NCBI RefSeq assembly: GCF_000195635.1
Contig: NZ_GL882630.1
Span: forward strand, 1-64,000
DNA: 64,000 bases
Direction: 5' to 3'
Source of the DNA: Bacteroides fluxus YIT 12057
GTDB taxonomy: Bacteria > Bacteroidota > Bacteroidia > Bacteroidales > Bacteroidaceae
Position numbers and translations under genes: made by a program. The notes under the pieces were generated by a model. The model worked only from the letters and a program-made list of their open reading frames with translations. It was not told the DNA's origin and did not search any database. Shown here one piece after another: positions 1-64,000 of the stretch (the first letter of the stretch is position 1; every line of letters starts with the position of its first letter).

Positions 1-9
1 TAATTTTAC

Positions 10-66
10 CCCCTCAGGTTTTTACGTTGACCCACTTTTGTAGGGTCAACGTAACAATCTGAGGGG
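10..66. repeat. Long imperfect hairpin at the Fic gene break
   Basis: Two nested inverted repeats are seen: an 8-bp outer arm (10-17 with 59-66) and a 12-bp inner arm (22-33 with 43-54, TTACGTTGACCC), around a 9-nt centre. The arms are perfect and separated by short unpaired stretches. The hairpin ends a few bases before the Fic reading frame and carries an in-frame TAA at 52-54. It could be a remnant of paired insertion-sequence ends, an inversion site, or a terminator of a gene outside the window; the sequence alone does not decide. Confidence 0.75.
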
Positions 67-75
67 TTTTTAGTT

Positions 76-336
76 ATGATTCATCCGTGGGTGGATGGTA
101 ACGGCAGAACGGCTCGGTTGCTGATGAACTACATCCAATTTTGCTATCACCTTTTCCCAGCCAAGATATTCAAAGAGGACAGGGAAGAATATATACTTTC
201 CCTGCGCCAGTGTCAGAAAGAAGAAACCAATCAGTCATTCTTGGACTTTATGGCTGGTCAGTTAAAGAAATCCCTCTCTCTGGAGATTAAGCGGTTCAAT
301 GCTTCGCAAAAGAAAGGATTTAGCTTTCTGTTTTAG
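76..336 (+). pseudogene. Fic-family protein, 3' fragment
   Basis: The 86-residue product begins essentially at the Fic active-site motif, read here as HPWVDGNGRTAR (family HPFxDGNGR). Fic proteins transfer AMP or related groups from nucleotides to target hydroxyls and often act as toxins or regulators. A complete Fic core has several helices before this motif, and they are absent. The frame upstream is open for only seven codons and then stops inside the hairpin at 10-66. The residues just before the ATG (FLV) still look like the helix that normally precedes the motif. I read it as a gene interrupted at this point, with its 5' part lost or lying beyond the window. An independent short protein starting at 76 is possible but would lack most of the fold. 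Confidence 0.7.
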
Positions 337-491
337 TCCTTATTTGGTATAACAGATTGCGGTTTTGCTTGTTTTTTGCTTGTACATCTTTTCTTTAGTT
401 GAGAAATCAAAGTGTCAATGTTTTTGTCACGTTCGGCAATCTCCTGATGCAGTTCCGCATTACTGTGTTCCAGCTCTTTCAGTTTACCGCT
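333..491 (-). pseudogene. C-terminal coiled-coil fragment of an unknown protein
   Basis: On the minus strand there is an open frame of about 52 codons ending in TAA at 333-335. It reads as a charged coiled coil (for example KELEHSNAELHQEIAERDK) followed by a lysine-rich tail. It has no start of its own, because an in-frame stop sits at 492-494, right where the GH27 gene ends. It looks like the C-terminus of a mobilization or transposition-type protein, but no family can be named from this piece. Its stop overlaps the Fic fragment stop, so two unrelated gene ends meet here, which supports a rearranged junction. Confidence 0.45.
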
Positions 492-2131
492 TTACTCTTT
501 TCAGTAGAAATATCCGGGGCAGTCTTTGGGTCTGTAACAGGCAAGAGCGTGAAACAGTCTATATTGGGGGCCCAGCAGTAGGAACTTCCCATGCGGAGAG
601 AATTGAAGCCCGGCTGTAGATTGATATAACATGTCAGGCTGGCGTGTTTCCCGGTTTCAGTTTCCAATTGATCGAAACATATTGTCTTGTCATTGTTCAT
701 GTTGATTTCTAATTGGCTGTAGGGCTTTCCGATATAATGTATGTTCATCATATATTTACCGCCTTTTTCACTATAGACCGACCAGAGGGCATGGTTCTCC
801 ATGCTTCCGCCGATATGGCTTATCCCCATTCCGCCTGAGGCTCCTTGTATAGGAGTATAAGCTGCTGTTTTGGGACTTTTGCCAAGGTCGTTGAAACAAG
901 GCAGATAGGCCCATTCGGCTTCATAACGTACCGGTTCGATACGCTGTTCTCCTTCGGCGCGCAAGATTAGTACGCTGCGCGGATTCAACGTGTATTCAAG
1001 GACGCCGTCCTTTAGGGGCTTGAGGTTTTTCCGTTGAACCAGGTCGCGCAACTTTACATTGCCGGCCAGTTCCAGCAACTGCATCGGAACAGAGAAACTG
1101 CATAGCGTGTCTGATGGATTATACAAGGCGACGGCACGCACTGCTCCCCGGCGCTTCTCGATATCCTTAACCAGTACATACCCTTCACCCTCATGTTGCA
1201 CAACGTATGCCTGTAATCCTAGCGGGTCCTGGTTCAATGCGATGAGCTCTTCATTTTTCAAGAGATTGAGCGATGCTTCGGAAATGGTTGTCAAGTCACA
1301 GCCGATAAGAAGGGGCGATGCCAGAATGCACCACATGCCGAAGTGTACTTCTTCCTCATTGGGAGCCAGTCCCCGGCCGATTTCCAGCATATCCATATCG
1401 TTATAGTGCCCCTCTCCGGCATAAGCCGAAAGATACAGGTTCTTGCCGATGATGTATTTCACCGATTTCCAGTTTGGAGCAATGTCGGGGCTGATGCGCC
1501 ATGAGCGTGCCAACTTCCGTGCCCACGTACCGGGAAAGGCCCAGCGGCAGATATTGATGGATACGTGCCCGGCGCCCACTTGGTCGATGGCTTGCCGGAT
1601 TTCGGTGTAACGTTTCTCCTCTTCCAGATTCAGCTCTTGCCCGGCACCACAGTAATCTATCTTGATGAAGTCGAAATTCCAGTCGTTGAAATAGAGGGTG
1701 GCGTCCTGACGCTCATGTCCGTACATGCCGGCACCTACGCCATTCATATCCTTGTCCCAGATAGAGCCGCAAGTGTTACTGCCGGCATCCGAGTAGATAC
1801 CGGCTTTCAGCCCCAGCGAATGAATATGGTCGGAAACGACCTTCATCCCACGGGGAAAACGGGTGGGGTGAGGTTGCATGATGCCTTTTTCATCTCGTCC
1901 GCCGAAGAAACCGTCATCCACGTTGATGTAACGGTATCCGGCATTTTTCAGTCCCTTTTCGATCATGGCATCGGCTTGCCTCATGATTAAAGTGTCATTG
2001 ATGTTTACGCGGTAGGTATTCCACGAACTCCAGCCCATTACGGGCGGTTCGAATACGCGGTTTGTGTTTTGGGCGCATGCGATGGAGCAAAGTCCTGCTA
2101 CCGCTATGCCCAGTAGGGTTTTTCTTATCAT
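479..2131 (-). CDS. GH27 alpha-galactosidase-family enzyme with C-terminal CBM35-like domain
   Basis: This 550-residue secreted enzyme is expected to remove terminal alpha-galactose, or beta-L-arabinopyranose as some GH27 members do. An N-terminal signal peptide (residues 1-20, ending IACA) is followed by a GH27 barrel. The nucleophile is D159 in FIKIDYCG and the acid/base is D216 in the SPDIAPNW stretch. Residues about 30-75 carry the typical MGWSSWNTY and NVDDGF substrate-pocket motifs. A beta-sandwich domain of about 120 residues follows (about 415-535, beginning RYEAEWAYL), resembling CBM35 sugar-binding modules. The last residues run into the rearranged junction near 480-490, so the native C-terminus may have been replaced. 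It is monocistronic and divergent from the acyltransferase; a link to PUL 1 is not shown. Confidence 0.85.
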   Translation of the reverse strand: MIRKTLLGIAVAGLCSIACAQNTNRVFEPPVMGWSSWNTYRVNINDTLIMRQADAMIEKGLKNAGYRYINVDDGFFGGRDEKGIMQPHPTRFPRGMKVVSDHIHSLGLKAGIYSDAGSNTCGSIWDKDMNGVGAGMYGHERQDATLYFNDWNFDFIKIDYCGAGQELNLEEEKRYTEIRQAIDQVGAGHVSINICRWAFPGTWARKLARSWRISPDIAPNWKSVKYIIGKNLYLSAYAGEGHYNDMDMLEIGRGLAPNEEEVHFGMWCILASPLLIGCDLTTISEASLNLLKNEELIALNQDPLGLQAYVVQHEGEGYVLVKDIEKRRGAVRAVALYNPSDTLCSFSVPMQLLELAGNVKLRDLVQRKNLKPLKDGVLEYTLNPRSVLILRAEGEQRIEPVRYEAEWAYLPCFNDLGKSPKTAAYTPIQGASGGMGISHIGGSMENHALWSVYSEKGGKYMMNIHYIGKPYSQLEINMNNDKTICFDQLETETGKHASLTCYINLQPGFNSLRMGSSYCWAPNIDCFTLLPVTDPKTAPDISTEKSKAVN

Positions 2132-2159
2132 GTTGAAACGTTTGTTGGAGGTTCTGTTG

Positions 2160-2167
2160 CAAATATA
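2160..2167 (-). promoter_or_regulatory. Promoter -7 box for the GH27 gene
   Basis: On the minus strand this reads TATATTTG, an exact match to the Bacteroides sigma-ABfr -7 consensus TAnnTTTG, 29 bases upstream of the GH27 start codon. No clear -33 TTTG is seen. Confidence 0.5.
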
Positions 2168-2325
2168 ATCAATGTTATTGTTTTCACGGATTTAATTTAC
2201 GAATAAAATAATTATCCGCCATATTATCCCTCCGTCCGGCTCTTCTACATTACGGCATATCAGTGCAACAGGGAGGCTGGATGCGTGTATAAGCCTGCCG
2301 GGAAGACTGTATAGGGGAGATGTGA

Positions 2326-2369
2326 TTAAAAGCCTTTCAATATCATATTAAAAGCCTTTTAATGCCATA
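2326..2369. repeat. Two tandem 22-bp direct repeats in a 376-bp intergenic region
   Basis: Units 2326-2347 and 2348-2369 abut and differ at three positions; each contains TTAAAAGCCTTT. They lie in the gap between the divergent GH27 and acyltransferase genes (2132-2507), about 135 bases upstream of the acyltransferase promoter. Apart from the two promoters and these repeats I see nothing else in the gap. Confidence 0.7.
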
Positions 2370-2502
2370 TCAGTATGGGAGTGAACCTGGCAGATACGAT
2401 GGACGAACAAGGATGAGCCATGCAGATAGCCGGCTAGGGAGATGAATGCGGATAATCATTCATATAAATAGCCTATTATTTTCCCACCTTGATAAATTTT
2501 CA

Positions 2503-2510
2503 TACTTTTG
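2503..2510 (+). promoter_or_regulatory. Promoter -7 box for the acyltransferase gene
   Basis: TACTTTTG matches TAnnTTTG exactly, with a T-rich near-match to the -33 TTTG about 20 bases upstream. The last three bases form a TTG that could be mistaken for a start codon, so the coding start is placed downstream at the ATG at 2559. Confidence 0.6.
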
Positions 2511-2558
2511 TCAACTTCTTATGAAGATTCAGAAACCTACATAATTAAAATTAATCTT

Positions 2559-3701
2559 ATGGATCACACACAACCCCCTAAAACTATTTTCGCAGACACG
2601 AAACCGCATTATGACCTTCTTGACGGACTGCGTGGCGTAGCCGCCCTGATGGTTATATGGTACCACGTATTCGAGGGATATGCTTTTGCCGGCGGTGGCA
2701 TTATTGAAACTTTCAATCACGGATACCTGGCTGTGGATTTTTTCTTCATCCTTTCCGGATTCGTTATCGGTTATGCCTATGACGACCGTTGGGGCAAGGG
2801 TTTTACCATGAAGGACTTCTTCAAGCGGCGTCTGATACGGCTTCATCCCATGGTGGTGCTGGGAGTAGTGTTGGGGGCTGTCACGTTCTGTATCCAAGGA
2901 TGCGTGCAGTGGGATGGAACACAGGTGCCCTTATTGATGGTGATGCTGTCATTGCTTTGTTCGATATTCTTTATACCTGCCATGCCGGGGGTAGGCTATG
3001 AGGTCCGCGGTAATGGGGAAATGTTCCCGTTGAACGGTCCTTGTTGGTCCTTGTTTTTCGAGTATATAGGTAATATCCTTTATGCTTTGTTCATCCGCCG
3101 CTTATCCAATAAGGCATTGGCGGTACTGACGGCGTTGTCGGGAACAGCCTTGGCGCTGTTTGCCATTTTTGATGTTTCCGGTTACGGCAATATGGGGGTA
3201 GGCTGGACGTTGGATGGAGTAAATTTTGTCGGCGGATTGTTGAGAATGCTTTTCCCTTTCTCTATGGGTATGCTCCTGTCGCGCAATTTCAAGCCTATTC
3301 CACTGAGGGGGGCATTCTGGATATGTTCCGTTTTATTGATTGCCTTGTTCTCGGTGCCTTATCTGGAAGGTGCTGAACCTGTTTGCACCAACGGTGTCTA
3401 TGAAGCATTCTGTGTACTTGTGGCTTTTCCCGTGATTCTTTGGATCGGTGCGTCGGGAACTGCTACCGACAAGAAGTCGGCCCGGATATGTAAGTTCCTG
3501 GGAGATATATCCTATCCGGTTTATGTGATACACTATCCGTTCATGTACTTATTCTATGCATGGCTGATCAAGAACCAGCTTTTCACGCTGGAGCAGACTT
3601 GGCAAGTTGCCTTATGTGTCTATGCATGGAATATATTGTTTGCTTACCTGTGCTTGAAATTGTATGACGAGCCGGTACGTAGATATTTGGCTAAACGTTG
3701 A
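2559..3701 (+). CDS. Acyltransferase 3 family integral membrane protein
   Basis: This 380-residue protein (from ATG 2559) belongs to the OafA/NolL-type acyltransferase 3 family, which moves acyl groups, commonly acetyl, onto cell-surface sugars. The opening YDLLDGLRGVAALMVIWYH carries the family's R/H signature near the first membrane helix. About ten hydrophobic segments follow, including a second conserved region FFFILSGFVIGY. The family's usual length is 340-400 residues, so it appears complete. A longer reading from a TTG at 2508 would start inside the promoter box and is rejected. The next gene starts 11 bases after the stop, so the two probably share a transcript. The acceptor sugar cannot be read from sequence. 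Confidence 0.85.
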   Translation: MDHTQPPKTIFADTKPHYDLLDGLRGVAALMVIWYHVFEGYAFAGGGIIETFNHGYLAVDFFFILSGFVIGYAYDDRWGKGFTMKDFFKRRLIRLHPMVVLGVVLGAVTFCIQGCVQWDGTQVPLLMVMLSLLCSIFFIPAMPGVGYEVRGNGEMFPLNGPCWSLFFEYIGNILYALFIRRLSNKALAVLTALSGTALALFAIFDVSGYGNMGVGWTLDGVNFVGGLLRMLFPFSMGMLLSRNFKPIPLRGAFWICSVLLIALFSVPYLEGAEPVCTNGVYEAFCVLVAFPVILWIGASGTATDKKSARICKFLGDISYPVYVIHYPFMYLFYAWLIKNQLFTLEQTWQVALCVYAWNILFAYLCLKLYDEPVRRYLAKR

Positions 3702-3712
3702 GACGAAATAAA

Positions 3713-4108
3713 ATGGAGATTATGAATAGCAAGGCCGGTTACCGGGTAAAGGAGTATAGCGGGCCGGTAAAAAGATATTGCCAGACATTGGATCTGAAGG
3801 AAGATCCGGAGTTGATAACAGAGTATATGAAGCGCCATAGCCAGGCAGAGGCTTGGCCTGAGATCATTGCGGGTATCCGGGAAGTGGGTATTCTTGAAAT
3901 GGAGATTTATATTCTGGAGAACCGCCTCTTCATGATAGTGGAGACACCACTTGATTTTGAGTGGGACACGGCGATGGAAAAACTGGCCGGATTGCCCAGG
4001 CAGGCAGAATGGGAAGATTATATGTCCATTTTTCAGGTTGCCAGTCCGGGAGCTACTTCGGCGGAAAAATGGCGGTTGATGGACCGGATGTTTTATTTAT
4101 ACGAGTAG
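3713..4108 (+). CDS. L-rhamnose/L-fucose mutarotase-like protein (DUF718 family)
   Basis: This protein of about 130 residues resembles RhaM (YiiL) mutarotases, small dimeric ferredoxin-like proteins that interconvert alpha and beta anomers of 6-deoxy sugars in the cytoplasm. The family pattern is visible: RYCQTLDLKEDPELITEYMK, then HSQAEAWPEI with the conserved His and Trp-Pro-Glu, then GILEMEIYILENRLFMIVET. ATG 3713 or ATG 3722 are both possible starts. The latter has GGAG at 3715-3718 just upstream. It lies 11 bases after the acyltransferase. Because the neighbouring PUL 1 carries a fucosidase, L-fucose is a reasonable substrate, but that is inference. Confidence 0.75.
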   Translation: MEIMNSKAGYRVKEYSGPVKRYCQTLDLKEDPELITEYMKRHSQAEAWPEIIAGIREVGILEMEIYILENRLFMIVETPLDFEWDTAMEKLAGLPRQAEWEDYMSIFQVASPGATSAEKWRLMDRMFYLYE

Positions 4109-4245
4109 CTTGTAACGGAGGAGGTGGTCAAATCCTGCCATGAATGCAGCAAGTACCGCAAGTACCACCACCGGCTTTTTCATTCCCTGTAAAGTTTAGG
4201 CTTATCTTGTCTGGAGAACATTTTATGGGCAAATAGCTTTTCTGT

Positions 4246-4277
4246 TACCCCTTTTCAGAGTGTACTGAGAGGGGGTA
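4246..4277. other. Hairpin in the 4109-4455 intergenic region
   Basis: TACCCCTTTTCAG (4246-4258) pairs with 4265-4277 with two mismatches around a 6-nt loop. It may end the mutarotase transcript, though no T-run follows directly on either strand, or it may be a regulator site for PUL 1. The rest of the gap holds the SusC promoter box and nothing else I can support. Confidence 0.4.
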
Positions 4278-4378
4278 GAAACAAATTATACCTTTTTTAG
4301 TAACATTTCGGAAACGTATTTTAACTTATCCATATCCTCTTCATAACAATTTCACGGTACTCTTTTTCTTCTCATTCA

Positions 4379-4386
4379 TACATTTG
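4379..4386 (+). promoter_or_regulatory. Promoter -7 box for the PUL 1 SusC operon
   Basis: TACATTTG matches TAnnTTTG exactly, about 70 bases before the SusC ATG. No -33 TTTG is present at the expected distance, which fits a promoter needing an activator such as the hybrid regulator encoded at 15119-19177. Confidence 0.55.
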
Positions 4387-4455
4387 CAGTGGATTTCTTT
4401 TGCATGAATAAAAGGCGCAATAAGATCTTTGATATTAACCATTAAACAATGTACA

Positions 4456-7400
4456 ATGAGAAAAGCATTTTTGGAAAAGTGCATAAATCAGCATTTATGC
4501 CGCATTGCATGGGTACTGTTACTTTTAGTACCCGCAATCAGTAGCCTTCAGGCTAATCCTTCTCAAAACAAGCCCATTACGGGAATTGTGACATCGGCTA
4601 CGGATAATGAACCGTTGATCGGTGTCAGTGTGCAGGTAAAAGAAACTGCTACCGGAGGTATTACCGATATGGACGGTAAGTTCTCTGTGGACGCTCAGCA
4701 GGGGCAGACGTTGATATTCTCTTATATCGGCTATCAGACCCAGGAAATTCAGGTGGGGGCTTCATCCGTTATCAATGTAGTATTGAAAGAGGATTCGGAA
4801 ATGTTGGACGAAGTGGTGGTTGTAGGTTACGGTGTTCAGAAAAAGAAGCTGGTAACGGGCGCTACCGTACAGGTGAAAGGTGATGATATCGCTAAACTGA
4901 ATACCAACAACCCGCTACAGGCTATGCAGGGGCAGACACCGGGTGTGAACATCACTTCTACTTCCGGTCAGCCGGGAGCTGACATGAAAGTGACTATCCG
5001 TGGTTTGGGTACTGTCGGTAATTCCGCTCCCTTGTATCTGATTGATGGTGTAGGCGGTGATATTTCTACTTTGAACCCGGCTGACATTGAAAGTATAGAT
5101 GTCTTGAAAGACGCTGCTTCGGCTGCCATCTATGGCGCGCAGGCTGCTAATGGTGTGGTGCTGATTACTACCAAATCGGGTAAGGAAGGCAAGGCGGTGG
5201 TTTCGCTGGACGCTTACTACGGCATCCAGAATGTAGCCCGTAAAGCTGATATGCTGAATGCACGGCAGTATATGACCATTATGGATGAGCAATCGTTGAA
5301 TAGTGGCAACGGTGTCTATGATTGGAGCAGTTTTAAATCTATTTATGACGCCGATGGCAATGTCTATGATACTGATTGGATTGACACCATGTTCAAGGAT
5401 AACGCCAAAACTCAAAGCTATACACTGGGCGTCACCGGTGGATCGGCTACTTCTACCTATGCGCTTTCTTTGGGATATATGCAGCAGGAAGGCATTGTGG
5501 GTGGTTCGGACGTATCCAATTATGAGCGTTACAACTTCCGTATCAACTCTGACCATCAAGTCATCAAGAACCTCTTGAAAGTGGGTGAGCAAGTAAGCTT
5601 TGTCTATAAGAAAAACAACGGCGTCAGTGTGGGCGACTTGTACGGCAATACTTTACGCGGTGCATTTGCCACATCTCCGTTGAGCCCTGTATATAGTGAC
5701 AATAATTTGTATGACAATCCTTACAATGATACCAGCAACAGCGACTGGTATAATGCCGACGGCAATCCTTACGGTTACATGATGACAAATACCAATAACG
5801 AGAATAAGGCTGCTACTTTCACCGGTAATGTATATGCAGAACTGACTCCGGTCAAGAACTTGAAAATCCGCACGGTGTTTGGCGCTACGTATGGCTCCAG
5901 TGAATACCGCAGCTATACTCCGCTTTATCAGTTTGATATCTATACGAAGAATACAGAAAACACCAAAGTCAACCAGAATATGAACCACGGTTTGACATTG
6001 GTATGGACCAATACTGCACAGTATGACTGGACTTTGGGGGATCATGCGTTCAATGCTTTGGTCGGTATGGAATCTAGCCGTTATGAGGGTACCTATGTAG
6101 GCGCGAGAAGCGGTGTGCTGAAAGAAGGTTTTGATGATTGGGACCATGCTTTTGTCAACAATGGTTCCGCTACCACTACCGAACAGGGACTGGGTGCCGA
6201 AGGAAAGCCGAACGATGAGACCAGGACTGTTTCCTACTTTGCCCGTTTGGGATGGAATTGGAAAGAGACATACATGATCAATGCTACTGTGCGTGCCGAC
6301 GGTTCTTCCAAATTTGCCAGCGGTCACCGCTTTGGCTATTTCCCTTCCGTATCGGCTGGTTGGACCCTTACGAACGAGGCATTTATGGAAAGTACCCGTG
6401 AGTGGCTCGACTTCCTGAAACTTCGTGTCAGCTGGGGACAAGTCGGTAACCAGAACATCGACAATTACCAGTACACGGCTCCCATCAAGAGTTCCACTAC
6501 CAATTATCTGTTTGGTACAGGCCTCGGTTCTGCCAATCATGTATGGGGCGCTTATCCCAGTCGTCTGGCCAATGAAAACGTGAAATGGGAAACTTCCGAA
6601 CAATACAATGTAGGTATTGATGCACGTTTCCTTGACAGCCGTCTGGGCATGAATGCGGATTTTTACGTGAAAAACACCAAGGACTGGTTGGTACAGGCTC
6701 CTATCCTTGCCACTGCAGGTACGGGGGCTCCTTACATCAACGGTGGTGACGTTAAGAATACAGGTGTTGAACTTGCTCTGACTTGGAACGACGGGATAGG
6801 AAAGGACTTCCATTACAATATCGGAGTGAACGGTACGTATAATAAGAATAAGGTTGGAAACATTCCTACCGAGGATGGCATTATCCATGGCAGTACGAAC
6901 CAACTGTATGACAACTCTCCCGAATTTTATCGTGCTTCCAACGGTCATGCCATCGGTTACTTCTGGGGCTATAAGACCGCCGGTATCTTTCAGAACCGGC
7001 AGGAAATAGAAGACTGGATTGCGGCAGGAAACGGTGTGTTGCAAAGTAATGTACAGCCAGGTGACGTGAAGTATGTTGATGTGGACCGTAATGGTGTGAT
7101 TGACGATAGTGATAAGGTGGATCTGGGTAACGGTATGCCGGACTTTACTTATGGTTTCAATTTAGGCTTTGACTATAAAGGTTTTGATTTTTCGTTGAAT
7201 GCCAACGGGTCTGTAGGCAACAAGATTGTGCAGAGTTACCGCAACCATACCAATAAAAAGGCCAATTATACTACAGCTATCCTTGACCGTTGGACGGGTG
7301 AAGGTACCAGTAACCGTATGCCGCGCGTGACCGATACCAATATCAACTGGCAGTTCTCCGATCTTTACATTCAAGACGGTGACTTCCTGCGTATCAGTGC

Positions 7401-7632
7401 CATTACATTGGGCTATGACTTTTCCCGGTTGTGGAAGAGCAAGGCCATTTCCCAGTGCCGTGCTTACATACAAGTGCAGAACGCATTTACTTTCACCAAA
7501 TATGATGGCATGGATCCCGAAATCGGTTACGGCCCTCAGGACAGCAACAGCAAGAGTTGGGTGACGGGTATCGACTATGGTTACTATCCTCGTCCGCGCA
7601 CCATACTTTTCGGCGTTAACCTTAAGTTTTAA
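4456..7632 (+). CDS. SusC-like TonB-dependent outer-membrane transporter (PUL 1)
   Basis: This 1058-residue protein imports oligosaccharides across the outer membrane using TonB energy. From ATG 4456 there is a signal peptide (VLLLLVPAISSLQA), then a carboxypeptidase-regulatory-like beta-sandwich (ITGIVTSATDNEPLIGVSVQ to about residue 105), a TonB box (DEVVVVGYGVQKK), a plug domain and a 22-strand barrel ending in aromatic FGVNLKF. A reading from TTG 4429 would add nine residues before the signal peptide and is less likely. SusD follows 42 bases downstream and a surface glycan-binding protein after that, the usual operon order. The enzymes around it suggest xyloglucan oligosaccharides as cargo. 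Confidence 0.95.
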   Translation: MRKAFLEKCINQHLCRIAWVLLLLVPAISSLQANPSQNKPITGIVTSATDNEPLIGVSVQVKETATGGITDMDGKFSVDAQQGQTLIFSYIGYQTQEIQVGASSVINVVLKEDSEMLDEVVVVGYGVQKKKLVTGATVQVKGDDIAKLNTNNPLQAMQGQTPGVNITSTSGQPGADMKVTIRGLGTVGNSAPLYLIDGVGGDISTLNPADIESIDVLKDAASAAIYGAQAANGVVLITTKSGKEGKAVVSLDAYYGIQNVARKADMLNARQYMTIMDEQSLNSGNGVYDWSSFKSIYDADGNVYDTDWIDTMFKDNAKTQSYTLGVTGGSATSTYALSLGYMQQEGIVGGSDVSNYERYNFRINSDHQVIKNLLKVGEQVSFVYKKNNGVSVGDLYGNTLRGAFATSPLSPVYSDNNLYDNPYNDTSNSDWYNADGNPYGYMMTNTNNENKAATFTGNVYAELTPVKNLKIRTVFGATYGSSEYRSYTPLYQFDIYTKNTENTKVNQNMNHGLTLVWTNTAQYDWTLGDHAFNALVGMESSRYEGTYVGARSGVLKEGFDDWDHAFVNNGSATTTEQGLGAEGKPNDETRTVSYFARLGWNWKETYMINATVRADGSSKFASGHRFGYFPSVSAGWTLTNEAFMESTREWLDFLKLRVSWGQVGNQNIDNYQYTAPIKSSTTNYLFGTGLGSANHVWGAYPSRLANENVKWETSEQYNVGIDARFLDSRLGMNADFYVKNTKDWLVQAPILATAGTGAPYINGGDVKNTGVELALTWNDGIGKDFHYNIGVNGTYNKNKVGNIPTEDGIIHGSTNQLYDNSPEFYRASNGHAIGYFWGYKTAGIFQNRQEIEDWIAAGNGVLQSNVQPGDVKYVDVDRNGVIDDSDKVDLGNGMPDFTYGFNLGFDYKGFDFSLNANGSVGNKIVQSYRNHTNKKANYTTAILDRWTGEGTSNRMPRVTDTNINWQFSDLYIQDGDFLRISAITLGYDFSRLWKSKAISQCRAYIQVQNAFTFTKYDGMDPEIGYGPQDSNSKSWVTGIDYGYYPRPRTILFGVNLKF

Positions 7633-7674
7633 TTGAACAGAGTACCAGTACTCATAAACTAAAAACAAGAAATC

Positions 7675-9354
7675 ATGAAATTCAAATTAAATATTCTGGC
7701 TTTAGGATTGTTCAGCCTCGGGCTGGCATCTTGTACAGACAGTTTCCTGGATGTAGAGTCTAAGACGGAATCTTCCACCGGAAACTATTACAAGACGGAA
7801 AGTGACGCTTATCGTGCCTTGGTGGGTTGTTACGACGGTTGGCAATGTACTACCTCCAGTGAGGGGGTGGGCTTTTATCTGGCTTCGGAGATGATGGCGG
7901 ACGAATGTTATGGTGCCACGGGAGTTGCCGACGGACGCAACTACCAGGTGATTGACCGCTTTGATCAGGCGCAGTCTTCATCGGACTTGAACTTGTATGA
8001 AACGGATTGGAAAAACTATTATGCGGCCGTTTACCGTTGTAATGAGTTGATTTCACGCGCCGATGGCATCAACTGGACCAGTGAAGCCACGAAGGGTACT
8101 TATCTTGGTGAGGCACATGCTATCCGTGCACTCTGTTATTTCGATATGGTTCGTCTGTGGGAAAACATTCCTCTGCTGGATACTCCCACTACCGACAACA
8201 TTGCACAGGCTGCTCCCGATGAAGTTTACCGACTCATCATCAGTGACTTGAAATATGCAGCGGAGAATATTCCTGCGAATGCTTATCCCAAGGCACAGGC
8301 TGCATCCAACGACGGACATATTACAAAGTATGCGGCTGAAGCTCTTTTGGCGCGTGTTTACCTGTTCTATTCCGGCTATTATGGTAAAGAGCCTGCCGAC
8401 CTTACTAAAGCGGAGGCATTGGCGGCAGTGGAAGATGTGATTGCTTCTGAAGAATTTGACTTGGTGGAAGAGTTCAAGAATCTATGGCCGGCCGCTTCCG
8501 TTACCTGGACAGCTAATGCTGACGGCAGCTATACCAAAACAGATACTTATGCGGGGCGTGGCAATGTAGAGACAGTGCTGGCACAGAAATTCAACTATAC
8601 ATCCGATTATAACGGCAATGCCGACGGTAACCGCTGGCAGGTGATGATCGCTCCCCGTAACTTGATTACCGTACCGTACGGACAAGGCTGGGGTGCCTGT
8701 ACAGTGAGTCCGAAACTGGTGAACAGTTATCAGTCCGGTGACACTCGCGCCGCTGCCTCTATTATTGATTATACAAGTGAGGGCATTGCCGACCGTGACA
8801 ACTTCTCTTTACTCTATAACGACCAGCGCGAATATACCGGTTATGGTATCAAGAAATATGCTCCGCTTGCCATCTGGCAGCAGGCCGATGATGGTACTTG
8901 GAGTGAGGTCAATGAGGTGATGGGTAAGGAAATTGGCGCAGGCGAGTACCAGATAAGCCAATACCAGGATTTTGTCGTGGTTCGCTATTCCGATGTGTTG
9001 CTGATGGCGGCTGAACTTGGTAGTCCTAATGCACAGGCTTATCTGGATGCCGTACGTGACCGTGCTTTCGGCGGTGATACCGGCAAGCGTGTGACAGCGA
9101 CGAAAGAGAACATCTTGAAAGAACGTATGTATGAATTTGCCTTTGAAGGTCTGCGCTATTGGGACTTGCTTCGCCAGGGCGTGGATGTTGCCGCTGCCGA
9201 GATTGCCGAGACTCGTACCTTGCTCAGCGGTGGAGTGGAAGATGTCGTGACCATTCAAGGCAGTAAGATTACGGCGACGAGAGGTTTATGCCAGATTCCA
9301 TACAACCAGATTAACCTTTCAAACGGTGTACTGAAACAGAATGCCGGTTGGTAA
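7675..9354 (+). CDS. SusD/RagB-like outer-membrane lipoprotein (PUL 1)
   Basis: This 559-residue surface lipoprotein caps its SusC partner and helps bind the glycan. The lipobox LASC places the acylated cysteine at residue 20. The N-terminal TPR-like part carries the family pattern (YYKTESDAYRALVGCYDGW, EAHAIRALCYFDMVRLWENIP, ALLARVYLFYSGYY). The C-terminal part has RYSDVLLMAAE and the closing ERMYEFAFEGLRYWDLLRQG and IPYNQINLS motifs typical of RagB/SusD. Length is normal for the family. It sits between SusC and the third operon gene with short spacers of about 30-45 bases, so it is translated from the same transcript. Confidence 0.95.
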   Translation: MKFKLNILALGLFSLGLASCTDSFLDVESKTESSTGNYYKTESDAYRALVGCYDGWQCTTSSEGVGFYLASEMMADECYGATGVADGRNYQVIDRFDQAQSSSDLNLYETDWKNYYAAVYRCNELISRADGINWTSEATKGTYLGEAHAIRALCYFDMVRLWENIPLLDTPTTDNIAQAAPDEVYRLIISDLKYAAENIPANAYPKAQAASNDGHITKYAAEALLARVYLFYSGYYGKEPADLTKAEALAAVEDVIASEEFDLVEEFKNLWPAASVTWTANADGSYTKTDTYAGRGNVETVLAQKFNYTSDYNGNADGNRWQVMIAPRNLITVPYGQGWGACTVSPKLVNSYQSGDTRAAASIIDYTSEGIADRDNFSLLYNDQREYTGYGIKKYAPLAIWQQADDGTWSEVNEVMGKEIGAGEYQISQYQDFVVVRYSDVLLMAAELGSPNAQAYLDAVRDRAFGGDTGKRVTATKENILKERMYEFAFEGLRYWDLLRQGVDVAAAEIAETRTLLSGGVEDVVTIQGSKITATRGLCQIPYNQINLSNGVLKQNAGW

Positions 9355-9386
9355 AACGGATGTGTAACAAATAAAAAATCTAAGAT

Positions 9387-11189
9387 ATGAAATTAAACTA
9401 TTATATCTGCTTGCTTATGGCAAGTGTACTGTCGATATTCAGCGCCTGTTCTCCTGATGAATATGACTTGGGCGACAAGGGGCTGACCACTGATGACCTG
9501 GTAGAGGGTATTGCTTATACCATTACCCATGATTCTGAAAATCCGAACATCATTTATCTGGAAAGTAAACTAGGGGCTGGCTACACTCCTTTGTGGGAAC
9601 ATCCGCAAGGACGTAGCCAGGAGAAGAAGGTGACGTTGAAGATTCCGTTTGAAGGGACATATACAGTGACGTTCGGTGTGGAGACACGTGGCGGTGTGGT
9701 TTACGGTGAACCTGCTACATTTGAGGTCAGTTCTTTCTGTGCAGAGTTTGTGGACAATGAGTTATGGTCATTTCTTACCGGTGGCGTCGATAGCGAGAAA
9801 GTTTGGATCTTCGATAATGGTTCCTACGGTTATGCGGCCGGCGAGTTGACCTATGCCGATCCATCGTCCACTACGGAATGGAACAATTGGACTGCCAATT
9901 GGGATCCGGGCAAGGGGCATACTGGAGATGATGGCATTTGGGCCAGTACAATGACCTTTGACTTGAAAGGTGGAGCGAATGTGCGGGTACATTCGGAGTC
10001 GGTTTCGGGTACTGAGGATAGCGAGGGAACTTTTATGCTGAATACGGATAGCCATACCATTACTTTTACCGACTGTGACCTGTTACACACTCCAAGCTGG
10101 AGTGACCGCAGTACAAACTGGAGGAGAGATTTGAAGATATTGGAGTTGGATGAGAACCATCTGCGTGTGGCGGTGATGCGTGACAACAGTGAGGGTGCCT
10201 GGTGGCTGATATGGAATTTTGTTTCCAAGGAGTTTGCCGATAACTACGTACCCGAAGAACAGCCGGAGCCGGAACCTACATTGCCGGACGGATGGAAAGA
10301 TGCCGTATCCCAGACTGTAAGCACTACTATTCAGTGGAATATGTCTGCAGATGTTCCTTTCGACTGGGCAAATCTGGACGGTAGTCTAATGAACAACTTC
10401 ACGGCGGGCAACTATCCTGATTGGGCCACTCCGGTTGCTGAACTTGACAAACTTTCTATGACTTTGGACTCTAAAGCCATGACCTACAAGTTTGCTTTGC
10501 CTGATGGAACTGTAAAAAGCGGTGCATATACATTGGACGATAAGGGAGTCTATACTTTTGAGGATGGCGTGCCTTCCTACCATATTGGTGGTGGTGACAT
10601 TATGTTCTTTGCAAATTCGGATAATCAGTTGCGTATCCTCAGCCTGGAGACTATAGCAGGAAATGTGACCGGCATGTGGTTAGGCGTGCGCAACGGTGAC
10701 AAGGAAGAATATGTGGCTTACCACTTCATTCCCAATGCAGCCGGAGGTTCTTCTACTCCTGAGCCTGAGGCAGTGGCAGTGGATAACGGCAAGTTGGTAT
10801 TCGGCCATTTGGAGACTGACAAGAATAATTTCCGTATTGAACTCTATAACGAGTATGGTAGTACCAAGGACAATTCTCCCGTAGATCTGTCAGCTTTGAC
10901 ATTCGATTATTCCATGGAGTTGACCTTTAGTATCAGTGGCTTGAGTGGAGATGCACTGACCAAAGAATATAATGCCGGACTTATGTATACGGCTTCCGGT
11001 TGGTGGCCTTCCTACAGCGGTGTGGCTGATGTGAAAATTAAGGGTGACGGTACCTATACCGTTACCTATAAGCCGGAAGCGGCTGTCAATGGAGCCATTG
11101 TCTTTGTCATCGATATTTTTGATATCGTCAGTGACATTGCCGATCTGGATGCTGTGAAAGTGACGATAGATAGTCTGAAGGTATTGTAA
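9387..11189 (+). CDS. SusE/F-position surface glycan-binding lipoprotein (SGBP-B-like)
   Basis: This 600-residue lipoprotein (lipobox FSAC, cysteine 21) sits third in the SusC-SusD operon, where Bacteroides loci encode a multi-domain binding protein without catalytic activity. An N-terminal PKD-like beta-sandwich (about 35-120) is followed by two Trp-rich beta regions separated by a proline/glutamate linker (EEQPEPEPTLP, about 290), and a third linker GGSSTPEPE near 455 leads to a C-terminal domain. The many exposed-looking Trp and Tyr residues (for example TSWSD, EWNNWTANWDPG) suit stacking on sugars. Sequence conservation in this class is low, so the assignment rests on position and architecture more than motifs. 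A strong terminator follows at 11234. Confidence 0.8.
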   Translation: MKLNYYICLLMASVLSIFSACSPDEYDLGDKGLTTDDLVEGIAYTITHDSENPNIIYLESKLGAGYTPLWEHPQGRSQEKKVTLKIPFEGTYTVTFGVETRGGVVYGEPATFEVSSFCAEFVDNELWSFLTGGVDSEKVWIFDNGSYGYAAGELTYADPSSTTEWNNWTANWDPGKGHTGDDGIWASTMTFDLKGGANVRVHSESVSGTEDSEGTFMLNTDSHTITFTDCDLLHTPSWSDRSTNWRRDLKILELDENHLRVAVMRDNSEGAWWLIWNFVSKEFADNYVPEEQPEPEPTLPDGWKDAVSQTVSTTIQWNMSADVPFDWANLDGSLMNNFTAGNYPDWATPVAELDKLSMTLDSKAMTYKFALPDGTVKSGAYTLDDKGVYTFEDGVPSYHIGGGDIMFFANSDNQLRILSLETIAGNVTGMWLGVRNGDKEEYVAYHFIPNAAGGSSTPEPEAVAVDNGKLVFGHLETDKNNFRIELYNEYGSTKDNSPVDLSALTFDYSMELTFSISGLSGDALTKEYNAGLMYTASGWWPSYSGVADVKIKGDGTYTVTYKPEAAVNGAIVFVIDIFDIVSDIADLDAVKVTIDSLKVL

Positions 11190-11233
11190 TTGGTGATGGT
11201 GATGCCCAACTGGTAAATAGGCGGTTTTAACTG

Positions 11234-11287
11234 AATAAAAGCATAAGAGGATGTACCGTAGGGGGTACATCCTCTTATGCTTTTATT
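11234..11287. terminator. Bidirectional terminator between the SGBP and GH43 genes
   Basis: A perfect 24-bp inverted repeat (11234-11257 with 11264-11287) has a 6-nt loop, an A-rich 5' flank and a T-rich 3' flank. It lies between convergent genes and would end both transcripts. Confidence 0.9.
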
Positions 11288-11322
11288 ATTTTAGCTGTCA
11301 GGTGTAAAATGTTGTCGGTTGC

Positions 11323-12996
<1,674 letters not shown>

Positions 12997-13081
12997 TCAA
13001 TGATTACTTTTTAACCCTGTGAGGCAACAAATCATACCGTTCCGCTTAACATATGGATGGCTGTGTGTGCTGCCTTTGCGC

Positions 13082-13089
13082 TACTTTTG
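13082..13089 (+). promoter_or_regulatory. Promoter -7 box for the GH5 gene
   Basis: TACTTTTG matches TAnnTTTG exactly, 44 bases upstream of the GH5 ATG. No -33 TTTG is seen at the expected distance. Confidence 0.5.
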
Positions 13090-13132
13090 CTATCACTGAT
13101 TTAACCATTAATTTTTAATACGTAAAAACATC

Positions 13133-14878
13133 ATGAGGAATACCGTTGATCTGTTTAAGACTTGCCTGGTGCTGCTGGCACTCTCTTTTTTCCCTTTTTT
13201 TGCATCATGTTCGGATGACAATTCCGGTACGGCAACTCCGGAAGTGACTATTCCCGAAAATATTTTGGCGAACGGAATGGCTTTTGCCAAGACGGGAGGT
13301 ACGAGAACTTTGAATATCAAATCGAATATGGCGGTGGAGGTAACCAGTAGTGCACCGGACTGGTGCAAGGTAACTGCTGAACCTTCCGCTTCGAGTACGG
13401 TTTTCAAATATACCGTTGCTGTAGATGCCAATGTCGCTACTGAGAATCGCAGCGCCACGGTTATGGTGATGGCAGGCGGCAGTAAAGCCGGAGAGTTCAC
13501 TGTTACCCAGACCGCTGCCGACGGGTTGATTATTGATTCGGAATCCCTATCTTTCGATATGCCGGCTGAAGGCGGTACTCTTTCCGTGAAACTGACGGCA
13601 AACGGTGAGGTGACGGCTACTCCCGATGTCAACTGGATAACGGTTGCCGATACCCGGGCTATGGTGGAGAAAACATTTACATTCACCGTTTCTAAGAATG
13701 TGGTGGCGGAGCGTGAGGGGCATATTTCCTTTGTTTTAGGCAACCTGACCGAGACCGTTACCGTGAAGCAGGCCAAAGGAGAAAGTGCCGGAATGAACAG
13801 TGATGCCCGGACACTGGCCTCCAAGATATATGCCGGTATCAACATCGGAAATACGATGGAGGTGCCCGGCGGTGAAACGGGATGGGGAAATCCTAAAGTG
13901 AGCAGGACATATATAGACGGGTTAAAAGCGATGGGCTTCAATGCCGTGCGTATACCTTGTGCATGGGATTCGTATATCATCAACCAGGCCTCTTATGAAA
14001 TAGATCCGGCGTGGTTGGAGCGTGTGAGTGAGGTGGTGGGCTATTGCGTCTCCAATGATATGTATGTCGTTGTCAATATCCATTGGGACGGAGGTTGGCT
14101 GGAAGACCACATTCTCGGCGGGTATAATGGAGAGATTGATGCCAAGCAGAAGGCCCTGTGGACTCAGATTGCCTTAAAACTGAATGAGTATGACGAGCAT
14201 CTGCTTTTTGCCGGTTGCAACGAACCGGGAATGAACGAAACCACAAGTACAGGCAATACATTTAAGGACCCGGAAGATATCCGGACTATTATGAAGTATG
14301 AACAGACTTTCGTGGATGCAGTTCGTGCTACCGGAGGTAATAATGCCACCCGTTGTTTGATTGTGCAGGCGCCGGGAACTAGAATAGACGATGCTGTCGG
14401 TGGCATTTACGCTTTACCGGAGGATGTGGTGGAGAATCGTCTGATGGTGGAAGTTCATTATTATGATCCTTACCAGTTTTGTTTGATGGAAGAAGATGCG
14501 GGTTGGGGTAAAGTGTTCTGGTACTGGGGTACAGATTATCATGTCAGTGGTTCGGAGCATAATGCTACGTCGGGTGAAGAAAGTGACGTGATAGGACAGT
14601 TCCGGAAAATGAAGGCTCATTATGTAGATAAGGGCGTACCTGTAATCATCGGTGAGTACAGTGCAATGCAGCGTATGGTACCCGAAAACCAGGATGCTCA
14701 CGATAAGTCGCGCGGTTACTGGAATGAGGTGGTGACCCGTGAAGCGAAGAATCACGGTATCGTGCCCTTCCATTGGGAGACTGGAAATGAAATAAATCGT
14801 AGTACGGGAATTGCCACTGACAGTCATATCATTGATGGTATCATGAAAGGGGCCGGAGACGGAAAGTATCCTTACTGA
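13133..14878 (+). CDS. GH5 (subfamily 4-like) endo-xyloglucanase lipoprotein with two BACON domains
   Basis: This 581-residue lipoprotein (lipobox FASC, cysteine 26) is probably the cell-surface enzyme that makes the first backbone cuts in xyloglucan. Two BACON-type beta-sandwiches follow in tandem (about 48-128 and 131-215), the second ending in the typical VTVKQAK strand. The GH5 barrel starts near 228 (IYAGINIGNTMEV) and carries the acid/base E364 in GCNEPG and the nucleophile E508 in VIIGEYS. The B. ovatus enzyme BoGH5A has one BACON domain; two here is a variation. BACON domains are thought to hold the catalytic domain away from the membrane. It lies between GH43 and the regulator, with its own promoter. 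Confidence 0.9.
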   Translation: MRNTVDLFKTCLVLLALSFFPFFASCSDDNSGTATPEVTIPENILANGMAFAKTGGTRTLNIKSNMAVEVTSSAPDWCKVTAEPSASSTVFKYTVAVDANVATENRSATVMVMAGGSKAGEFTVTQTAADGLIIDSESLSFDMPAEGGTLSVKLTANGEVTATPDVNWITVADTRAMVEKTFTFTVSKNVVAEREGHISFVLGNLTETVTVKQAKGESAGMNSDARTLASKIYAGINIGNTMEVPGGETGWGNPKVSRTYIDGLKAMGFNAVRIPCAWDSYIINQASYEIDPAWLERVSEVVGYCVSNDMYVVVNIHWDGGWLEDHILGGYNGEIDAKQKALWTQIALKLNEYDEHLLFAGCNEPGMNETTSTGNTFKDPEDIRTIMKYEQTFVDAVRATGGNNATRCLIVQAPGTRIDDAVGGIYALPEDVVENRLMVEVHYYDPYQFCLMEEDAGWGKVFWYWGTDYHVSGSEHNATSGEESDVIGQFRKMKAHYVDKGVPVIIGEYSAMQRMVPENQDAHDKSRGYWNEVVTREAKNHGIVPFHWETGNEINRSTGIATDSHIIDGIMKGAGDGKYPY

Positions 14879-14965
14879 TGGGAGAAGATAATAACAGAAA
14901 TAGAATTGTAAATAAGTTATTTTATAAAGGGATAAGATTGTAAAAACAGGTTTTTGATTGGTTTA

Positions 14966-14995
14966 GGAGGGAGTATCCGTGAGGAGTATCCCTCC
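14966..14995 (+). terminator. Possible terminator after GH5
   Basis: GGAGGGA (14966-14972) pairs with the TCCCTCC arm ending at 14995, with a bulged middle and a short ATTTC tail. It is a weaker structure than the other terminators here. The remaining gap to 15118 shows only a loose 8-bp inverted repeat (15016-15023 with 15054-15061). Confidence 0.4.
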
Positions 14996-15118
14996 ATTTC
15001 ATGTGATTGTGAAACAAGCAAGGGATATTCAATGATAAAAAAACAAGAGGCTGCCTTGCTTTTCTGTTCCCTTTTTGTTTCATTTGCGATAAAATAGTAA
15101 TCCCTTTATCTTGATAGT

Positions 15119-18100
15119 ATGAAAAGACTGCAACTGTTCATTCTGTGGGTTTGTACCATCTGTTTTCCGGCCGTCTCGCACGACTACATGTTTAAACATC
15201 TGGAAGTGAAAGACGGACTTTCCAATAATCAGGTCAATGCCATTTATAAAGATTCAAATGGTTTCATGTGGTTTGGTACGGCATCCGGATTGAACCGCTA
15301 TGACGGTTACGATGTCAAGATATACCGTAGCCAGAAAGATGATATGAAGTCTTTGCCTGATAATTACATTGAAACCATACAGGAAGACGGTGCAGGTAAT
15401 CTGTGGATTCTTACGGGAGCAGGCTATGCTATCTATAATTCAGGGACAGACTCTTTTGACCGTAATGTCGGGGCGTGGATGTGGAACATCGGGATTGACG
15501 GAGTGCCTTCTAAAGTGTATATTGATACGGAAAAGGCCTATTGGCTTTTTATGGCCGGTAAGGGTGTTTACCGCTATAAGACAGGCATGAAAGCCGCTGA
15601 GAGGGTAAAACTTTCCCTTGAAGAGTTATCCGGAGGTGGAATTACATCCATGGTAGAATGTGATGAGGGTATTCTGATGGCCTATGATGATGGTACTCTG
15701 TCCTGTATAGATAAGGAAAAACTGGAGTTGAAATGGGTCAACCGTGATATCCCGGCAGAACTTGAGACAGATGAGGTGAATACGTTCGACCTGTTTGCGG
15801 ACCGTGACGGAAGAGTATGGGTGTATAGCGTCATAGGTGTGTGGATTTACGATCTCCCCCGGAAAACGTGGGAACTGCGCTCTCCAAGAAGCGACACGTA
15901 TAATATAGTGCGTGCCTTGGCGCAGGATAAGTATGGCAATATCTGGGTCGGACGTGACCAGGATGGCATTGATGTGATTGACAAGAACCGGCAGCATACG
16001 CATTTGGCGAATGATCCCAACAACGAACGCACCTTGTCAAATAATACCATAACGTCACTTTATGAAGACGTTGCCGGTACCATGTGGGTAGGAACCTATA
16101 AAAAAGGCGTTTCCTATTACAACGAGAGTATTTTTAAGTTCGGGATGGCCGATGTAGGGGATATCAACTGTGTGGAAGACGGAGGGGAAGACATTGTATG
16201 GCTGGGAACGAATGGTAGCGGGCTGATCCGTTGGAACACGGTGACCGGAGAACAGAAGATATTCTCGCATACGGCAGATTCACGTTCCTTGTCGAGCGAT
16301 GTGGTAGTTTCTCTTCTGTTGGACAGTAGCGGCAGGCTGTGGGCAGGAACCTTTTGGGGTGGTTTGAACTGCTATGACGGTAATCGTTTTATCCGTTACC
16401 GCAGCGAAAAGGAAACGGTCCAGTCATCGGTCTATGATAATATCTGGGCTTTGGCAGAAGATAAGGATAAGAATATATGGATAGGTACTTTGGGGGGAGG
16501 AGTGCAATGCCTGAATCCCCGGACGGGGATGTTCACCACCTATTCCACCGGCAATTCCAACCTGGTTTCAGATTATATTTCCTCTCTTGCCATGGGGCGT
16601 GATAATACGCTGATTATCGGTACATCTGCAGGAATGGCTTTTATGGATCTTGCTACAAAGGAAATAACTAATTTCACGGGTACGCATTCCGGAAAGACGC
16701 ATTTCTCCAACCAGACTATCAATCAGGTGTATGAGGATAGCCGTGGGTTGGTCTGGGTAGCGACTCGTGAAGGATTGAATGTATATGACCCGAAGCAGGA
16801 CGAACTATATGAAGTACCTCTTAAACCGGACTTCTCTAAACTATTCATATTGGGTATCGAGGAGGATGACAGGAAAGGTATTTGGGTAAGCACAGGCGGC
16901 GAGTTGATAAATATCATGCTGTCGGTGGATAGCCAGACCGGAAAACTCTCCTTTCGTTGCTATACTTATAATGATAAGGACGGTCTGCAGAGTTGTGACT
17001 TCAACCAGCGTTCCCTTAAACGCCTGCACACGGGTGAAATTGTGGTGGGCGGATTGTACGGTTTGAACCGTTTCCGTCCGGACAATATAAAATACAACCG
17101 TACTCTGCCGAAAGTAATGTTTACCGGTTTCCAGCTTTTCAATGAAGAGGTAAGGGTCGGCAAGGAATATAAGGGACGGGTGATATTGTCGGAGGCTCTG
17201 AACAAGGCTAAAGAAGTGGTGCTGGATTATGAACAGAATGCATTTACCGTGCTGTTTGCTTCCGACAATTATGTGCTGCCCGAAAAGACACGGTATTTCT
17301 ATAAACTGGAAGGGTTCAATGACGATTGGCTGGCGAGCATGTCCGATATGCATCGTGTCACCTATACCAATCTGGCTCCCGGTACCTATATCCTGAAGGT
17401 GAAGGCTACCAACAGTGACGGATATGCCGGAACGGCTGAGGCTAGTTTGAAGATTGTCATTCTGCCGCCTTTCTGGATGACGCCGTGGGCATACGCCTGC
17501 TATATTTTCCTGCTGATTGGTGGTCTGCTTTTGGCTCTCTATGCGGTGCAACGCCGTGAACGCAATAAATTCAGGATTCGTCAGATGGAGCAGGATGCCC
17601 AAAAGACGGAGGAAGTCAATCAAATGAAATTCCGATTCTTCACCAATGTCAGCCACGAGCTGCGTACTCCGCTAACACTGATCATATCTCCGTTGGAAAG
17701 CATGATTAAGGAACCGGCGGATGGGAAACAGTTGGACAAACTGAAGATGATGCACCGCAATGCCTTGCGCCTGTTGAATTTGGTGAACCAGTTGCTCGAC
17801 TTCCGTAAAAATGAGATGGCCGGGCTTCACCTGACACTTTCCGAAGGCGACATTGTAGCTTACGTACAGAATATTTGCAATTCTTTCCTAATGCTTTCGG
17901 AAAAGAAAAACGTTCATCTTACTTTCTTTTCGGCGGTAGAGTCGCTGAATATGGCGTTCGATGAAGACAAGGTGGGCAAGATTGTGATGAACCTTTTGTC
18001 GAATGCTTTTAAGTTCACACCGGACGGAGGAAGGGTGGATGTTTCCTTGGAAGTGCTGAAAGGCTCCCCGGAAACTTTGGAAATTAAAGTATCCGATACG

Positions 18101-19177
18101 GGTATCGGTGTGAAGGACGAGGATAAAGAGCGTATATTCGAACGTTTCTATCAGGCGGAACACGAAGGTGAAGGTCACCGGACTACCGGAAGCGGAATCG
18201 GATTGAGCTTAGTGCGTGATTTTGTTACGTTGCATGGCGGTGCGGTGCGTGTGTTCGATAATGCAGGCCAGGGTAGTGTATTCGTAGTGGATATTCCGGT
18301 GAAGCATTCGGTGGTAAACGTTGCCACCCCCTTGTCAGAAGAAGCTGCGGCAGAAGATGCGGCTGCATTGGAAGTACCGGAAACTGAAAATGGGGAAGAA
18401 ACCATGCAGGACGGGGACAAAAAGAAGCCGTTGGTACTGATTGTGGATGATAATGAGGATTTCATCGCTTTCATGAAGGACAGTCTGAGTTTGTATTTTT
18501 CTGTGCAGTCGGCTTCCGACGGGGCGGCAGCTTGGAAGATGATTCCCGGACTGATGCCTGACCTCGTGGTCAGCGATCTGATGATGCCCGAAATGGACGG
18601 TAACGAATTGTGCCGTCTGGTAAAGACGGATAAATGTACCCGGAATATTCCTTTTATTTTGCTCACGGCGAAGCAATCTGTAGAAAACAAGGTGGAGGGC
18701 TTGACAATCGGTGCAGACGACTACGTGACGAAACCTTTCAATATGGAAGTACTGATATTACGTATGCGCAAGCTGATTGATTTGAGTAGTAGAAGCAAGT
18801 TGCGTACCCGTATCGATCCGGAACCAAGTGAAATCGTCATCACCTCATTGGATGAGAAATTGATAGAAAATGCCATCAAGTATGTGGAGGAGAATATTTC
18901 CCGCAGTGATTTGTCGGTGGAGGAATTGAGTCATGAATTAGGCATGAGCCGGGTGCATCTGTATAAGAAACTGTTGCAGATTACGGGAAAAACTCCGATA
19001 GAGTTTATCCGTATTATCCGTCTGAAAAGAGCTGCCCAACTGTTGCGCGAAAGCCAGCAGAACGTATCCGAGATAGCGTACCAGCTAGGCTTTAATAATC
19101 CCAAATATTTCAGTAAATATTTCAAGGATGAATTCGGTGTTTTACCCTCTGTTTATCAGGAAAGGGAGGGGAAATAA
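15119..19177 (+). CDS. Hybrid two-component system regulator (HTCS) of PUL 1
   Basis: This 1352-residue inner-membrane protein senses an oligosaccharide in the periplasm and activates the locus. After a signal peptide come about fourteen two-component-regulator propeller repeats (for example SNGFMWFGTASGLNRYDG), then a Y_Y_Y domain (about 690-780), a membrane helix (about 785-806), a HisKA domain with H846 in NVSHELRTPL, an HATPase domain (DTGIGVKDED, GSGIGLSLV), a receiver with phospho-acceptor D1153 in VVSDLMMPEMDG, and an AraC-type HTH at the C-terminus (SVEELSHELGMSRVHLYKKL). All modules look intact. Its place between GH5 and GH31 marks it as the local regulator; the inducer is expected to be a xyloglucan fragment. 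Confidence 0.95.
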   Translation: MKRLQLFILWVCTICFPAVSHDYMFKHLEVKDGLSNNQVNAIYKDSNGFMWFGTASGLNRYDGYDVKIYRSQKDDMKSLPDNYIETIQEDGAGNLWILTGAGYAIYNSGTDSFDRNVGAWMWNIGIDGVPSKVYIDTEKAYWLFMAGKGVYRYKTGMKAAERVKLSLEELSGGGITSMVECDEGILMAYDDGTLSCIDKEKLELKWVNRDIPAELETDEVNTFDLFADRDGRVWVYSVIGVWIYDLPRKTWELRSPRSDTYNIVRALAQDKYGNIWVGRDQDGIDVIDKNRQHTHLANDPNNERTLSNNTITSLYEDVAGTMWVGTYKKGVSYYNESIFKFGMADVGDINCVEDGGEDIVWLGTNGSGLIRWNTVTGEQKIFSHTADSRSLSSDVVVSLLLDSSGRLWAGTFWGGLNCYDGNRFIRYRSEKETVQSSVYDNIWALAEDKDKNIWIGTLGGGVQCLNPRTGMFTTYSTGNSNLVSDYISSLAMGRDNTLIIGTSAGMAFMDLATKEITNFTGTHSGKTHFSNQTINQVYEDSRGLVWVATREGLNVYDPKQDELYEVPLKPDFSKLFILGIEEDDRKGIWVSTGGELINIMLSVDSQTGKLSFRCYTYNDKDGLQSCDFNQRSLKRLHTGEIVVGGLYGLNRFRPDNIKYNRTLPKVMFTGFQLFNEEVRVGKEYKGRVILSEALNKAKEVVLDYEQNAFTVLFASDNYVLPEKTRYFYKLEGFNDDWLASMSDMHRVTYTNLAPGTYILKVKATNSDGYAGTAEASLKIVILPPFWMTPWAYACYIFLLIGGLLLALYAVQRRERNKFRIRQMEQDAQKTEEVNQMKFRFFTNVSHELRTPLTLIISPLESMIKEPADGKQLDKLKMMHRNALRLLNLVNQLLDFRKNEMAGLHLTLSEGDIVAYVQNICNSFLMLSEKKNVHLTFFSAVESLNMAFDEDKVGKIVMNLLSNAFKFTPDGGRVDVSLEVLKGSPETLEIKVSDTGIGVKDEDKERIFERFYQAEHEGEGHRTTGSGIGLSLVRDFVTLHGGAVRVFDNAGQGSVFVVDIPVKHSVVNVATPLSEEAAAEDAAALEVPETENGEETMQDGDKKKPLVLIVDDNEDFIAFMKDSLSLYFSVQSASDGAAAWKMIPGLMPDLVVSDLMMPEMDGNELCRLVKTDKCTRNIPFILLTAKQSVENKVEGLTIGADDYVTKPFNMEVLILRMRKLIDLSSRSKLRTRIDPEPSEIVITSLDEKLIENAIKYVEENISRSDLSVEELSHELGMSRVHLYKKLLQITGKTPIEFIRIIRLKRAAQLLRESQQNVSEIAYQLGFNNPKYFSKYFKDEFGVLPSVYQEREGK

Positions 19178-19225
19178 CAAAAGATACCCATGACAGAAAC
19201 ATATTGTCGTTTTTGAAATCAAATG

Positions 19226-19260
19226 AGCCCTTTCGTTTCAACATCGGAAGGGCTTTTTTT
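19226..19260 (+). terminator. Terminator after the PUL 1 HTCS
   Basis: A 10-bp stem (19226-19235 with 19245-19254, one T-G pair) is followed by a run of T. It separates the regulator from the GH31-GH2-GH3 operon. A near-consensus -7 box (TACTTTTA) for that operon follows at about 19273-19280. Confidence 0.85.
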
Positions 19261-19313
19261 GAGTGAAAGCCTCTACTTTTACACTCGGAGAAATAACTTT
19301 AAAAACCATTGAT

Positions 19314-22190
19314 ATGAAATTGAAAAACACTTCAGCTTATTTGCTTGCAGGATTCATGTTTGCGGCATGTGCCGGAGGCGGGTATCAGAAAACCGGGAAC
19401 GGTGTGATTGTAGAAGTTAAACAGCGGCAGCCGACAGATGTGCGCAAGGTGCGTATCGAGGTAATGGGTGAAAAACTGATTCATGTATCGGCCACTCCGG
19501 AAAAAGACTTTTCCAAAGAGCGGAGTCTCATGATCGTTCCCGGACAGGGCAAGACGGATTTCAAGGTAGATGAACAAGGAGATGAGGTGGCTGTGAAGAC
19601 TTCGCAGGTTTGCGCCACCGTGTCGAAGGTTACGGGTGAGGTATGCTTTACGGATGCGACCGGCAAACGGATACTGGCGGAAGACCGGAGGAGTTTTACG
19701 CCGGTCGAGGTGGAGGGGACGAAAGGCTATTCCGTACGCCAGATATTCCACTCTGCCGATGATGAGGCTTTCTACGGGTTGGGGCAGCATCAGGCGGACG
19801 AGTTTAATTATAAAGGAAAAAATGAAGAACTCTTCCAGTATAATACGAAGGTATCCGTACCTTTCATTGTGTCCAACAAAAACTACGGGGTACTCTGGGA
19901 CAGCTATTCCTTGTGCCGTTTCGGTGATTCACGCGATTATTCACAATTGGGTGCTGTTTTCAAACTGTATGATAAAGAGGGTAAGGAAGGGGCTTTGACC
20001 GGGACCTATGTACCTGCTGCCAAAGCCGGTGTGGAAACCATTGTACGCCGGGAAGATTCTCTGTATTTTGAGCACCTGGACCGCAAGGCGCATCTGAGTA
20101 AAGTGGTCAATTTGCCGGACGGGTTCCCGTTCATGGGCTCTCGGGTGACTTACGAAGGAGAGATTGAACCGTCGGAAAGCGGCCTGTTCCGCTTTATCCT
20201 CTATTATGCGGGATATACGAAGGTGTATATTAATAATGAGTTGGTAGTACCCGAACGTTGGCGTACAGCCTGGAATCCAAACAGTTATAAGTTTGCCGTT
20301 AATCTGGAAGCCGGAAAGCGGGTTCCTCTGAAAATAGAGTGGATTCCGGACGGTTATGTATCCTATTGCGGCCTGCGCGCCCTCACTCCCGTGTCCGCTG
20401 CGGAACAGAACAAACTGGCTTGGTGGAGTGAGATGAACGATGAGATAGATTATTATTTTGTATATGGAGATGATATGGACGAGGTCATCAGCGGTTACCG
20501 TACGCTGACCGGAAAATCACCGATTATGCCGAAATGGGCGATGGGCTATTGGCAGAGCCGTGAGCGCTATAAGACGCAAGATGAGATTGTAGGTACATTG
20601 AAGGAATTCCGTAAACGTCGGATTCCTATCGACAACATAGTACAGGACTGGAGCTACTGGCCCGAGGATGCATGGGGCAGCCATGAGTTTGACAAGGCGC
20701 GTTTTCCCGACCCGAAAGCGATGATAGACTCTATCCATGCCTTGAACGGACGGATTATGATTTCAGTCTGGCCCAAGTTCTATGCAAACACAGAGCATTA
20801 TAAAGAGTTTGACAAGAATGGATGGATGTATCAGCAGGCTATCAAAGACAGCATCCGTGACTGGATCGGTCCCGGTTACATCGGCTCCTTCTATGATGCG
20901 TACGCGGAAGGTGCACGCAAACTTTTCTGGAAACAGATGAATGAAAAGCTCTTTTCGTTAGGTATTGATGCCTGGTGGATGGATGCCAGCGAGCCGAACG
21001 TGCGCGATTGTACGGATTTGCAATATCGTAAGGATCTTTGCGGTCCTACGGCACTCGGTCCTTCCGCAAAATTCTTCAATGCATACGCTTTGATGAATGC
21101 CGAGGCTATCTATGACGGACAGCGTGGCGTGGAGCCCGACCAGCGTGTCTTCTTGCTGACCCGTTCCGGATTTGCCGGTTGCCAGCGTTATTCTACCGCT
21201 ACATGGAGTGGGGACATCGCTACCCGTTGGGAAGATATGAAAGCGCAGATTTCGGCCGGGCTGAACTTTGCGGTCAGTGGCATTCCTTATTGGACAATGG
21301 ATATCGGTGGTTTCTGTGTGGAAAACCGCTATGTAGCCGGCCAGGCGGAATTTGACAAAACAGGACGTGAAAATGCGGATTATAAGGAATGGAGGGAACT
21401 GAATACCCGTTGGTATCAGTTCGGAGCTTTCTGTCCGTTGTATCGTGCGCATGGCCAGTATCCGTTCCGTGAAGTATGGAACATTGCTCCGGAAGGACAT
21501 CCGGCCTACAACTCCATTCTTTACTATACGAAGCTACGTTACAACTTGATGCCGTATATCTATTCCTTGGCAGGCATGACTTATTTGAATGACTATACTA
21601 TCATGCGTCCGTTGGTGATGGACTTTACGGCAGATGCACAGGTCAACAATATCGGTGACCAGTTTATGTTCGGTCCTGCCATGATGGTTGCACCGGTTTA
21701 TGAGTACGGTGCACGCAGCCGTGAGATGTATTTCCCGGCTATATGCGGATGGTATGATTTCTACTCCGGCAAGTATGTATCCGGCGGACAGAAACTGACA
21801 GTGGATGCTCCTTATGAACACATACCGCTTTTTGTGCGTGAGGGAGCTATCATTCCTTACGGTCCGGATATGCAGTATAGTGATGAAAAACCGGCTTCGG
21901 AAATCACTCTCTATGTGTATGCTGGACAGGACGGTGCATTCACTCTCTACGAAGATGAAGGGGTGAATTATAACTACGAGAAGGGGCAATATGCCACTAT
22001 TCCTTTCACTTATAAGGAGGCGGAGGGCACACTGACGGTAGGTGCCCGCAAGGGTGAATTCCCGGGCATGCTGAAAGAGCGTACGTTCAATGTCGTGAAG
22101 GTAAGTAAGGACAAGCCCCAGCCATTCGATTTGAAGGTAAAAGGTGTAGTAGTGAAGTATGATGGAACAACACAAACAGTGAAATTGTAA
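19314..22190 (+). CDS. GH31 alpha-xylosidase lipoprotein with PA14 insert
   Basis: This 958-residue enzyme (ATG 19314) is expected to remove alpha-1,6-xylose from the non-reducing end of xyloglucan oligosaccharides. The signal ends in a lipobox (FAAC), so it is membrane-anchored. The N-terminal beta-sandwich is interrupted by a PA14-type domain (about 240-368) that extends the active site for longer substrates, as in BoGH31A of B. ovatus. The barrel has the nucleophile D557 in WWMDASEPN and the acid/base D634 in TWSGDIATRW. C-terminal beta-domains follow. A GTG start at 19263 would place 17 polar residues before the signal peptide and is unlikely. GH2 follows 32 bases downstream, then GH3, forming one operon. 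Confidence 0.93.
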   Translation: MKLKNTSAYLLAGFMFAACAGGGYQKTGNGVIVEVKQRQPTDVRKVRIEVMGEKLIHVSATPEKDFSKERSLMIVPGQGKTDFKVDEQGDEVAVKTSQVCATVSKVTGEVCFTDATGKRILAEDRRSFTPVEVEGTKGYSVRQIFHSADDEAFYGLGQHQADEFNYKGKNEELFQYNTKVSVPFIVSNKNYGVLWDSYSLCRFGDSRDYSQLGAVFKLYDKEGKEGALTGTYVPAAKAGVETIVRREDSLYFEHLDRKAHLSKVVNLPDGFPFMGSRVTYEGEIEPSESGLFRFILYYAGYTKVYINNELVVPERWRTAWNPNSYKFAVNLEAGKRVPLKIEWIPDGYVSYCGLRALTPVSAAEQNKLAWWSEMNDEIDYYFVYGDDMDEVISGYRTLTGKSPIMPKWAMGYWQSRERYKTQDEIVGTLKEFRKRRIPIDNIVQDWSYWPEDAWGSHEFDKARFPDPKAMIDSIHALNGRIMISVWPKFYANTEHYKEFDKNGWMYQQAIKDSIRDWIGPGYIGSFYDAYAEGARKLFWKQMNEKLFSLGIDAWWMDASEPNVRDCTDLQYRKDLCGPTALGPSAKFFNAYALMNAEAIYDGQRGVEPDQRVFLLTRSGFAGCQRYSTATWSGDIATRWEDMKAQISAGLNFAVSGIPYWTMDIGGFCVENRYVAGQAEFDKTGRENADYKEWRELNTRWYQFGAFCPLYRAHGQYPFREVWNIAPEGHPAYNSILYYTKLRYNLMPYIYSLAGMTYLNDYTIMRPLVMDFTADAQVNNIGDQFMFGPAMMVAPVYEYGARSREMYFPAICGWYDFYSGKYVSGGQKLTVDAPYEHIPLFVREGAIIPYGPDMQYSDEKPASEITLYVYAGQDGAFTLYEDEGVNYNYEKGQYATIPFTYKEAEGTLTVGARKGEFPGMLKERTFNVVKVSKDKPQPFDLKVKGVVVKYDGTTQTVKL

Positions 22191-22222
22191 ATGAGAGTTG
22201 AAAAGTGATTCTCTTCAATACC

Positions 22223-24811
22223 ATGAAAAATAAATTGTTTCTATTTATATCGGGGTTGCTGCTTTTGGGTGTAGGAGCCTGTTCTGCTCCACGGCAGGAG
22301 GCAGATACCCGCCGGATGGATTTCAATGCAGGCTGGATGTTCCGCCTGTGTGATGACACAGCTGCAATTCATCCGGATTACAATGATGCGGACTGGCGTA
22401 AGCTGGATTTGCCGCATGACTGGGCTATCGAAGGCGACTTCAGCAGGGATAACCCTTCCGGCACGGGAGGAGGTGCATTGCCTGGCGGTGTGGGATGGTA
22501 TCGTAAAGCTTTCATTCCCGACAAGGTGGATGAAGGCAAACGGCTGCGCATTGATTTTGACGGTGTATACATGAATTCTACCGTTTATATCAATGGTCGC
22601 AAGTTGGGAACTCGTCCGTACGGTTATGTTTCATTCAGCTATGACTTGACCCCGTTTATCAAATGGGGCGAGGAGAATGTGATTGCTGTCCGGGTGGATA
22701 ATGCCGAACAGCCTAATTCGCGCTGGTATTCCGGCTGCGGTATTTACCGGAATGTATGGCTGACGAAGATGAATCCGGTACATGTGGCACAATGGGGAAC
22801 TTACGTCACGGCCGAGGAAGTGTCTAAGCACAGTGCCCGTTTGAGGATATGTACCCAATTGCAGTATGATGTAGAACTGCACAAGCCGGATTCCGTGCGG
22901 CAGGACGACGGTACATACGCTGTGTTCGAACAGGAGATTATTCCTTTGGATGTTGACGTTATTTTACGGTCCCGGTTGGTAGATGCTGACGGAGACGTTG
23001 TGGGAGAGGCTGTATCGGAACATCGGGTGATGCCGGCTGTTCCGGACGAGGCGGAACAGGAAATCCTGTTGGAAAATCCCAACCTTTGGAGCATTGATAC
23101 GCCTTATATATATAAGGTGGAAACTATTCTCCAGGATAAGGCTACCGGTAAGGTATTGGATACTTATTGCACTCCTTTGGGAATCCGCACTTTCCGCTTC
23201 GACGAACAGAAAGGGTTTATTCTGAATGGTGAACAAGTGAAGATCAACGGTGTATGTATGCATCATGACCTTGGTTGTCTGGGAGCCGCCGTGAATATAC
23301 GCGCCATCCGGCGTCAGTTGGAGATATTGAAGGAGATGGGCTGTAACGGCATCCGCTGTTCGCATAATCCTCCTGCACCGGAGCTGCTCGATCTTTGTGA
23401 CCGCATGGGCTTCATCGTCATGGATGAGACGTTTGACATGTGGCGTAAGAAGAAAACTCGTCATGACTATTCCCGTTACTTCGACGAATGGCATGAACGT
23501 GACTTGACGGATCTCATTCTGCGGGACCGTAACCATCCTTCTGTCTTTGTGTGGAGTATCGGCAATGAAGTGCTGGAACAATGGGCAGATGCCAAGGCTG
23601 ATACGCTCAGCTTGGAGGAAGCCAACTTGGTATTGAATTTCGGACAAGCTTCAGACATGTTGGCCAAGGAGGGTGAGATGTCCGTCAATTCCCGGTTGAC
23701 CCGGAAGCTGGCGGATATGGTGAAAGCGCTTGACCCGACGCGTCCCGTGACGGCAGGTTGCAACGAGCCGAATCCCAACAATCATCTGTTCCGTTCCGGA
23801 GCATTGGATATTATCGGTTTCAATTACCATGACGACTGGTTTGCCGGGGTACCTGAAAACTTTCCCGGAAAGCCGTTTATCGTGACGGAAAGTGTGTCTG
23901 CCTTGATGACGCGCGGTTATTACCGCATGCCGAGTGATTCCATGTTCATCTGGCCCGAGCGTTGGGACAAACCTTTCTTTGATGCTTCATTCTCTTGTTC
24001 TTCCTACGATAATTGCCATGTACCTTGGGGTAACCGTCATGAAGGCACTATGCGTCATGTGAAGAACAATGATTTTATCAGCGGGCAGTATGTCTGGACC
24101 GGTTTCGACTATATCGGTGAGCCTACTCCCTATGGATGGCCTGCCCGAAGCTCTTATTTCGGCATCGTTGACCTGGCAGGATTCCCGAAGGACGTATATT
24201 ATATGTATCAGTCCGAGTGGCGTCCTGACAAGACCGTTTTGCACCTCTTCCCGCATTGGAACTGGACTCCGGGACAGGATATCGACCTCTGGGCATACTA
24301 CAACAACGCTGATGAGGTGGAACTTTTCGTAAACGGCAAGTCTCAGGGCATACGTAGCAAGGGAAAAGATGATTTCCATGTGATGTGGCGTGTGAAGTAC
24401 GAGCCGGGTACGGTAAAGGCTGTTTCGCGTAGAGAGGGCAAAGTGGTGGCGGAACAGGAAATCCGCACTGCCGGCAAACCGGCACGAATCCGTCTGACTC
24501 CGGATCGCACAGCCATCCAGGCAGATGGTAGGGACTTGAGCTTTGTGACGGTAGAGATTGTCGATAAAGATGGAATTCTTTGTCCGGATGCTGAAAATGA
24601 TGTTACCTTTGCCGTAGAAGGCGCCGGATTCATTGCGGGGGTGGACAACGGAAGTCCCGTCTCCACGGAAAGATTTAAAGACAATCACCGCAAGGCCTTT
24701 TATGGCAAGTGCCTGGTTGTGATACAGAATAACGGCCGGCCCGGCAGCATTAAGCTGATAGCGACGGCAGGTGGATTAGAGAAAGCGGCAACTGCCATCA
24801 GGGCCAAATGA
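22223..24811 (+). CDS. GH2 beta-galactosidase-type lipoprotein
   Basis: This 862-residue lipoprotein (ATG 22223, lipobox GVGAC) is probably the enzyme that strips beta-galactose from xyloglucan side chains. It has the sugar-binding jelly roll (about 30-185), an Ig-like domain, and the barrel with acid/base E449 in WSIGNEVLEQW and nucleophile E556 in FIVTESVS. Two further beta-domains follow, including the DUF4982-like and Ig-like C-terminal parts (from about 690, DIDLWAYYNNADEVELFVNG). Length and order fit typical Bacteroides GH2 enzymes. It lies between GH31 and GH3 in one operon. Other beta-linked sugars are possible substrates; the galactose call rests on the locus type. Confidence 0.88.
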   Translation: MKNKLFLFISGLLLLGVGACSAPRQEADTRRMDFNAGWMFRLCDDTAAIHPDYNDADWRKLDLPHDWAIEGDFSRDNPSGTGGGALPGGVGWYRKAFIPDKVDEGKRLRIDFDGVYMNSTVYINGRKLGTRPYGYVSFSYDLTPFIKWGEENVIAVRVDNAEQPNSRWYSGCGIYRNVWLTKMNPVHVAQWGTYVTAEEVSKHSARLRICTQLQYDVELHKPDSVRQDDGTYAVFEQEIIPLDVDVILRSRLVDADGDVVGEAVSEHRVMPAVPDEAEQEILLENPNLWSIDTPYIYKVETILQDKATGKVLDTYCTPLGIRTFRFDEQKGFILNGEQVKINGVCMHHDLGCLGAAVNIRAIRRQLEILKEMGCNGIRCSHNPPAPELLDLCDRMGFIVMDETFDMWRKKKTRHDYSRYFDEWHERDLTDLILRDRNHPSVFVWSIGNEVLEQWADAKADTLSLEEANLVLNFGQASDMLAKEGEMSVNSRLTRKLADMVKALDPTRPVTAGCNEPNPNNHLFRSGALDIIGFNYHDDWFAGVPENFPGKPFIVTESVSALMTRGYYRMPSDSMFIWPERWDKPFFDASFSCSSYDNCHVPWGNRHEGTMRHVKNNDFISGQYVWTGFDYIGEPTPYGWPARSSYFGIVDLAGFPKDVYYMYQSEWRPDKTVLHLFPHWNWTPGQDIDLWAYYNNADEVELFVNGKSQGIRSKGKDDFHVMWRVKYEPGTVKAVSRREGKVVAEQEIRTAGKPARIRLTPDRTAIQADGRDLSFVTVEIVDKDGILCPDAENDVTFAVEGAGFIAGVDNGSPVSTERFKDNHRKAFYGKCLVVIQNNGRPGSIKLIATAGGLEKAATAIRAK

Positions 24812-24879
24812 TAATTTGAATTTTAGGTGTGGATGACACAGATTTATAAATACTATAACCTTTTTGAAAGATAAGAACC

Positions 24880-27099
24880 ATGAACATGAAGAAGAAACTT
24901 TTTGCAGCCTTGGTGTCAGTCTGTTCGATTGGAACCCTTTCGGCGCAGACTCCTGTATATTTAGATGATACCCAACCCATTGAAGCACGTGTAAAGGATG
25001 CCCTCAGCCGGATGACGCTGGAAGAGAAAGTTGCGCTTTGCCATGCGCAAAGTAAATTCAGCAGTGCCGGTGTGCCCCGTCTCGGCATTCCAGAATTGTG
25101 GATGAGTGACGGTCCACACGGTGTGCGTGCCGAAATCAACTGGAATGACTGGGGATATGCCAACTGGACCAATGACAGCATAACCGCTTTTCCCGCACTC
25201 ACCTGTCTGGCTGCAACCTGGAATCCGGAAATGTCCGCCAAGTATGGTAAGGCTATCGGTGAAGAGGCGCGCTATCGCAAGAAAGATGTCCTGTTGGGAC
25301 CCGGTGTCAATATCTACCGCACCCCGATGAACGGGCGTAATTTTGAATATATGGGTGAAGACCCTTGTCTGGCAAGTGTGATGTGTGTGCCCTATATCCG
25401 GGAATTGCAGAAGAACGGTGTAGCAGCCTGTGTCAAGCATTATGCCTTGAATAATCAAGAACTATGGCGTGGCCATATTGACGTGAACCTGAGTGACCGG
25501 GCTTTGTACGAAATCTATCTGCCCGCTTTCAAGGCTGCGGTAGAGGAAGGAGGTGCTTGGAGCATTATGGGGGCTTATAACAAGATACGCGGCTGGCATG
25601 CCTGCCACAACGATTTTATGCTGAACAGGATTCTGAAAAGCGACTGGAAGTTCGACGGGTGTGTCATAACCGACTGGGGCGGTGCCCATGATACTTACGA
25701 GTCTGCTGTCAACGGCTTGGACATTGAAATGGGCTCTTATACCAACGGACTGACTTCCGAGAGTGCTTTTACCTATAATGATTATTATCTTGCGCAGCCT
25801 TATCTCAAGATGTTGAAGGAAGGTAAAGTGCCCATATCTACTATTGACGACAAGGCATCCCGTATTCTTCGTCTGATATTCCGCACAGCGATGAACCGTC
25901 AGAAGCCATACGGTTCGGTGGCTACGGAGGAGCATTACGCTACCGCCCGCGAGATCGGGAATGAAGGTATTGTTTTGTTGAAGAATGCTCCGGTGCAGAA
26001 GAAGGGTAGCCCGTTGTTGCCGTTGGATGCTGCCCGGTATCAGAATATCCTTGTGGTGGGTGATAATGCCGTCCGTCTGCTGAACCAGGGAGGCGGTTCC
26101 TCCGAACTGAAGGTGAAGACCATGATATCTCCGTTGGACGGTCTGCGTGCCGTTTATGGAAATAAGGTGAACTATGCAAAAGGGTATGCCGCAGGGCGTC
26201 CGATGTATGGCCGTGCGGATGAGATTCCGCAGAATGTCATGGACTCTCTTCGTGCCGAGGCGGTAGGAATGGCAAAGAAGGCAGACCTGGTGATCATGGT
26301 AGGCGGGTTGAACAAGAACCATTTTCAGGACTGTGAAGGTGGTGACCGTCTGGAATACGGCCTGCCTTTCGGACAGAATGAACTGATTGAGGATTTGCTG
26401 AGTGTGAACAAGAACCTTGTTTTGGTACTGCTTAGCGGTAATGCGGTAGAAATGCCGTGGGTGGCACGGATACCGGCTATTGTTCAAGGCTGGTATCTCG
26501 GTTCCATGGGTGGAAAGTCTTTGGCCGACGTATTGAGCGGTGCGGTAAATCCGAGCGGCAAACTGCCGTTTTCTTTTCCTGCCAAGCTGGCAGACTGCGG
26601 GGCGCATGCTTTTGATGCCCTCAGTTATCCGGGAGACAGCATTAAGCAAGAGTATAAGGAAGATATTTTAGTGGGGTACCGTTGGCATGATACCCAAAAG
26701 ATTCCGGCTCTCTTTCCTTTCGGACATGGACTGAGTTATACGACCTTTACTTATGGTAAGCCGTCGGCATCTTCCAAGACCCTAGCCGCTGATGGTACAC
26801 TGGCCGTAACGGTTGCCGTGAAAAATACGGGCGATGTTGCCGGAAAGGAAGTCGTACAGCTCTATGTTGGTGATGATAAGTGCAGCGTACTTCGTCCGGT
26901 AAAGGAACTGAAACATTTTACGAAGATAGCTTTGGAACCGGGTGAGGAGAAAAATGTAACTTTCACTGTCACTCCGGATGATTTGAAATTCTATGATGAG
27001 GCTTCTTCCTCGTGGAAGTGCGAACCGGGTAAATTCAAGGCTTATATCTGCGCATCCTCCGCGGACATTCGGGGCATAGTTTCATTTGAGATGAAATAA
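24880..27099 (+). CDS. GH3 beta-glucosidase
   Basis: This 739-residue secreted enzyme (signal peptide ending LSAQ) should hydrolyse the glucose backbone of trimmed xyloglucan oligosaccharides. The first barrel carries the nucleophile D265 in CVITDWGGAHD and the sugar-binding KHYALNNQE motif. The alpha/beta sandwich domain follows (about 355-560, NEGIVLLKNAP and VIMVGGLN). A C-terminal fibronectin-III-like domain (about 640-739, VKNTGDVAGKEVVQLYV) completes the three-domain form. Length is typical. It is last in the GH31-GH2-GH3 operon. Beyond its stop there is no strong terminator, and the GH95 gene has its own promoter. Confidence 0.92.
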   Translation: MNMKKKLFAALVSVCSIGTLSAQTPVYLDDTQPIEARVKDALSRMTLEEKVALCHAQSKFSSAGVPRLGIPELWMSDGPHGVRAEINWNDWGYANWTNDSITAFPALTCLAATWNPEMSAKYGKAIGEEARYRKKDVLLGPGVNIYRTPMNGRNFEYMGEDPCLASVMCVPYIRELQKNGVAACVKHYALNNQELWRGHIDVNLSDRALYEIYLPAFKAAVEEGGAWSIMGAYNKIRGWHACHNDFMLNRILKSDWKFDGCVITDWGGAHDTYESAVNGLDIEMGSYTNGLTSESAFTYNDYYLAQPYLKMLKEGKVPISTIDDKASRILRLIFRTAMNRQKPYGSVATEEHYATAREIGNEGIVLLKNAPVQKKGSPLLPLDAARYQNILVVGDNAVRLLNQGGGSSELKVKTMISPLDGLRAVYGNKVNYAKGYAAGRPMYGRADEIPQNVMDSLRAEAVGMAKKADLVIMVGGLNKNHFQDCEGGDRLEYGLPFGQNELIEDLLSVNKNLVLVLLSGNAVEMPWVARIPAIVQGWYLGSMGGKSLADVLSGAVNPSGKLPFSFPAKLADCGAHAFDALSYPGDSIKQEYKEDILVGYRWHDTQKIPALFPFGHGLSYTTFTYGKPSASSKTLAADGTLAVTVAVKNTGDVAGKEVVQLYVGDDKCSVLRPVKELKHFTKIALEPGEEKNVTFTVTPDDLKFYDEASSSWKCEPGKFKAYICASSADIRGIVSFEMK

Positions 27100-27273
27100 C
27101 TTCATAATCAGTGGAGAAATACAGTATAGCTATTGTAGATGTCATGCGGTGCCGCTTTACTTCAGCTACAATTTCATTGTACAACAGAGAAAGAAACTGT
27201 AAAGCCACAACGTGTTGACAATAAGTTTATCATCAACTTTTTGTTTGAAATTTTATTTATTGCTTATTGTTCG

Positions 27274-27281
27274 TATATTTG
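27274..27281 (+). promoter_or_regulatory. Promoter -7 box for the GH95 gene
   Basis: TATATTTG matches TAnnTTTG exactly and lies 27 bases before the GH95 ATG at 27308. The upstream TTTG copies (27240-27247) are about 26 bases away, a little farther than usual. Confidence 0.5.
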
Positions 27282-27307
27282 TGACATCTAATCGAATCTG
27301 TAATCAA

Positions 27308-29812
27308 ATGAAGAAACTTATCACTTTATTGCTGTTTGCGGTCACTTTGCCGCTCCGTGCAGCCGATGCTCCTATTGACAGTTGTAACCACCGGCTTTAT
27401 TATACCAAGCCTGCTTCCGTATGGGAAGAGACCCTTCCTTTGGGCAACGGGCGTTTGGGAATGATGCCCGACGGAGGGGTCCTCCGGGAGCACATCGTCT
27501 TGAATGAAATCTCCCTGTGGAGTGGAATGGAAGCGGACTATAGTAACCCCGATGCTTCTAAAAGCTTGCCTGCCATCCGCAAGCTGCTGTTTGAGGGGAA
27601 GAACCGTGAAGCACAGGAACTGATGTATAGCAGTTTTGTCCCGAAGAAGCAGGAAGCCGATGGAAGGTATGGAACGTACCAGACGTTGGGCACGTTGGAC
27701 ATAGACTTTGCCTATCAATCTCAGACTTCGGTCTCCAAATCCGAATCCTTGGCTCTTGATGGCGGGACCTCCCGTTACCGCCGCTGTCTCGATTTGCGTG
27801 ATGCGGTGGCTTATACGGCTTTTGCACTGGAAGGCGTGGACTACCGTCGTGAGTATTTTGTTTCCCGTGACCGGGATGTCATGCTTGTCCATCTGACTGC
27901 CGGAAGTAAAGGGGCTTTGAACTTCTCTGCCCGCCTGGGACGTGCGGAACATGGCACGGTTACCGTCAAAGGGAACGCCCTTCTGATGGACGGTACTTTG
28001 GAAAGCGGCAGCCCCGGCCGGGAAGGGATGAAATACCGGGTGGCTATGCAACTTGTTTCGGACGGAGGAGAAGTAGCTGCCGATCCGGAAAACGGTATCA
28101 GCCTGAAGCACGGGCAGGAAGCCTGGCTCGTACTTTCCGCCACCACCTCTTATGCGGCAGAGGGTACGGACTTTCCCGGAAGCCGCTATGCGGAAGTTTG
28201 TGACAGTCTGTTGAAGAATGCCGGGGTGCAAATAAAGAATGAAATGCGGATGCGGGGCATGGCGGCAGAAGCCACGGCTTTAAAGTCTCATGCCGCTGCC
28301 CATCGTTCCCTTTATGACCGTGTTTCCCTCACCTTGCCTTCCACACCGGATGACACTCTTCCCACCGATGAACGTATTCTTCGCTTTACTCGGCAAGAGT
28401 CTCCCGCATTGGCTGCCTTGTACTATAACTATGGGCGTTATCTGCTTATCAGCAGTACCCGCCCCGGTAGTCTGCCTCCCAATTTGCAGGGACTTTGGGC
28501 GAATAGTTTGCTGACTCCCTGGAACGGTGACTATCATACGAACATCAATGTCCAGATGAACCACTGGCCGCTGGAACAGGCCGGCCTGTCCGAACTTTAC
28601 CAGCCGCTGACAACACTGATGGAACGCCTTGTCCCTTCAGGTGAGGCAACCGCCCGTACGTTTTATGGTAAGGAGGCTGAGGGCTGGGTGCTTCACATGA
28701 TGACTAATGTATGGAACTATACAGCTCCCGGTGAACATCCTTCCTGGGGGGCGACCAATACAGGGGGTGCCTGGCTGTGCGCTCATTTGTGGGAACATTA
28801 TCTTTATACGCAGGACAAGGATTATCTGCGCCGTATATATCCCGTTTTGAAGGGTGCCGCCCGCTTCTTCAGTTCCACTACTGTGGAGGAGCCTTCTCAT
28901 GGCTGGTTGGTGACCGCTCCCACTTCTTCACCGGAGAACAGTTTCTATGTGCCGGGCGACAGTGTGACTCCCGTCAGTATCTGCATGGGGCCTACCATGG
29001 ATGTGCAACTGCTTACCGAACTCTATACCAATGTGATTACCGCTGCCCGCTTGTTGGGGTGTGATGCGGAATATGCTGCGAAACTTGAAGCGGACCTGAA
29101 GAAATTCCCGCCTATGCAAATCAGCAAAGAAGGGTATCTGCAGGAGTGGCTGGAGGATTATAAGGAGGCGGAGGTGCACCATCGCCATGTCTCCCATCTG
29201 TATGGTTTGCACCCGGGCAATTTGATTTCACCGACTGCCACCCCTGCGTTGGCAGATGCCTGTCGGATGACCTTGAACCGCCGTGGAGATGGCGGTACGG
29301 GTTGGAGCCGTGCCTGGAAGGTAAACTTTTGGGCTCGTCTGGGAGATGGTAACCGTGCTTGGAAACTATTCAAAAGCTTGTTGCATCCTGCCATCGACCT
29401 GCAGACAGGACGCCACGGCAGTGGTACTTTCCCCAATTTGTTCTGTTCGCATCCACCTTTCCAGATTGACGGTAATTATGGGGGTGCAGCGGGAATCGGC
29501 GAAATGCTCCTGCAGAGCCATGAAGGTTTTGTCAATCTGCTTCCTGCCTTGCCGGACAGTTGGAACTGTGGCAATTTCCGTGGGATGCGTGTACGCGGCG
29601 GTGCTTCCATTGACCTGCACTGGAAAAATGGCAAGGCGACGGAAGCGGCTGTCACAGCGCTTGTTCCGGGAGAATTTACGATAAAGATGCCTGCGGGCAT
29701 TGCTCGTGCAAAGGTTGAAACCGGAGAAGAGACTCATGAATATACCGGAGAAACATTTCCTTTGAATTTGAAAAAAGGTGAAACGGGCAGAATCACTTTC
29801 TTTTCTTTTTGA
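27308..29812 (+). CDS. GH95 alpha-L-fucosidase
   Basis: This 834-residue secreted enzyme (ATG 27308, signal peptide ending LRAAD) belongs to GH95, inverting 1,2-alpha-L-fucosidases and alpha-L-galactosidases. An N-terminal beta-domain (about 20-270, LPLGNGRLGMM) leads into an (alpha/alpha)6 barrel with NLQGLWANSLLTPWNGDYH, the NINVQMN pair of asparagines that activates water, and the acid E543 in TSSPENSF. In some Bacteroides xyloglucan loci this family removes fucose linked 1,2 to galactose, which fits the neighbours. A GTG start at 27212 would overlap its promoter and is rejected. Confidence 0.92.
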   Translation: MKKLITLLLFAVTLPLRAADAPIDSCNHRLYYTKPASVWEETLPLGNGRLGMMPDGGVLREHIVLNEISLWSGMEADYSNPDASKSLPAIRKLLFEGKNREAQELMYSSFVPKKQEADGRYGTYQTLGTLDIDFAYQSQTSVSKSESLALDGGTSRYRRCLDLRDAVAYTAFALEGVDYRREYFVSRDRDVMLVHLTAGSKGALNFSARLGRAEHGTVTVKGNALLMDGTLESGSPGREGMKYRVAMQLVSDGGEVAADPENGISLKHGQEAWLVLSATTSYAAEGTDFPGSRYAEVCDSLLKNAGVQIKNEMRMRGMAAEATALKSHAAAHRSLYDRVSLTLPSTPDDTLPTDERILRFTRQESPALAALYYNYGRYLLISSTRPGSLPPNLQGLWANSLLTPWNGDYHTNINVQMNHWPLEQAGLSELYQPLTTLMERLVPSGEATARTFYGKEAEGWVLHMMTNVWNYTAPGEHPSWGATNTGGAWLCAHLWEHYLYTQDKDYLRRIYPVLKGAARFFSSTTVEEPSHGWLVTAPTSSPENSFYVPGDSVTPVSICMGPTMDVQLLTELYTNVITAARLLGCDAEYAAKLEADLKKFPPMQISKEGYLQEWLEDYKEAEVHHRHVSHLYGLHPGNLISPTATPALADACRMTLNRRGDGGTGWSRAWKVNFWARLGDGNRAWKLFKSLLHPAIDLQTGRHGSGTFPNLFCSHPPFQIDGNYGGAAGIGEMLLQSHEGFVNLLPALPDSWNCGNFRGMRVRGGASIDLHWKNGKATEAAVTALVPGEFTIKMPAGIARAKVETGEETHEYTGETFPLNLKKGETGRITFFSF

Positions 29813-29817
29813 GATTA

Positions 29818-29849
29818 TTTGTCTTTCGTACCCGAATGCTGTACATTTG
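29818..29849 (+). promoter_or_regulatory. Full Bacteroides promoter upstream of the serine esterase
   Basis: A -33 TTTG (29818-29821) and a -7 TACATTTG (29842-29849) are spaced by 20 bases, the ideal spacing for the housekeeping Bacteroides sigma factor. The transcript would have a leader of roughly 175 bases containing a hairpin before the ATG at 30032. Confidence 0.7.
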
Positions 29850-29908
29850 CAGCGCATATAAACTAAATAACATGTCTGGATTGTACTTTTAGACTATCTG
29901 TCATGCTG

Positions 29909-29969
29909 AACTTGTCGAAGTGTCTCTTCCTTGGGTCATACAAGAGGGAATGAGATTCTTCGACAAGTT
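29909..29969. repeat. REP-like palindrome in the esterase leader
   Basis: AACTTGTCGAAG (29909-29920) pairs perfectly with 29958-29969, and CTC/GAG add three more pairs after a small internal loop. The left arm is preceded by TGTCATGCTG; sequences of the GTCATGCTGAACTTG type are dispersed palindromic repeats in Bacteroidota genomes as I know them. It lies between promoter and start codon of the serine esterase. Confidence 0.65.
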
Positions 29970-30031
29970 TCGGATAACGGATAGAATAAGGGAACCAGGT
30001 ATGGGTACGTTAAACAAATATTTTCTATAGC

Positions 30032-31534
30032 ATGAAAAATAGACTCGCCTTCTTCCCGTTGTTTTTGGGCTTGCTGTTATCATTGTCGGTTCATGCACAG
30101 GTAAATGAATTGCAGCGTTCCACGCCCGAAGCGGAGGGTGTTCCCTCCAAGGCTATTATTGCTTTGTTCGACTCTCTGACCGCATTGCCGAAGACTGACA
30201 TCCATAGTGTAATGGTACTCCGTCACGGCAAGGTCATCGGAGAAATCTATCCGGCACCCTTTGCGCCGGAATATCGTCATACCATGTATTCCTGTTCCAA
30301 GACTTTTGTAGGAGCTGCTGTAGGACTGGCTGTTGCTGACAACCGTTTGCGTCTGACGGATCGTGTGGGTGCTTTCTTTCCGGAGCTGCTTCCCGATTCC
30401 GTTTCTGTGAATCTGGCTGACATGACTGTCCGTGATCTCTTGACCATGACTTCCGGTATTACCACCGATTGGAATATGCGCAATCTTACTCCCGACTGGA
30501 TACGTACTTATCTTGCCAAACCTGTGAAAGTTCCCGGCAAGAAGTTTGAATATGATTCCATCTGCAGTTATGTTCTTTCGGCCATCGTGCAGAAGGTGAC
30601 GGGCATGACTTTGCTGGATTACCTGAAACTGAAGCTTTTTACTCCGATGAATATCACGGAGGTTGCCTGGGAAGTAAGTCCCGAAGGTTATAATACCGGT
30701 GGATGGGGATTGCATATCCAAAGCGAGTCTTTGGCTAAGTTCGGCTTGCTATTGCTGAATCATGGTGTATGGGAAGGGAAACAATTGCTTCCCGCTTCCT
30801 GGGTTGAACAAATGATGAGCAAGCAGATGGAGGCCGGCGATGAAGATTACGGTTACCAGATGTGGCTTTGCGACTATCCGGGTGCCGTGCGTGCCGATGG
30901 TGCCTTGGGACAATATATTCTGATAATCCCGGAGAAAGATATGGTGGTTGTCATCACTGAATGTACCTTGATAAATGGCCGTACCCAACGCGGACTGGTA
31001 TGGAACCGCCTGTTGCCCGAAGTGGGTGATGAAGTGTTGGCGGCGGGCAAAGACTACAAGAAGTTGCAAAAGAAACAGAGTGCCTATACACTGCCCTTTG
31101 TTCAAGGCAAGGCTGCTTCGTCCGCTGCCATGAAATATGAAGGCAGGAGTATTGTTCTCGATGCCAATAAATATGGCTGGAAATCTCTGAGCCTTCACTT
31201 CGGGCAGAAAGAAGTGAAGCTGGCGGTTACGGATAAAAATGGCGCCGCTTATGAGCTTCCGTTCGGCTATAAACAGTGGCTGAAGACAGCGGTCAGCGCT
31301 TATCCGCCCTATTCAATTACGCCGATAGGCAGCTTCAAGGGGATAGAAGGCCCGTTCTGGGTAGCGGGAAGTTATGCCTGGCAGTCGCCTGCGGTTTTGC
31401 AGCTCAAGGCGCATTATGTGAATTGGATCAGTGCGCTCGGCGTCACCCTCCGTTTTGAAGGAGACCAGGTGGAACTGACCGTGACGGAAAACTTCTCTTC
31501 CGATAGGATTACGATCCCGGGAAAGATACAATAA
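30032..31534 (+). CDS. Serine hydrolase, beta-lactamase/class C esterase family
   Basis: This 500-residue secreted protein (signal peptide ending VHAQ) has the beta-lactamase fold. The SxxK catalytic pair is S87/K90 in MYSCSKTF, with a Tyr-containing second motif in FEYDSICSY (about 171-179) and a C-terminal beta-domain from about 355. Members are esterases, D-aminopeptidases or penicillin-recognizing proteins. It follows GH95 on the same strand with its own promoter, so it might act as a deacetylase in xyloglucan use, since plant xyloglucan is often O-acetylated. That is inference from position only. A role in cell-wall or peptide metabolism is equally open. Confidence 0.75.
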   Translation: MKNRLAFFPLFLGLLLSLSVHAQVNELQRSTPEAEGVPSKAIIALFDSLTALPKTDIHSVMVLRHGKVIGEIYPAPFAPEYRHTMYSCSKTFVGAAVGLAVADNRLRLTDRVGAFFPELLPDSVSVNLADMTVRDLLTMTSGITTDWNMRNLTPDWIRTYLAKPVKVPGKKFEYDSICSYVLSAIVQKVTGMTLLDYLKLKLFTPMNITEVAWEVSPEGYNTGGWGLHIQSESLAKFGLLLLNHGVWEGKQLLPASWVEQMMSKQMEAGDEDYGYQMWLCDYPGAVRADGALGQYILIIPEKDMVVVITECTLINGRTQRGLVWNRLLPEVGDEVLAAGKDYKKLQKKQSAYTLPFVQGKAASSAAMKYEGRSIVLDANKYGWKSLSLHFGQKEVKLAVTDKNGAAYELPFGYKQWLKTAVSAYPPYSITPIGSFKGIEGPFWVAGSYAWQSPAVLQLKAHYVNWISALGVTLRFEGDQVELTVTENFSSDRITIPGKIQ

Positions 31535-31569
31535 TAGGAATTATCGACTGAAAAAACAGATATAGCGGT

Positions 31570-32202
31570 ATGAATCGTATGACTCTTGCTTTGAAACGTC
31601 CTTTCATCTGGTTGCTCCGTTTCCGCCATCGTTGCGGCTACGGAGTGCATTCACCCTTTGCCTTCAATCTGATTACTCAGGTTATCTGTGAAAATACACC
31701 TTATTATAAGTATAAGGACTTGGCCGGGAAGGAGAAAAGCCTGGTGTTTGAAAAGGATAGAAACTGGAAGTATGAATCGAAAAAGATCAAACGTTTCCTG
31801 TTCCGCCTGGTGAACTATGCCCAGCCGGATACCATTGTGGATGCCGGTACTCTTGCCGCCTCTTCCCTTTATCTGAAGGCCGGAAAGGAGGGGGCTGACT
31901 ATATTCCGGCTTCCGGATTGCCGGACCTGTTTCTTGAAGCCGGTGTGCCTGTGGATTTCCTCTATTTGCACGACTACCGTCATCCGGTGTTTATGGAGGA
32001 GGTTTTCCGCATCTGCGTTGCCCGTACTACCGGCAAATCGGTTTTTGTAATTGAAGGGATCCGCTATACTCCGGAGATGTCTGCTCTTTGGAAACGCATG
32101 AAGCAGGATGAGAGGACAGGTATCTCGTTCGACCTTTACGACCTTGGCATTCTCTTCTTTGATAAAACAAAGATAAAACAAGACTATATTGTCAACTTTT
32201 GA
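31570..32202 (+). CDS. Methyltransferase-like protein of unknown function
   Basis: This 210-residue cytoplasmic protein resembles class I SAM-dependent methyltransferases common in Bacteroidales. The conserved start HRCGYGVHSPFAFNLITQVI is seen, then a first strand (TIVDAGTLAASSLYL), a DFLYLHDYRHPVF stretch and VFVIEGIRYTPEMSALWKRM. The usual glycine-rich SAM loop (E/DxGxGxG) is degenerate, so it may have lost or changed SAM binding. It starts 36 bases after the esterase and sits 48 bases before the adenosyltransferase, so it may be co-transcribed with the latter. I cannot name a substrate. Confidence 0.6.
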   Translation: MNRMTLALKRPFIWLLRFRHRCGYGVHSPFAFNLITQVICENTPYYKYKDLAGKEKSLVFEKDRNWKYESKKIKRFLFRLVNYAQPDTIVDAGTLAASSLYLKAGKEGADYIPASGLPDLFLEAGVPVDFLYLHDYRHPVFMEEVFRICVARTTGKSVFVIEGIRYTPEMSALWKRMKQDERTGISFDLYDLGILFFDKTKIKQDYIVNF

Positions 32203-32250
32203 TTATCTTTAGGCGTTGATGATATGAATATTGATTAATGCTTGGCTGAT

Positions 32251-32805
32251 ATGAAGATATATACCAAAACCGGAGATAAAGGGACTACTTCTCTTGTGGG
32301 GGGTACCCGTGTGTCTAAAACCCATATCCGCCTTGAGGCGTATGGTACTGTCGATGAGTTGAATTCCAACTTGGGACTGTTGATTACCTATCTGCCCGAT
32401 GAACGGGACAGGAATTTCCTGCAGCAGGTGCAGGATAAACTTTTTGCGGTAGGTTCCCATTTGGCTACCGATCAGGAAAAGACTAAATTGTATGAGGCCA
32501 GTATCATTACTCCGGCAATGGTGGAAGCGGTAGAACGGGAGATTGATTATATGGATGCCCTTCTGCCCCCGCTGTCATCATTTGTCCTTCCGGGGGGAAG
32601 CCGTGGAGCGGCGGTTTGTCATATCTGCCGTACGGTCTGCCGTCGTGCCGAACGTCGTATTCTTGCCCTTGCCGAACAGGTGGAAATATCCTCTGAATTA
32701 TTGGCTTATGTAAACCGTTTGTCCGATTATTTGTTTGTCTTGTCGAGGAAAATCAATAAGGATGAGAAAAAAGATGAAATATTTTGGAATAATAGTTGCA
32801 AGTGA
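32251..32805 (+). CDS. Cob(I)alamin adenosyltransferase, PduO type
   Basis: This 184-residue enzyme attaches the adenosyl group of ATP to cob(I)alamin, giving adenosylcobalamin in the cytoplasm. Family motifs are clear: the N-terminal [18 protein letters not shown]-binding stretch, [13 protein letters not shown], and [20 protein letters not shown] followed by RRAERR. Length matches the family's 180-190 residues. ATG 32251 is chosen over a TTG nine bases earlier, because the family normally begins MKIYTKTGD. It is part of a conserved-looking pair with the methyltransferase-like gene and precedes the DUF2795 gene. Confidence 0.93.
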
Positions 32806-32817
32806 AATAAATTGTTA

Positions 32818-32825
32818 TACTTTTG
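32818..32825 (+). promoter_or_regulatory. Promoter -7 box for the DUF2795 gene
   Basis: TACTTTTG matches TAnnTTTG exactly. A near -33 GTTG at 32795-32798 is 19 bases upstream. The start codon is 51 bases downstream. Confidence 0.55.
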
Positions 32826-32876
32826 CCGAAAAATAGAAAATAGGACTTAATATTCACAATTTTAATACTTATAGAT

Positions 32877-33098
32877 ATGTATTGGACATTGGAATTAGCA
32901 TCAAAGTTGGAAGATGCTCCTTGGCCGGCAACTAAGGATGAATTGATTGATTATGCCATGCGTTCGGGTGCTCCGCTTGAAGTGATTGAAAACTTACAGG
33001 AAATGGAAGATGAAGGCGAGATTTATGAAAGCATTGAAGATATTTGGCCTGATTACCCGAGCAAAGAGGATTTCTTCTTTAATGAAGAAGAGTATTAG
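32877..33098 (+). CDS. DUF2795 family small acidic protein
   Basis: This 73-residue protein is strongly acidic toward its C-terminus (WPDYPSKEDFFFNEEEY). The core ELASKLEDAPWPATKDELIDY and GAPLEVIENLQ matches DUF2795, a small helical family usually involved in unknown nucleic-acid or stress roles. It has its own promoter and a strong terminator at 33148, so it is a single-gene transcript. It is found in many Bacteroides next to the adenosyltransferase gene as far as I recall. No function can be given. Confidence 0.85.
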   Translation: MYWTLELASKLEDAPWPATKDELIDYAMRSGAPLEVIENLQEMEDEGEIYESIEDIWPDYPSKEDFFFNEEEY

Positions 33099-33147
33099 CG
33101 ACAGATTGGTAAAAAGCCTTGAGCTAAAGGCTGAAGACGAATAGAAT

Positions 33148-33180
33148 GGGCGATTGATTGTTCAATCGTCCATTTTTTAT
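33148..33180 (+). terminator. Terminator after the DUF2795 gene
   Basis: A 10-bp stem (33148-33157 with 33162-33171, one wobble-type mismatch) has a 4-nt loop and is followed by ATTTTTTAT. Confidence 0.9.
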
Positions 33181-33202
33181 TTCGTTCTTTTTTGCAGTAG
33201 CA

Positions 33203-33234
33203 TTTGCGTGAAGAACTATTCTACCTTATATTTG
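33203..33234 (+). promoter_or_regulatory. Full Bacteroides promoter for the helicase gene
   Basis: TTTG (33203-33206) and TATATTTG (33227-33234) are separated by 20 bases, a textbook match to the Bacteroides -33/-7 pair. The helicase ATG is 37 bases downstream. Confidence 0.75.
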
Positions 33235-33271
33235 TAGTAATTCTCGCATGTTTTTTTAATAACACATAATT

Positions 33272-35701
33272 ATGACAGATATACAGGAAGATACAACACG
33301 ACGGTTACCGGAATTGAAAGAACGGCATTTGCCCGACAACTGCCGTGAAAGTGTAAGCGCACTATTGAAAGAGGTTTATGGTTATAATCAGTTCCGTAAT
33401 CTTGAAATATATGATGATTTATTCAAGGGGAAAGAAAAGCTCTGCATTTCTCAAGGGCAATTGATCGAGAATGTCATTCTTGAGGCGGAGAAGGCCCGGG
33501 CAGGTGCGGCACAGGTGGACAATATCTTGTTGACTGCTCCTACCGGTTCCGGAAAATCTTTGTTGTTTCAGCTTCCTGCCATTTATCTGGGAAAAGAATA
33601 CAATCTGCTGACCATCGTTGTCTCTCCTTTGAAAGCACTGATTGTGGATCAGGTGGAAGGATTGCAGGATTTGGGCTATACGCGTGTGGCATACGCTTCT
33701 TCCGATCTTTCTCCGGAGCAGAAGTCAGAAGTTTACCGTCGGGTGCGCGAGGGCGGGATTGATTTGTTCTATCTCTCGCCGGAATTGCTCCTCTCTTATG
33801 ATATCAAGCATTTTGTGGGTGAACGTCGTATCGGGCTGGTAGTGGTTGATGAAGCGCATACCGTCACTACCTGGGGGAAGGAATTCCGCGTGGATTACTG
33901 GTTCCTGGGGCGTTATCTGACTGCTTTGAAACAGAGCCTCGGTTACTCTTTCCCATTGTTTGCCTTGACAGCTACGGCTGTCTGGAACCCGAAGGGGGGA
34001 AATGATATGGTATTCGAGACGATTCGTTCCTTGCAGATGGAGCCGTGTGTGCTTTATGTGGGTACGGTGAAACGGCGGAATATAGGTTTTGATATCCGCC
34101 AGATGCAGATGGAAGAGGGGGAAACCTACGACAAGGCCAAACAACGTGTAGTGGCTGCAAGGATAGACGACTTCTTGAACGGGCATAAGACGCTGCTTTA
34201 TTATCCTTTTGCCGGCGGCATCGACATGCGGCTGAAGACGTGGGTGAAGCCGGGCGACTGGCACTTGGTGGCTTCCTACTATGGCAAGAAGGACAAGGAA
34301 CAGAAGGCGGCGATCGTGCAGGAGTTCAGAGACGGTACCAAGCAGCTGATTGTTGCTACAAAAGCTTTTGGCATGGGAGTGGATATCAGTGATATTGACC
34401 GTATCTATCATGTAGCTCCGTCAAGTACTTTTGTTGATTATATCCAGGAGATAGGGCGTGCTGCCCGTGATGCGGATATTCAAGGCTTGTCCGTGACCGA
34501 TTATCATAAAAGGGATTTTTACTATATGAAGCGCCTGCACCAATCGGGCAGTATTGCCCAGGAGCAGCTGGTGCTTATCCTGCGGAAGCTGATGGAAGTC
34601 TATAGGATGAAAGGCAACAAACCGGATATAATGGTTTCTCTGTCTGATTTTGAATTTGTGGTGAAACTGCCGCGGACAAAGAACAAGCTGGAATACGAGG
34701 CAGAGCTGGGCCAACTGATCAAGACCGCCCTGTTATGGTTGGAAGATGATTTGGCACAACGTTATGGTAAACATCTGCTGGAAGTCAGCCCCAAGAATTT
34801 ACTGACCGAAGGATATGTTCAGGACAAGACAGGAGATGCTTTTGCCCATGAGTTCAAAAACTATCTGACTGCTGTCAAAGGTGCGGAAGGAGTTTATAGG
34901 GCCCGCCTGGAGGATCTTTGGGAAGAGCGTTTCCCGGAACTGGGCTATAAGGAGTTCAAGCAGAAGCTGAATAACGGGACGCTGTGGGAAGGATCACGTG
35001 CCGTATCTGTAGGAAAACATGAAGTTTTGCTGAAGAAAGATGCGGCATCCATCCGTGAACGTATAGATGCTTTGTTTAGAGATCTGACAGCCATGCTGAA
35101 AAACGCCCTTGTCAAGCGTAAGGGTAAATTTGATGAAGAAGAGCTGCGTGCCGTTTTTGCAGAGCATGACATGGATGTGCGGTCTGCCAAACGTTTCATC
35201 GGCTCTTTGCTGGAGAGCCGTACGGAAGAGGGACGTAGCGTAAGTTATATCAGCAGTGTGAAGAAGAAGGACTCTAATGAGTTGTCTTTCACTGTGACAA
35301 GAGGGTTCGACCTGCTTTTGTCACGTTATCAGAAACTGTTTGCGCAACGTATTGTCGGCAGTGAAGGAGACAGGCTGACATTCTTTTGCACGCCTTTCTC
35401 CGATTTGAATATGCTTCTTAACCTGCTTTCCATGCTCGATTGTCTCTCGTTCAGTGCAGAGGGCGGTGGTACACCTTGTGTCTCTGTCCGCTTTAATGAG
35501 CCTGACCTTTTGGAGAAACTTGCTCTTTCCGATGATTACCGTAATCTTATTCTGGACATGAACGAGCAGATATTCCAGGAACAGATTGAACTGTTTACCT
35601 TCTTTTTCGGAACAGACAAACTGACGGATGAACAGCGTTGGGACTTTGTGGAGGACTATTTTACGGGTATGGATGTGGCGGAATTGAAAAAGAAATTTTA
35701 A
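33272..35701 (+). CDS. RecQ-like superfamily 2 DEAH helicase with unusual C-terminal half
   Basis: This 809-residue cytoplasmic protein has a complete SF2 helicase core: motif I APTGSGKSLLFQLPA, motif Ia SPLKALIVDQ, motif II VDEAHTVTTWG, motif III ALTATA, and the second lobe with ATKAFGMGVDISD and motif VI QEIGRAARD. The aromatic-rich VDEAHTVTTWGKEFRVDYW region resembles RecQ. The C-terminal 400 residues lack the zinc-binding and HRDC motifs of classic RecQ and show no family I recognise. It is monocistronic. It could serve in DNA repair or in mobile-element defence; nothing nearby decides. Its stop is three bases from the convergent GNAT gene stop. Confidence 0.8.
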   Translation: MTDIQEDTTRRLPELKERHLPDNCRESVSALLKEVYGYNQFRNLEIYDDLFKGKEKLCISQGQLIENVILEAEKARAGAAQVDNILLTAPTGSGKSLLFQLPAIYLGKEYNLLTIVVSPLKALIVDQVEGLQDLGYTRVAYASSDLSPEQKSEVYRRVREGGIDLFYLSPELLLSYDIKHFVGERRIGLVVVDEAHTVTTWGKEFRVDYWFLGRYLTALKQSLGYSFPLFALTATAVWNPKGGNDMVFETIRSLQMEPCVLYVGTVKRRNIGFDIRQMQMEEGETYDKAKQRVVAARIDDFLNGHKTLLYYPFAGGIDMRLKTWVKPGDWHLVASYYGKKDKEQKAAIVQEFRDGTKQLIVATKAFGMGVDISDIDRIYHVAPSSTFVDYIQEIGRAARDADIQGLSVTDYHKRDFYYMKRLHQSGSIAQEQLVLILRKLMEVYRMKGNKPDIMVSLSDFEFVVKLPRTKNKLEYEAELGQLIKTALLWLEDDLAQRYGKHLLEVSPKNLLTEGYVQDKTGDAFAHEFKNYLTAVKGAEGVYRARLEDLWEERFPELGYKEFKQKLNNGTLWEGSRAVSVGKHEVLLKKDAASIRERIDALFRDLTAMLKNALVKRKGKFDEEELRAVFAEHDMDVRSAKRFIGSLLESRTEEGRSVSYISSVKKKDSNELSFTVTRGFDLLLSRYQKLFAQRIVGSEGDRLTFFCTPFSDLNMLLNLLSMLDCLSFSAEGGGTPCVSVRFNEPDLLEKLALSDDYRNLILDMNEQIFQEQIELFTFFFGTDKLTDEQRWDFVEDYFTGMDVAELKKKF

Positions 35702-35704
35702 TTC

Positions 35705-36202
35705 TTACTGTTCTATTTTCTGGTACGCCAGTCTTTCATCCCCGTTGGCAAGGTAAATGATTCCGCAATATTGAAAACCGTGTTTGGTCAGTATGTGCTG
35801 AAGGATGTGATTGTCACGATGAGTGTCTGCACGTAAGTTCGGGATTTGGGTATAACACCATTGCAAGCAGGCATTGGCTACCCCTTTGCTGTCCTCCGTA
35901 CTTGCCAGCCGGTGGATGACACCGTAGGGAAGCGTGTCTTCCAGCCACTCTCCCTCATAGATTGATGTGTAGGTCGGGTCTTTTCCGGGGATAAAGGCGA
36001 AAGTCCCGACGATTTTCCCGTTTTCGTCGATGCACACATAACTGTTGCCGTTTTGTATATCATGGGTAATGATGTCAATGGAAGGATAATTGCCCGTCCA
36101 TTGTTTCATGTTTCCATCTTTCCTCATGATGCGTTTCGCCTGCTCAAAGATATCCATGAGGATGCCTGTCTCTGTGGGTAGTGTCTTCCTGATTTCTATC
36201 AT
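35705..36202 (-). CDS. GNAT family N-acetyltransferase
   Basis: This 165-residue cytoplasmic protein fits the GNAT fold: beta1 (IEIRKTLPTE), central strand with NGKIVGTFAFIPG, then IHRLASTEDSKGVANACLQWC carrying the acetyl-CoA-binding turn, and NLRADTHRDNHILQHILTKHGFQYCG as the family's motif B. The acceptor is unknown. It is the last gene of the minus-strand PUL 2 arm. A 43-base relic of an SGNH esterase 3' end lies directly upstream (36206-36248), and a truncated copy of this gene's first seven codons lies at 38328-38348, so it belonged to a duplicated unit. Confidence 0.85.
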   Translation of the reverse strand: MIEIRKTLPTETGILMDIFEQAKRIMRKDGNMKQWTGNYPSIDIITHDIQNGNSYVCIDENGKIVGTFAFIPGKDPTYTSIYEGEWLEDTLPYGVIHRLASTEDSKGVANACLQWCYTQIPNLRADTHRDNHILQHILTKHGFQYCGIIYLANGDERLAYQKIEQ

Positions 36203-36205
36203 ATA

Positions 36206-36248
36206 CTCTAAAATCGGTGTTCAGATTCTCTTTGCAAAGGTAATGATA
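36206..36248 (-). pseudogene. Relic of an SGNH esterase 3' end
   Basis: On the minus strand this matches the last 13 codons of the SGNH gene at 38354-40126 at about 41 of 43 positions (YHYLCKENLNTDF here, YHYLYKENLNTDF there). One T is missing, which removes the stop codon. No other part of the esterase remains in this copy. Confidence 0.85.
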
Positions 36249-36252
36249 AAAT

Positions 36253-36282
36253 TTTGGCACTGTATGCCGATACAGTGCCAAA
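36253..36282. terminator. Perfect 13-bp hairpin after DUF2264
   Basis: TTTGGCACTGTAT (36253-36265) pairs perfectly with 36270-36282 around a GCCG loop. On the minus strand it lies between the DUF2264 stop and GNAT and is flanked by A/T-rich sequence, so it may terminate or attenuate the transcript. It sits exactly where an SGNH gene appears to have been lost. Confidence 0.6.
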
Positions 36283-36315
36283 TTAATCTGAGAATAATAA
36301 GATGTTATCTTGAAA

Positions 36316-37581
36316 TCAATATTCCACTTTGTAATCTTTGGGCAGATTTTCCCCTTTCCATGCCTTCTTGGTAGTCCAGTCGGCAGGTGCGTCGGTCCAG
36401 AAAGGATTGTCGGCGGGAAGTCCTAAAGGCAGGAAACTTAACGTTGCCATATAGAGACTTCCGGTAGAGGTGTATCCGTCGGCGGCTTCCGGCTGATGTC
36501 CGTTGAAGCCGAGGACCAGCCAACCGTTTTTATCAAAATTCTGATTCCCTTCGTACATATTGCGGTGTACGGCGGTCAGTGCGCAACGTACTTGTGCGGG
36601 AGTGACATGTGCCGGCAGTTTTTCACGCAGTGCAACATCCGCCAAGGACTGGAAAGCGGCGGTGCGGTAAGTCACGGAACGGCCGAAAGCCGGATAAGTT
36701 CCGTCCGGTCCAATGATACGTTCACAGAATTCGGAGTGGCGGATCATGCGTTGAAGCGCTTCATCCACCTCTTTCTGGCTGGCTCTCTTTTTTGCGGCCA
36801 GAGTTTCCAACATGGCTACATACATGGGATTCAACACGTAGGCATTGTAATAGTCCATGCTGAATTTGGGACCGTCGCTGTACCATCCGTCACCCACGTA
36901 CCATTCCCTTATCTTGTTTTTGGCTATTTTCAGGCGGAAAGGATCACACTCGCCTCCTGCCCAGTTAATGAACGATTCGTTCAGACCGGTAAAGATAAGC
37001 CAGTTGTTGTATGCCCCCGTCCGGTTCCGGAGAGCTTTCAGTGATTCGATATAGCGTTGTTTGGTGGTGTCGTCCAGTGGTTCCCATAATGCCTTGGGAG
37101 CACGCAGAAAAGCATGTACCAGATAGGCCGCATCTACTATGGGCTGTGGCTGCTTCGTGAAGTTCAGTTTGTCGGGAGAATTAGGGTCAACTGCATTCTT
37201 CAGCCCTTTCAGTACTTCCTCACGCATTTGTTTGCGGAGCTTTCCCTCTTCTGTGTCATCATCGGGCAGTGCCAACCATGGAGCGACCCCGGCCAATGTA
37301 CGGCCTACAGCTTCCAGGTAAGTAACCTCGTCATATCCCCGGGTGTTTCCGCTTCGTGTTTCTATCGGCATATTCCGGCGCAAGGTCCCCTCTGCCAGAT
37401 TGTGGACGACAGGGTAGGATATTTTCCACATCAACTTTACCCATGTGGCACGGTCTTCGGCGCCGGTGGTCACTTGTTGTTCTTTGGAGGGTTTGTCCTT
37501 TTTACCTTTGGCCTGCAAGGAAGATGCGGGCAGTATCATTACCGCTATCAGCAGTAGAATGAGATAATTCAATCGTTTCAT
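36316..37581 (-). CDS. DUF2264 domain secreted protein, probable glycan-active enzyme
   Basis: This 421-residue protein has a signal peptide (ending SSLQA) and one DUF2264 domain (about 40-400), an all-helical toroid. Motifs seen are RGYDEVTYLEAVGRTLAGVAPW, NNWLIFTGLNE, YVGDGWYSDGPKFSMDYYNAYV and EAADGYTSTGSLYM. DUF2264 proteins are recurrent in PULs, and some are classed as uronic-acid-releasing hydrolases (GH154, as I recall). With a GH88 and a lyase nearby, a role on a uronic-acid glycan is reasonable. It begins eight bases after the small lipoprotein stop. A second copy, reduced to start and stop, lies at 40183-40239. Confidence 0.8.
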   Translation of the reverse strand: MKRLNYLILLLIAVMILPASSLQAKGKKDKPSKEQQVTTGAEDRATWVKLMWKISYPVVHNLAEGTLRRNMPIETRSGNTRGYDEVTYLEAVGRTLAGVAPWLALPDDDTEEGKLRKQMREEVLKGLKNAVDPNSPDKLNFTKQPQPIVDAAYLVHAFLRAPKALWEPLDDTTKQRYIESLKALRNRTGAYNNWLIFTGLNESFINWAGGECDPFRLKIAKNKIREWYVGDGWYSDGPKFSMDYYNAYVLNPMYVAMLETLAAKKRASQKEVDEALQRMIRHSEFCERIIGPDGTYPAFGRSVTYRTAAFQSLADVALREKLPAHVTPAQVRCALTAVHRNMYEGNQNFDKNGWLVLGFNGHQPEAADGYTSTGSLYMATLSFLPLGLPADNPFWTDAPADWTTKKAWKGENLPKDYKVEY

Positions 37582-37588
37582 GGTCTTC

Positions 37589-37879
37589 TTATTTGATGTT
37601 TAAGTTACTCTTATACAATTCCACAAACAAGCAATCATCAAAACCTTCTTTCCCTTCAATGGTATGCAGAGTTCCATTAACTTCATACTTTACCTCATGC
37701 TCAAGTTCTAAGGTGGTTCCTGTAGTGCCTTCTGGAGGATTCGGTAATAAACTCTGTCCGGAAAGATCATTCAAGATGATGGCAAAATTAGGTTCTCCTA
37801 CTCCATACGTCGGCCCGTCTTTTTTTTCACATCCGCAGAGCGATAACAGGGTAATGGCTAATAAATATAGGTATTTCAT
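37589..37879 (-). CDS. Small lipoprotein of unknown function
   Basis: This 96-residue protein has a lipoprotein signal peptide (LLSLCGC, then EKKDG). The remainder is a single predicted beta-type domain without recognised motif (PNFAIILNDLSGQSLLPNP, VKYEVNGTLHTIEG). It is directly upstream of DUF2264, so both are likely on one transcript. A -7 box (TAACTTTG on the minus strand, 37900-37907) lies 20 bases upstream, and farther up is a copy of the SusC promoter. It occupies the place where SusC, SusD and GH88 stand in the other copy of the operon. Confidence 0.7.
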   Translation of the reverse strand: MKYLYLLAITLLSLCGCEKKDGPTYGVGEPNFAIILNDLSGQSLLPNPPEGTTGTTLELEHEVKYEVNGTLHTIEGKEGFDDCLFVELYKSNLNIK

Positions 37880-37933
37880 GGCTTTTGTTGTTTTGCTTAC
37901 AAAGTTACGGTTTTACAAATAAATACTTCTTGT

Positions 37934-37976
37934 TTCGTTGATACATATTAATTTTAAGGTTTCTGCTGCAAATTTA
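37934..37976 (-). promoter_or_regulatory. Diverged copy of the PUL 2 SusC promoter and start region
   Basis: On the minus strand this holds a -7 box TAAATTTG (37969-37976), GCAGCAGAAACCTTAAAATT and then ATGTATCAACGAA (start codon at 37944-37946). It aligns closely with 46541-46592, the -7 box and start of the SusC gene (TAATTTTG ... CCTTAAAAT ... ATGTATCAACAAA), with an 8-9 base gap. The frame after the ATG stops after 13 codons (MYQRNKKYLFVKP), so it is a relic or a leader. Upstream similarity may extend to about 38030. The rest of 37880-38353 shows only the repeats and relic listed separately. Confidence 0.7.
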
Positions 37977-38241
37977 AACTGAAAGGCATTGGCCGGGGGG
38001 TATTTTCGTGTTTATGATGGGAGAATGTTTGTGTCCTTTGCTTTTTAACACTTTCTTTTCGTATAGCTTTATAAAGAGAAGAATATGAAAAGAGTGGATC
38101 TCCGTATGATTTTGTCAACAACTTGAACTTGCAGGTACTATATCTCCCGTCTGCCGGGTATCTATTGGAAACTTTTAGGAAAGCTAAAGAAAAACCTTTT
38201 GAAGTTAAGACTAAAAAGTCGCGGAGTTAAGTGAGATCTCT

Positions 38242-38314
38242 GTTCGCAGTGCGCGAACGGATATTCAAAGCGTGCGAACATATATTCAAAGCTTGCGAAC
38301 GGATATTCACAAGC
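38242..38314. repeat. Three tandem 21-22 bp repeats capped by a small palindrome
   Basis: Units at 38251-38271, 38272-38292 and 38293-38314 share GCGAAC.gATATTCAAAGC with one to three changes each. The left end overlaps an inverted repeat GTTCGC (38242-38247) with GCGAAC (38253-38258). They directly follow the truncated GNAT relic on the minus strand. Confidence 0.8.
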
Positions 38315-38327
38315 CTTGAATAAAGTT

Positions 38328-38348
38328 TGTGTTCCTGATTCCTATCAT
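38328..38348 (-). pseudogene. Relic of a GNAT gene 5' end
   Basis: The first seven codons here (MIGIRNT) match the start of the intact GNAT gene at 35705-36202 (MIEIRKT), at 18 of 21 bases. The similarity then ends in the tandem repeats. It lies six bases after the stop of the SGNH esterase, the same order as SGNH relic then GNAT at 36202. Confidence 0.75.
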
Positions 38349-38353
38349 ACGCT

Positions 38354-40126
38354 CTAAAAATCGGTGTTCAAATTCTCTTTGTAAAGGTAATGATAGAGTT
38401 GAGACGCAATCTTTTCATACCCTTTCTCATTCGGGTGAAGTCCGTCACTGAATAAAGACGGGTCGATGCGCCCGTCTTCCTTGATAAAGAGAGAAGTCAG
38501 ATTCACATAAACCGCATCGGTCTTCATCAATTCTTTTTGCAGTTTGGCGTTTATATCCTTGATTCGTTGCTCCTGTCCTTTTCTGGGTAAGATTCCTACG
38601 ATATGCAGTTTGGCCGAAGGCTGCCTTTCACGTATAGCTTTGGCGGCAAACGCAATTCCTTCTACAATCTCACGGTCTGTATTGAATTGTAAATTATTGG
38701 TTCCAATCAGCATGAAGATATCTTTCGCCTTATATCCGTCCAGCTCTCCGTGATAGACACGCCAAAGCACGTTTTCAATCTTATCCCAACCGAAGCCCAG
38801 ATTGCGGACTTTCGTCCCTGCAAACAAGCGGTTCCATGCATGCTTGCCCCGTTGCATGTCGGCAAGCGGTTCGCCTGCCCAATAATGAATAATGGAATTG
38901 CCGATAAGAATTACTTCAGGCGGATCTGCACGATTCAACTTCAGAACCTGTTCATGTCTTGCCTGCCAGTCGTAAGGGTCTCTTTGTTGCTTGCAGGGAA
39001 TGCATGTCGGTGTGTCTCCTGTTTCTTCTTTCAGAATTTCACGGATTTTTCTTACATAGCTATCGGCGTATTGTTGCATACCCAAGTCACTGGGATGCAC
39101 TCCTTCTACCATGGCGTCCATTGATAACCCTATCTCTTCCTTTGTCAGATAGTAAATGTCAGATACTTGTTGCTGTATCAAAGCATTATATGCCTTTCGC
39201 AACTTATGGTTGGCTGCCTTGTAAGAAGCCGCTGCACGGCTTGAAGTATATTCGTTGGTATATCCACTGTGCTCTACCAGCAATATGGGTACATGGCTGC
39301 GGGCACGAAGTATCTTTACTCCGGTCAGAATACGTTCTACGATAACGGCAGTATCAGCAGGGGAGATCATGTTGGGCATGCAGTCTATGATGTAGAGCAT
39401 AGCGTCTGTCTCTGCCAACAGTTCAAAGAGTTCTTTTTCAAGTTTGCCGCTTCCGGAAAAACCTAAGTTGACGACCGGATGCTGCAAGTCTCTGCTTACG
39501 ATATTCGTCCAGGCCATGCCGGGCCGTGAAGCGCAGGCTCCTTGGGCGATGGAAGTACCGTAGGCTACCAGCGGCTTTTCTTCGGAGACGGGGATGAAGG
39601 AGATGGATGCATTATCTTTCACCCCGATTTCGAGAAAAGAAACCGAATTATAAAGAGGCAGGAACAATGTATATTCATAGCCTCTGCCCGAACCGCCTTC
39701 GTAGGTGAGTCCGCTATAAGTATAAACCAAGGTGTCTCCCAAAGCATATTTGGCGGCGCACCAACGGCTTTGGCCATTCTTGTCTGTGGCGTAGAGGTCA
39801 ACGCCCGAGACACCGGTAACAGGCATGTGTGCCATGCTGAGCCCTCCATTTACAACATACTTCACTTTGATTTCCGGTGAGTCGGAGTAAAAGGCGATGG
39901 AAAGTCCTGCACTTTGTCGGGACAAGTTCCAGACTGCTTTGTTTACTTTGTCCTTCGCCTTCAGGGGGAGGCGGGCATAGCTTCCTTGCAGTTCATGGTG
40001 CCATGCTCTGCCGCGGACCACCGGGAAGGGTTGCTCTAGCGGATTTACCCATTTGACTTGAGCCTTCATGCACAGGCCGCCTACAAGGAAAAGTAATAAT
40101 GATAATACATGTCTTTTTTTCATCAT
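38354..40126 (-). CDS. Secreted double SGNH-hydrolase esterase
   Basis: This protein of about 590 residues (ATG 40126 or 40123, signal peptide ending CMKAQ) has three parts: an N-terminal beta-sandwich (about 25-180), a first SGNH domain (Ser192 in VAYGTSIAQGA, His344 in EGVHPSDLG) and a second SGNH domain (Ser411 in ILIGNSIIHYW, then MLIGTNN and SDGLHPNEKGY). Such enzymes remove acetyl or other acyl groups from glycans. Two complete active sites in one chain suggest two acyl positions or substrates. It follows GH88 in the operon, with a collapsed DUF2264 relic between them. A TTG reading from 40186 begins inside that relic and is rejected. Confidence 0.85.
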   Translation of the reverse strand: MMKKRHVLSLLLFLVGGLCMKAQVKWVNPLEQPFPVVRGRAWHHELQGSYARLPLKAKDKVNKAVWNLSRQSAGLSIAFYSDSPEIKVKYVVNGGLSMAHMPVTGVSGVDLYATDKNGQSRWCAAKYALGDTLVYTYSGLTYEGGSGRGYEYTLFLPLYNSVSFLEIGVKDNASISFIPVSEEKPLVAYGTSIAQGACASRPGMAWTNIVSRDLQHPVVNLGFSGSGKLEKELFELLAETDAMLYIIDCMPNMISPADTAVIVERILTGVKILRARSHVPILLVEHSGYTNEYTSSRAAASYKAANHKLRKAYNALIQQQVSDIYYLTKEEIGLSMDAMVEGVHPSDLGMQQYADSYVRKIREILKEETGDTPTCIPCKQQRDPYDWQARHEQVLKLNRADPPEVILIGNSIIHYWAGEPLADMQRGKHAWNRLFAGTKVRNLGFGWDKIENVLWRVYHGELDGYKAKDIFMLIGTNNLQFNTDREIVEGIAFAAKAIRERQPSAKLHIVGILPRKGQEQRIKDINAKLQKELMKTDAVYVNLTSLFIKEDGRIDPSLFSDGLHPNEKGYEKIASQLYHYLYKENLNTDF

Positions 40127-40182
40127 TCTATTGGTTGAGTAATCATATACGCAATTGAGGCTATTCAAGGTTCTCTTTGAAA

Positions 40183-40239
40183 TCAATATTCTACCTTTAT
40201 GACTGATAGCGGCAGAATGAGATAATCCAATCGTTTCAT
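40183..40239 (-). pseudogene. Collapsed DUF2264 gene: start joined to stop
   Basis: This 18-codon frame reads MKRLDYLILPLSVIKVEY then TGA. Its first nine codons match the start of the intact DUF2264 gene (MKRLNYLIL) and its last codons match that gene's end (KVEY, TGA, and the following TTTCAA). About 400 internal codons are gone. It precedes the SGNH gene, so it marks the place of a second DUF2264 gene in this copy of the operon. Confidence 0.85.
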
Positions 40240-40362
40240 GGATTCAATAGCTTAGGTTTTTACAAATATGCCTCTGCCATATCCCCGCTAACACAGTTCA
40301 TGGTATCGGGGAAATGGCAAAGGCAAATTTATAGAGATTTAGCGTAAATTGCTAAGATTAGA

Positions 40363-41637
40363 TTAGAATAATGGTTCGTTGTTCAATATTTTGTTGTAAC
40401 GGTGCAGAGCTTCTATGAAATAGTAGTCTGCATAAGTCAGAGGCACGTCTATTTCACCACCGTGAGGAATGGCACCTGTGCTGTGCATTAAGATGAAGTT
40501 GGCGTTCTCGCCTAGTTTGGCGCGATAGGCGGCACTGCCCAACGAGTGCAGTATTTTCTTGGCTCCTTCCAAGTACTTCTTGCTCTTGGCGCCTTTCACA
40601 TAAGTACTTAATTCTATTAGCGCCGAGGCGGTGCAAGCTGCGGCGGAGGCGTCACGGTAGATGACCGGAGTGATGCTTGCTCTGGAACGTACACCGGGCA
40701 CATAACCTTCCTCCCAGGCATTGAAGTCCCACCATGCCACCTTGTCGCTGGGCAGGTTGGGATGGTCCAAATAGTAGTCGGCCATGCCTTGAGCGGTTTT
40801 CAGGAAACGCTTGTCGCCTGTCTCGCGGTAACACAGAGTGAATCCGTAGATGCCCCACGATTGTCCCCTTGACCAACAGGAATTGTCCGAATAGCCTTGG
40901 GAAGTCTCTCCTTTGATGGGAGCACCCGTTTCTTTGTCATAATAGATGATATGGAAATGACTGTAGTCTTTGCGTATCTGGTTCTTCATTACCTTTTCGG
41001 CATGTGAAATGGCTACTTTTTTATATTCATCGTTGCCTGTGACCTTGCTGGCGTGGAACAATAGTTCCAGGTTCATCATATTGTCTATGATGACGGGGAA
41101 GTCATACACTTTGTCACCGTGCCAAGAGCGGAAGCCGTTCCACGATTGGATGACGCCTGCTTTGGGGCGGAAACGGGTACAGAGTGATTTGGCCGATTCG
41201 GTCAGAATATCCTCGTAACCGTCTTTCGGTGCAAAGCGGTTGGCGTTACCGTAGCTGCAATACATCATAAAGCCGATGTCATGGTTGTCGGTGAAAGTCT
41301 TGCAAGGCTCCATATATTGGGTATAGACCCGTGCGGAGTCTTGCAGGGCTTTGTCACCAAGGAAGTCGGAAATATACCATAAACTACCCGGGAAAAATCC
41401 GGCCGTCCATAGATAGATGCTGCCTTTAGAAACTGTGCCATCCTTGCGCATGCTGTGAGGCATGATACCTTTCCCCTCTTTTCCCTGTGCGGGCGTTTTC
41501 AGCATCAGTTGGTATTGCTTGGCGGCAAATTCCATGTTTTCCTGAATGAATGACTTCTCTGTTTCTTGCGCCTGGGTAGTACCCAAGGCGCAAGTGAACA
41601 GGAGTGTTGCCATAAAACGAATTTTGTTTACCTTCAT
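40363..41637 (-). CDS. GH88 unsaturated glucuronyl hydrolase
   Basis: This 424-residue secreted enzyme (signal peptide ending TTQA) removes the unsaturated uronic acid left by a polysaccharide lyase. The (alpha/alpha)6 barrel carries the two catalytic aspartates of the family, D120 in DNHDIGFMMYCSYG and D185 in VIIDNMMNLELL, and the typical CWSRGQSWGIYGFTL. Length is normal. It starts 31 bases after the SusD gene stop, so it is the third gene of the operon. Together with the heparinase-like protein at 46824-48662 it implies a uronic-acid-containing substrate. Confidence 0.92.
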   Translation of the reverse strand: MKVNKIRFMATLLFTCALGTTQAQETEKSFIQENMEFAAKQYQLMLKTPAQGKEGKGIMPHSMRKDGTVSKGSIYLWTAGFFPGSLWYISDFLGDKALQDSARVYTQYMEPCKTFTDNHDIGFMMYCSYGNANRFAPKDGYEDILTESAKSLCTRFRPKAGVIQSWNGFRSWHGDKVYDFPVIIDNMMNLELLFHASKVTGNDEYKKVAISHAEKVMKNQIRKDYSHFHIIYYDKETGAPIKGETSQGYSDNSCWSRGQSWGIYGFTLCYRETGDKRFLKTAQGMADYYLDHPNLPSDKVAWWDFNAWEEGYVPGVRSRASITPVIYRDASAAACTASALIELSTYVKGAKSKKYLEGAKKILHSLGSAAYRAKLGENANFILMHSTGAIPHGGEIDVPLTYADYYFIEALHRYNKILNNEPLF

Positions 41638-41668
41638 ATTCTATAATTTTATTGTTTCAGATATTTCA

Positions 41669-43378
41669 TTACCAACCGGGATTTTGTTGTCCCAATTCTG
41701 AATTTCGTTCAAATTCTACTGCGGGGATAGGCCACAGATAGTCGCGTATCTCAAAGACGCGTTTGTAACGGTCTTTGCCCAAGATGTCATCATACATGAA
41801 GTTCAGTTTCTTTTCTCCAAGCCCCCATCTTCTCAGATCGCTGAAACGCTGTCCCTCACAGGCCAGTTCAATGGCTCTTTCTTGAACTATGCGTTCGAAG
41901 ATTTCATCTTTAGTGTGTGCTTCCAACCAGGGTTTGCCACTGTTCAAGGCAGGCATATTGGTAGAAGGACGTTGGCGAACCTGATTTATCAAGGCTACTG
42001 CATCATCCTGCTTTCCGGGCTGTTCATTGTAACATTCGGCAAGCATTAGCAATACGTCTGCATAACGAATCAACGGGTAATTGATAGGAGTATGCTCACG
42101 GTTGGATATCATTCCGTTCATATCACCTTCCGGTACAAATTTACGCCACAAGTAGTCATACCAGCCGCGATTGTTACGGATATAGCCATTGTTTTCATTG
42201 GTACCGGATGCGAGAACGAATTCCATCATTTTGGGAGTGGTACCGTTGCATCCATAGTATTGGGCGTAAGGAGTAATAATGGTTTGTTCCAGACGTGGGT
42301 CACGGTTTTCGTAGATGGCTCTTATTTTATCCTTCTGGGCTGGATACGTAGAAACTATACCGTTGTTCAGTTCTGCCTTGAAGATGCTTTCCTGTAGGGC
42401 TTTGTCGGTCGTGAATCCGGGGAAGTGGTCTTCCCAGTTGAATTTTGTGCCATCACGGTTTTCGTACATATCTACCAAGAGGTCTGTGGGGATGCAGTTA
42501 TTCCATCCGCTTCCGTAAGAAGAACGGCTGCCCAGATAAAGGCTGAACGGCATTCCGTACTCAGTGCCCGTACCACTCATATTCTGGATAGCAAAGATCA
42601 TTTCGCTACTGGTGTCGCCTTCGGGAGTGAAAAGTTTGGCATAGTCGGGATACAACTGATATCCATAGCCTCGGTTCTGAGGGTCTTTTACAATCTCCTC
42701 GAAGTCTGCTGCTGCGCTGACATAATCTTTGTTGTATAGTTTCACTTTTCCTCTTAAGGCTACGGCTGCACCTCGGGTAGCACGACCATATTCGCTTTGT
42801 TGCCAGTGAACGGGCAAAGCATTGACGGCCGCATCCAAGTCATCTAAAATGAACTTGCGAGTCTCCTCGGCAGTGGAACGCGGTTTCTTCATCGTCATGT
42901 ATTCGTTGCTGACAATAGTTGTTTCGTCATACAAGGGTACCCCTCCATAATAGTCCAATAGATGGAAATAGTACAATGCACGCATGAATCGGGCTTCGCC
43001 TTTGTATTGCGTTTTCAACTCTTCTGACATATCTACATTGTCAACGTTCTGTAGTACGATGTTGGCACGTGCTACACCTTCATAAAGTTCTTTCCAAATA
43101 TTCTGGATGACGTTGGAACGGTCTGTGTAGGTTCCTAAATTGACAGGAGACATGGAAGAGTCATCCCAGGCGATGTCTCCTAAGCCGTCACGTCTGAAAT
43201 AGGTACCGAAAGCGTTTTCTCTTTTCATCTGGTTATATACACTCATCATTCCTTGATGGGCGTGAGTCTCCGTTTTCCAGAAGGTTTCGGAACTCAGTTT
43301 GTCATGTGGGTATTGATCCAAGTCAAAGCAGCTGGTCATCAAGCCCATAGTGGTCAAAAGTAAGATATATTTTTTCAT
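41669..43378 (-). CDS. SusD/RagB-like lipoprotein (PUL 2)
   Basis: This 569-residue lipoprotein (cysteine 17 in LMTSC) partners the SusC gene upstream. Family motifs: LSSETFWKTETHAHQGMMSV, EARFMRALYYFHLLDYYGGVP, RGKVKLYNKDYVSAAADFE, and near the end PLIRYADVLLMLAECYNE and ELACEGQRFSDLRRWG, closing with PIPAVEFERN. Length is typical. It is 13 bases after the SusC stop and 31 bases before GH88. It shares no close resemblance with the PUL 1 SusD beyond the family motifs, so the two loci probably bind different glycans. Confidence 0.95.
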   Translation of the reverse strand: MKKYILLLTTMGLMTSCFDLDQYPHDKLSSETFWKTETHAHQGMMSVYNQMKRENAFGTYFRRDGLGDIAWDDSSMSPVNLGTYTDRSNVIQNIWKELYEGVARANIVLQNVDNVDMSEELKTQYKGEARFMRALYYFHLLDYYGGVPLYDETTIVSNEYMTMKKPRSTAEETRKFILDDLDAAVNALPVHWQQSEYGRATRGAAVALRGKVKLYNKDYVSAAADFEEIVKDPQNRGYGYQLYPDYAKLFTPEGDTSSEMIFAIQNMSGTGTEYGMPFSLYLGSRSSYGSGWNNCIPTDLLVDMYENRDGTKFNWEDHFPGFTTDKALQESIFKAELNNGIVSTYPAQKDKIRAIYENRDPRLEQTIITPYAQYYGCNGTTPKMMEFVLASGTNENNGYIRNNRGWYDYLWRKFVPEGDMNGMISNREHTPINYPLIRYADVLLMLAECYNEQPGKQDDAVALINQVRQRPSTNMPALNSGKPWLEAHTKDEIFERIVQERAIELACEGQRFSDLRRWGLGEKKLNFMYDDILGKDRYKRVFEIRDYLWPIPAVEFERNSELGQQNPGW

Positions 43379-43391
43379 GTTGTTGCAATAT

Positions 43392-46300
43392 TTAGAATGA
43401 AACGTTAAGACCGAAAGATGCCTGTCGCATAGTCGGGTAGGTGAATGTGGTAGTTTCTGGATCCATACCTGCGAAGTCGGTGAACGTGAAGAAGTTCTCC
43501 AAACTGCAGAACAAGCGTACGCGGTTCAAAGTAGTAGCCTTTACCCATTTGTCGGGCAGGGTATATCCTACCTGAATGTTGCGTATCTTGAAGAAGGACT
43601 TGTCCGTTTCCCAGATGGTGCTGCTTCGGGTATTGCGACTGTCGCTCTTCATCAGTCTTGGGAAAATGGCATTTGTACTTCCTTCATGCCAACATCCGTC
43701 GGCTATTTCCTGGCTGATTTGGTTACCGTATGCCACATTGGATGAACGCATGGTTTGGTATTGCACTTTCTGACTACCTGTACCGGACAGTACGGTTGAG
43801 AAATCGAAACCCTTGTAGTCAAATCCTATTGTGAAATTGTACATGAAACGAGGAGTATCGCCATGTCCTCTGGCTACCCGGTCGTCATCGCTGAAAATAT
43901 AGTCATTATTGGTATCTTTGTAGAGCACGTCACCCAATTCCGGACGTTTGTATTTTTGGAAGGGATTTATCTTCTTCCCGTTTGCATCCAATGGAGCATT
44001 GTCGATAAGTGACTGTACATAGTCCAGATCTTCCTGTGTCTGGATGATGCGGTCGGCTATCAGTACGTATTGTGTATTGATGCCATATCCTTCCAAAATC
44101 ATCGTGCTGCCTTTTATACTCATTTCATTCCCTTTGAACTTGGTAACTTTGTTATCGACGAAAGTAAGGTTGGCGCCGACGTTATAGTGGAAGTCATTGA
44201 CTTTGTCTGCCCAGTTCAGGGTTATTTCAAATCCTTTGTTGACAACCTCTGCACTGTTTTGGGTCGGCAATGAGGAACTACCGTGAACCAGAGGTGCGGG
44301 CAGGTCTATCAGGATGTCAGAGGTCTTCTTGTAGAAATATTCCAACGTACCGTTGAGGCGGTTGTTCAATACTCCGAAGTCTGCGGCGAAATTGGTTACT
44401 GCGGTACTTTCCCAGGTTAGGTTGGTATTTGCCAGGCTTAATTGTCCCATACCTATTACCATTCCATCGTTCAGCACATAGTTGGCCTTGGCGTATGTGG
44501 GGACACACATATATTCGGATGCTAGGTAGTTATTGCCTAATACACCATAAGATGCTCGGAGTTTCAAGGCATCCAGCCATTTGCGTGTACCTGCCATAAA
44601 GTTTTCCTGGTCGATGCGCCATGCTGCAGAGAATGAAGGGAAATATCCCCAGCGTTTGCTTTCTACGAAACGGGAGGAGGCATCTGCGCGCAGGTTCATT
44701 TCCAACAGATATCTGTTGTCCCATCCCAGGTTGATACGTCCGAAGTAAGAACGCATGGCCCATTCCGAATGTGAGCCGGAAGTGGTTGATTCTCCGGTAG
44801 CGCCGTCTATGACATCCACAGAAGAGTCGATCCAGTCATATTTTTGTGCGCTGAAACTGCGGTCGCGGCGCATTTCTTGGCTGGCTCCTGCCAGAATGTT
44901 GAGGTCGAGTTTGTTGTTGAAGAACTTATTTTCGTAGCGGATGACGGCGTCCATGAATATCCGCTCTATTTTGCGGTTATCATTTTTTATGTAGTTACGC
45001 CGTGCGTCTTTTGATACAACAGATTCAGTATTGAAATTCCATAAATCCAGCAGATTGGTTTTCCGACTGTTGTCTTTGTCTGTCAGTTCATAAGAGTACG
45101 AACCTGCGATACTCAAACCTTTGAGTGGGGTCAGGGTACCGTTGAACTGTGCTCTGATGTTACGCTCTTGTTTTTTACCTACCTCACGATAGAGCTTTTG
45201 TAAAGGGTTGTTGGCTTGTGGGTCATCTTCTGGGTTTTGCATACCGCCGAAGCGTCCGTCGTGACGGAGTACGAGTCCTGGAGTACTTGCTACACCATAG
45301 GTGAAAACATCGTCTATCATGTCTTGTCCCAGATCTATATTGGCAAGATAACCACCAAGTTTGGTGCCTAATGTTAACCACGGAGTCACTTTAGCCTCTA
45401 CGTTGGAACGGAAGCTGTAGCGTTCGTAACCTGCATTCTCTATTACGCCCGGATTGTTGTTGTAGCCAAAGGAATTGTAAAAAGAGATTTTGTCATTCCC
45501 ACCGCTTACCGATAGGTTGTGATTGGTGGCGACAGCAGTACTGAAAACTTCATCAATCCAATTCGTATTAGGATAAATCAAAGGGTTTTGTCCCTTGTCA
45601 TTACGCCAGGCATCAATCGTCTCTTGGGTGAATCGTGCAGGCTGTCCGCTATTCTGATAGGCTTCGTTCATTAAATCCATGTAAGTGGCATAGTCGGATA
45701 CAGGGTCAATGGTTCTGCCTATAGACTCAAGTGATACATATCCGGTATAATCTACGTTGACCTTGCCGCTTTTTCCTTTCTTGGTGGTAATCAAGATAAC
45801 ACCGTTGGCAGCGCGGCTACCGTAGATAGAAGCAGAAGCGGCATCTTTCAGTACACTCATGCTTTCTACATCTTGTGGAGATACTGAATTGATGTTACTT
45901 TCTACACCATCGATGATGACGAGTGGGGCTGAATTGTTCAAGGTTCCTTGTCCACGTACTAAAATGGAACCGTTGTCGTCACCAGGCTTGTTGCTACTTG
46001 AAGTGACCGAAATTCCTGCTGCCATACCGGCCAAACCGGCAGACAGGTTTGTGATCGGGCGTTTTTCTGCGATGTCTGCCATATTTACAGAAGATACTGA
46101 ACCAGTGAGGTTTACTTTCTTTTGGGAAGCATATCCCACTACTACCACTTCGTCTATCAACTCACTGTCTTCTTGCAAAGTGATATTGAGGTTACTTTGT
46201 GTACCCACTTTTATACTCTGCTCTTTATAACCAACAAAACTGATAACGAGGGTTGCATCTTTAGGTACATTGTTCAAAGTAAATTGACCGTCGATGTTGG

Positions 46301-46553
46301 TAATGGAACCGTTGGTCGTTCCTTTTACCATTACATTGGCACCGATAATTGTCTCTCCTTTGTCATCTACTATAGTACCTGTAATGGTACGTCCTTGTTG
46401 CTGCACGATGGGTGAGGAACCGGTGAAATTGGAATCGGAATAATTGTTTCCGGCTGCATACGTTGGACCGGTTGCCAATAAGATGGCTCCTCCAACTAAA
46501 AGTTTGGATAGTTTGGCATGAAACATGCACCTTTCTTTTTTTTGTTGATACAT
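43392..46553 (-). CDS. SusC-like TonB-dependent transporter (PUL 2)
   Basis: This protein of about 1050 residues has a signal peptide (LVGGAILLATGPTYA), a carboxypeptidase-like domain (ITGTIVDDKGETIIGANVMV), a TonB box (IDEVVVVGYASQKK), a plug (ITNLSAGLAGMAAGISV) and a barrel ending FGLNVSF. Two starts are possible: ATG 46553 (MYQQKKERC) or ATG 46526, which is preceded by AAAGGTG, a good ribosome site. It is divergent from the lyase-like gene at 46824. Its promoter and start have a relic copy at 37934-37976. No regulator gene lies nearby, so control must come from elsewhere. Confidence 0.95.
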   Translation of the reverse strand: MYQQKKERCMFHAKLSKLLVGGAILLATGPTYAAGNNYSDSNFTGSSPIVQQQGRTITGTIVDDKGETIIGANVMVKGTTNGSITNIDGQFTLNNVPKDATLVISFVGYKEQSIKVGTQSNLNITLQEDSELIDEVVVVGYASQKKVNLTGSVSSVNMADIAEKRPITNLSAGLAGMAAGISVTSSSNKPGDDNGSILVRGQGTLNNSAPLVIIDGVESNINSVSPQDVESMSVLKDAASASIYGSRAANGVILITTKKGKSGKVNVDYTGYVSLESIGRTIDPVSDYATYMDLMNEAYQNSGQPARFTQETIDAWRNDKGQNPLIYPNTNWIDEVFSTAVATNHNLSVSGGNDKISFYNSFGYNNNPGVIENAGYERYSFRSNVEAKVTPWLTLGTKLGGYLANIDLGQDMIDDVFTYGVASTPGLVLRHDGRFGGMQNPEDDPQANNPLQKLYREVGKKQERNIRAQFNGTLTPLKGLSIAGSYSYELTDKDNSRKTNLLDLWNFNTESVVSKDARRNYIKNDNRKIERIFMDAVIRYENKFFNNKLDLNILAGASQEMRRDRSFSAQKYDWIDSSVDVIDGATGESTTSGSHSEWAMRSYFGRINLGWDNRYLLEMNLRADASSRFVESKRWGYFPSFSAAWRIDQENFMAGTRKWLDALKLRASYGVLGNNYLASEYMCVPTYAKANYVLNDGMVIGMGQLSLANTNLTWESTAVTNFAADFGVLNNRLNGTLEYFYKKTSDILIDLPAPLVHGSSSLPTQNSAEVVNKGFEITLNWADKVNDFHYNVGANLTFVDNKVTKFKGNEMSIKGSTMILEGYGINTQYVLIADRIIQTQEDLDYVQSLIDNAPLDANGKKINPFQKYKRPELGDVLYKDTNNDYIFSDDDRVARGHGDTPRFMYNFTIGFDYKGFDFSTVLSGTGSQKVQYQTMRSSNVAYGNQISQEIADGCWHEGSTNAIFPRLMKSDSRNTRSSTIWETDKSFFKIRNIQVGYTLPDKWVKATTLNRVRLFCSLENFFTFTDFAGMDPETTTFTYPTMRQASFGLNVSF

Positions 46554-46584
46554 AGCTTAATGTTATTTTAAGGTTTTGTTGCGG

Positions 46585-46592
46585 CAAAATTA
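46585..46592 (-). promoter_or_regulatory. Promoter -7 box for the PUL 2 SusC operon
   Basis: Minus-strand TAATTTTG matches TAnnTTTG exactly. Upstream, at about 46614-46650, is a stretch (GTATTTGTGTTTTTAAGAGG on the plus strand) similar to one beyond the copy promoter at 37996-38030, a candidate activator site. Confidence 0.55.
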
Positions 46593-46762
46593 TAGTGATA
46601 TATTGTTACCGATGGGCTGTATTTGTGTTTTTAAGAGGAGGAAAAATACAAACTTAAATATTTAACCTTCATTAGGTGAGGTGTTTTTTTTAATTTTATT
46701 CATTGGACGGAAAGCTCCCATCAAAAAGATAATATATATTCATCTCTTCTATTTTATATGCC

Positions 46763-46770
46763 TATTTTTG
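46763..46770 (+). promoter_or_regulatory. Promoter -7 box for the lyase-like gene
   Basis: TATTTTTG matches TAnnTTTG exactly, 54 bases before the ATG at 46824. No -33 TTTG is seen, so activation may be needed. Confidence 0.5.
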
Positions 46771-46823
46771 CGTGATCAATGAAAATGTTTTCAAGATGAA
46801 ATGACCTTAAATTGATATTAGAT

Positions 46824-48662
46824 ATGAATGGATTTGCATTTTTAACACTCAAAAATGGGAAGAGAACAATACTTTTGTTCATGCTGCTATGGGCTTGTAG
46901 TATATGGGGGCAGCAAAAATGGTTACCGGAACATCCCCGCCTGTTGTTTACCGGAACTGAGACTTCCGAAGTGAAACGTCTTATCGAAACCGATGGACTG
47001 GCCGGTGAACTGGCTTCCTATCTGAGGCATCAGGCCGATTCTATCATGGAAGCGCCGCAATTGCCTTATAAGATGGATAAATATGGCGCTTTATTGTGGA
47101 CTTCGCGCGCATACGTCTATCGTCTGGGAACTTTGTCGTTGGCCTATCGGCTTTATGGCGACCGTAAATATCTGGATGCTGCCAATGAAACCTTGGTGTG
47201 GGTATGCAGCTTTCCCGACTGGCATCCGGCTCACTACTTGGATACCGCAGAGATGACTGCTGCCGTAGCTATCGCCTACGATTGGCTTTTTGCAGAACTT
47301 CCTCATGCCACCAAACAATTAATCAAGGCAAGTATCTATAAAAATGCCATCTACCGTGTGCTGCGTGAATACGAAAAGGGAGGTCCGGGAAGTTGGGCGA
47401 AGCGGGAAACGAATTGGAATGTAGTGTGCAACACCGGTATGGTGTTGGGTGCGCTCGCCGTGGCCGAGGATTATCCGCAGGAAACCGAAATGATCTTGGA
47501 GAATGCCGCCAAGTACATGCCCAACTGCCTGAAACTGTTTGCACCGGATGGTGTGTGCTACGAAGGACCGGCTTATTGGGGATATACCAACCGCTACCTG
47601 GCCATGTATTTGAAGGCAGTGACGGACAATGGTGGCGACAGGGGAAAGATTGCGGAGTTGCCGGGTATTTCCCGCACGGCACTTTACCAGATACGCACGC
47701 TTACACCGTCGGGGCATCCGTTCTACTTCGGAAACGCAGGCATCGGGCATGAGTCTTTCGGCGGTCCTGCCTACTTCCTCTATAGCAAAATGTTCCGTCA
47801 GCCCGAAGTGGCTGCATGGAACCGGAACGAAGTAGCCAAGACATTGCAGGGAGCCGAATTGTTCGACCAGCTATTCTTCCTTTCCCTGCCTTGGTTTGAT
47901 GACGCCTCTTCCAGAGGAGCGGATGCCGTGCCTGCCATGGAGGTATATCATAATAAGATCAATGACATAGTGGTGTTCAATGGGAACCGTAGCAAGAAAG
48001 GTGCTGTCTATTTGGTTGCCAAAGGCGGTTTGCCCAATCAGGCACACCAGCACATGGATTGCGGTACGTTTATTATAGAGAGCGACGGGGTGCTTTGGAC
48101 GGAAGACCTCGGAGCCGATGACTACGATTTACCCGGCTTCTGGGACGGAAAGCCCGGCGGACAGCGTTGGAAGTATTTCCGTAACAACAACTTCTCACAC
48201 AATGTCATCAACATAGACCACAGTTTGCAGTATGCTGCCGGACACGCCTTTGTCTGCGAGGAGCATCCTGAAGCCAGGCAACCTTTTGCCAGGCTGAATT
48301 TGTGTGAGGTTTACAAGGAGAAAGCGAAAAGTGCCTACCGCAAGTTTACGCTCTTGGATGACCGTACGATGGAAGTGGAAGATGAAGTGGAATTACTTGA
48401 TGCGCGTTCCAAGGTGTCGTGGGTGGCTGCCACCAAGGCCGATGTGGAGGTGAAAGGCAATAAAGCTCATTTGATGCGCGACGGCAAGCATTTTTATATG
48501 CAGATAATTGCTCCTGCCGGTGCTGTGTTCAAGACTTATCCTGCCAAAAATACGTATCAAGGAGAGAAACCTATTGAGGGCATCACGATGCTTGAGGCGG
48601 AGTGCTTGTTCAAAGGTACGGAGGGCAAGGTAACAGTGCGCATGAGCAGTAAGAAGTTATGA
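46824..48662 (+). CDS. Heparinase II/III family polysaccharide lyase-like protein
   Basis: This 612-residue secreted protein (signal peptide ending CSIWGQ) has the two-part form of this class: an (alpha/alpha) toroid (about 25-350, with KRETNWNVVCNTGMVLGALA and CYEGPAYWGYTNRYL) and a C-terminal beta-sandwich with the hallmark NQAHQHMDCGTFIIESDG, DLGADDY, RWKYFRNNNFSHNV. Lyases of this class cleave uronic-acid-containing polysaccharides by beta-elimination using a Tyr/His/Asn set, and these residues are present in the right motifs. The exact PL family cannot be called from sequence by eye. It opens the plus-strand arm of PUL 2 and would feed GH88. The TTG at 46812 is a less likely start. Confidence 0.82.
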   Translation: MNGFAFLTLKNGKRTILLFMLLWACSIWGQQKWLPEHPRLLFTGTETSEVKRLIETDGLAGELASYLRHQADSIMEAPQLPYKMDKYGALLWTSRAYVYRLGTLSLAYRLYGDRKYLDAANETLVWVCSFPDWHPAHYLDTAEMTAAVAIAYDWLFAELPHATKQLIKASIYKNAIYRVLREYEKGGPGSWAKRETNWNVVCNTGMVLGALAVAEDYPQETEMILENAAKYMPNCLKLFAPDGVCYEGPAYWGYTNRYLAMYLKAVTDNGGDRGKIAELPGISRTALYQIRTLTPSGHPFYFGNAGIGHESFGGPAYFLYSKMFRQPEVAAWNRNEVAKTLQGAELFDQLFFLSLPWFDDASSRGADAVPAMEVYHNKINDIVVFNGNRSKKGAVYLVAKGGLPNQAHQHMDCGTFIIESDGVLWTEDLGADDYDLPGFWDGKPGGQRWKYFRNNNFSHNVINIDHSLQYAAGHAFVCEEHPEARQPFARLNLCEVYKEKAKSAYRKFTLLDDRTMEVEDEVELLDARSKVSWVAATKADVEVKGNKAHLMRDGKHFYMQIIAPAGAVFKTYPAKNTYQGEKPIEGITMLEAECLFKGTEGKVTVRMSSKKL

Positions 48663-48715
48663 TTGTATGGTTGATGCCATGAAATATTAGTGTCTTTCAT
48701 GTAAAATATTCAAGT

Positions 48716-49984
48716 ATGGAAAAGATTTTCAATTTATTATTGTTCCTTTTGCTGTTCCAAGGAGTTCGGGCGCAAGATTACGATTTGTATCTCTGCATCG
48801 GTCAGTCCAATATGGCCGGGCGCGGGACTTTAACAGAAGAGACCTCTGGTGCTATCCCTGATGTGTACTTGTTCAACGACCGGAATGAGTTCGAAAAGGC
48901 AACAAATCCGCTTAACCGTTATTCAACCATCAGAAAGGAGCTGAAAATGCAGGGGGTAGGTCCCGCTTATAGCTTTGCCAAAACGATGGCAATCCAAACA
49001 GGACGTAAAATAGGGCTTGTAGTCAATGCACGTGGCGGCTCTTCTATTCAGTCGAATTTACCCGGTCTCTTCTTTGTTGCGGGGGAAATAGCGTCTTGGG
49101 CTCCCAACGGGCAAGCATCTGAAAACATTCGTGCTTTCAATGAAATGATTAGTCATATCAGTGACTTTATACCGAATACGGCTTGTGTTTCTTCCGAAGG
49201 ATTGATGCCCTTGATTGACTATTCAGATCCTCATTTCTGTACAGACAGTCAGATTGTTCTGGGAGAGCGGTATGCACAAAAAGTCCTGGAAAACACAAGT
49301 GGGTTGCGTGTGCTGTTCATAGGTGACTCTATTACGGATGGGAATTGGGGAAATGTATGTAGTCCGAAACCCTCATCTGAACGTAGCCTTGGAGATATGA
49401 ATCATATTTATGGAAGTGGTTATATGTATTTATGCGCCAGTTACTATCAAGGCAATTATCCGGAAAAAGAGTACGATTTTTTTAATCGGGGTATCAGTGG
49501 GAATACCCTGTTGGATCTGGAAAAAAGATGGAAGGAAGATGTCATTGAGATGAATCCGGATGTTCTTTCTGTTTTGATTGGTACGAATGATATACATCAT
49601 CACTTGAGAAGCGGAAATGGAAAAGCTTTTGATTTTGAGGTTTGGGAGAGGCGTTATCGTGCTTTGTTGGATTGCTCGTTGAAGGCTAATCCGAATTTGA
49701 AAATTATATTGGCGGCGCCTTTTGTAGCCAATACCGGTAATATGCGGAAAAGCAAAAACTTTGCGGAACGGGACAGTATGGTTCGTCGTTGCGCTGCGAT
49801 TGTAGAGCGGATTGCGCATGATTATCATGCCATATATCTTCCTTACAATACAATGTTTGATGAACTTTTGAAAACCTGTCCTACTTCCAAGGATACTTAT
49901 TGGATTTGGGATGGACTTCATCCAACGCCGGCAGGACATAGGCGCATGGCGGATATGTGGATAGAACGTGTGGGCTTATTGTAG
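48716..49984 (+). CDS. Chimeric esterase: shortened SASA domain fused to an SGNH/GDSL hydrolase
   Basis: This 422-residue secreted protein (signal peptide ending VRAQ) begins as a sialate O-acetylesterase-like (SASA) domain with Ser31 in LCIGQSNMAGRG. At about residue 115 it jumps from VVNARGGSSIQ straight to LFFVAGEIASW, the domain's late part, which ends with the catalytic His173 in DPHF. The middle of the SASA fold, including the usual WHQGE segment, is missing. A second complete GDSL domain follows (about 197-422: Ser205 in FIGDSITDG, LIGTND, WDGLHPTPAGH). The second domain should be active as a deacylase. Whether the shortened first domain folds is doubtful. It lies between the lyase-like and GH95-like genes. 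Confidence 0.8.
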   Translation: MEKIFNLLLFLLLFQGVRAQDYDLYLCIGQSNMAGRGTLTEETSGAIPDVYLFNDRNEFEKATNPLNRYSTIRKELKMQGVGPAYSFAKTMAIQTGRKIGLVVNARGGSSIQSNLPGLFFVAGEIASWAPNGQASENIRAFNEMISHISDFIPNTACVSSEGLMPLIDYSDPHFCTDSQIVLGERYAQKVLENTSGLRVLFIGDSITDGNWGNVCSPKPSSERSLGDMNHIYGSGYMYLCASYYQGNYPEKEYDFFNRGISGNTLLDLEKRWKEDVIEMNPDVLSVLIGTNDIHHHLRSGNGKAFDFEVWERRYRALLDCSLKANPNLKIILAAPFVANTGNMRKSKNFAERDSMVRRCAAIVERIAHDYHAIYLPYNTMFDELLKTCPTSKDTYWIWDGLHPTPAGHRRMADMWIERVGLL

Positions 49985-50029
49985 TGAATAAATAGTTTGT
50001 TCCTTTATTTTAATATCAATAAATAAAAC

Positions 50030-52288
50030 ATGAAAGATTCTTTATTTAAAATGAACAGTATGTGCCGGTTGATAATGCTTTTGTTAGTGTTGTCTCTGGT
50101 GGATGAAGCAAGCGGAAAGCAGGTGTTTAAGGAACATGGACTGCATTTTCTCCGGATACCTACACGTTGGGATGAGGCTATTCCGCTCGGCAACGGCATC
50201 TCGGGTACACTGATCTGGCAAAAAGACGGGAACTTGCGTCTGGCGCTTGATCGTGCCGATTTGTGGGACTTGCGTCCCGTGAAGGAGTTCAGCGGTTCCG
50301 ATTATAGCTATAAATTTGTCTGCGATGCGGTGGAGAAAGGGAATATACAGCCTGTATATGATATCATTGACGCACGTACAGGAAAAGACATTGCTCCGAC
50401 CAAGATTCCTGCAGGTGCCATTGAAATACCTGTCGCCAAGTTGGGTGAGGTGGAGAGTGTAGATTTGGATGTGCATACTGCCGTTTGCACGATTACTTGG
50501 AAGAACGGTGCTGTGGGGCGTTTTTTCAACAGCGCGGTTGATAAAAGGGGTTATTTTCACTTCTCCAATTTGCCTGATACCTTATCCGTCAACCTGCGGT
50601 CACCCGGATTCGAATTGGCGGAAGGGGAGAAGGAAAGCCGGAACTCCCTTTCCCGTTTGGGATATAAGAATGGAAAAATTGTGCGTGGGACGGGAGAAAT
50701 CAGCTATCGGCAGAAAGCTTATGGAAATGTCTCTTACGAGATTGCCTTACGGTGGAATACTCCGGATGCGCAGACTTTGGAGGGCAGTTACTGCCTGACC
50801 ACCACCGGTACCTGGTATAGTGAACCGGTATCTGCTGGAAAAATAATGCGGACAGGTGTGAAAGAATTCTCCACAGCCTATAAGGAACATGTGGCATGGT
50901 GGGAAGCGTATTGGAACCGCTGTGAGATTAGCCTGCCCGATTCGGTGCTGGAACGCCAATGGTATCTGGAAATGTATAAATTTGGTTCCTCTTCACGTAA
51001 GGATGCTCCTCCTATTTGCTTGCAGGCTGTATGGACTGCCGACAATGGGCAGACACCGCCTTGGCGTGGCGATTTTCATAATGACCTCAATACCCAACTG
51101 AGCTATTGGCCGGGGTATGCGTCCAATCATTTGGAGGAATCGGAAGTCTTTACAGACTGGCTTTGGAGAATAAAAGATAACAGTGAGGCGTTTACCCGCC
51201 GCTTCTTTGGAGTGGAAGGAATGAACGTGCCTTGCATTGCCACTCTTGAAGGGAGAAATATCGGTGGTTGGAACCAATATTCACACTCGCCCACGGCAGG
51301 AGGCTGGTTGGCGCACCATTTTTATCTGCAATGGAAGTATTCGGCGGACAATGTATTTCTGAAAGAGAGAGCTTATCCTTGGGTGAAAGAAGTGGCGCGT
51401 TATTTTGAAAATGTTTCAGTGAAGGGAAAAAATGGAAAACGCAAGTTGCCGCTGTCCAGTTCGCCGGAAATAAACGACAACCGCATAGATGCCTGGTTTA
51501 AGGAAACCACCAATTATGACCTTGCCTGTATTCTGTTTACTTATAAAGCCGCCGCTGAGATGGCTGAGAGTTTGGGCTTGTCCGATGAAGCGAAGCATTG
51601 GAACGGGCAGCGTTCTGAATGGCCCGATCTTGCGAGGGATGCCACAGGACTGACCATCGCTCCCGGTTATCCGCTGCGATATACCCATCGCCATTTGTCC
51701 AATATGTTGGCTATCCATCCTTTGGGCTTGTTGGATGTATCGCAAGGCAAGGAGGCGGAACATCTTATCAAACGTTCTATCCATCATTTTGAGGAAATGG
51801 GCACAGGAGGCTGGGTAGGATATACATATGCTTGGCTTGCCAATCTGCAGGCCAGGGTCTTTGACGGTGATGCGGCAGCCCGTTCACTGCATATTTTTGC
51901 CAAGGCATTTTGTTCGCCGAACAGCTTCCATTTGAACGGTGACCAGTTAAGGAAAGGATATTCCGGCTTTACATACCGGCCCTTTACGTTGGAAGGTAAC
52001 TTTGCTTGTGCCTCGGCAATTCAGGAGATGCTTTTGCAAAGTCATACCGGTACGATAAGGGTGTTTCCTGCCATTCCCGAATCTTGGCGAAATGCTTCCT
52101 TCCGTAATATGAGAGCCATGGGTGCTTTCATTGTCAGCGCGGATTACAAAGACGGTAAAGTGAACAGGATAGTTGTTCGCTCTGAAAAGGGAGGAAAGTT
52201 GCGAATCTTTAATCCGTTTACAAACAAGGTAGAGGAGAAAGAGATGGGAATCGGGCAGGTAATAGAAATGTTTCAATTTAATGAATAA
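50030..52288 (+). CDS. GH95-like enzyme (alpha-L-fucosidase/galactosidase superfamily)
   Basis: This 752-residue secreted protein resembles GH95: an N-terminal beta-domain (IPLGNGISGTLIW), a barrel with WRGDFHNDLNTQLSYW in place of the usual NxN region, the putative acid E480 in LSSSPEIND, and late motifs YTHRHLSNMLAIHPLG and LLQSHTGTIRVFPAIPESW. It is more distant from classic GH95 than the PUL 1 copy; the asparagine pair here is NDLN. Substrates in such branches include L-fucose, L-galactose or others, so specificity is open. It starts 45 bases after the chimeric esterase and 22 bases before the GH2-like gene. Confidence 0.75.
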   Translation: MKDSLFKMNSMCRLIMLLLVLSLVDEASGKQVFKEHGLHFLRIPTRWDEAIPLGNGISGTLIWQKDGNLRLALDRADLWDLRPVKEFSGSDYSYKFVCDAVEKGNIQPVYDIIDARTGKDIAPTKIPAGAIEIPVAKLGEVESVDLDVHTAVCTITWKNGAVGRFFNSAVDKRGYFHFSNLPDTLSVNLRSPGFELAEGEKESRNSLSRLGYKNGKIVRGTGEISYRQKAYGNVSYEIALRWNTPDAQTLEGSYCLTTTGTWYSEPVSAGKIMRTGVKEFSTAYKEHVAWWEAYWNRCEISLPDSVLERQWYLEMYKFGSSSRKDAPPICLQAVWTADNGQTPPWRGDFHNDLNTQLSYWPGYASNHLEESEVFTDWLWRIKDNSEAFTRRFFGVEGMNVPCIATLEGRNIGGWNQYSHSPTAGGWLAHHFYLQWKYSADNVFLKERAYPWVKEVARYFENVSVKGKNGKRKLPLSSSPEINDNRIDAWFKETTNYDLACILFTYKAAAEMAESLGLSDEAKHWNGQRSEWPDLARDATGLTIAPGYPLRYTHRHLSNMLAIHPLGLLDVSQGKEAEHLIKRSIHHFEEMGTGGWVGYTYAWLANLQARVFDGDAAARSLHIFAKAFCSPNSFHLNGDQLRKGYSGFTYRPFTLEGNFACASAIQEMLLQSHTGTIRVFPAIPESWRNASFRNMRAMGAFIVSADYKDGKVNRIVVRSEKGGKLRIFNPFTNKVEEKEMGIGQVIEMFQFNE

Positions 52289-52310
52289 TGAATATTTATA
52301 TATATAAAGT

Positions 52311-55229
52311 ATGAAAAGAATAGCTTATATAATTGCATTGTTAGTGTTTTTTGCGTTGTATGTAAAGGCGCAAAATAGTACAGTTTTTGAGATGCGATAT
52401 TTTACTTCTGATGTGAAAGCAAATGGTGATACTGATTTTCATGGTGAAACAGAGTGGATGAATATAGATCAACGTATTGATTTTTTAGATAAGTATGCCG
52501 CTTATTCCTCCAATTTTTGGGGAAATAAGCAGTTGGATAAACCGCTGTTGGCTATCAAAAAAGCAGAGGAGGTATTACAGAAAATAAAACCGCAGCCATT
52601 GACAAATATTCGGCGTACACTACGTTTAGTAGATTGGCGAGCATATGGGTATAGACCGGGGCAATTGAAAGACAAGACGAAACAGTGGGCTTTGTGGACT
52701 AATACTCCCGGTACTTCGATTGTTGACGGTAATCTTAAATTGAAAAATTGTATTGTGGAAAGGGGGATAGAAAAAATAGACTGGCGCTTTAAGTTCAGTA
52801 CTACTTTGAGTACATTGAGCCCGGACTTTGCATTGGCTTTTAAAAAAGGAAATCAAACTTTATTATCAATCGAATTGGGAGCCGGTGAAATAGTGGCGCG
52901 ATCTGGTCAATATAAAAAATATGGTAAGGTTGGAGATAGTTCGAAAGTAGGGTTGCAAGTATATGGCGATCTGTCCAATCATCGTTTTTTTGTGACTATT
53001 GACGGGCAGCCGACCATTGAATGCCCTACAGACGATACGTTGGAACATGAAATAGATGGTATTAGACTTTCATCCCGTCAAGGTGAAACCTCTGTTGATG
53101 ATATTCTATTATTTAACTTTGTACAAGACAGTACTAACCAGCATACGCCTTTTTATACAGCACTTCTTTTGGATGAGGATTTTGAAGAGATATTGCCTAT
53201 AGATGGTTGGCAGGATTTAGTGTATGATGATAGCCGTTGGCAAACCGTTAAACTTCCGTCTGTACATGGAGGAATTAGAGAAAAAGAAGAAAGTTATTAT
53301 TTAAGAAAGAAAGTATATGTGGAGGATTTTGGGCGAGCTATCTTGAAATTGGAAACCTTGGATCCCGGAGGGGAAGTGTGGGTAAATGAACAGCCGGTAG
53401 CTGTGATAAACAACCGGCATCCTTATGATTTGGATGTAACCGAATATTTAAGACCAAACTGCGAGAATATAATAGCTGTCCGTGTAAAACCGTATAAAGC
53501 CGGGCACTCAATGTTACATACTCCTTCGGATCCTTATATCGGATGGCAATTGGGACGTACGGAATTGATATTGACCGATCGTTGCATGATAAAAAATGTA
53601 TTTGTACATACGGCTTCCATTGATGAAAAACGTGCATTGCAGGTTAATCGGATAGTGCTTCAGTACCCGGGGGTGTATAGCTGTAAAGGAAAGGTGGAAG
53701 TTAATTATTATCCTTGGTATCCTGTGGAGGGGCAGAAAGTTGTGTCTATAGAAAAGGAGGTTGAAATCCGTTCTGCCATTGATAATATGGTGGTTGTGAA
53801 TTTGCCGATAGAACAACCTGAACTATGGCAGACCGGAGCCCCTAATTTGTACAAGGTAGAAGTCATTCTGCGAAATGAACAAGGAGAAGCCATTGATGAT
53901 TATGTATTGACTACCGGCATCAGAACTATTGAGCAAAAAAACGGGAATTTATATGTCAATAATAAAGCTGAGATGTTGAACGGTGCGCAGATTCTGGGAT
54001 ATAGATATCCGATAGAGACCGTTGCCAAAACTAATCGTTGTGTACCGGACGAAACGGTAGTAAGGGATTTACTGATGATAAAGGAGATGAATGGTAATAT
54101 GTTGCGTATCCATGTGCATGCCGAAAAGGATACGATAGATGGTATAAATGATCCACGCTATGCAGAATTTGCAGATCAGCTCGGAGTATATTTATTGTGG
54201 CAGACTGCCGGATGGATTCGGGAAGGAGAAGCTTGGAACGTGGACTTTGAAGGTTACCCAAAATTTGTGAAGCAGGTTTACAACCATCCGTCTATAGTAA
54301 TGTGGGAGGCAAGTAATCATCCTAACCGTTTTAAAAAACACGATATTTCTGATTCCAATGATTATATGGAACGCATCTTTCATACGATTAGCAGTGCTGA
54401 CACCAGTCGGTTGATTTCGCCAACTTCGTTTTGGCAGCATACGCATTATGGTAATTATGAGGGGACTAAAGATTACAAAGGTAATCCAATGAGTCCTACT
54501 CCTGTATTGATGGAAAGACTAATGACTCGTGGAAGCCAAGATGCTTATAGTGGGTATGGAGCTGATTGGTCGTATTTGCGGAAAGCTCCGCATAGTTGGG
54601 CGGCTTCCTGTTTGGCTGCCAACGACAAGTGCTATTTTAACTTTGAGCACGAAGAGTCTGCTGCACAACCTAATTGGGAACTGGTGAAAAAGGAGCCATG
54701 GTATAAGGTACAATCTTATGAGTGGGGGTATGAAGAGGGTAGTATAGGCCGTAAGCTTAATGTGGAAGAATGGCGTATCAGTCAGGCATTTCAAGCTTTC
54801 TCTGCATGGGAGTCCATGAAAAAACAAACCTTGTTGGGATATGATGGCTTTTCATGGTGTAGCTTGGAGTCGGGAGCCAATATGTTTACATATCAGAAGC
54901 CTTTGGTAGATGCGGTAGGAGTGCCTAAACTGGCTTTCTATGCCAATAAACAAGTATTTAATAGGATTTGGGCAGCCAGTGATAATGTAGATGTGGTTTA
55001 TGGACCGGCTGACTTGATTACTCCTGTTATCTTTAATCTGGGTGATGAGCGTATTGTGGATCTGACTATTGAATTGAAAAATGATAAAGGAAAGACTGTA
55101 GAGCGTAAAAAAATAAAGAATATTCAAGTTGATAAAGGCAGGAGTGTGACTAAACTGGATTGTTTCCAATTTAAGCCGAAGGAAGACGGATGTTATTTTA
55201 TTGTTTATACGATTACAGATGAATATTAA
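52311..55229 (+). CDS. GH2-like protein with altered acid/base motif
   Basis: This 972-residue secreted protein has a long N-terminal region (about 20-275) containing a concanavalin-like beta-sandwich (VDGNLKLKNCIVERG to VDDILLFNF), then GH2 jelly-roll (about 280-420), Ig-like and barrel domains (from about 545). In normal GH2 enzymes the acid/base lies in WSxGNE. Here the stretch reads YNHPSIVMWEASNHPNRF: His670 stands where Glu is expected, while Glu666 is new. The region of the nucleophile reads NFEHEESAAQPNW. A subgroup of Bacteroides GH2 enzymes may use this layout, but it cannot be verified here. The gene is visibly richer in A/T than its neighbours. Substrate unknown. Confidence 0.72.
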   Translation: MKRIAYIIALLVFFALYVKAQNSTVFEMRYFTSDVKANGDTDFHGETEWMNIDQRIDFLDKYAAYSSNFWGNKQLDKPLLAIKKAEEVLQKIKPQPLTNIRRTLRLVDWRAYGYRPGQLKDKTKQWALWTNTPGTSIVDGNLKLKNCIVERGIEKIDWRFKFSTTLSTLSPDFALAFKKGNQTLLSIELGAGEIVARSGQYKKYGKVGDSSKVGLQVYGDLSNHRFFVTIDGQPTIECPTDDTLEHEIDGIRLSSRQGETSVDDILLFNFVQDSTNQHTPFYTALLLDEDFEEILPIDGWQDLVYDDSRWQTVKLPSVHGGIREKEESYYLRKKVYVEDFGRAILKLETLDPGGEVWVNEQPVAVINNRHPYDLDVTEYLRPNCENIIAVRVKPYKAGHSMLHTPSDPYIGWQLGRTELILTDRCMIKNVFVHTASIDEKRALQVNRIVLQYPGVYSCKGKVEVNYYPWYPVEGQKVVSIEKEVEIRSAIDNMVVVNLPIEQPELWQTGAPNLYKVEVILRNEQGEAIDDYVLTTGIRTIEQKNGNLYVNNKAEMLNGAQILGYRYPIETVAKTNRCVPDETVVRDLLMIKEMNGNMLRIHVHAEKDTIDGINDPRYAEFADQLGVYLLWQTAGWIREGEAWNVDFEGYPKFVKQVYNHPSIVMWEASNHPNRFKKHDISDSNDYMERIFHTISSADTSRLISPTSFWQHTHYGNYEGTKDYKGNPMSPTPVLMERLMTRGSQDAYSGYGADWSYLRKAPHSWAASCLAANDKCYFNFEHEESAAQPNWELVKKEPWYKVQSYEWGYEEGSIGRKLNVEEWRISQAFQAFSAWESMKKQTLLGYDGFSWCSLESGANMFTYQKPLVDAVGVPKLAFYANKQVFNRIWAASDNVDVVYGPADLITPVIFNLGDERIVDLTIELKNDKGKTVERKKIKNIQVDKGRSVTKLDCFQFKPKEDGCYFIVYTITDEY

Positions 55230-55859
55230 GAATATAACGATAGAGGTGTTAATTTTATAGTGCTCAATTATAACATTTAAACGACTACCACTATGTTCTC
55301 AGAGGCTAAAGTTACAGAGATGTATTGTGTGGCAGACGATTTTTGTTGACAAACCCAACCGGATGAGTGACGCGGATATATGTGTCAATATATGTTGTCC
55401 GACGTCCGGAATATATTGGTGAAACTCGCAAAAGGATAGGCAGGAATGCGCGTTTGCCTTGTCTGTTTTATCATTTGCCTTTAGGTAAAACTTCGTACCA
55501 CGTATCTGGGCTCTCCGGCATAGGCACGTGGGCTCTCCGGTTTACGTACGTGTGCCGGAGAGCCCAGATACGTGGGATAAAGTTTTGTATTAGGTATCAA
55601 GGTATTATGCATAAGGCTTTCCAGTATTCAGTATTAGGCAGAGGGATAAAACTGGTGATATCCCGATAGCCATGGTTGAGTTTCGCTTGAAATTGACGCT
55701 AATAAATATAACTTCGATGTACTTGCAGGGTGGGCGTGTGAGTTGTTGTAAGATGTTGATAAATAATAATTTATTCTTTATTATTTAGTAAGAGACGGAA
55801 TTCATGGTAGTCAGCTCCTTACTTTGTTGACTTACAAACTATAGGTCAGCAAAGAAATA
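55230..55859. other. Long intergenic region, no supported gene
   Basis: Between the GH2-like gene and the decayed gene there is no frame with coding character on either strand. The open frame at 55367-55669 (+) runs through the palindrome and lacks a convincing start. The region holds only the large palindrome at 55487-55586. Confidence 0.6.
55487..55586. repeat. Large palindrome with three copies of an 11-bp core
   Basis: A perfect 23-bp inverted repeat (55498-55520 with 55553-55575) is extended by a 7-bp outer arm, AAAACTT (55487-55493) with AAGTTTT (55580-55586). The core GGGCTCTCCGG occurs at 55508-55518, again at 55530-55540 in the loop, and inverted at 55555-55565, so two alternative hairpins can form. 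It is the longest cruciform-capable structure in the window and sits beside a decayed gene. Confidence 0.9.
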
Positions 55860-56107
55860 TCATTCAATAAATTTGAAATTATTACCTTTTTTATCAGGGG
55901 ATAATGGCAATTTCATCTTTTCATTTTTAACTGTAAGCAACAGTAAGGGGCTATCTGACTTTTCGAACACCCTCGTGCTGTAATTATAGGGGTAATTCTT
56001 GAATATTGCCGTAACATCCCTTTCCCGGCACATAGTTCGGCTGCATCAGTTTCCCTGCATTTTCAAGTGTTTTCTCTTCCTGTTGTTTGCCGGAGTTACT
56101 CTTAGGG
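55860..56107 (-). pseudogene. Decayed 3' end of an unidentified gene
   Basis: On the minus strand, directly after the GH110 stop, two overlapping open frames read like one protein broken by a frameshift near 55980-55990. The first part reads NSGKQQEEKTLENAGKLMQP and on to NIQELPL then stop. The second reads YNYSTRVFEKSDSPLLLL, then TVKNEKMKLPLSPDKKG, and ends FKFIE with TGA at 55860-55862. Both parts are rich in the codons and residues of secreted Bacteroides proteins. I cannot name the family. There is no start codon or 5' part, so it is the tail of a lost gene. Confidence 0.55.
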
Positions 56108-57895
56108 TCATTCCACAATCTTCACCCGGTTTACCTTCTCCAATAGGAAGCGGCTTTGGTTCCAGTGGAAAGGCTTGTATTCATTGTTTTTCTTGATGAC
56201 ATTGTGGCGGAATATCAGGCCATCTACCGACTTGGCATAGAGGATAGGGGCGTCGAAGGTATCGAACTCATTCTCTTCGATAAGGATGCTGCCCTCTTTG
56301 CCTCCGTGGAAATAGCGCTGTTGTCCGTCCAGGTCGGGTATTTCAGGATAAATGGAGATAACGGCGTTGGTAAATTGGAACTGATTGGTCAATGCATTGA
56401 CGAAGCGGTTTTTGCGGATGACGACGTTGCGGCAGGCACCTGTCTCATACCAGCCGTTGCAGTCACCGCATAGCAGGATGGCGGCTCCGGAGGTGTGATC
56501 GAAGAGATTGTCCTCTACCACTACTTTTTGCGGGGTGCTGAACAGGGTACCCCGTGCCCGGTTGTTGCGGATGATGTTTCCTTTGAATTCCACTTCGGGT
56601 GTCCAGGTTAGGTTCTCGATTCCGTATCCTTCCTGTTCGCTGATCTGCGGGTCGATGGGATCGCGGAAAGTAATCTTGAACTCGCGGACACCTGCCGTTT
56701 CACTTCGGTCTGCCGGGGAAATGGCGGTTATGCTATTGGGCCGCCCCTGGATATCCATGGTCTTGGAACGGACAAACTGGATGCTGTCACCCGGTTCACC
56801 CCACTCGAATCCCCAGGACTGGTTGTGCATATAGCGTCCGATAAGAGTATGGTCGTCTATCCGTTTGGTCACTTTCAGATAGGTGCCGTGTATGTTGATG
56901 GCATCATCCATCATCCCTTCATACAAACCGTTGCAAGAGACGATCTTTCCTTTGCAGCCCGAGAAATGTGTGGCATCTGCCTGGGTAGTGAAGTAGCGTG
57001 GATCGTCCGTTCCTTTTAGGCAGACACCGAAGGATTGCAGGGTAATGTTCTCGCATAATTGGGCAAGCAGTCCCATGCCTTCGGCATAATGTACTTTTAC
57101 ATTCTCCAGTACGGTATTGCGGTTATGGTGGAGGAAAATGCCGGGAGCGGGACGGTACCAGGTACGCATGGCCACCACAGTGCCGGGGATGAGGCGGCTG
57201 TCTTTCCAGTGTGGGGCGGTGAGGATGCCGTCTTTGGTGGCGGTCACCTCTTTGGTGGAGAAGAACAGGTCGCTGGTGTTGTAAACGATGTGGCGGTTCT
57301 CTTTTTCAAAGGCGATGCCCGACGACGGACGGGCATCCCATCCTTTTCCGTAGGCTTCAAAAACGGAGTCTTTGGAGATGCGCCACTTTACCCACGGGGC
57401 AGGTTCAAAGGTTATCCCTTTCTCCGCATCATTCTCTACTATGCGGACCTGGCTGATGTGGGGATTGGCAAAGTCAATGCTGAAATTGCGCAAGGTGCAG
57501 TTTTCTGAATGGAGCAGTGCCAGTGGCAGCATTCGTCCGTGGAAGATCAGCTCGGCGCCGTTGCCTTCCAGTGTAAAATGCTTGAAACCTTCCAACTCGA
57601 TGCCTACTTTCTTGGGGTTGGTCTGGTCGTGGTTGGAGATGTAATAGGTGCGTACTGCGGATCCTGTTTCATGGAAAAAATACTTCCCTTCCGTGAAGCG
57701 CAGGATAATGCTGTCTTCCGGGTTACATTCGGCCTTGATGCGGTTGATGACTCGTTGCAGGATGGGGCTGGCATTCTTCTTGCTGTCAGCTTTCAAGCCC
57801 ATTTGGGCAAGGTCATAGGTGCGTTCGGCGCCGTTTAGGTTGCTCAGGCAGCTTGCCATGAGGAGGCAGAGGCATGCTACTTTGTTTAAATTCAT
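56108..57895 (-). CDS. GH110 alpha-1,3-galactosidase
   Basis: This 595-residue protein (ATG 57895, signal peptide ending SNLNGA) has a right-handed parallel beta-helix and matches the GH110 family, which removes terminal alpha-1,3-galactose from blood-group B or linear B structures. Motifs include RTYDLAQMGLKADSKKNASP, HSENCTLRNFSIDFANPHIS, GLYEGMMDDAINIHGTYL and ILIEENEFDTFDAPILYAKS. A longer reading from 58039 overlaps the GH89 gene and lacks a signal peptide, so it is rejected. It is 29 bases after the GH89 stop, the last gene of the operon. The decayed gene follows. Confidence 0.88.
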   Translation of the reverse strand: MNLNKVACLCLLMASCLSNLNGAERTYDLAQMGLKADSKKNASPILQRVINRIKAECNPEDSIILRFTEGKYFFHETGSAVRTYYISNHDQTNPKKVGIELEGFKHFTLEGNGAELIFHGRMLPLALLHSENCTLRNFSIDFANPHISQVRIVENDAEKGITFEPAPWVKWRISKDSVFEAYGKGWDARPSSGIAFEKENRHIVYNTSDLFFSTKEVTATKDGILTAPHWKDSRLIPGTVVAMRTWYRPAPGIFLHHNRNTVLENVKVHYAEGMGLLAQLCENITLQSFGVCLKGTDDPRYFTTQADATHFSGCKGKIVSCNGLYEGMMDDAINIHGTYLKVTKRIDDHTLIGRYMHNQSWGFEWGEPGDSIQFVRSKTMDIQGRPNSITAISPADRSETAGVREFKITFRDPIDPQISEQEGYGIENLTWTPEVEFKGNIIRNNRARGTLFSTPQKVVVEDNLFDHTSGAAILLCGDCNGWYETGACRNVVIRKNRFVNALTNQFQFTNAVISIYPEIPDLDGQQRYFHGGKEGSILIEENEFDTFDAPILYAKSVDGLIFRHNVIKKNNEYKPFHWNQSRFLLEKVNRVKIVE

Positions 57896-57924
57896 TTCAG
57901 GTTGACTCAGATTAGGTTTTGGTT

Positions 57925-60105
57925 TTAGTTGATATGGGTTGTCTCTTCCGGTGAAAACAACTGGCGTTGTACTGCTTTTGCCGTTTCCACGCAGTCTCCT
58001 TCTTTTGTGGAGGAATAGGTGTCGTGCCGCAAGGTCCACGGTTCCTCCAATGAATAATAATCTATGGAAGAAGCCGGGTCACGGTCCGGCAAGTCGTTTA
58101 GGCGGTCAAGCCATGTTTTCCAGCGGAGGTAATAGAAGTCTTTCAGCAGACCGTTCCACTCCTTATGGGCGTAGTCGCGCAATCCTCCCCGGTCGGAAGC
58201 GGTACGGTTGCCCCAGGTAGTGATTTGTACACGGGCATTCCATTCCAGCCAGTCTTTCTCGGCCGGGGTATGTCCCAGGTTGCGGGCTTGCTCTATCCAA
58301 CGGCCTACCTTGAATTCGGGGCGGGTGGCGAGCAGGCGGTCCTGTAGCAGGAGAAGTTCGAGAAAACGGTCGGAGGCTTGGCGGAGCAGCGGTTTGTCTC
58401 CGGCTTCGTAGCTTGCCTGGATTACTTTATAGATCAGACGCCCTTTTTCGGCTACTGCCTGGCGGGTGATGTCCACCAGGTCGTATTCAAAGTTATCGTT
58501 TCCCTTAAACTGTCCGGCCTCTTCCAGAAACAGTCCGGCGGCACGGATGACATCTTGGGGACGGTAATAATCGGACATCTCCGACCAGGATGAAGCTTGA
58601 TAGGCTTTCAGGGAAGGGCGGGCGCAGAAGATGGATTCGTGCGTGCCTTGCTGGGTGGAACGTGGAGGACAGTTGTAGATGGAGTTCCCCAACAACACCC
58701 AGGCTTCCCGCAAGCGTGGCGTACATTTTCCGTAACGGGCGGCTATGTATCCTTCCAGCCATTCGTCCTTGGAAAATGTGGAAGGACGCCAGGGGAGTTC
58801 GCAAAGCAGTTCGTACATTACGGGATTGTTTTCCGACCCTTCCATTGTCATTCCTACTCCTTTCAAAGTGTTTCCGAAGGAACTTCTTGAAGCTTTGTAG
58901 TATGCATCGATCACGTGTTGCATCTTGCCGTGCAAGCCTACATTCCCGCCATAGTTCAACAACATGCAATAGAGCCATTGGTGTCCGTCGAAACCGTTTT
59001 CCCGATACCAGGAGGATTCGGGTTCACCCCATTGCGGGCGGCTTTCGGAATAGAGGTCGAGTACAAGCATGTCTCCCCTTGGGACATTCTTTATCATTTG
59101 TGCCCGTGGATTGGCTCCCCATGCCTGTACTACCCATACGGAATTCCGGCTGTTCTTTTTCATTGCCTGCCAGATGGCTTGTCCGGCTGCGTCCAGGTTC
59201 ACTCCCGCCACCTTGCCGCCTTCGTGGAAAGGATCCATGCTGTAGAAGTCGGCTTTGCCGTACAAGCGGTTCATCTCTTCATAGTACAGGGCGGCTATTT
59301 CCCCGAAACGGGTGTCGGTAGGTTGCAGGAAGGCAGGACGGTTGTATCCGCACCAGGTGCCGGGATCCGACACATTCACTCCTAACTTTTCCTTTGCATT
59401 ATGGGGCAGCATGCCGGAGTAACCCGGCAGTACGGGATGGATGCCGTATTCCCGCATGCGTTTCAGAATCCTCTTTTGCAGTGCGATGCGGTCTTCGTAC
59501 CATGAGTCGGTGTTCGGTCCTCCCCATCCCTCCAGGTTGTTCATCAGCCACCATGCCTGGAAGGCGGGGCCTGCCACGAACTCATTCACTTCTTCTTTGG
59601 AATAGCCCAGCTTGGAAAGCATGTTGCGCCAGACGGCGTCTGTACCGACTAATGCCAGCGAAAGGTTGATGCCGTGCAGCGCCATCCAGTCGAGTTCCTG
59701 CTCCCAACGTGCCCAGTCCCAGAATGCCATGGTATAGGAAAAGGTGCAATAATTGAGGTCATAGCGATAGACGGAAGCCGTTTCGTGCCTTTCTTTACGG
59801 GTTACGGGCGGCAGCACGCCGGGAAGTTCGGCAGTCATCTTGTTCCATGACAGGTGAATGCCGGCGTAATATTTCAGATACCAGTTCAGGCCTGCGGCAA
59901 TGCTGACGGGATTGTTTCCCCGGATGACTATCTTCTCTCCTTTCTGGTCCAGCTCAAAGAAATCGATGCCTGAGGAAGGCTTTTGCTCAATGATAAACTT
60001 GCCGGACGATCCCGGTGCCACTCGCTCTATCAGTCCCTTGACAGGTGAGGCACCGGCCGTCAGGGCGATACAGAGCAATAGGCAAAATAGATGCAGTCGT
60101 TTCAT
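57925..60105 (-). CDS. GH89 alpha-N-acetylglucosaminidase
   Basis: This 726-residue secreted enzyme (ATG 60105, signal peptide MKRLHLFCLLLCIALTAGA) removes terminal alpha-linked N-acetylglucosamine, as found on gastric mucin. It matches the human NAGLU family: RYDLNYCTFSYTMAFWDW, HGINLSLALVGTDAVW, the catalytic Glu region SMDPFHEGG, and the second Glu in GMTMEGSENNPVMYEL. The N-terminal part (about 20-110) and C-terminal helical domain are present, and the length is normal. The stop of GH84 is two bases upstream, so the two are tightly coupled. A longer start at 60264 overlaps GH84 and is rejected. Confidence 0.93.
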   Translation of the reverse strand: MKRLHLFCLLLCIALTAGASPVKGLIERVAPGSSGKFIIEQKPSSGIDFFELDQKGEKIVIRGNNPVSIAAGLNWYLKYYAGIHLSWNKMTAELPGVLPPVTRKERHETASVYRYDLNYCTFSYTMAFWDWARWEQELDWMALHGINLSLALVGTDAVWRNMLSKLGYSKEEVNEFVAGPAFQAWWLMNNLEGWGGPNTDSWYEDRIALQKRILKRMREYGIHPVLPGYSGMLPHNAKEKLGVNVSDPGTWCGYNRPAFLQPTDTRFGEIAALYYEEMNRLYGKADFYSMDPFHEGGKVAGVNLDAAGQAIWQAMKKNSRNSVWVVQAWGANPRAQMIKNVPRGDMLVLDLYSESRPQWGEPESSWYRENGFDGHQWLYCMLLNYGGNVGLHGKMQHVIDAYYKASRSSFGNTLKGVGMTMEGSENNPVMYELLCELPWRPSTFSKDEWLEGYIAARYGKCTPRLREAWVLLGNSIYNCPPRSTQQGTHESIFCARPSLKAYQASSWSEMSDYYRPQDVIRAAGLFLEEAGQFKGNDNFEYDLVDITRQAVAEKGRLIYKVIQASYEAGDKPLLRQASDRFLELLLLQDRLLATRPEFKVGRWIEQARNLGHTPAEKDWLEWNARVQITTWGNRTASDRGGLRDYAHKEWNGLLKDFYYLRWKTWLDRLNDLPDRDPASSIDYYSLEEPWTLRHDTYSSTKEGDCVETAKAVQRQLFSPEETTHIN

Positions 60106-60107
60106 GG

Positions 60108-62321
60108 TTATTCTTTTTCTGTAAGTTTGAACGTCTTGAAATATACTTTCTGCTCGTTGCCTGAAATGTTGGTGAGCCTTATCTTCAATACTTTCCGTCC
60201 TTCCACTTTCACCTTCTGCAGGGTGTGTCCTTTCCATGCGGTCTGCAGGTCTGCATGCTGCCATTCTTTGCCGTCAAGGCTGGTTTCCAGTCTGAAGTGG
60301 GCATAAGTCTCTTCCGGTGCTCCTAAATCGATCCTTAAAGAGGCGAGGACGCGCGGACGGTCCATCGAGAGGGTGAGGGATCCGTCTGCCTGCCAATTGA
60401 TGACTTCGTTGGAGGGGGCTACGCTGCCTTCTTTTCCCTTTTGCTGTGTGGGAAGCATGGCAAGCTGCGCCACGTTGCTTTCCAATGTATAGGGTGAATA
60501 GATGGCACGGGCGTTCAAGGCGGTGTGGAACTGCCGGTTGTATTGTTGTGTGGAGGCTTCGAACAAGGCGTCGAAAGTGGGCATCAGTTGTCCGCTTCCG
60601 CTTTTTACTCCTTGCGGATAGCGGGCGTCATTGTCTGTCATCAGGGTTTGCAGTGCTTGCGCATGTGCATGGCTCGGGAGGAAAGCCTTTTCCTGCCGTT
60701 GCAGGCGGATCATGTCCAGTACCGCCTTTCCGTATTCGCCTACCAGTTTGAATTGGGAGAGCCAGGGGCTGATTTCATTTATAAGCGGACGGTTTTCATT
60801 GCCGGAAGCGAGCAGCATGTCGGCGGAGGTGATAATCTTGCGGCACTCTTCGGCCACCTGCCGGTAGGCCGTTTCGTCTATTTCTCCTTTTTCCTGATAA
60901 TTCTTCAGCAGCGCGGAGAGGGCGGGCTGTATGTTTGTGGATTCCTCGCGGCGGAAACCATGGCCGTTCTTGCCCAGGTCGGAATTGTGGATGGCGAATG
61001 TCTCCAGATATTCGGCATGGAGCGGCATGAGGTCCTTGATGGCATGCTTCCAGGAAGTGTTGCTGTCAAATTTTTCCATGTTCCAGGTATAGTCGGCCAC
61101 GCTGTAGAGGGAAATCTTGGAGGACTCGGCATGTTCCATCGGATTGGAGACAAAAGCGGACATCTCATCCTTGACATCGAGCCCGTTGCCATAAACGGGA
61201 CCCAGCAGAAGGTGGTCGCGCACATAGTCGGACACGGGGAAATTCCACCAGATGTAGGCTTTCCGCTTGATCAGCGGGTTGATGAATTCCAAGGTAGGCT
61301 TGTCTATGGTGGCGATTACTTTGTTTCCGGTCCACATGATTTGGATATCTTTGTTCAGCTGCTCTCCAAGGGTGGTAAGGTAACCTCCCTTTACATTTGA
61401 CCAGGATTTGTTGTATTCCGTGGGACACATCACCAAAGGAGCGACATCCTTTTTGGGCTGCACGAAGTGGTTGTCGATGTAGTTCAGCAATTCGGCTTGC
61501 TTGCTCGCTTGGGTCCCTTCGCCGGAGATGTCGTCGAAGAAGACGGCAAACCCGCGTACACCCAATTGGTACATGCTTTCAAATTTCTGCAATAGCAGCG
61601 AACGGTCTTCTTCGTTCCAGCGGATGTCCTGTCCCGGATGGATGGCCCAGTAGAAAATGACATTGTTTTCGCGGGCCTTGTCCACAAGCTGCTTGATTTG
61701 TTCGGCTTCTTGGGCAGGGTAGGGCTTGCGCCAGTGCGGGGTGCTGTGATAGGGATCATCTTTGGGTCCGTAAAGATAGACGTTCATCTTGTTCCGTCCA
61801 TAGAACTCCAGCTGGCGCATGCGGGCTTCCTGGCTCCAGGGGGTACCGTAGAATCCTTCTACCACACCTCGGTAAGGGACATCGGGATAATCGCTCACTT
61901 CGATGAGGGGCAGCTTGTCTAGGGTGAGCAGCTGGGCAAGTGTCTGCACACCGTAATAAGTTCCCCGTTCATCGGCTCCGGCAATGATGATGCGGTCTTT
62001 ATCTATTTTCAGAAAGTAGCCTTCCGGCTTTTGTGGAATCCGTTTCCGGTAGTTCTTGACCGTTTTATCGTCTTGGGTGCCGATGTATATGCGGAAGCCG
62101 GCCTTGGGGGCTTCTCCCGGCATCAGCGAACGGAGCAGGGGCAACGTGTTCCCGGTGCTCAGAGAGTTTCCGGACAGCAGTTGGTATTGCAGGGGAATGC
62201 TGATGGAGTCATCCTGTGAAATATATTTTTGGGGAGTGGGTTGCAGCCGGAACTCCTGTGCGTGGATGGTTGCGGTCGCCAATAAACTGAATGTGCCGAG
62301 TAGCAGTAGCTTCTTCTTCAT
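60108..62321 (-). CDS. GH84 beta-N-acetylglucosaminidase
   Basis: This 737-residue secreted protein (ATG 62321, signal ending TIHAQ) is equal in length to the B. thetaiotaomicron enzyme BtGH84 (BT4395), a model for human O-GlcNAcase. It carries the N-terminal GH20b-like domain, a barrel with GVVEGFYGTPWS and the catalytic aspartate pair D263/D264 in FFDDISGEG (242/243 after removal of a 21-residue signal), then a helical domain and a C-terminal beta-sandwich. It acts on terminal beta-GlcNAc by substrate-assisted catalysis. It heads the GH84-GH89-GH110 operon. A near-consensus -7 box (CATATTTG, minus strand, 62356-62363) lies upstream. Confidence 0.94.
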   Translation of the reverse strand: MKKKLLLLGTFSLLATATIHAQEFRLQPTPQKYISQDDSISIPLQYQLLSGNSLSTGNTLPLLRSLMPGEAPKAGFRIYIGTQDDKTVKNYRKRIPQKPEGYFLKIDKDRIIIAGADERGTYYGVQTLAQLLTLDKLPLIEVSDYPDVPYRGVVEGFYGTPWSQEARMRQLEFYGRNKMNVYLYGPKDDPYHSTPHWRKPYPAQEAEQIKQLVDKARENNVIFYWAIHPGQDIRWNEEDRSLLLQKFESMYQLGVRGFAVFFDDISGEGTQASKQAELLNYIDNHFVQPKKDVAPLVMCPTEYNKSWSNVKGGYLTTLGEQLNKDIQIMWTGNKVIATIDKPTLEFINPLIKRKAYIWWNFPVSDYVRDHLLLGPVYGNGLDVKDEMSAFVSNPMEHAESSKISLYSVADYTWNMEKFDSNTSWKHAIKDLMPLHAEYLETFAIHNSDLGKNGHGFRREESTNIQPALSALLKNYQEKGEIDETAYRQVAEECRKIITSADMLLASGNENRPLINEISPWLSQFKLVGEYGKAVLDMIRLQRQEKAFLPSHAHAQALQTLMTDNDARYPQGVKSGSGQLMPTFDALFEASTQQYNRQFHTALNARAIYSPYTLESNVAQLAMLPTQQKGKEGSVAPSNEVINWQADGSLTLSMDRPRVLASLRIDLGAPEETYAHFRLETSLDGKEWQHADLQTAWKGHTLQKVKVEGRKVLKIRLTNISGNEQKVYFKTFKLTEKE

Positions 62322-62402
62322 AATAATAAATTTAAGGAAATGAATATTATCTTTGCAAATATGGAGAAAATAATGCGAATATGCCATATACGTTCTTTAT
62401 TT

Positions 62403-64000
62403 TTAACAGCCTCTGTATTCTTGGGGTGTCTGGTTAAAGCAAGCTTTGAAACAATGCCTGAAATAGCGTAGCGAGTTGAATCCTGTCTGGTAGGCTATTT
62501 CAGTTATTTGCAGTTCCGGACTGCTTTTCAGCAGTTCTGCGGCATGCTTCAGACGGCTGTTTAAGATAAATTCATTGGGCGTCATGCAGCTTAAAGCTCT
62601 TAGTTTGTTGTAGAGTGAACTGCGGCTTACGGCCAATTCTTTGGCCAACATGTTGACATCAAAAGCCGGATCGGCCAAATGCTCCTTCACTATATCTTCC
62701 AGTTTGGTCAGGAATTTGGCGTCAATGGGATTTAAGGCCAATGCCTGTATTTCTGTTTCTGCCGGGATACCGGCAGAGATATCCTTTCCGAATTTCTGTT
62801 TCAGAAGTTTCCGGTTGCGTATGATATTGGCGATATGTCCCAGCAACATTTTGTTGTTGAACGGTTTCTCGATGTAGTCATCGGCGCCGCACTGCAGGCC
62901 TTCCATCTTTTTGTTGTCGGAAGTCAAGGCCGTCAGCAGTACAACGGGGATATGGCATAGCTCAAAATTGTTTTTGATTTTGGAACACATTTCGATGCCG
63001 GACATTTCAGGCATCATGATGTCGCTCAAGATAAGTTCCGGACGTTCTTCCATTGCTTTCCGCAATCCTTCCTTGCCATTCATGGCAATGCTTACCCGGT
63101 ACAGCGGGGATAATAAGGAAGTCAGTATCTGCAATAGCTCTTCGTTGTCTTCCACCACTAATATGCAATCTTTGTCCGTGGGACTCTCTTGCGTTCCGGA
63201 TTCTTCTTCCGTCTTTTCCGTGCGGTTTTCCGTCCCGGTGTTTTCTTCGGAAGGGACGGCATAGTCATAACCGGATGTCTCTTGGGTGGCAAACGTTACA
63301 TAGTTGTCTTCTTGGAAGAGATTGTCTTTGGGTAAAGTGACGGTGAAGATGGTCCCGTATTGCAGGGCGCTTTGTACGCTGATTTTACCGTGGTGGAGTT
63401 CCACCACTCCCTTTGACAGGGCCAGCCCTATGCCGCTGCCTGGAGAGGAGACTGCGGTATCTACTTGATAGAAACGGTCGAAAATGTATGGCAGCGCTTC
63501 CTGTGGAATGCCTTCACCCGTATCTATTACTTTGATTTCGACCGTTGTTTCCTTTTCGTGAATCTGCAACTCTACCTTACCTTTTTCAGGAGTATGCTTG
63601 AAGGCGTTTGACAGTAGGTTGGAGAATACTTTTCTCAGTTGTCGTCCGTCATACCAGCACATCAGGCTTTCTGCATCTGTCTGGAAGTCGAAATGTATGT
63701 TCTGCAGCTGTGCCTGGTCGGTAAAGTCCAGATGGATTTGCTTTAGATAAGCTACAATGTCAAGCTGGCATACGTGGAGTTGCAACTTGCCTCGTTCCAT
63801 TTTTCTGAAATCAAGCAACTCGGATATCAGTTCCCTGAACTGGAAGGTGTTTTTATAGATTTTCTGCAGGCGTGTCCGTAAGAACGGGGAATGGTTGCCG
63901 GATTGTAGCAGGGCTTCGATTTGTGAGATTATCAATGTCAAAGGGGTACGGAACTCATGTGAAATGTTGGCAAAGAACTGGAGCTTGGCCTGTATGAGCT
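62403..64000 (-). CDS. Hybrid two-component system regulator, C-terminal part (cut by window edge)
   Basis: The gene continues beyond 64000, so only the kinase and output half is visible. The frame from the edge opens with the phospho-acceptor His box FFANISHEFRTPLTLII, followed by an HATPase domain (DTGEGIPQEAL, GSGIGLALS), a receiver with Asp in LILSDIMMPEMSG and an AraC-type HTH (LAVSRSSLYNKLRALSCMTP, ITEIAYQTGFNSLRYFRHCF). All visible modules look intact. Its sensor half is outside the window. It is on the same strand as and directly upstream of GH84-GH89-GH110 and probably activates them. Confidence 0.93.
   Translation of the reverse strand, partial: LIQAKLQFFANISHEFRTPLTLIISQIEALLQSGNHSPFLRTRLQKIYKNTFQFRELISELLDFRKMERGKLQLHVCQLDIVAYLKQIHLDFTDQAQLQNIHFDFQTDAESLMCWYDGRQLRKVFSNLLSNAFKHTPEKGKVELQIHEKETTVEIKVIDTGEGIPQEALPYIFDRFYQVDTAVSSPGSGIGLALSKGVVELHHGKISVQSALQYGTIFTVTLPKDNLFQEDNYVTFATQETSGYDYAVPSEENTGTENRTEKTEEESGTQESPTDKDCILVVEDNEELLQILTSLLSPLYRVSIAMNGKEGLRKAMEERPELILSDIMMPEMSGIEMCSKIKNNFELCHIPVVLLTALTSDNKKMEGLQCGADDYIEKPFNNKMLLGHIANIIRNRKLLKQKFGKDISAGIPAETEIQALALNPIDAKFLTKLEDIVKEHLADPAFDVNMLAKELAVSRSSLYNKLRALSCMTPNEFILNSRLKHAAELLKSSPELQITEIAYQTGFNSLRYFRHCFKACFNQTPQEYRGC

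Follow-up and report, generated by a model that had tools for sequence, protein, structure and literature searches.

Two versions of one operon, each partly lost, upstream of a conserved gene in Bacteroides fluxus

The locus described here is a clear molecular fossil of two versions of an operon and not a new kind of system. It was found in a window of 64,000 nt (the whole stretch of DNA analysed), where the remains of the two versions, named copies A and B, lie side by side. A predicted GH88-type gene survives once, in copy B, and a predicted DUF2264 gene survives once, in copy A. With modest confidence, the copies are regarded as two diverged alleles that were probably joined by one-sided recombination, a reading favoured over simple tandem duplication.

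Genomes and comparisons

The window lies within a draft genome of 4.33 Mb in 97 contigs. It was compared with 157 other genomes, one per species (158 genomes of the genus with its own genome included), which are referred to by G numbers. The significance of relics was assessed by comparing local alignment scores with those of dinucleotide shuffles (2000 per comparison unless another number is given). In the other genomes, cut-offs were set at E ≤ 1e-136 for DUF2264, E ≤ 1e-170 for GH88 and E ≤ 1e-30 for GNAT. The names RecQ, susC, outer-membrane beta-barrel, priA and regulator (62403-66383) were given by reading and are our assumptions, as are 'cobA-like' for the gene at 32242 and 'TPR-like' for genes in loci L169-L171.

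Relics common to the two copies

Copies A and B share short matches that are collinear and lie on one strand. These are the start of the gene called GNAT (36182-36213 versus 38328-38359, 88%), its upstream region (36210-36253 versus 38357-38400, 91%), the start of DUF2264 (37550-37583 versus 40208-40241, 91%) and the end of DUF2264 (36310-36330 versus 40177-40197, 90%). The GNAT upstream match scored 37 and the DUF2264 start 28, both with a best shuffle of 16; the DUF2264 end, which is the weakest relic, scored 19 with a best shuffle of 17. In each of the three comparisons, 0/2000 shuffles reached the score. A preliminary description of this DNA had reported these relics; their places, order and strand were borne out, and chance matching, which would have undone its argument, is ruled out by the shuffles.

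Both DUF2264 relics of copy B are on the minus strand, the 5′ end at 40208-40241 and the 3′ end, recognized by its match to copy A, at 40177-40201. The 5′ relic has independent support, since the alignment with G123 runs unbroken from GH88 into it (40208-41567). The 3′ relic did not match the DUF2264 end of G028 (498/2000 shuffles were as good). When changes were polarized with outgroups, copy B had 5 and copy A 2 in the GNAT flank (1 undecided; the promoter alignment with G178 and G031 is poor), 2 and 1 at the DUF2264 start, and 7 and 3 at the DUF2264 end (1 undecided; the last columns may fall outside the homology). These counts suggest that copy B took more changes than copy A.

An artefact, in the form of chance matches or of misassembly at a repeat, is very improbable. 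The genome is a draft of 97 contigs and a dispersed repeat lies at the joint, but in addition to the shuffle results, misassembly of one sequence would not yield copies that are 9-12% apart, and the order of the relics agrees with that in relatives.

The operon in related genomes

The predicted ancestral operon is susC-susD-GH88-DUF2264, and these four genes are contiguous in G087, G123 and G144. At the cut-offs used, DUF2264 was found in eleven other genomes and GH88 in seven. All seven genomes with GH88 also have DUF2264, on the same contig and strand in 7/7, at a distance of about 30-320 bases in G062, G087, G123, G028 and G144, of 2.3 kb in G093 and of 5.4 kb in G140. DUF2264 occurs without GH88 at the cut-off in four genomes (G034, G094, G076 and G170), and in G034 it comes after susD. 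The order in G093 is GH88-C10 peptidase-lipoprotein-DUF2264, the gap being filled by two genes, one for a C10 peptidase (with Peptidase_C10 and Spi inhibitor domains) and one for a lipoprotein-like product of 188 residues. A literature search found no paper naming DUF2264 and none on duplication of a polysaccharide-utilisation locus with gene loss.

The preliminary description had taken DUF2264, SGNH and GNAT as the duplicated unit and had proposed relatives as a check. An intact operon was indeed found there, with the composition susC-susD-GH88-DUF2264, and none of the 157 other genomes has an intact DUF2264-SGNH-GNAT unit. At the thresholds used, DUF2264 and GNAT are adjacent in 0/9 other genomes having both, and SGNH and DUF2264 in 0/3. 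SGNH and GNAT are not members of such a unit in any of the genomes searched.

Contents of the two copies

Copy B, on the minus strand, retains susC (43392-46553, named from reading, from its susD neighbour and from similarity to relatives), susD (41669-43378, SusD families by Pfam) and the intact GH88-type gene (40363-41637; PF07470, E 9e-9; 93% to G087), and has lost DUF2264 except for both ends. Its GH88-DUF2264 junction is the plain junction of G123. Heparinase-like, GH95, GH2 and esterase genes lie near susC-susD-GH88.

Copy A, also on the minus strand, retains an intact DUF2264 gene (36316-37581; PF10022, E 1.8e-119; 95% to G087 and 94% to G028). It also contains two truncated neighbours. 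The first is a lipoprotein-like ORF of 96 residues (37589-37879; 188 residues in G093), which matches residues 1-73 of the G093 lipoprotein (35%, E 1.3e-8) and has no other match in the 158 genomes at E 0.01. The second, just upstream of this ORF, is the tail of a C10 peptidase gene (37904-37943), of which the last 13 codons and the stop remain: it encodes YQRNKKYLFVKP followed by a stop, and the G093 gene ends in YHRNTEFLFVEP and a stop. The E value of these 13 residues is 0.009, and a chance row stood at E 0.024 in the same search. At the DNA level the relic scored 23, with a best shuffle of 18 (0/2000); against the whole C10 gene the best shuffle was 20 (0/500).

Further upstream, the stretch 37952-38049 (minus strand) resembles the region just before GH88 in G028 (73%, E 2.5e-7; score 43, best shuffle 21, 0/2000); a longer alignment of it runs into the C10 relic and has an unreliable end. 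Of the 157 other genomes, G028 alone yielded a counterpart, and the stretch need not belong to GH88, because in G028 it sits between GH88 and a divergent susC. This left part of copy A was also compared with the region upstream of susC in the window and was rejected as a copy of it (score 11 on the forward strand; on the reverse strand 22, where 50 shuffles of the forward strand alone reached at most 20).

Copy A is best described, from its gene remains, as what is left of an operon with C10 peptidase, lipoprotein and DUF2264 genes. No GH88 bases remain in it, and from G093 and G028 we infer that it once held GH88. The C10 tail and the stretch like the G028 GH88 upstream region come in addition to the relics reported before. 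The idea of two parallel copies with complementary loss holds for the pattern and for the relics; the genes concerned are different ones, the pair being GH88 in B and DUF2264 in A.

The GNAT gene and its upstream region

The gene named GNAT in the preliminary description is intact at 35705-36202 (minus strand), and no family was found for it in Pfam or NCBIfam at E 0.001. It is present in 118/158 genomes of the genus, its own included (E ≤ 1e-30). Its conserved neighbour is a helicase gene (33272-35701, plus strand; Pfam DEAD and Helicase_C), which we take to be RecQ-like from reading. Within 1.5-kb flanks of GNAT, the helicase was present in 15 and an outer-membrane protein gene in 13 of the 19 listed loci of other genomes. 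GNAT as a member of the operon was ruled out by its position beside the helicase in most relatives compared.

The upstream region of GNAT in copy A extends over 36203-36250 (minus strand). The 52 bases upstream of the gene match the GNAT upstream regions of G149 (0/500 shuffles), G178 (0/500) and G031 (1/500). In all, 28 loci of 22 genomes were compared. The remaining 19 genomes gave no clear match in their GNAT upstream regions (14/500 shuffles or worse), and they include G073 and G087, which have the most similar GNATs. The same 52 bases were compared with 30 SGNH 3′ ends and none matched (best 7/300 shuffles).

Bases 36206-36248, previously described as the tail of an SGNH gene lost from copy A, are best read as the putative promoter of GNAT itself, because they match GNAT upstream regions and carry a −7 type box, TACCTTTG, at 36235-36242 (minus strand). 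The −7 consensus for Bacteroides, as quoted in PMC7366714, is TAnnTTTG. In copy B, the GNAT upstream region (38349-38400, minus strand) has the box TACCTTTA at 38382-38389 and overlaps the last codons of SGNH. An SGNH remnant in copy A was not accepted, given that the bases match the GNAT upstream regions of three genomes and 0/30 SGNH ends. Some doubt comes from the tail of the window SGNH, ASQLYHYL, which fits the tails of its homologues, so that part of the overlap between SGNH and promoter may be native SGNH sequence.

A perfect palindrome with 13-base arms (36253-36282, no strand assigned) lies in the interval between DUF2264 and the GNAT promoter. It is terminator-like and is absent from copy B. 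The palindrome was also considered as a dispersed element, which was ruled out since it has a single site in its own genome with up to 3 mismatches allowed.

The SGNH esterase gene

The SGNH esterase gene is intact at 38354-40126 (minus strand; GxDLY, Lipase_GDSL_3 and Lipase_GDSL_2); its start was set at 40126, and the listed ORF begins at 40186. Its closest relatives, in G123 (82%) and G087 (81%), are both in another susC/susD locus. DNA similarity to these two covers 38406-40140 and stops at 38406, beside the promoter copy. The last SGNH codons (38354-38400) overlap the GNAT promoter copy, and the protein is about 9 residues longer than most homologues. These last codons are probably, but not certainly, captured promoter.

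Of the 13 other genomes that have SGNH as well as GNAT, none (0/13) has the two directly adjacent. In 3/13 (G023, G108 and G136), other genes intervene and the distance is 1.8-6.1 kb. SGNH relatives located near GNAT in three other genomes (L169, L170 and L171) have 47-49% identity.

The model first put forward for this locus, in which DUF2264-SGNH-GNAT was duplicated in tandem, copy A then losing SGNH and copy B losing DUF2264 and GNAT, accords with the order of the relics, with the fit of the SGNH tail to its homologues (the overlap could be native SGNH) and with the three genomes in which SGNH relatives lie near GNAT. It is nevertheless improbable, as the bases common to the two copies resemble GNAT upstream regions and no SGNH end, the adjacencies it calls for are missing in all the genomes having both genes of a pair, and the closest SGNHs belong to another locus.

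The dispersed repeat at the joint

The GNAT relic of copy B consists of the first seven codons (38328-38348, minus strand; 19/21 bases as in 36182-36202). Directly abutting it is one copy of a repeat, about 195 bases long, that is dispersed in the genome (38133-38328, plus strand). The repeat aligns over at least 137 bases with 16 other places in its own genome (70-96%), and with shorter ones. At their 3′ ends five copies extend as far as AATTCCGCCAACGGGT, and the complement of this sequence stands at the 5′ end of one (up to 2 mismatches). The AATTCCGCCAACGGGT pattern has 16 forward and 16 reverse sites in the genome, against 4 and 1 for the reversed control. The window copy is without this 3′ terminal sequence: it ends short of the AATTCCGCCAACGGGT end, where the GNAT relic starts. 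Among the 157 other genomes, similarity over nearly the full length of the repeat was found in G073 only.

GNAT of copy B had been described as a gene reduced to seven codons. The relic is confirmed and its decay is not: the cut at codon seven may be a junction rather than decay, because it coincides with the truncated end of the dispersed repeat.

The repeat is non-coding and has inner units of 21 bases (38243-38305). Eight of the 32 AATTCCGCCAACGGGT sites lie no more than 32 bases from the start of a contig, as if this sequence were common to an unassembled mobile element.

The island and its surroundings

An island of about 30 kb (36250 to 66570) sits between GNAT and the outer-membrane protein gene; in many relatives the two genes are separated by no more than a short intergenic region. 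In its own genome, the outer-membrane gene is at 66647-67192, on the same contig as the window, and is followed by a gene, read as priA, that starts at 67315. In G031, the helicase, GNAT, the outer-membrane gene and a priA-like gene come in succession. The G149 region that separates GNAT from the outer-membrane gene has its counterpart in two places of the genome studied, 66570-66646 (92%, E 3e-27) and 36203-36246 (80%, E 0.11). No tRNA that could serve as an integration site was found within the window.

The large gene at 62403-66383, read as a regulator, occupies the far end of the island, adjoining the outer-membrane gene; its counterpart in G123 is directly downstream of DUF2264 (G123 locus 11485-15460). 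In G028 (locus 12668-14928), DUF2264 is followed by an outer-membrane protein gene on the opposite strand, of the same family as the neighbour of GNAT elsewhere. An inverted repeat is present at 55487-55586 (43-base arms, 86% complementary, 14 bases between).

Joining of the two copies

The joining of two alleles is favoured because the neighbours of copy A are not those of copy B and because the G087 operon is not equally distant from DUF2264 of A and GH88 of B. Among codons for the same residue, 0.746 were identical to G087 in DUF2264 of A (n = 402) and 0.624 in GH88 of B (n = 383), a difference with a 95% interval of 0.059-0.188; against G028 and G123, both genes gave 0.55-0.57. The difference may instead reflect G087 having exchanged its DUF2264.

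In the proposed mechanism, the region upstream of GNAT would have come to contain two diverged versions of a polysaccharide-utilisation operon next to each other, both with a copy of the GNAT 5′ flank at their end. Of these, version B (susC-susD-GH88-DUF2264, like G087, G123 and G144) would have kept GH88 and lost DUF2264 bar its two ends. In version A (GH88-C10 peptidase-lipoprotein-DUF2264, like G093), DUF2264 would have survived, and GH88 would have been lost together with almost the entire C10 gene and roughly half of the lipoprotein gene. The incoming DNA, whose end carried repeat-lipoprotein-DUF2264-GNAT-helicase, would have crossed over homologously in the GNAT or helicase gene, and its other end would have been joined illegitimately, within the repeat, to codon 7 of the resident GNAT. 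The outcome would be a seven-codon relic of the resident GNAT and an intact incoming GNAT, and the redundancy would afterwards have let each copy drop the gene kept by the other. One-sided recombination is the most economical joining event. Along the helicase and GNAT genes there was no clear signal of a crossover tract (the closest of six relatives shifts from segment to segment, with small margins), and neither a donor or recipient allele nor any genome with a single operon version beside GNAT was found among the 157 others, so that this mechanism is put at about even odds.

A tandem duplication in the lineage, starting upstream of DUF2264 (or GH88), stopping at GNAT codon 7 and followed by complementary loss of GH88 and DUF2264, is a less probable explanation, to be kept as a tentative one; the repeat, the C10-lipoprotein genes and SGNH would then have been gained or lost separately. 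Collinear copies lying side by side agree with it, as does the similar divergence of both relic pairs; this divergence of about 10% between the copies fits an old duplication equally well, and an end at GNAT codon 7 would explain the seven-codon relic without any loss. But B has the plain GH88-DUF2264 junction of G123 and A has C10 and lipoprotein genes before DUF2264 as in G093, the repeat is truncated at the joint, and DUF2264 of A and GH88 of B are unequal in distance to G087. The simple tandem duplication proposed at first leaves the different neighbours of A and B without explanation.

Beyond the joining of two alleles at this locus, it is conceivable, and at present rather unlikely, that operon versions repeatedly land in the space upstream of GNAT, arriving by one-sided recombination and leaving truncated GNAT starts as a record, the relic promoter having been captured here as the C-terminus of SGNH. 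The locus gives a base-by-base view of a polysaccharide-utilisation locus rebuilt from two of its own versions, with ends kept and genes dropped. The truncated start of a conserved gene can mark a join, and should such truncated GNAT starts also be present in other strains, they could serve to count past insertions at the site.

Comparison with known systems

Like polysaccharide-utilisation loci, the locus has a susC/susD pair with carbohydrate-active genes, for which a sugar-degrading role is predicted; unlike the typical ones, one of its copies is fragmentary. The repeat at 38133-38328 is a candidate miniature inverted-repeat element: it is multicopy, five copies have AATTCCGCCAACGGGT beside the 3′ end, and one has the complement at the other end. 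Tandem duplication with complementary loss leaves collinear copies in which each gene of a pair survives once. The present locus is similar in having two collinear copies in the same orientation, with GH88 and DUF2264 each intact once, and differs in that gene content and neighbours are not the same, the C10 tail and the lipoprotein ORF being in A only.

Homology-facilitated illegitimate recombination is reported during conjugation in E. coli (PMC3240628), and according to PMC5361080 it is proposed for the type VI secretion immunity-gene arrays of Vibrio cholerae. A truncated resident gene at the non-homologous join is present here in the form of the seven GNAT codons beside the truncated repeat. 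In common with the V. cholerae arrays, as far as these are described in PMC5361080, one side of the locus would be anchored by homology and the other joined without it, with remnants of the displaced resident gene beside the new piece. Unlike them, it is a polysaccharide locus of the Bacteroides type, the join is marked by a dispersed repeat, and the event is deduced from sequence.
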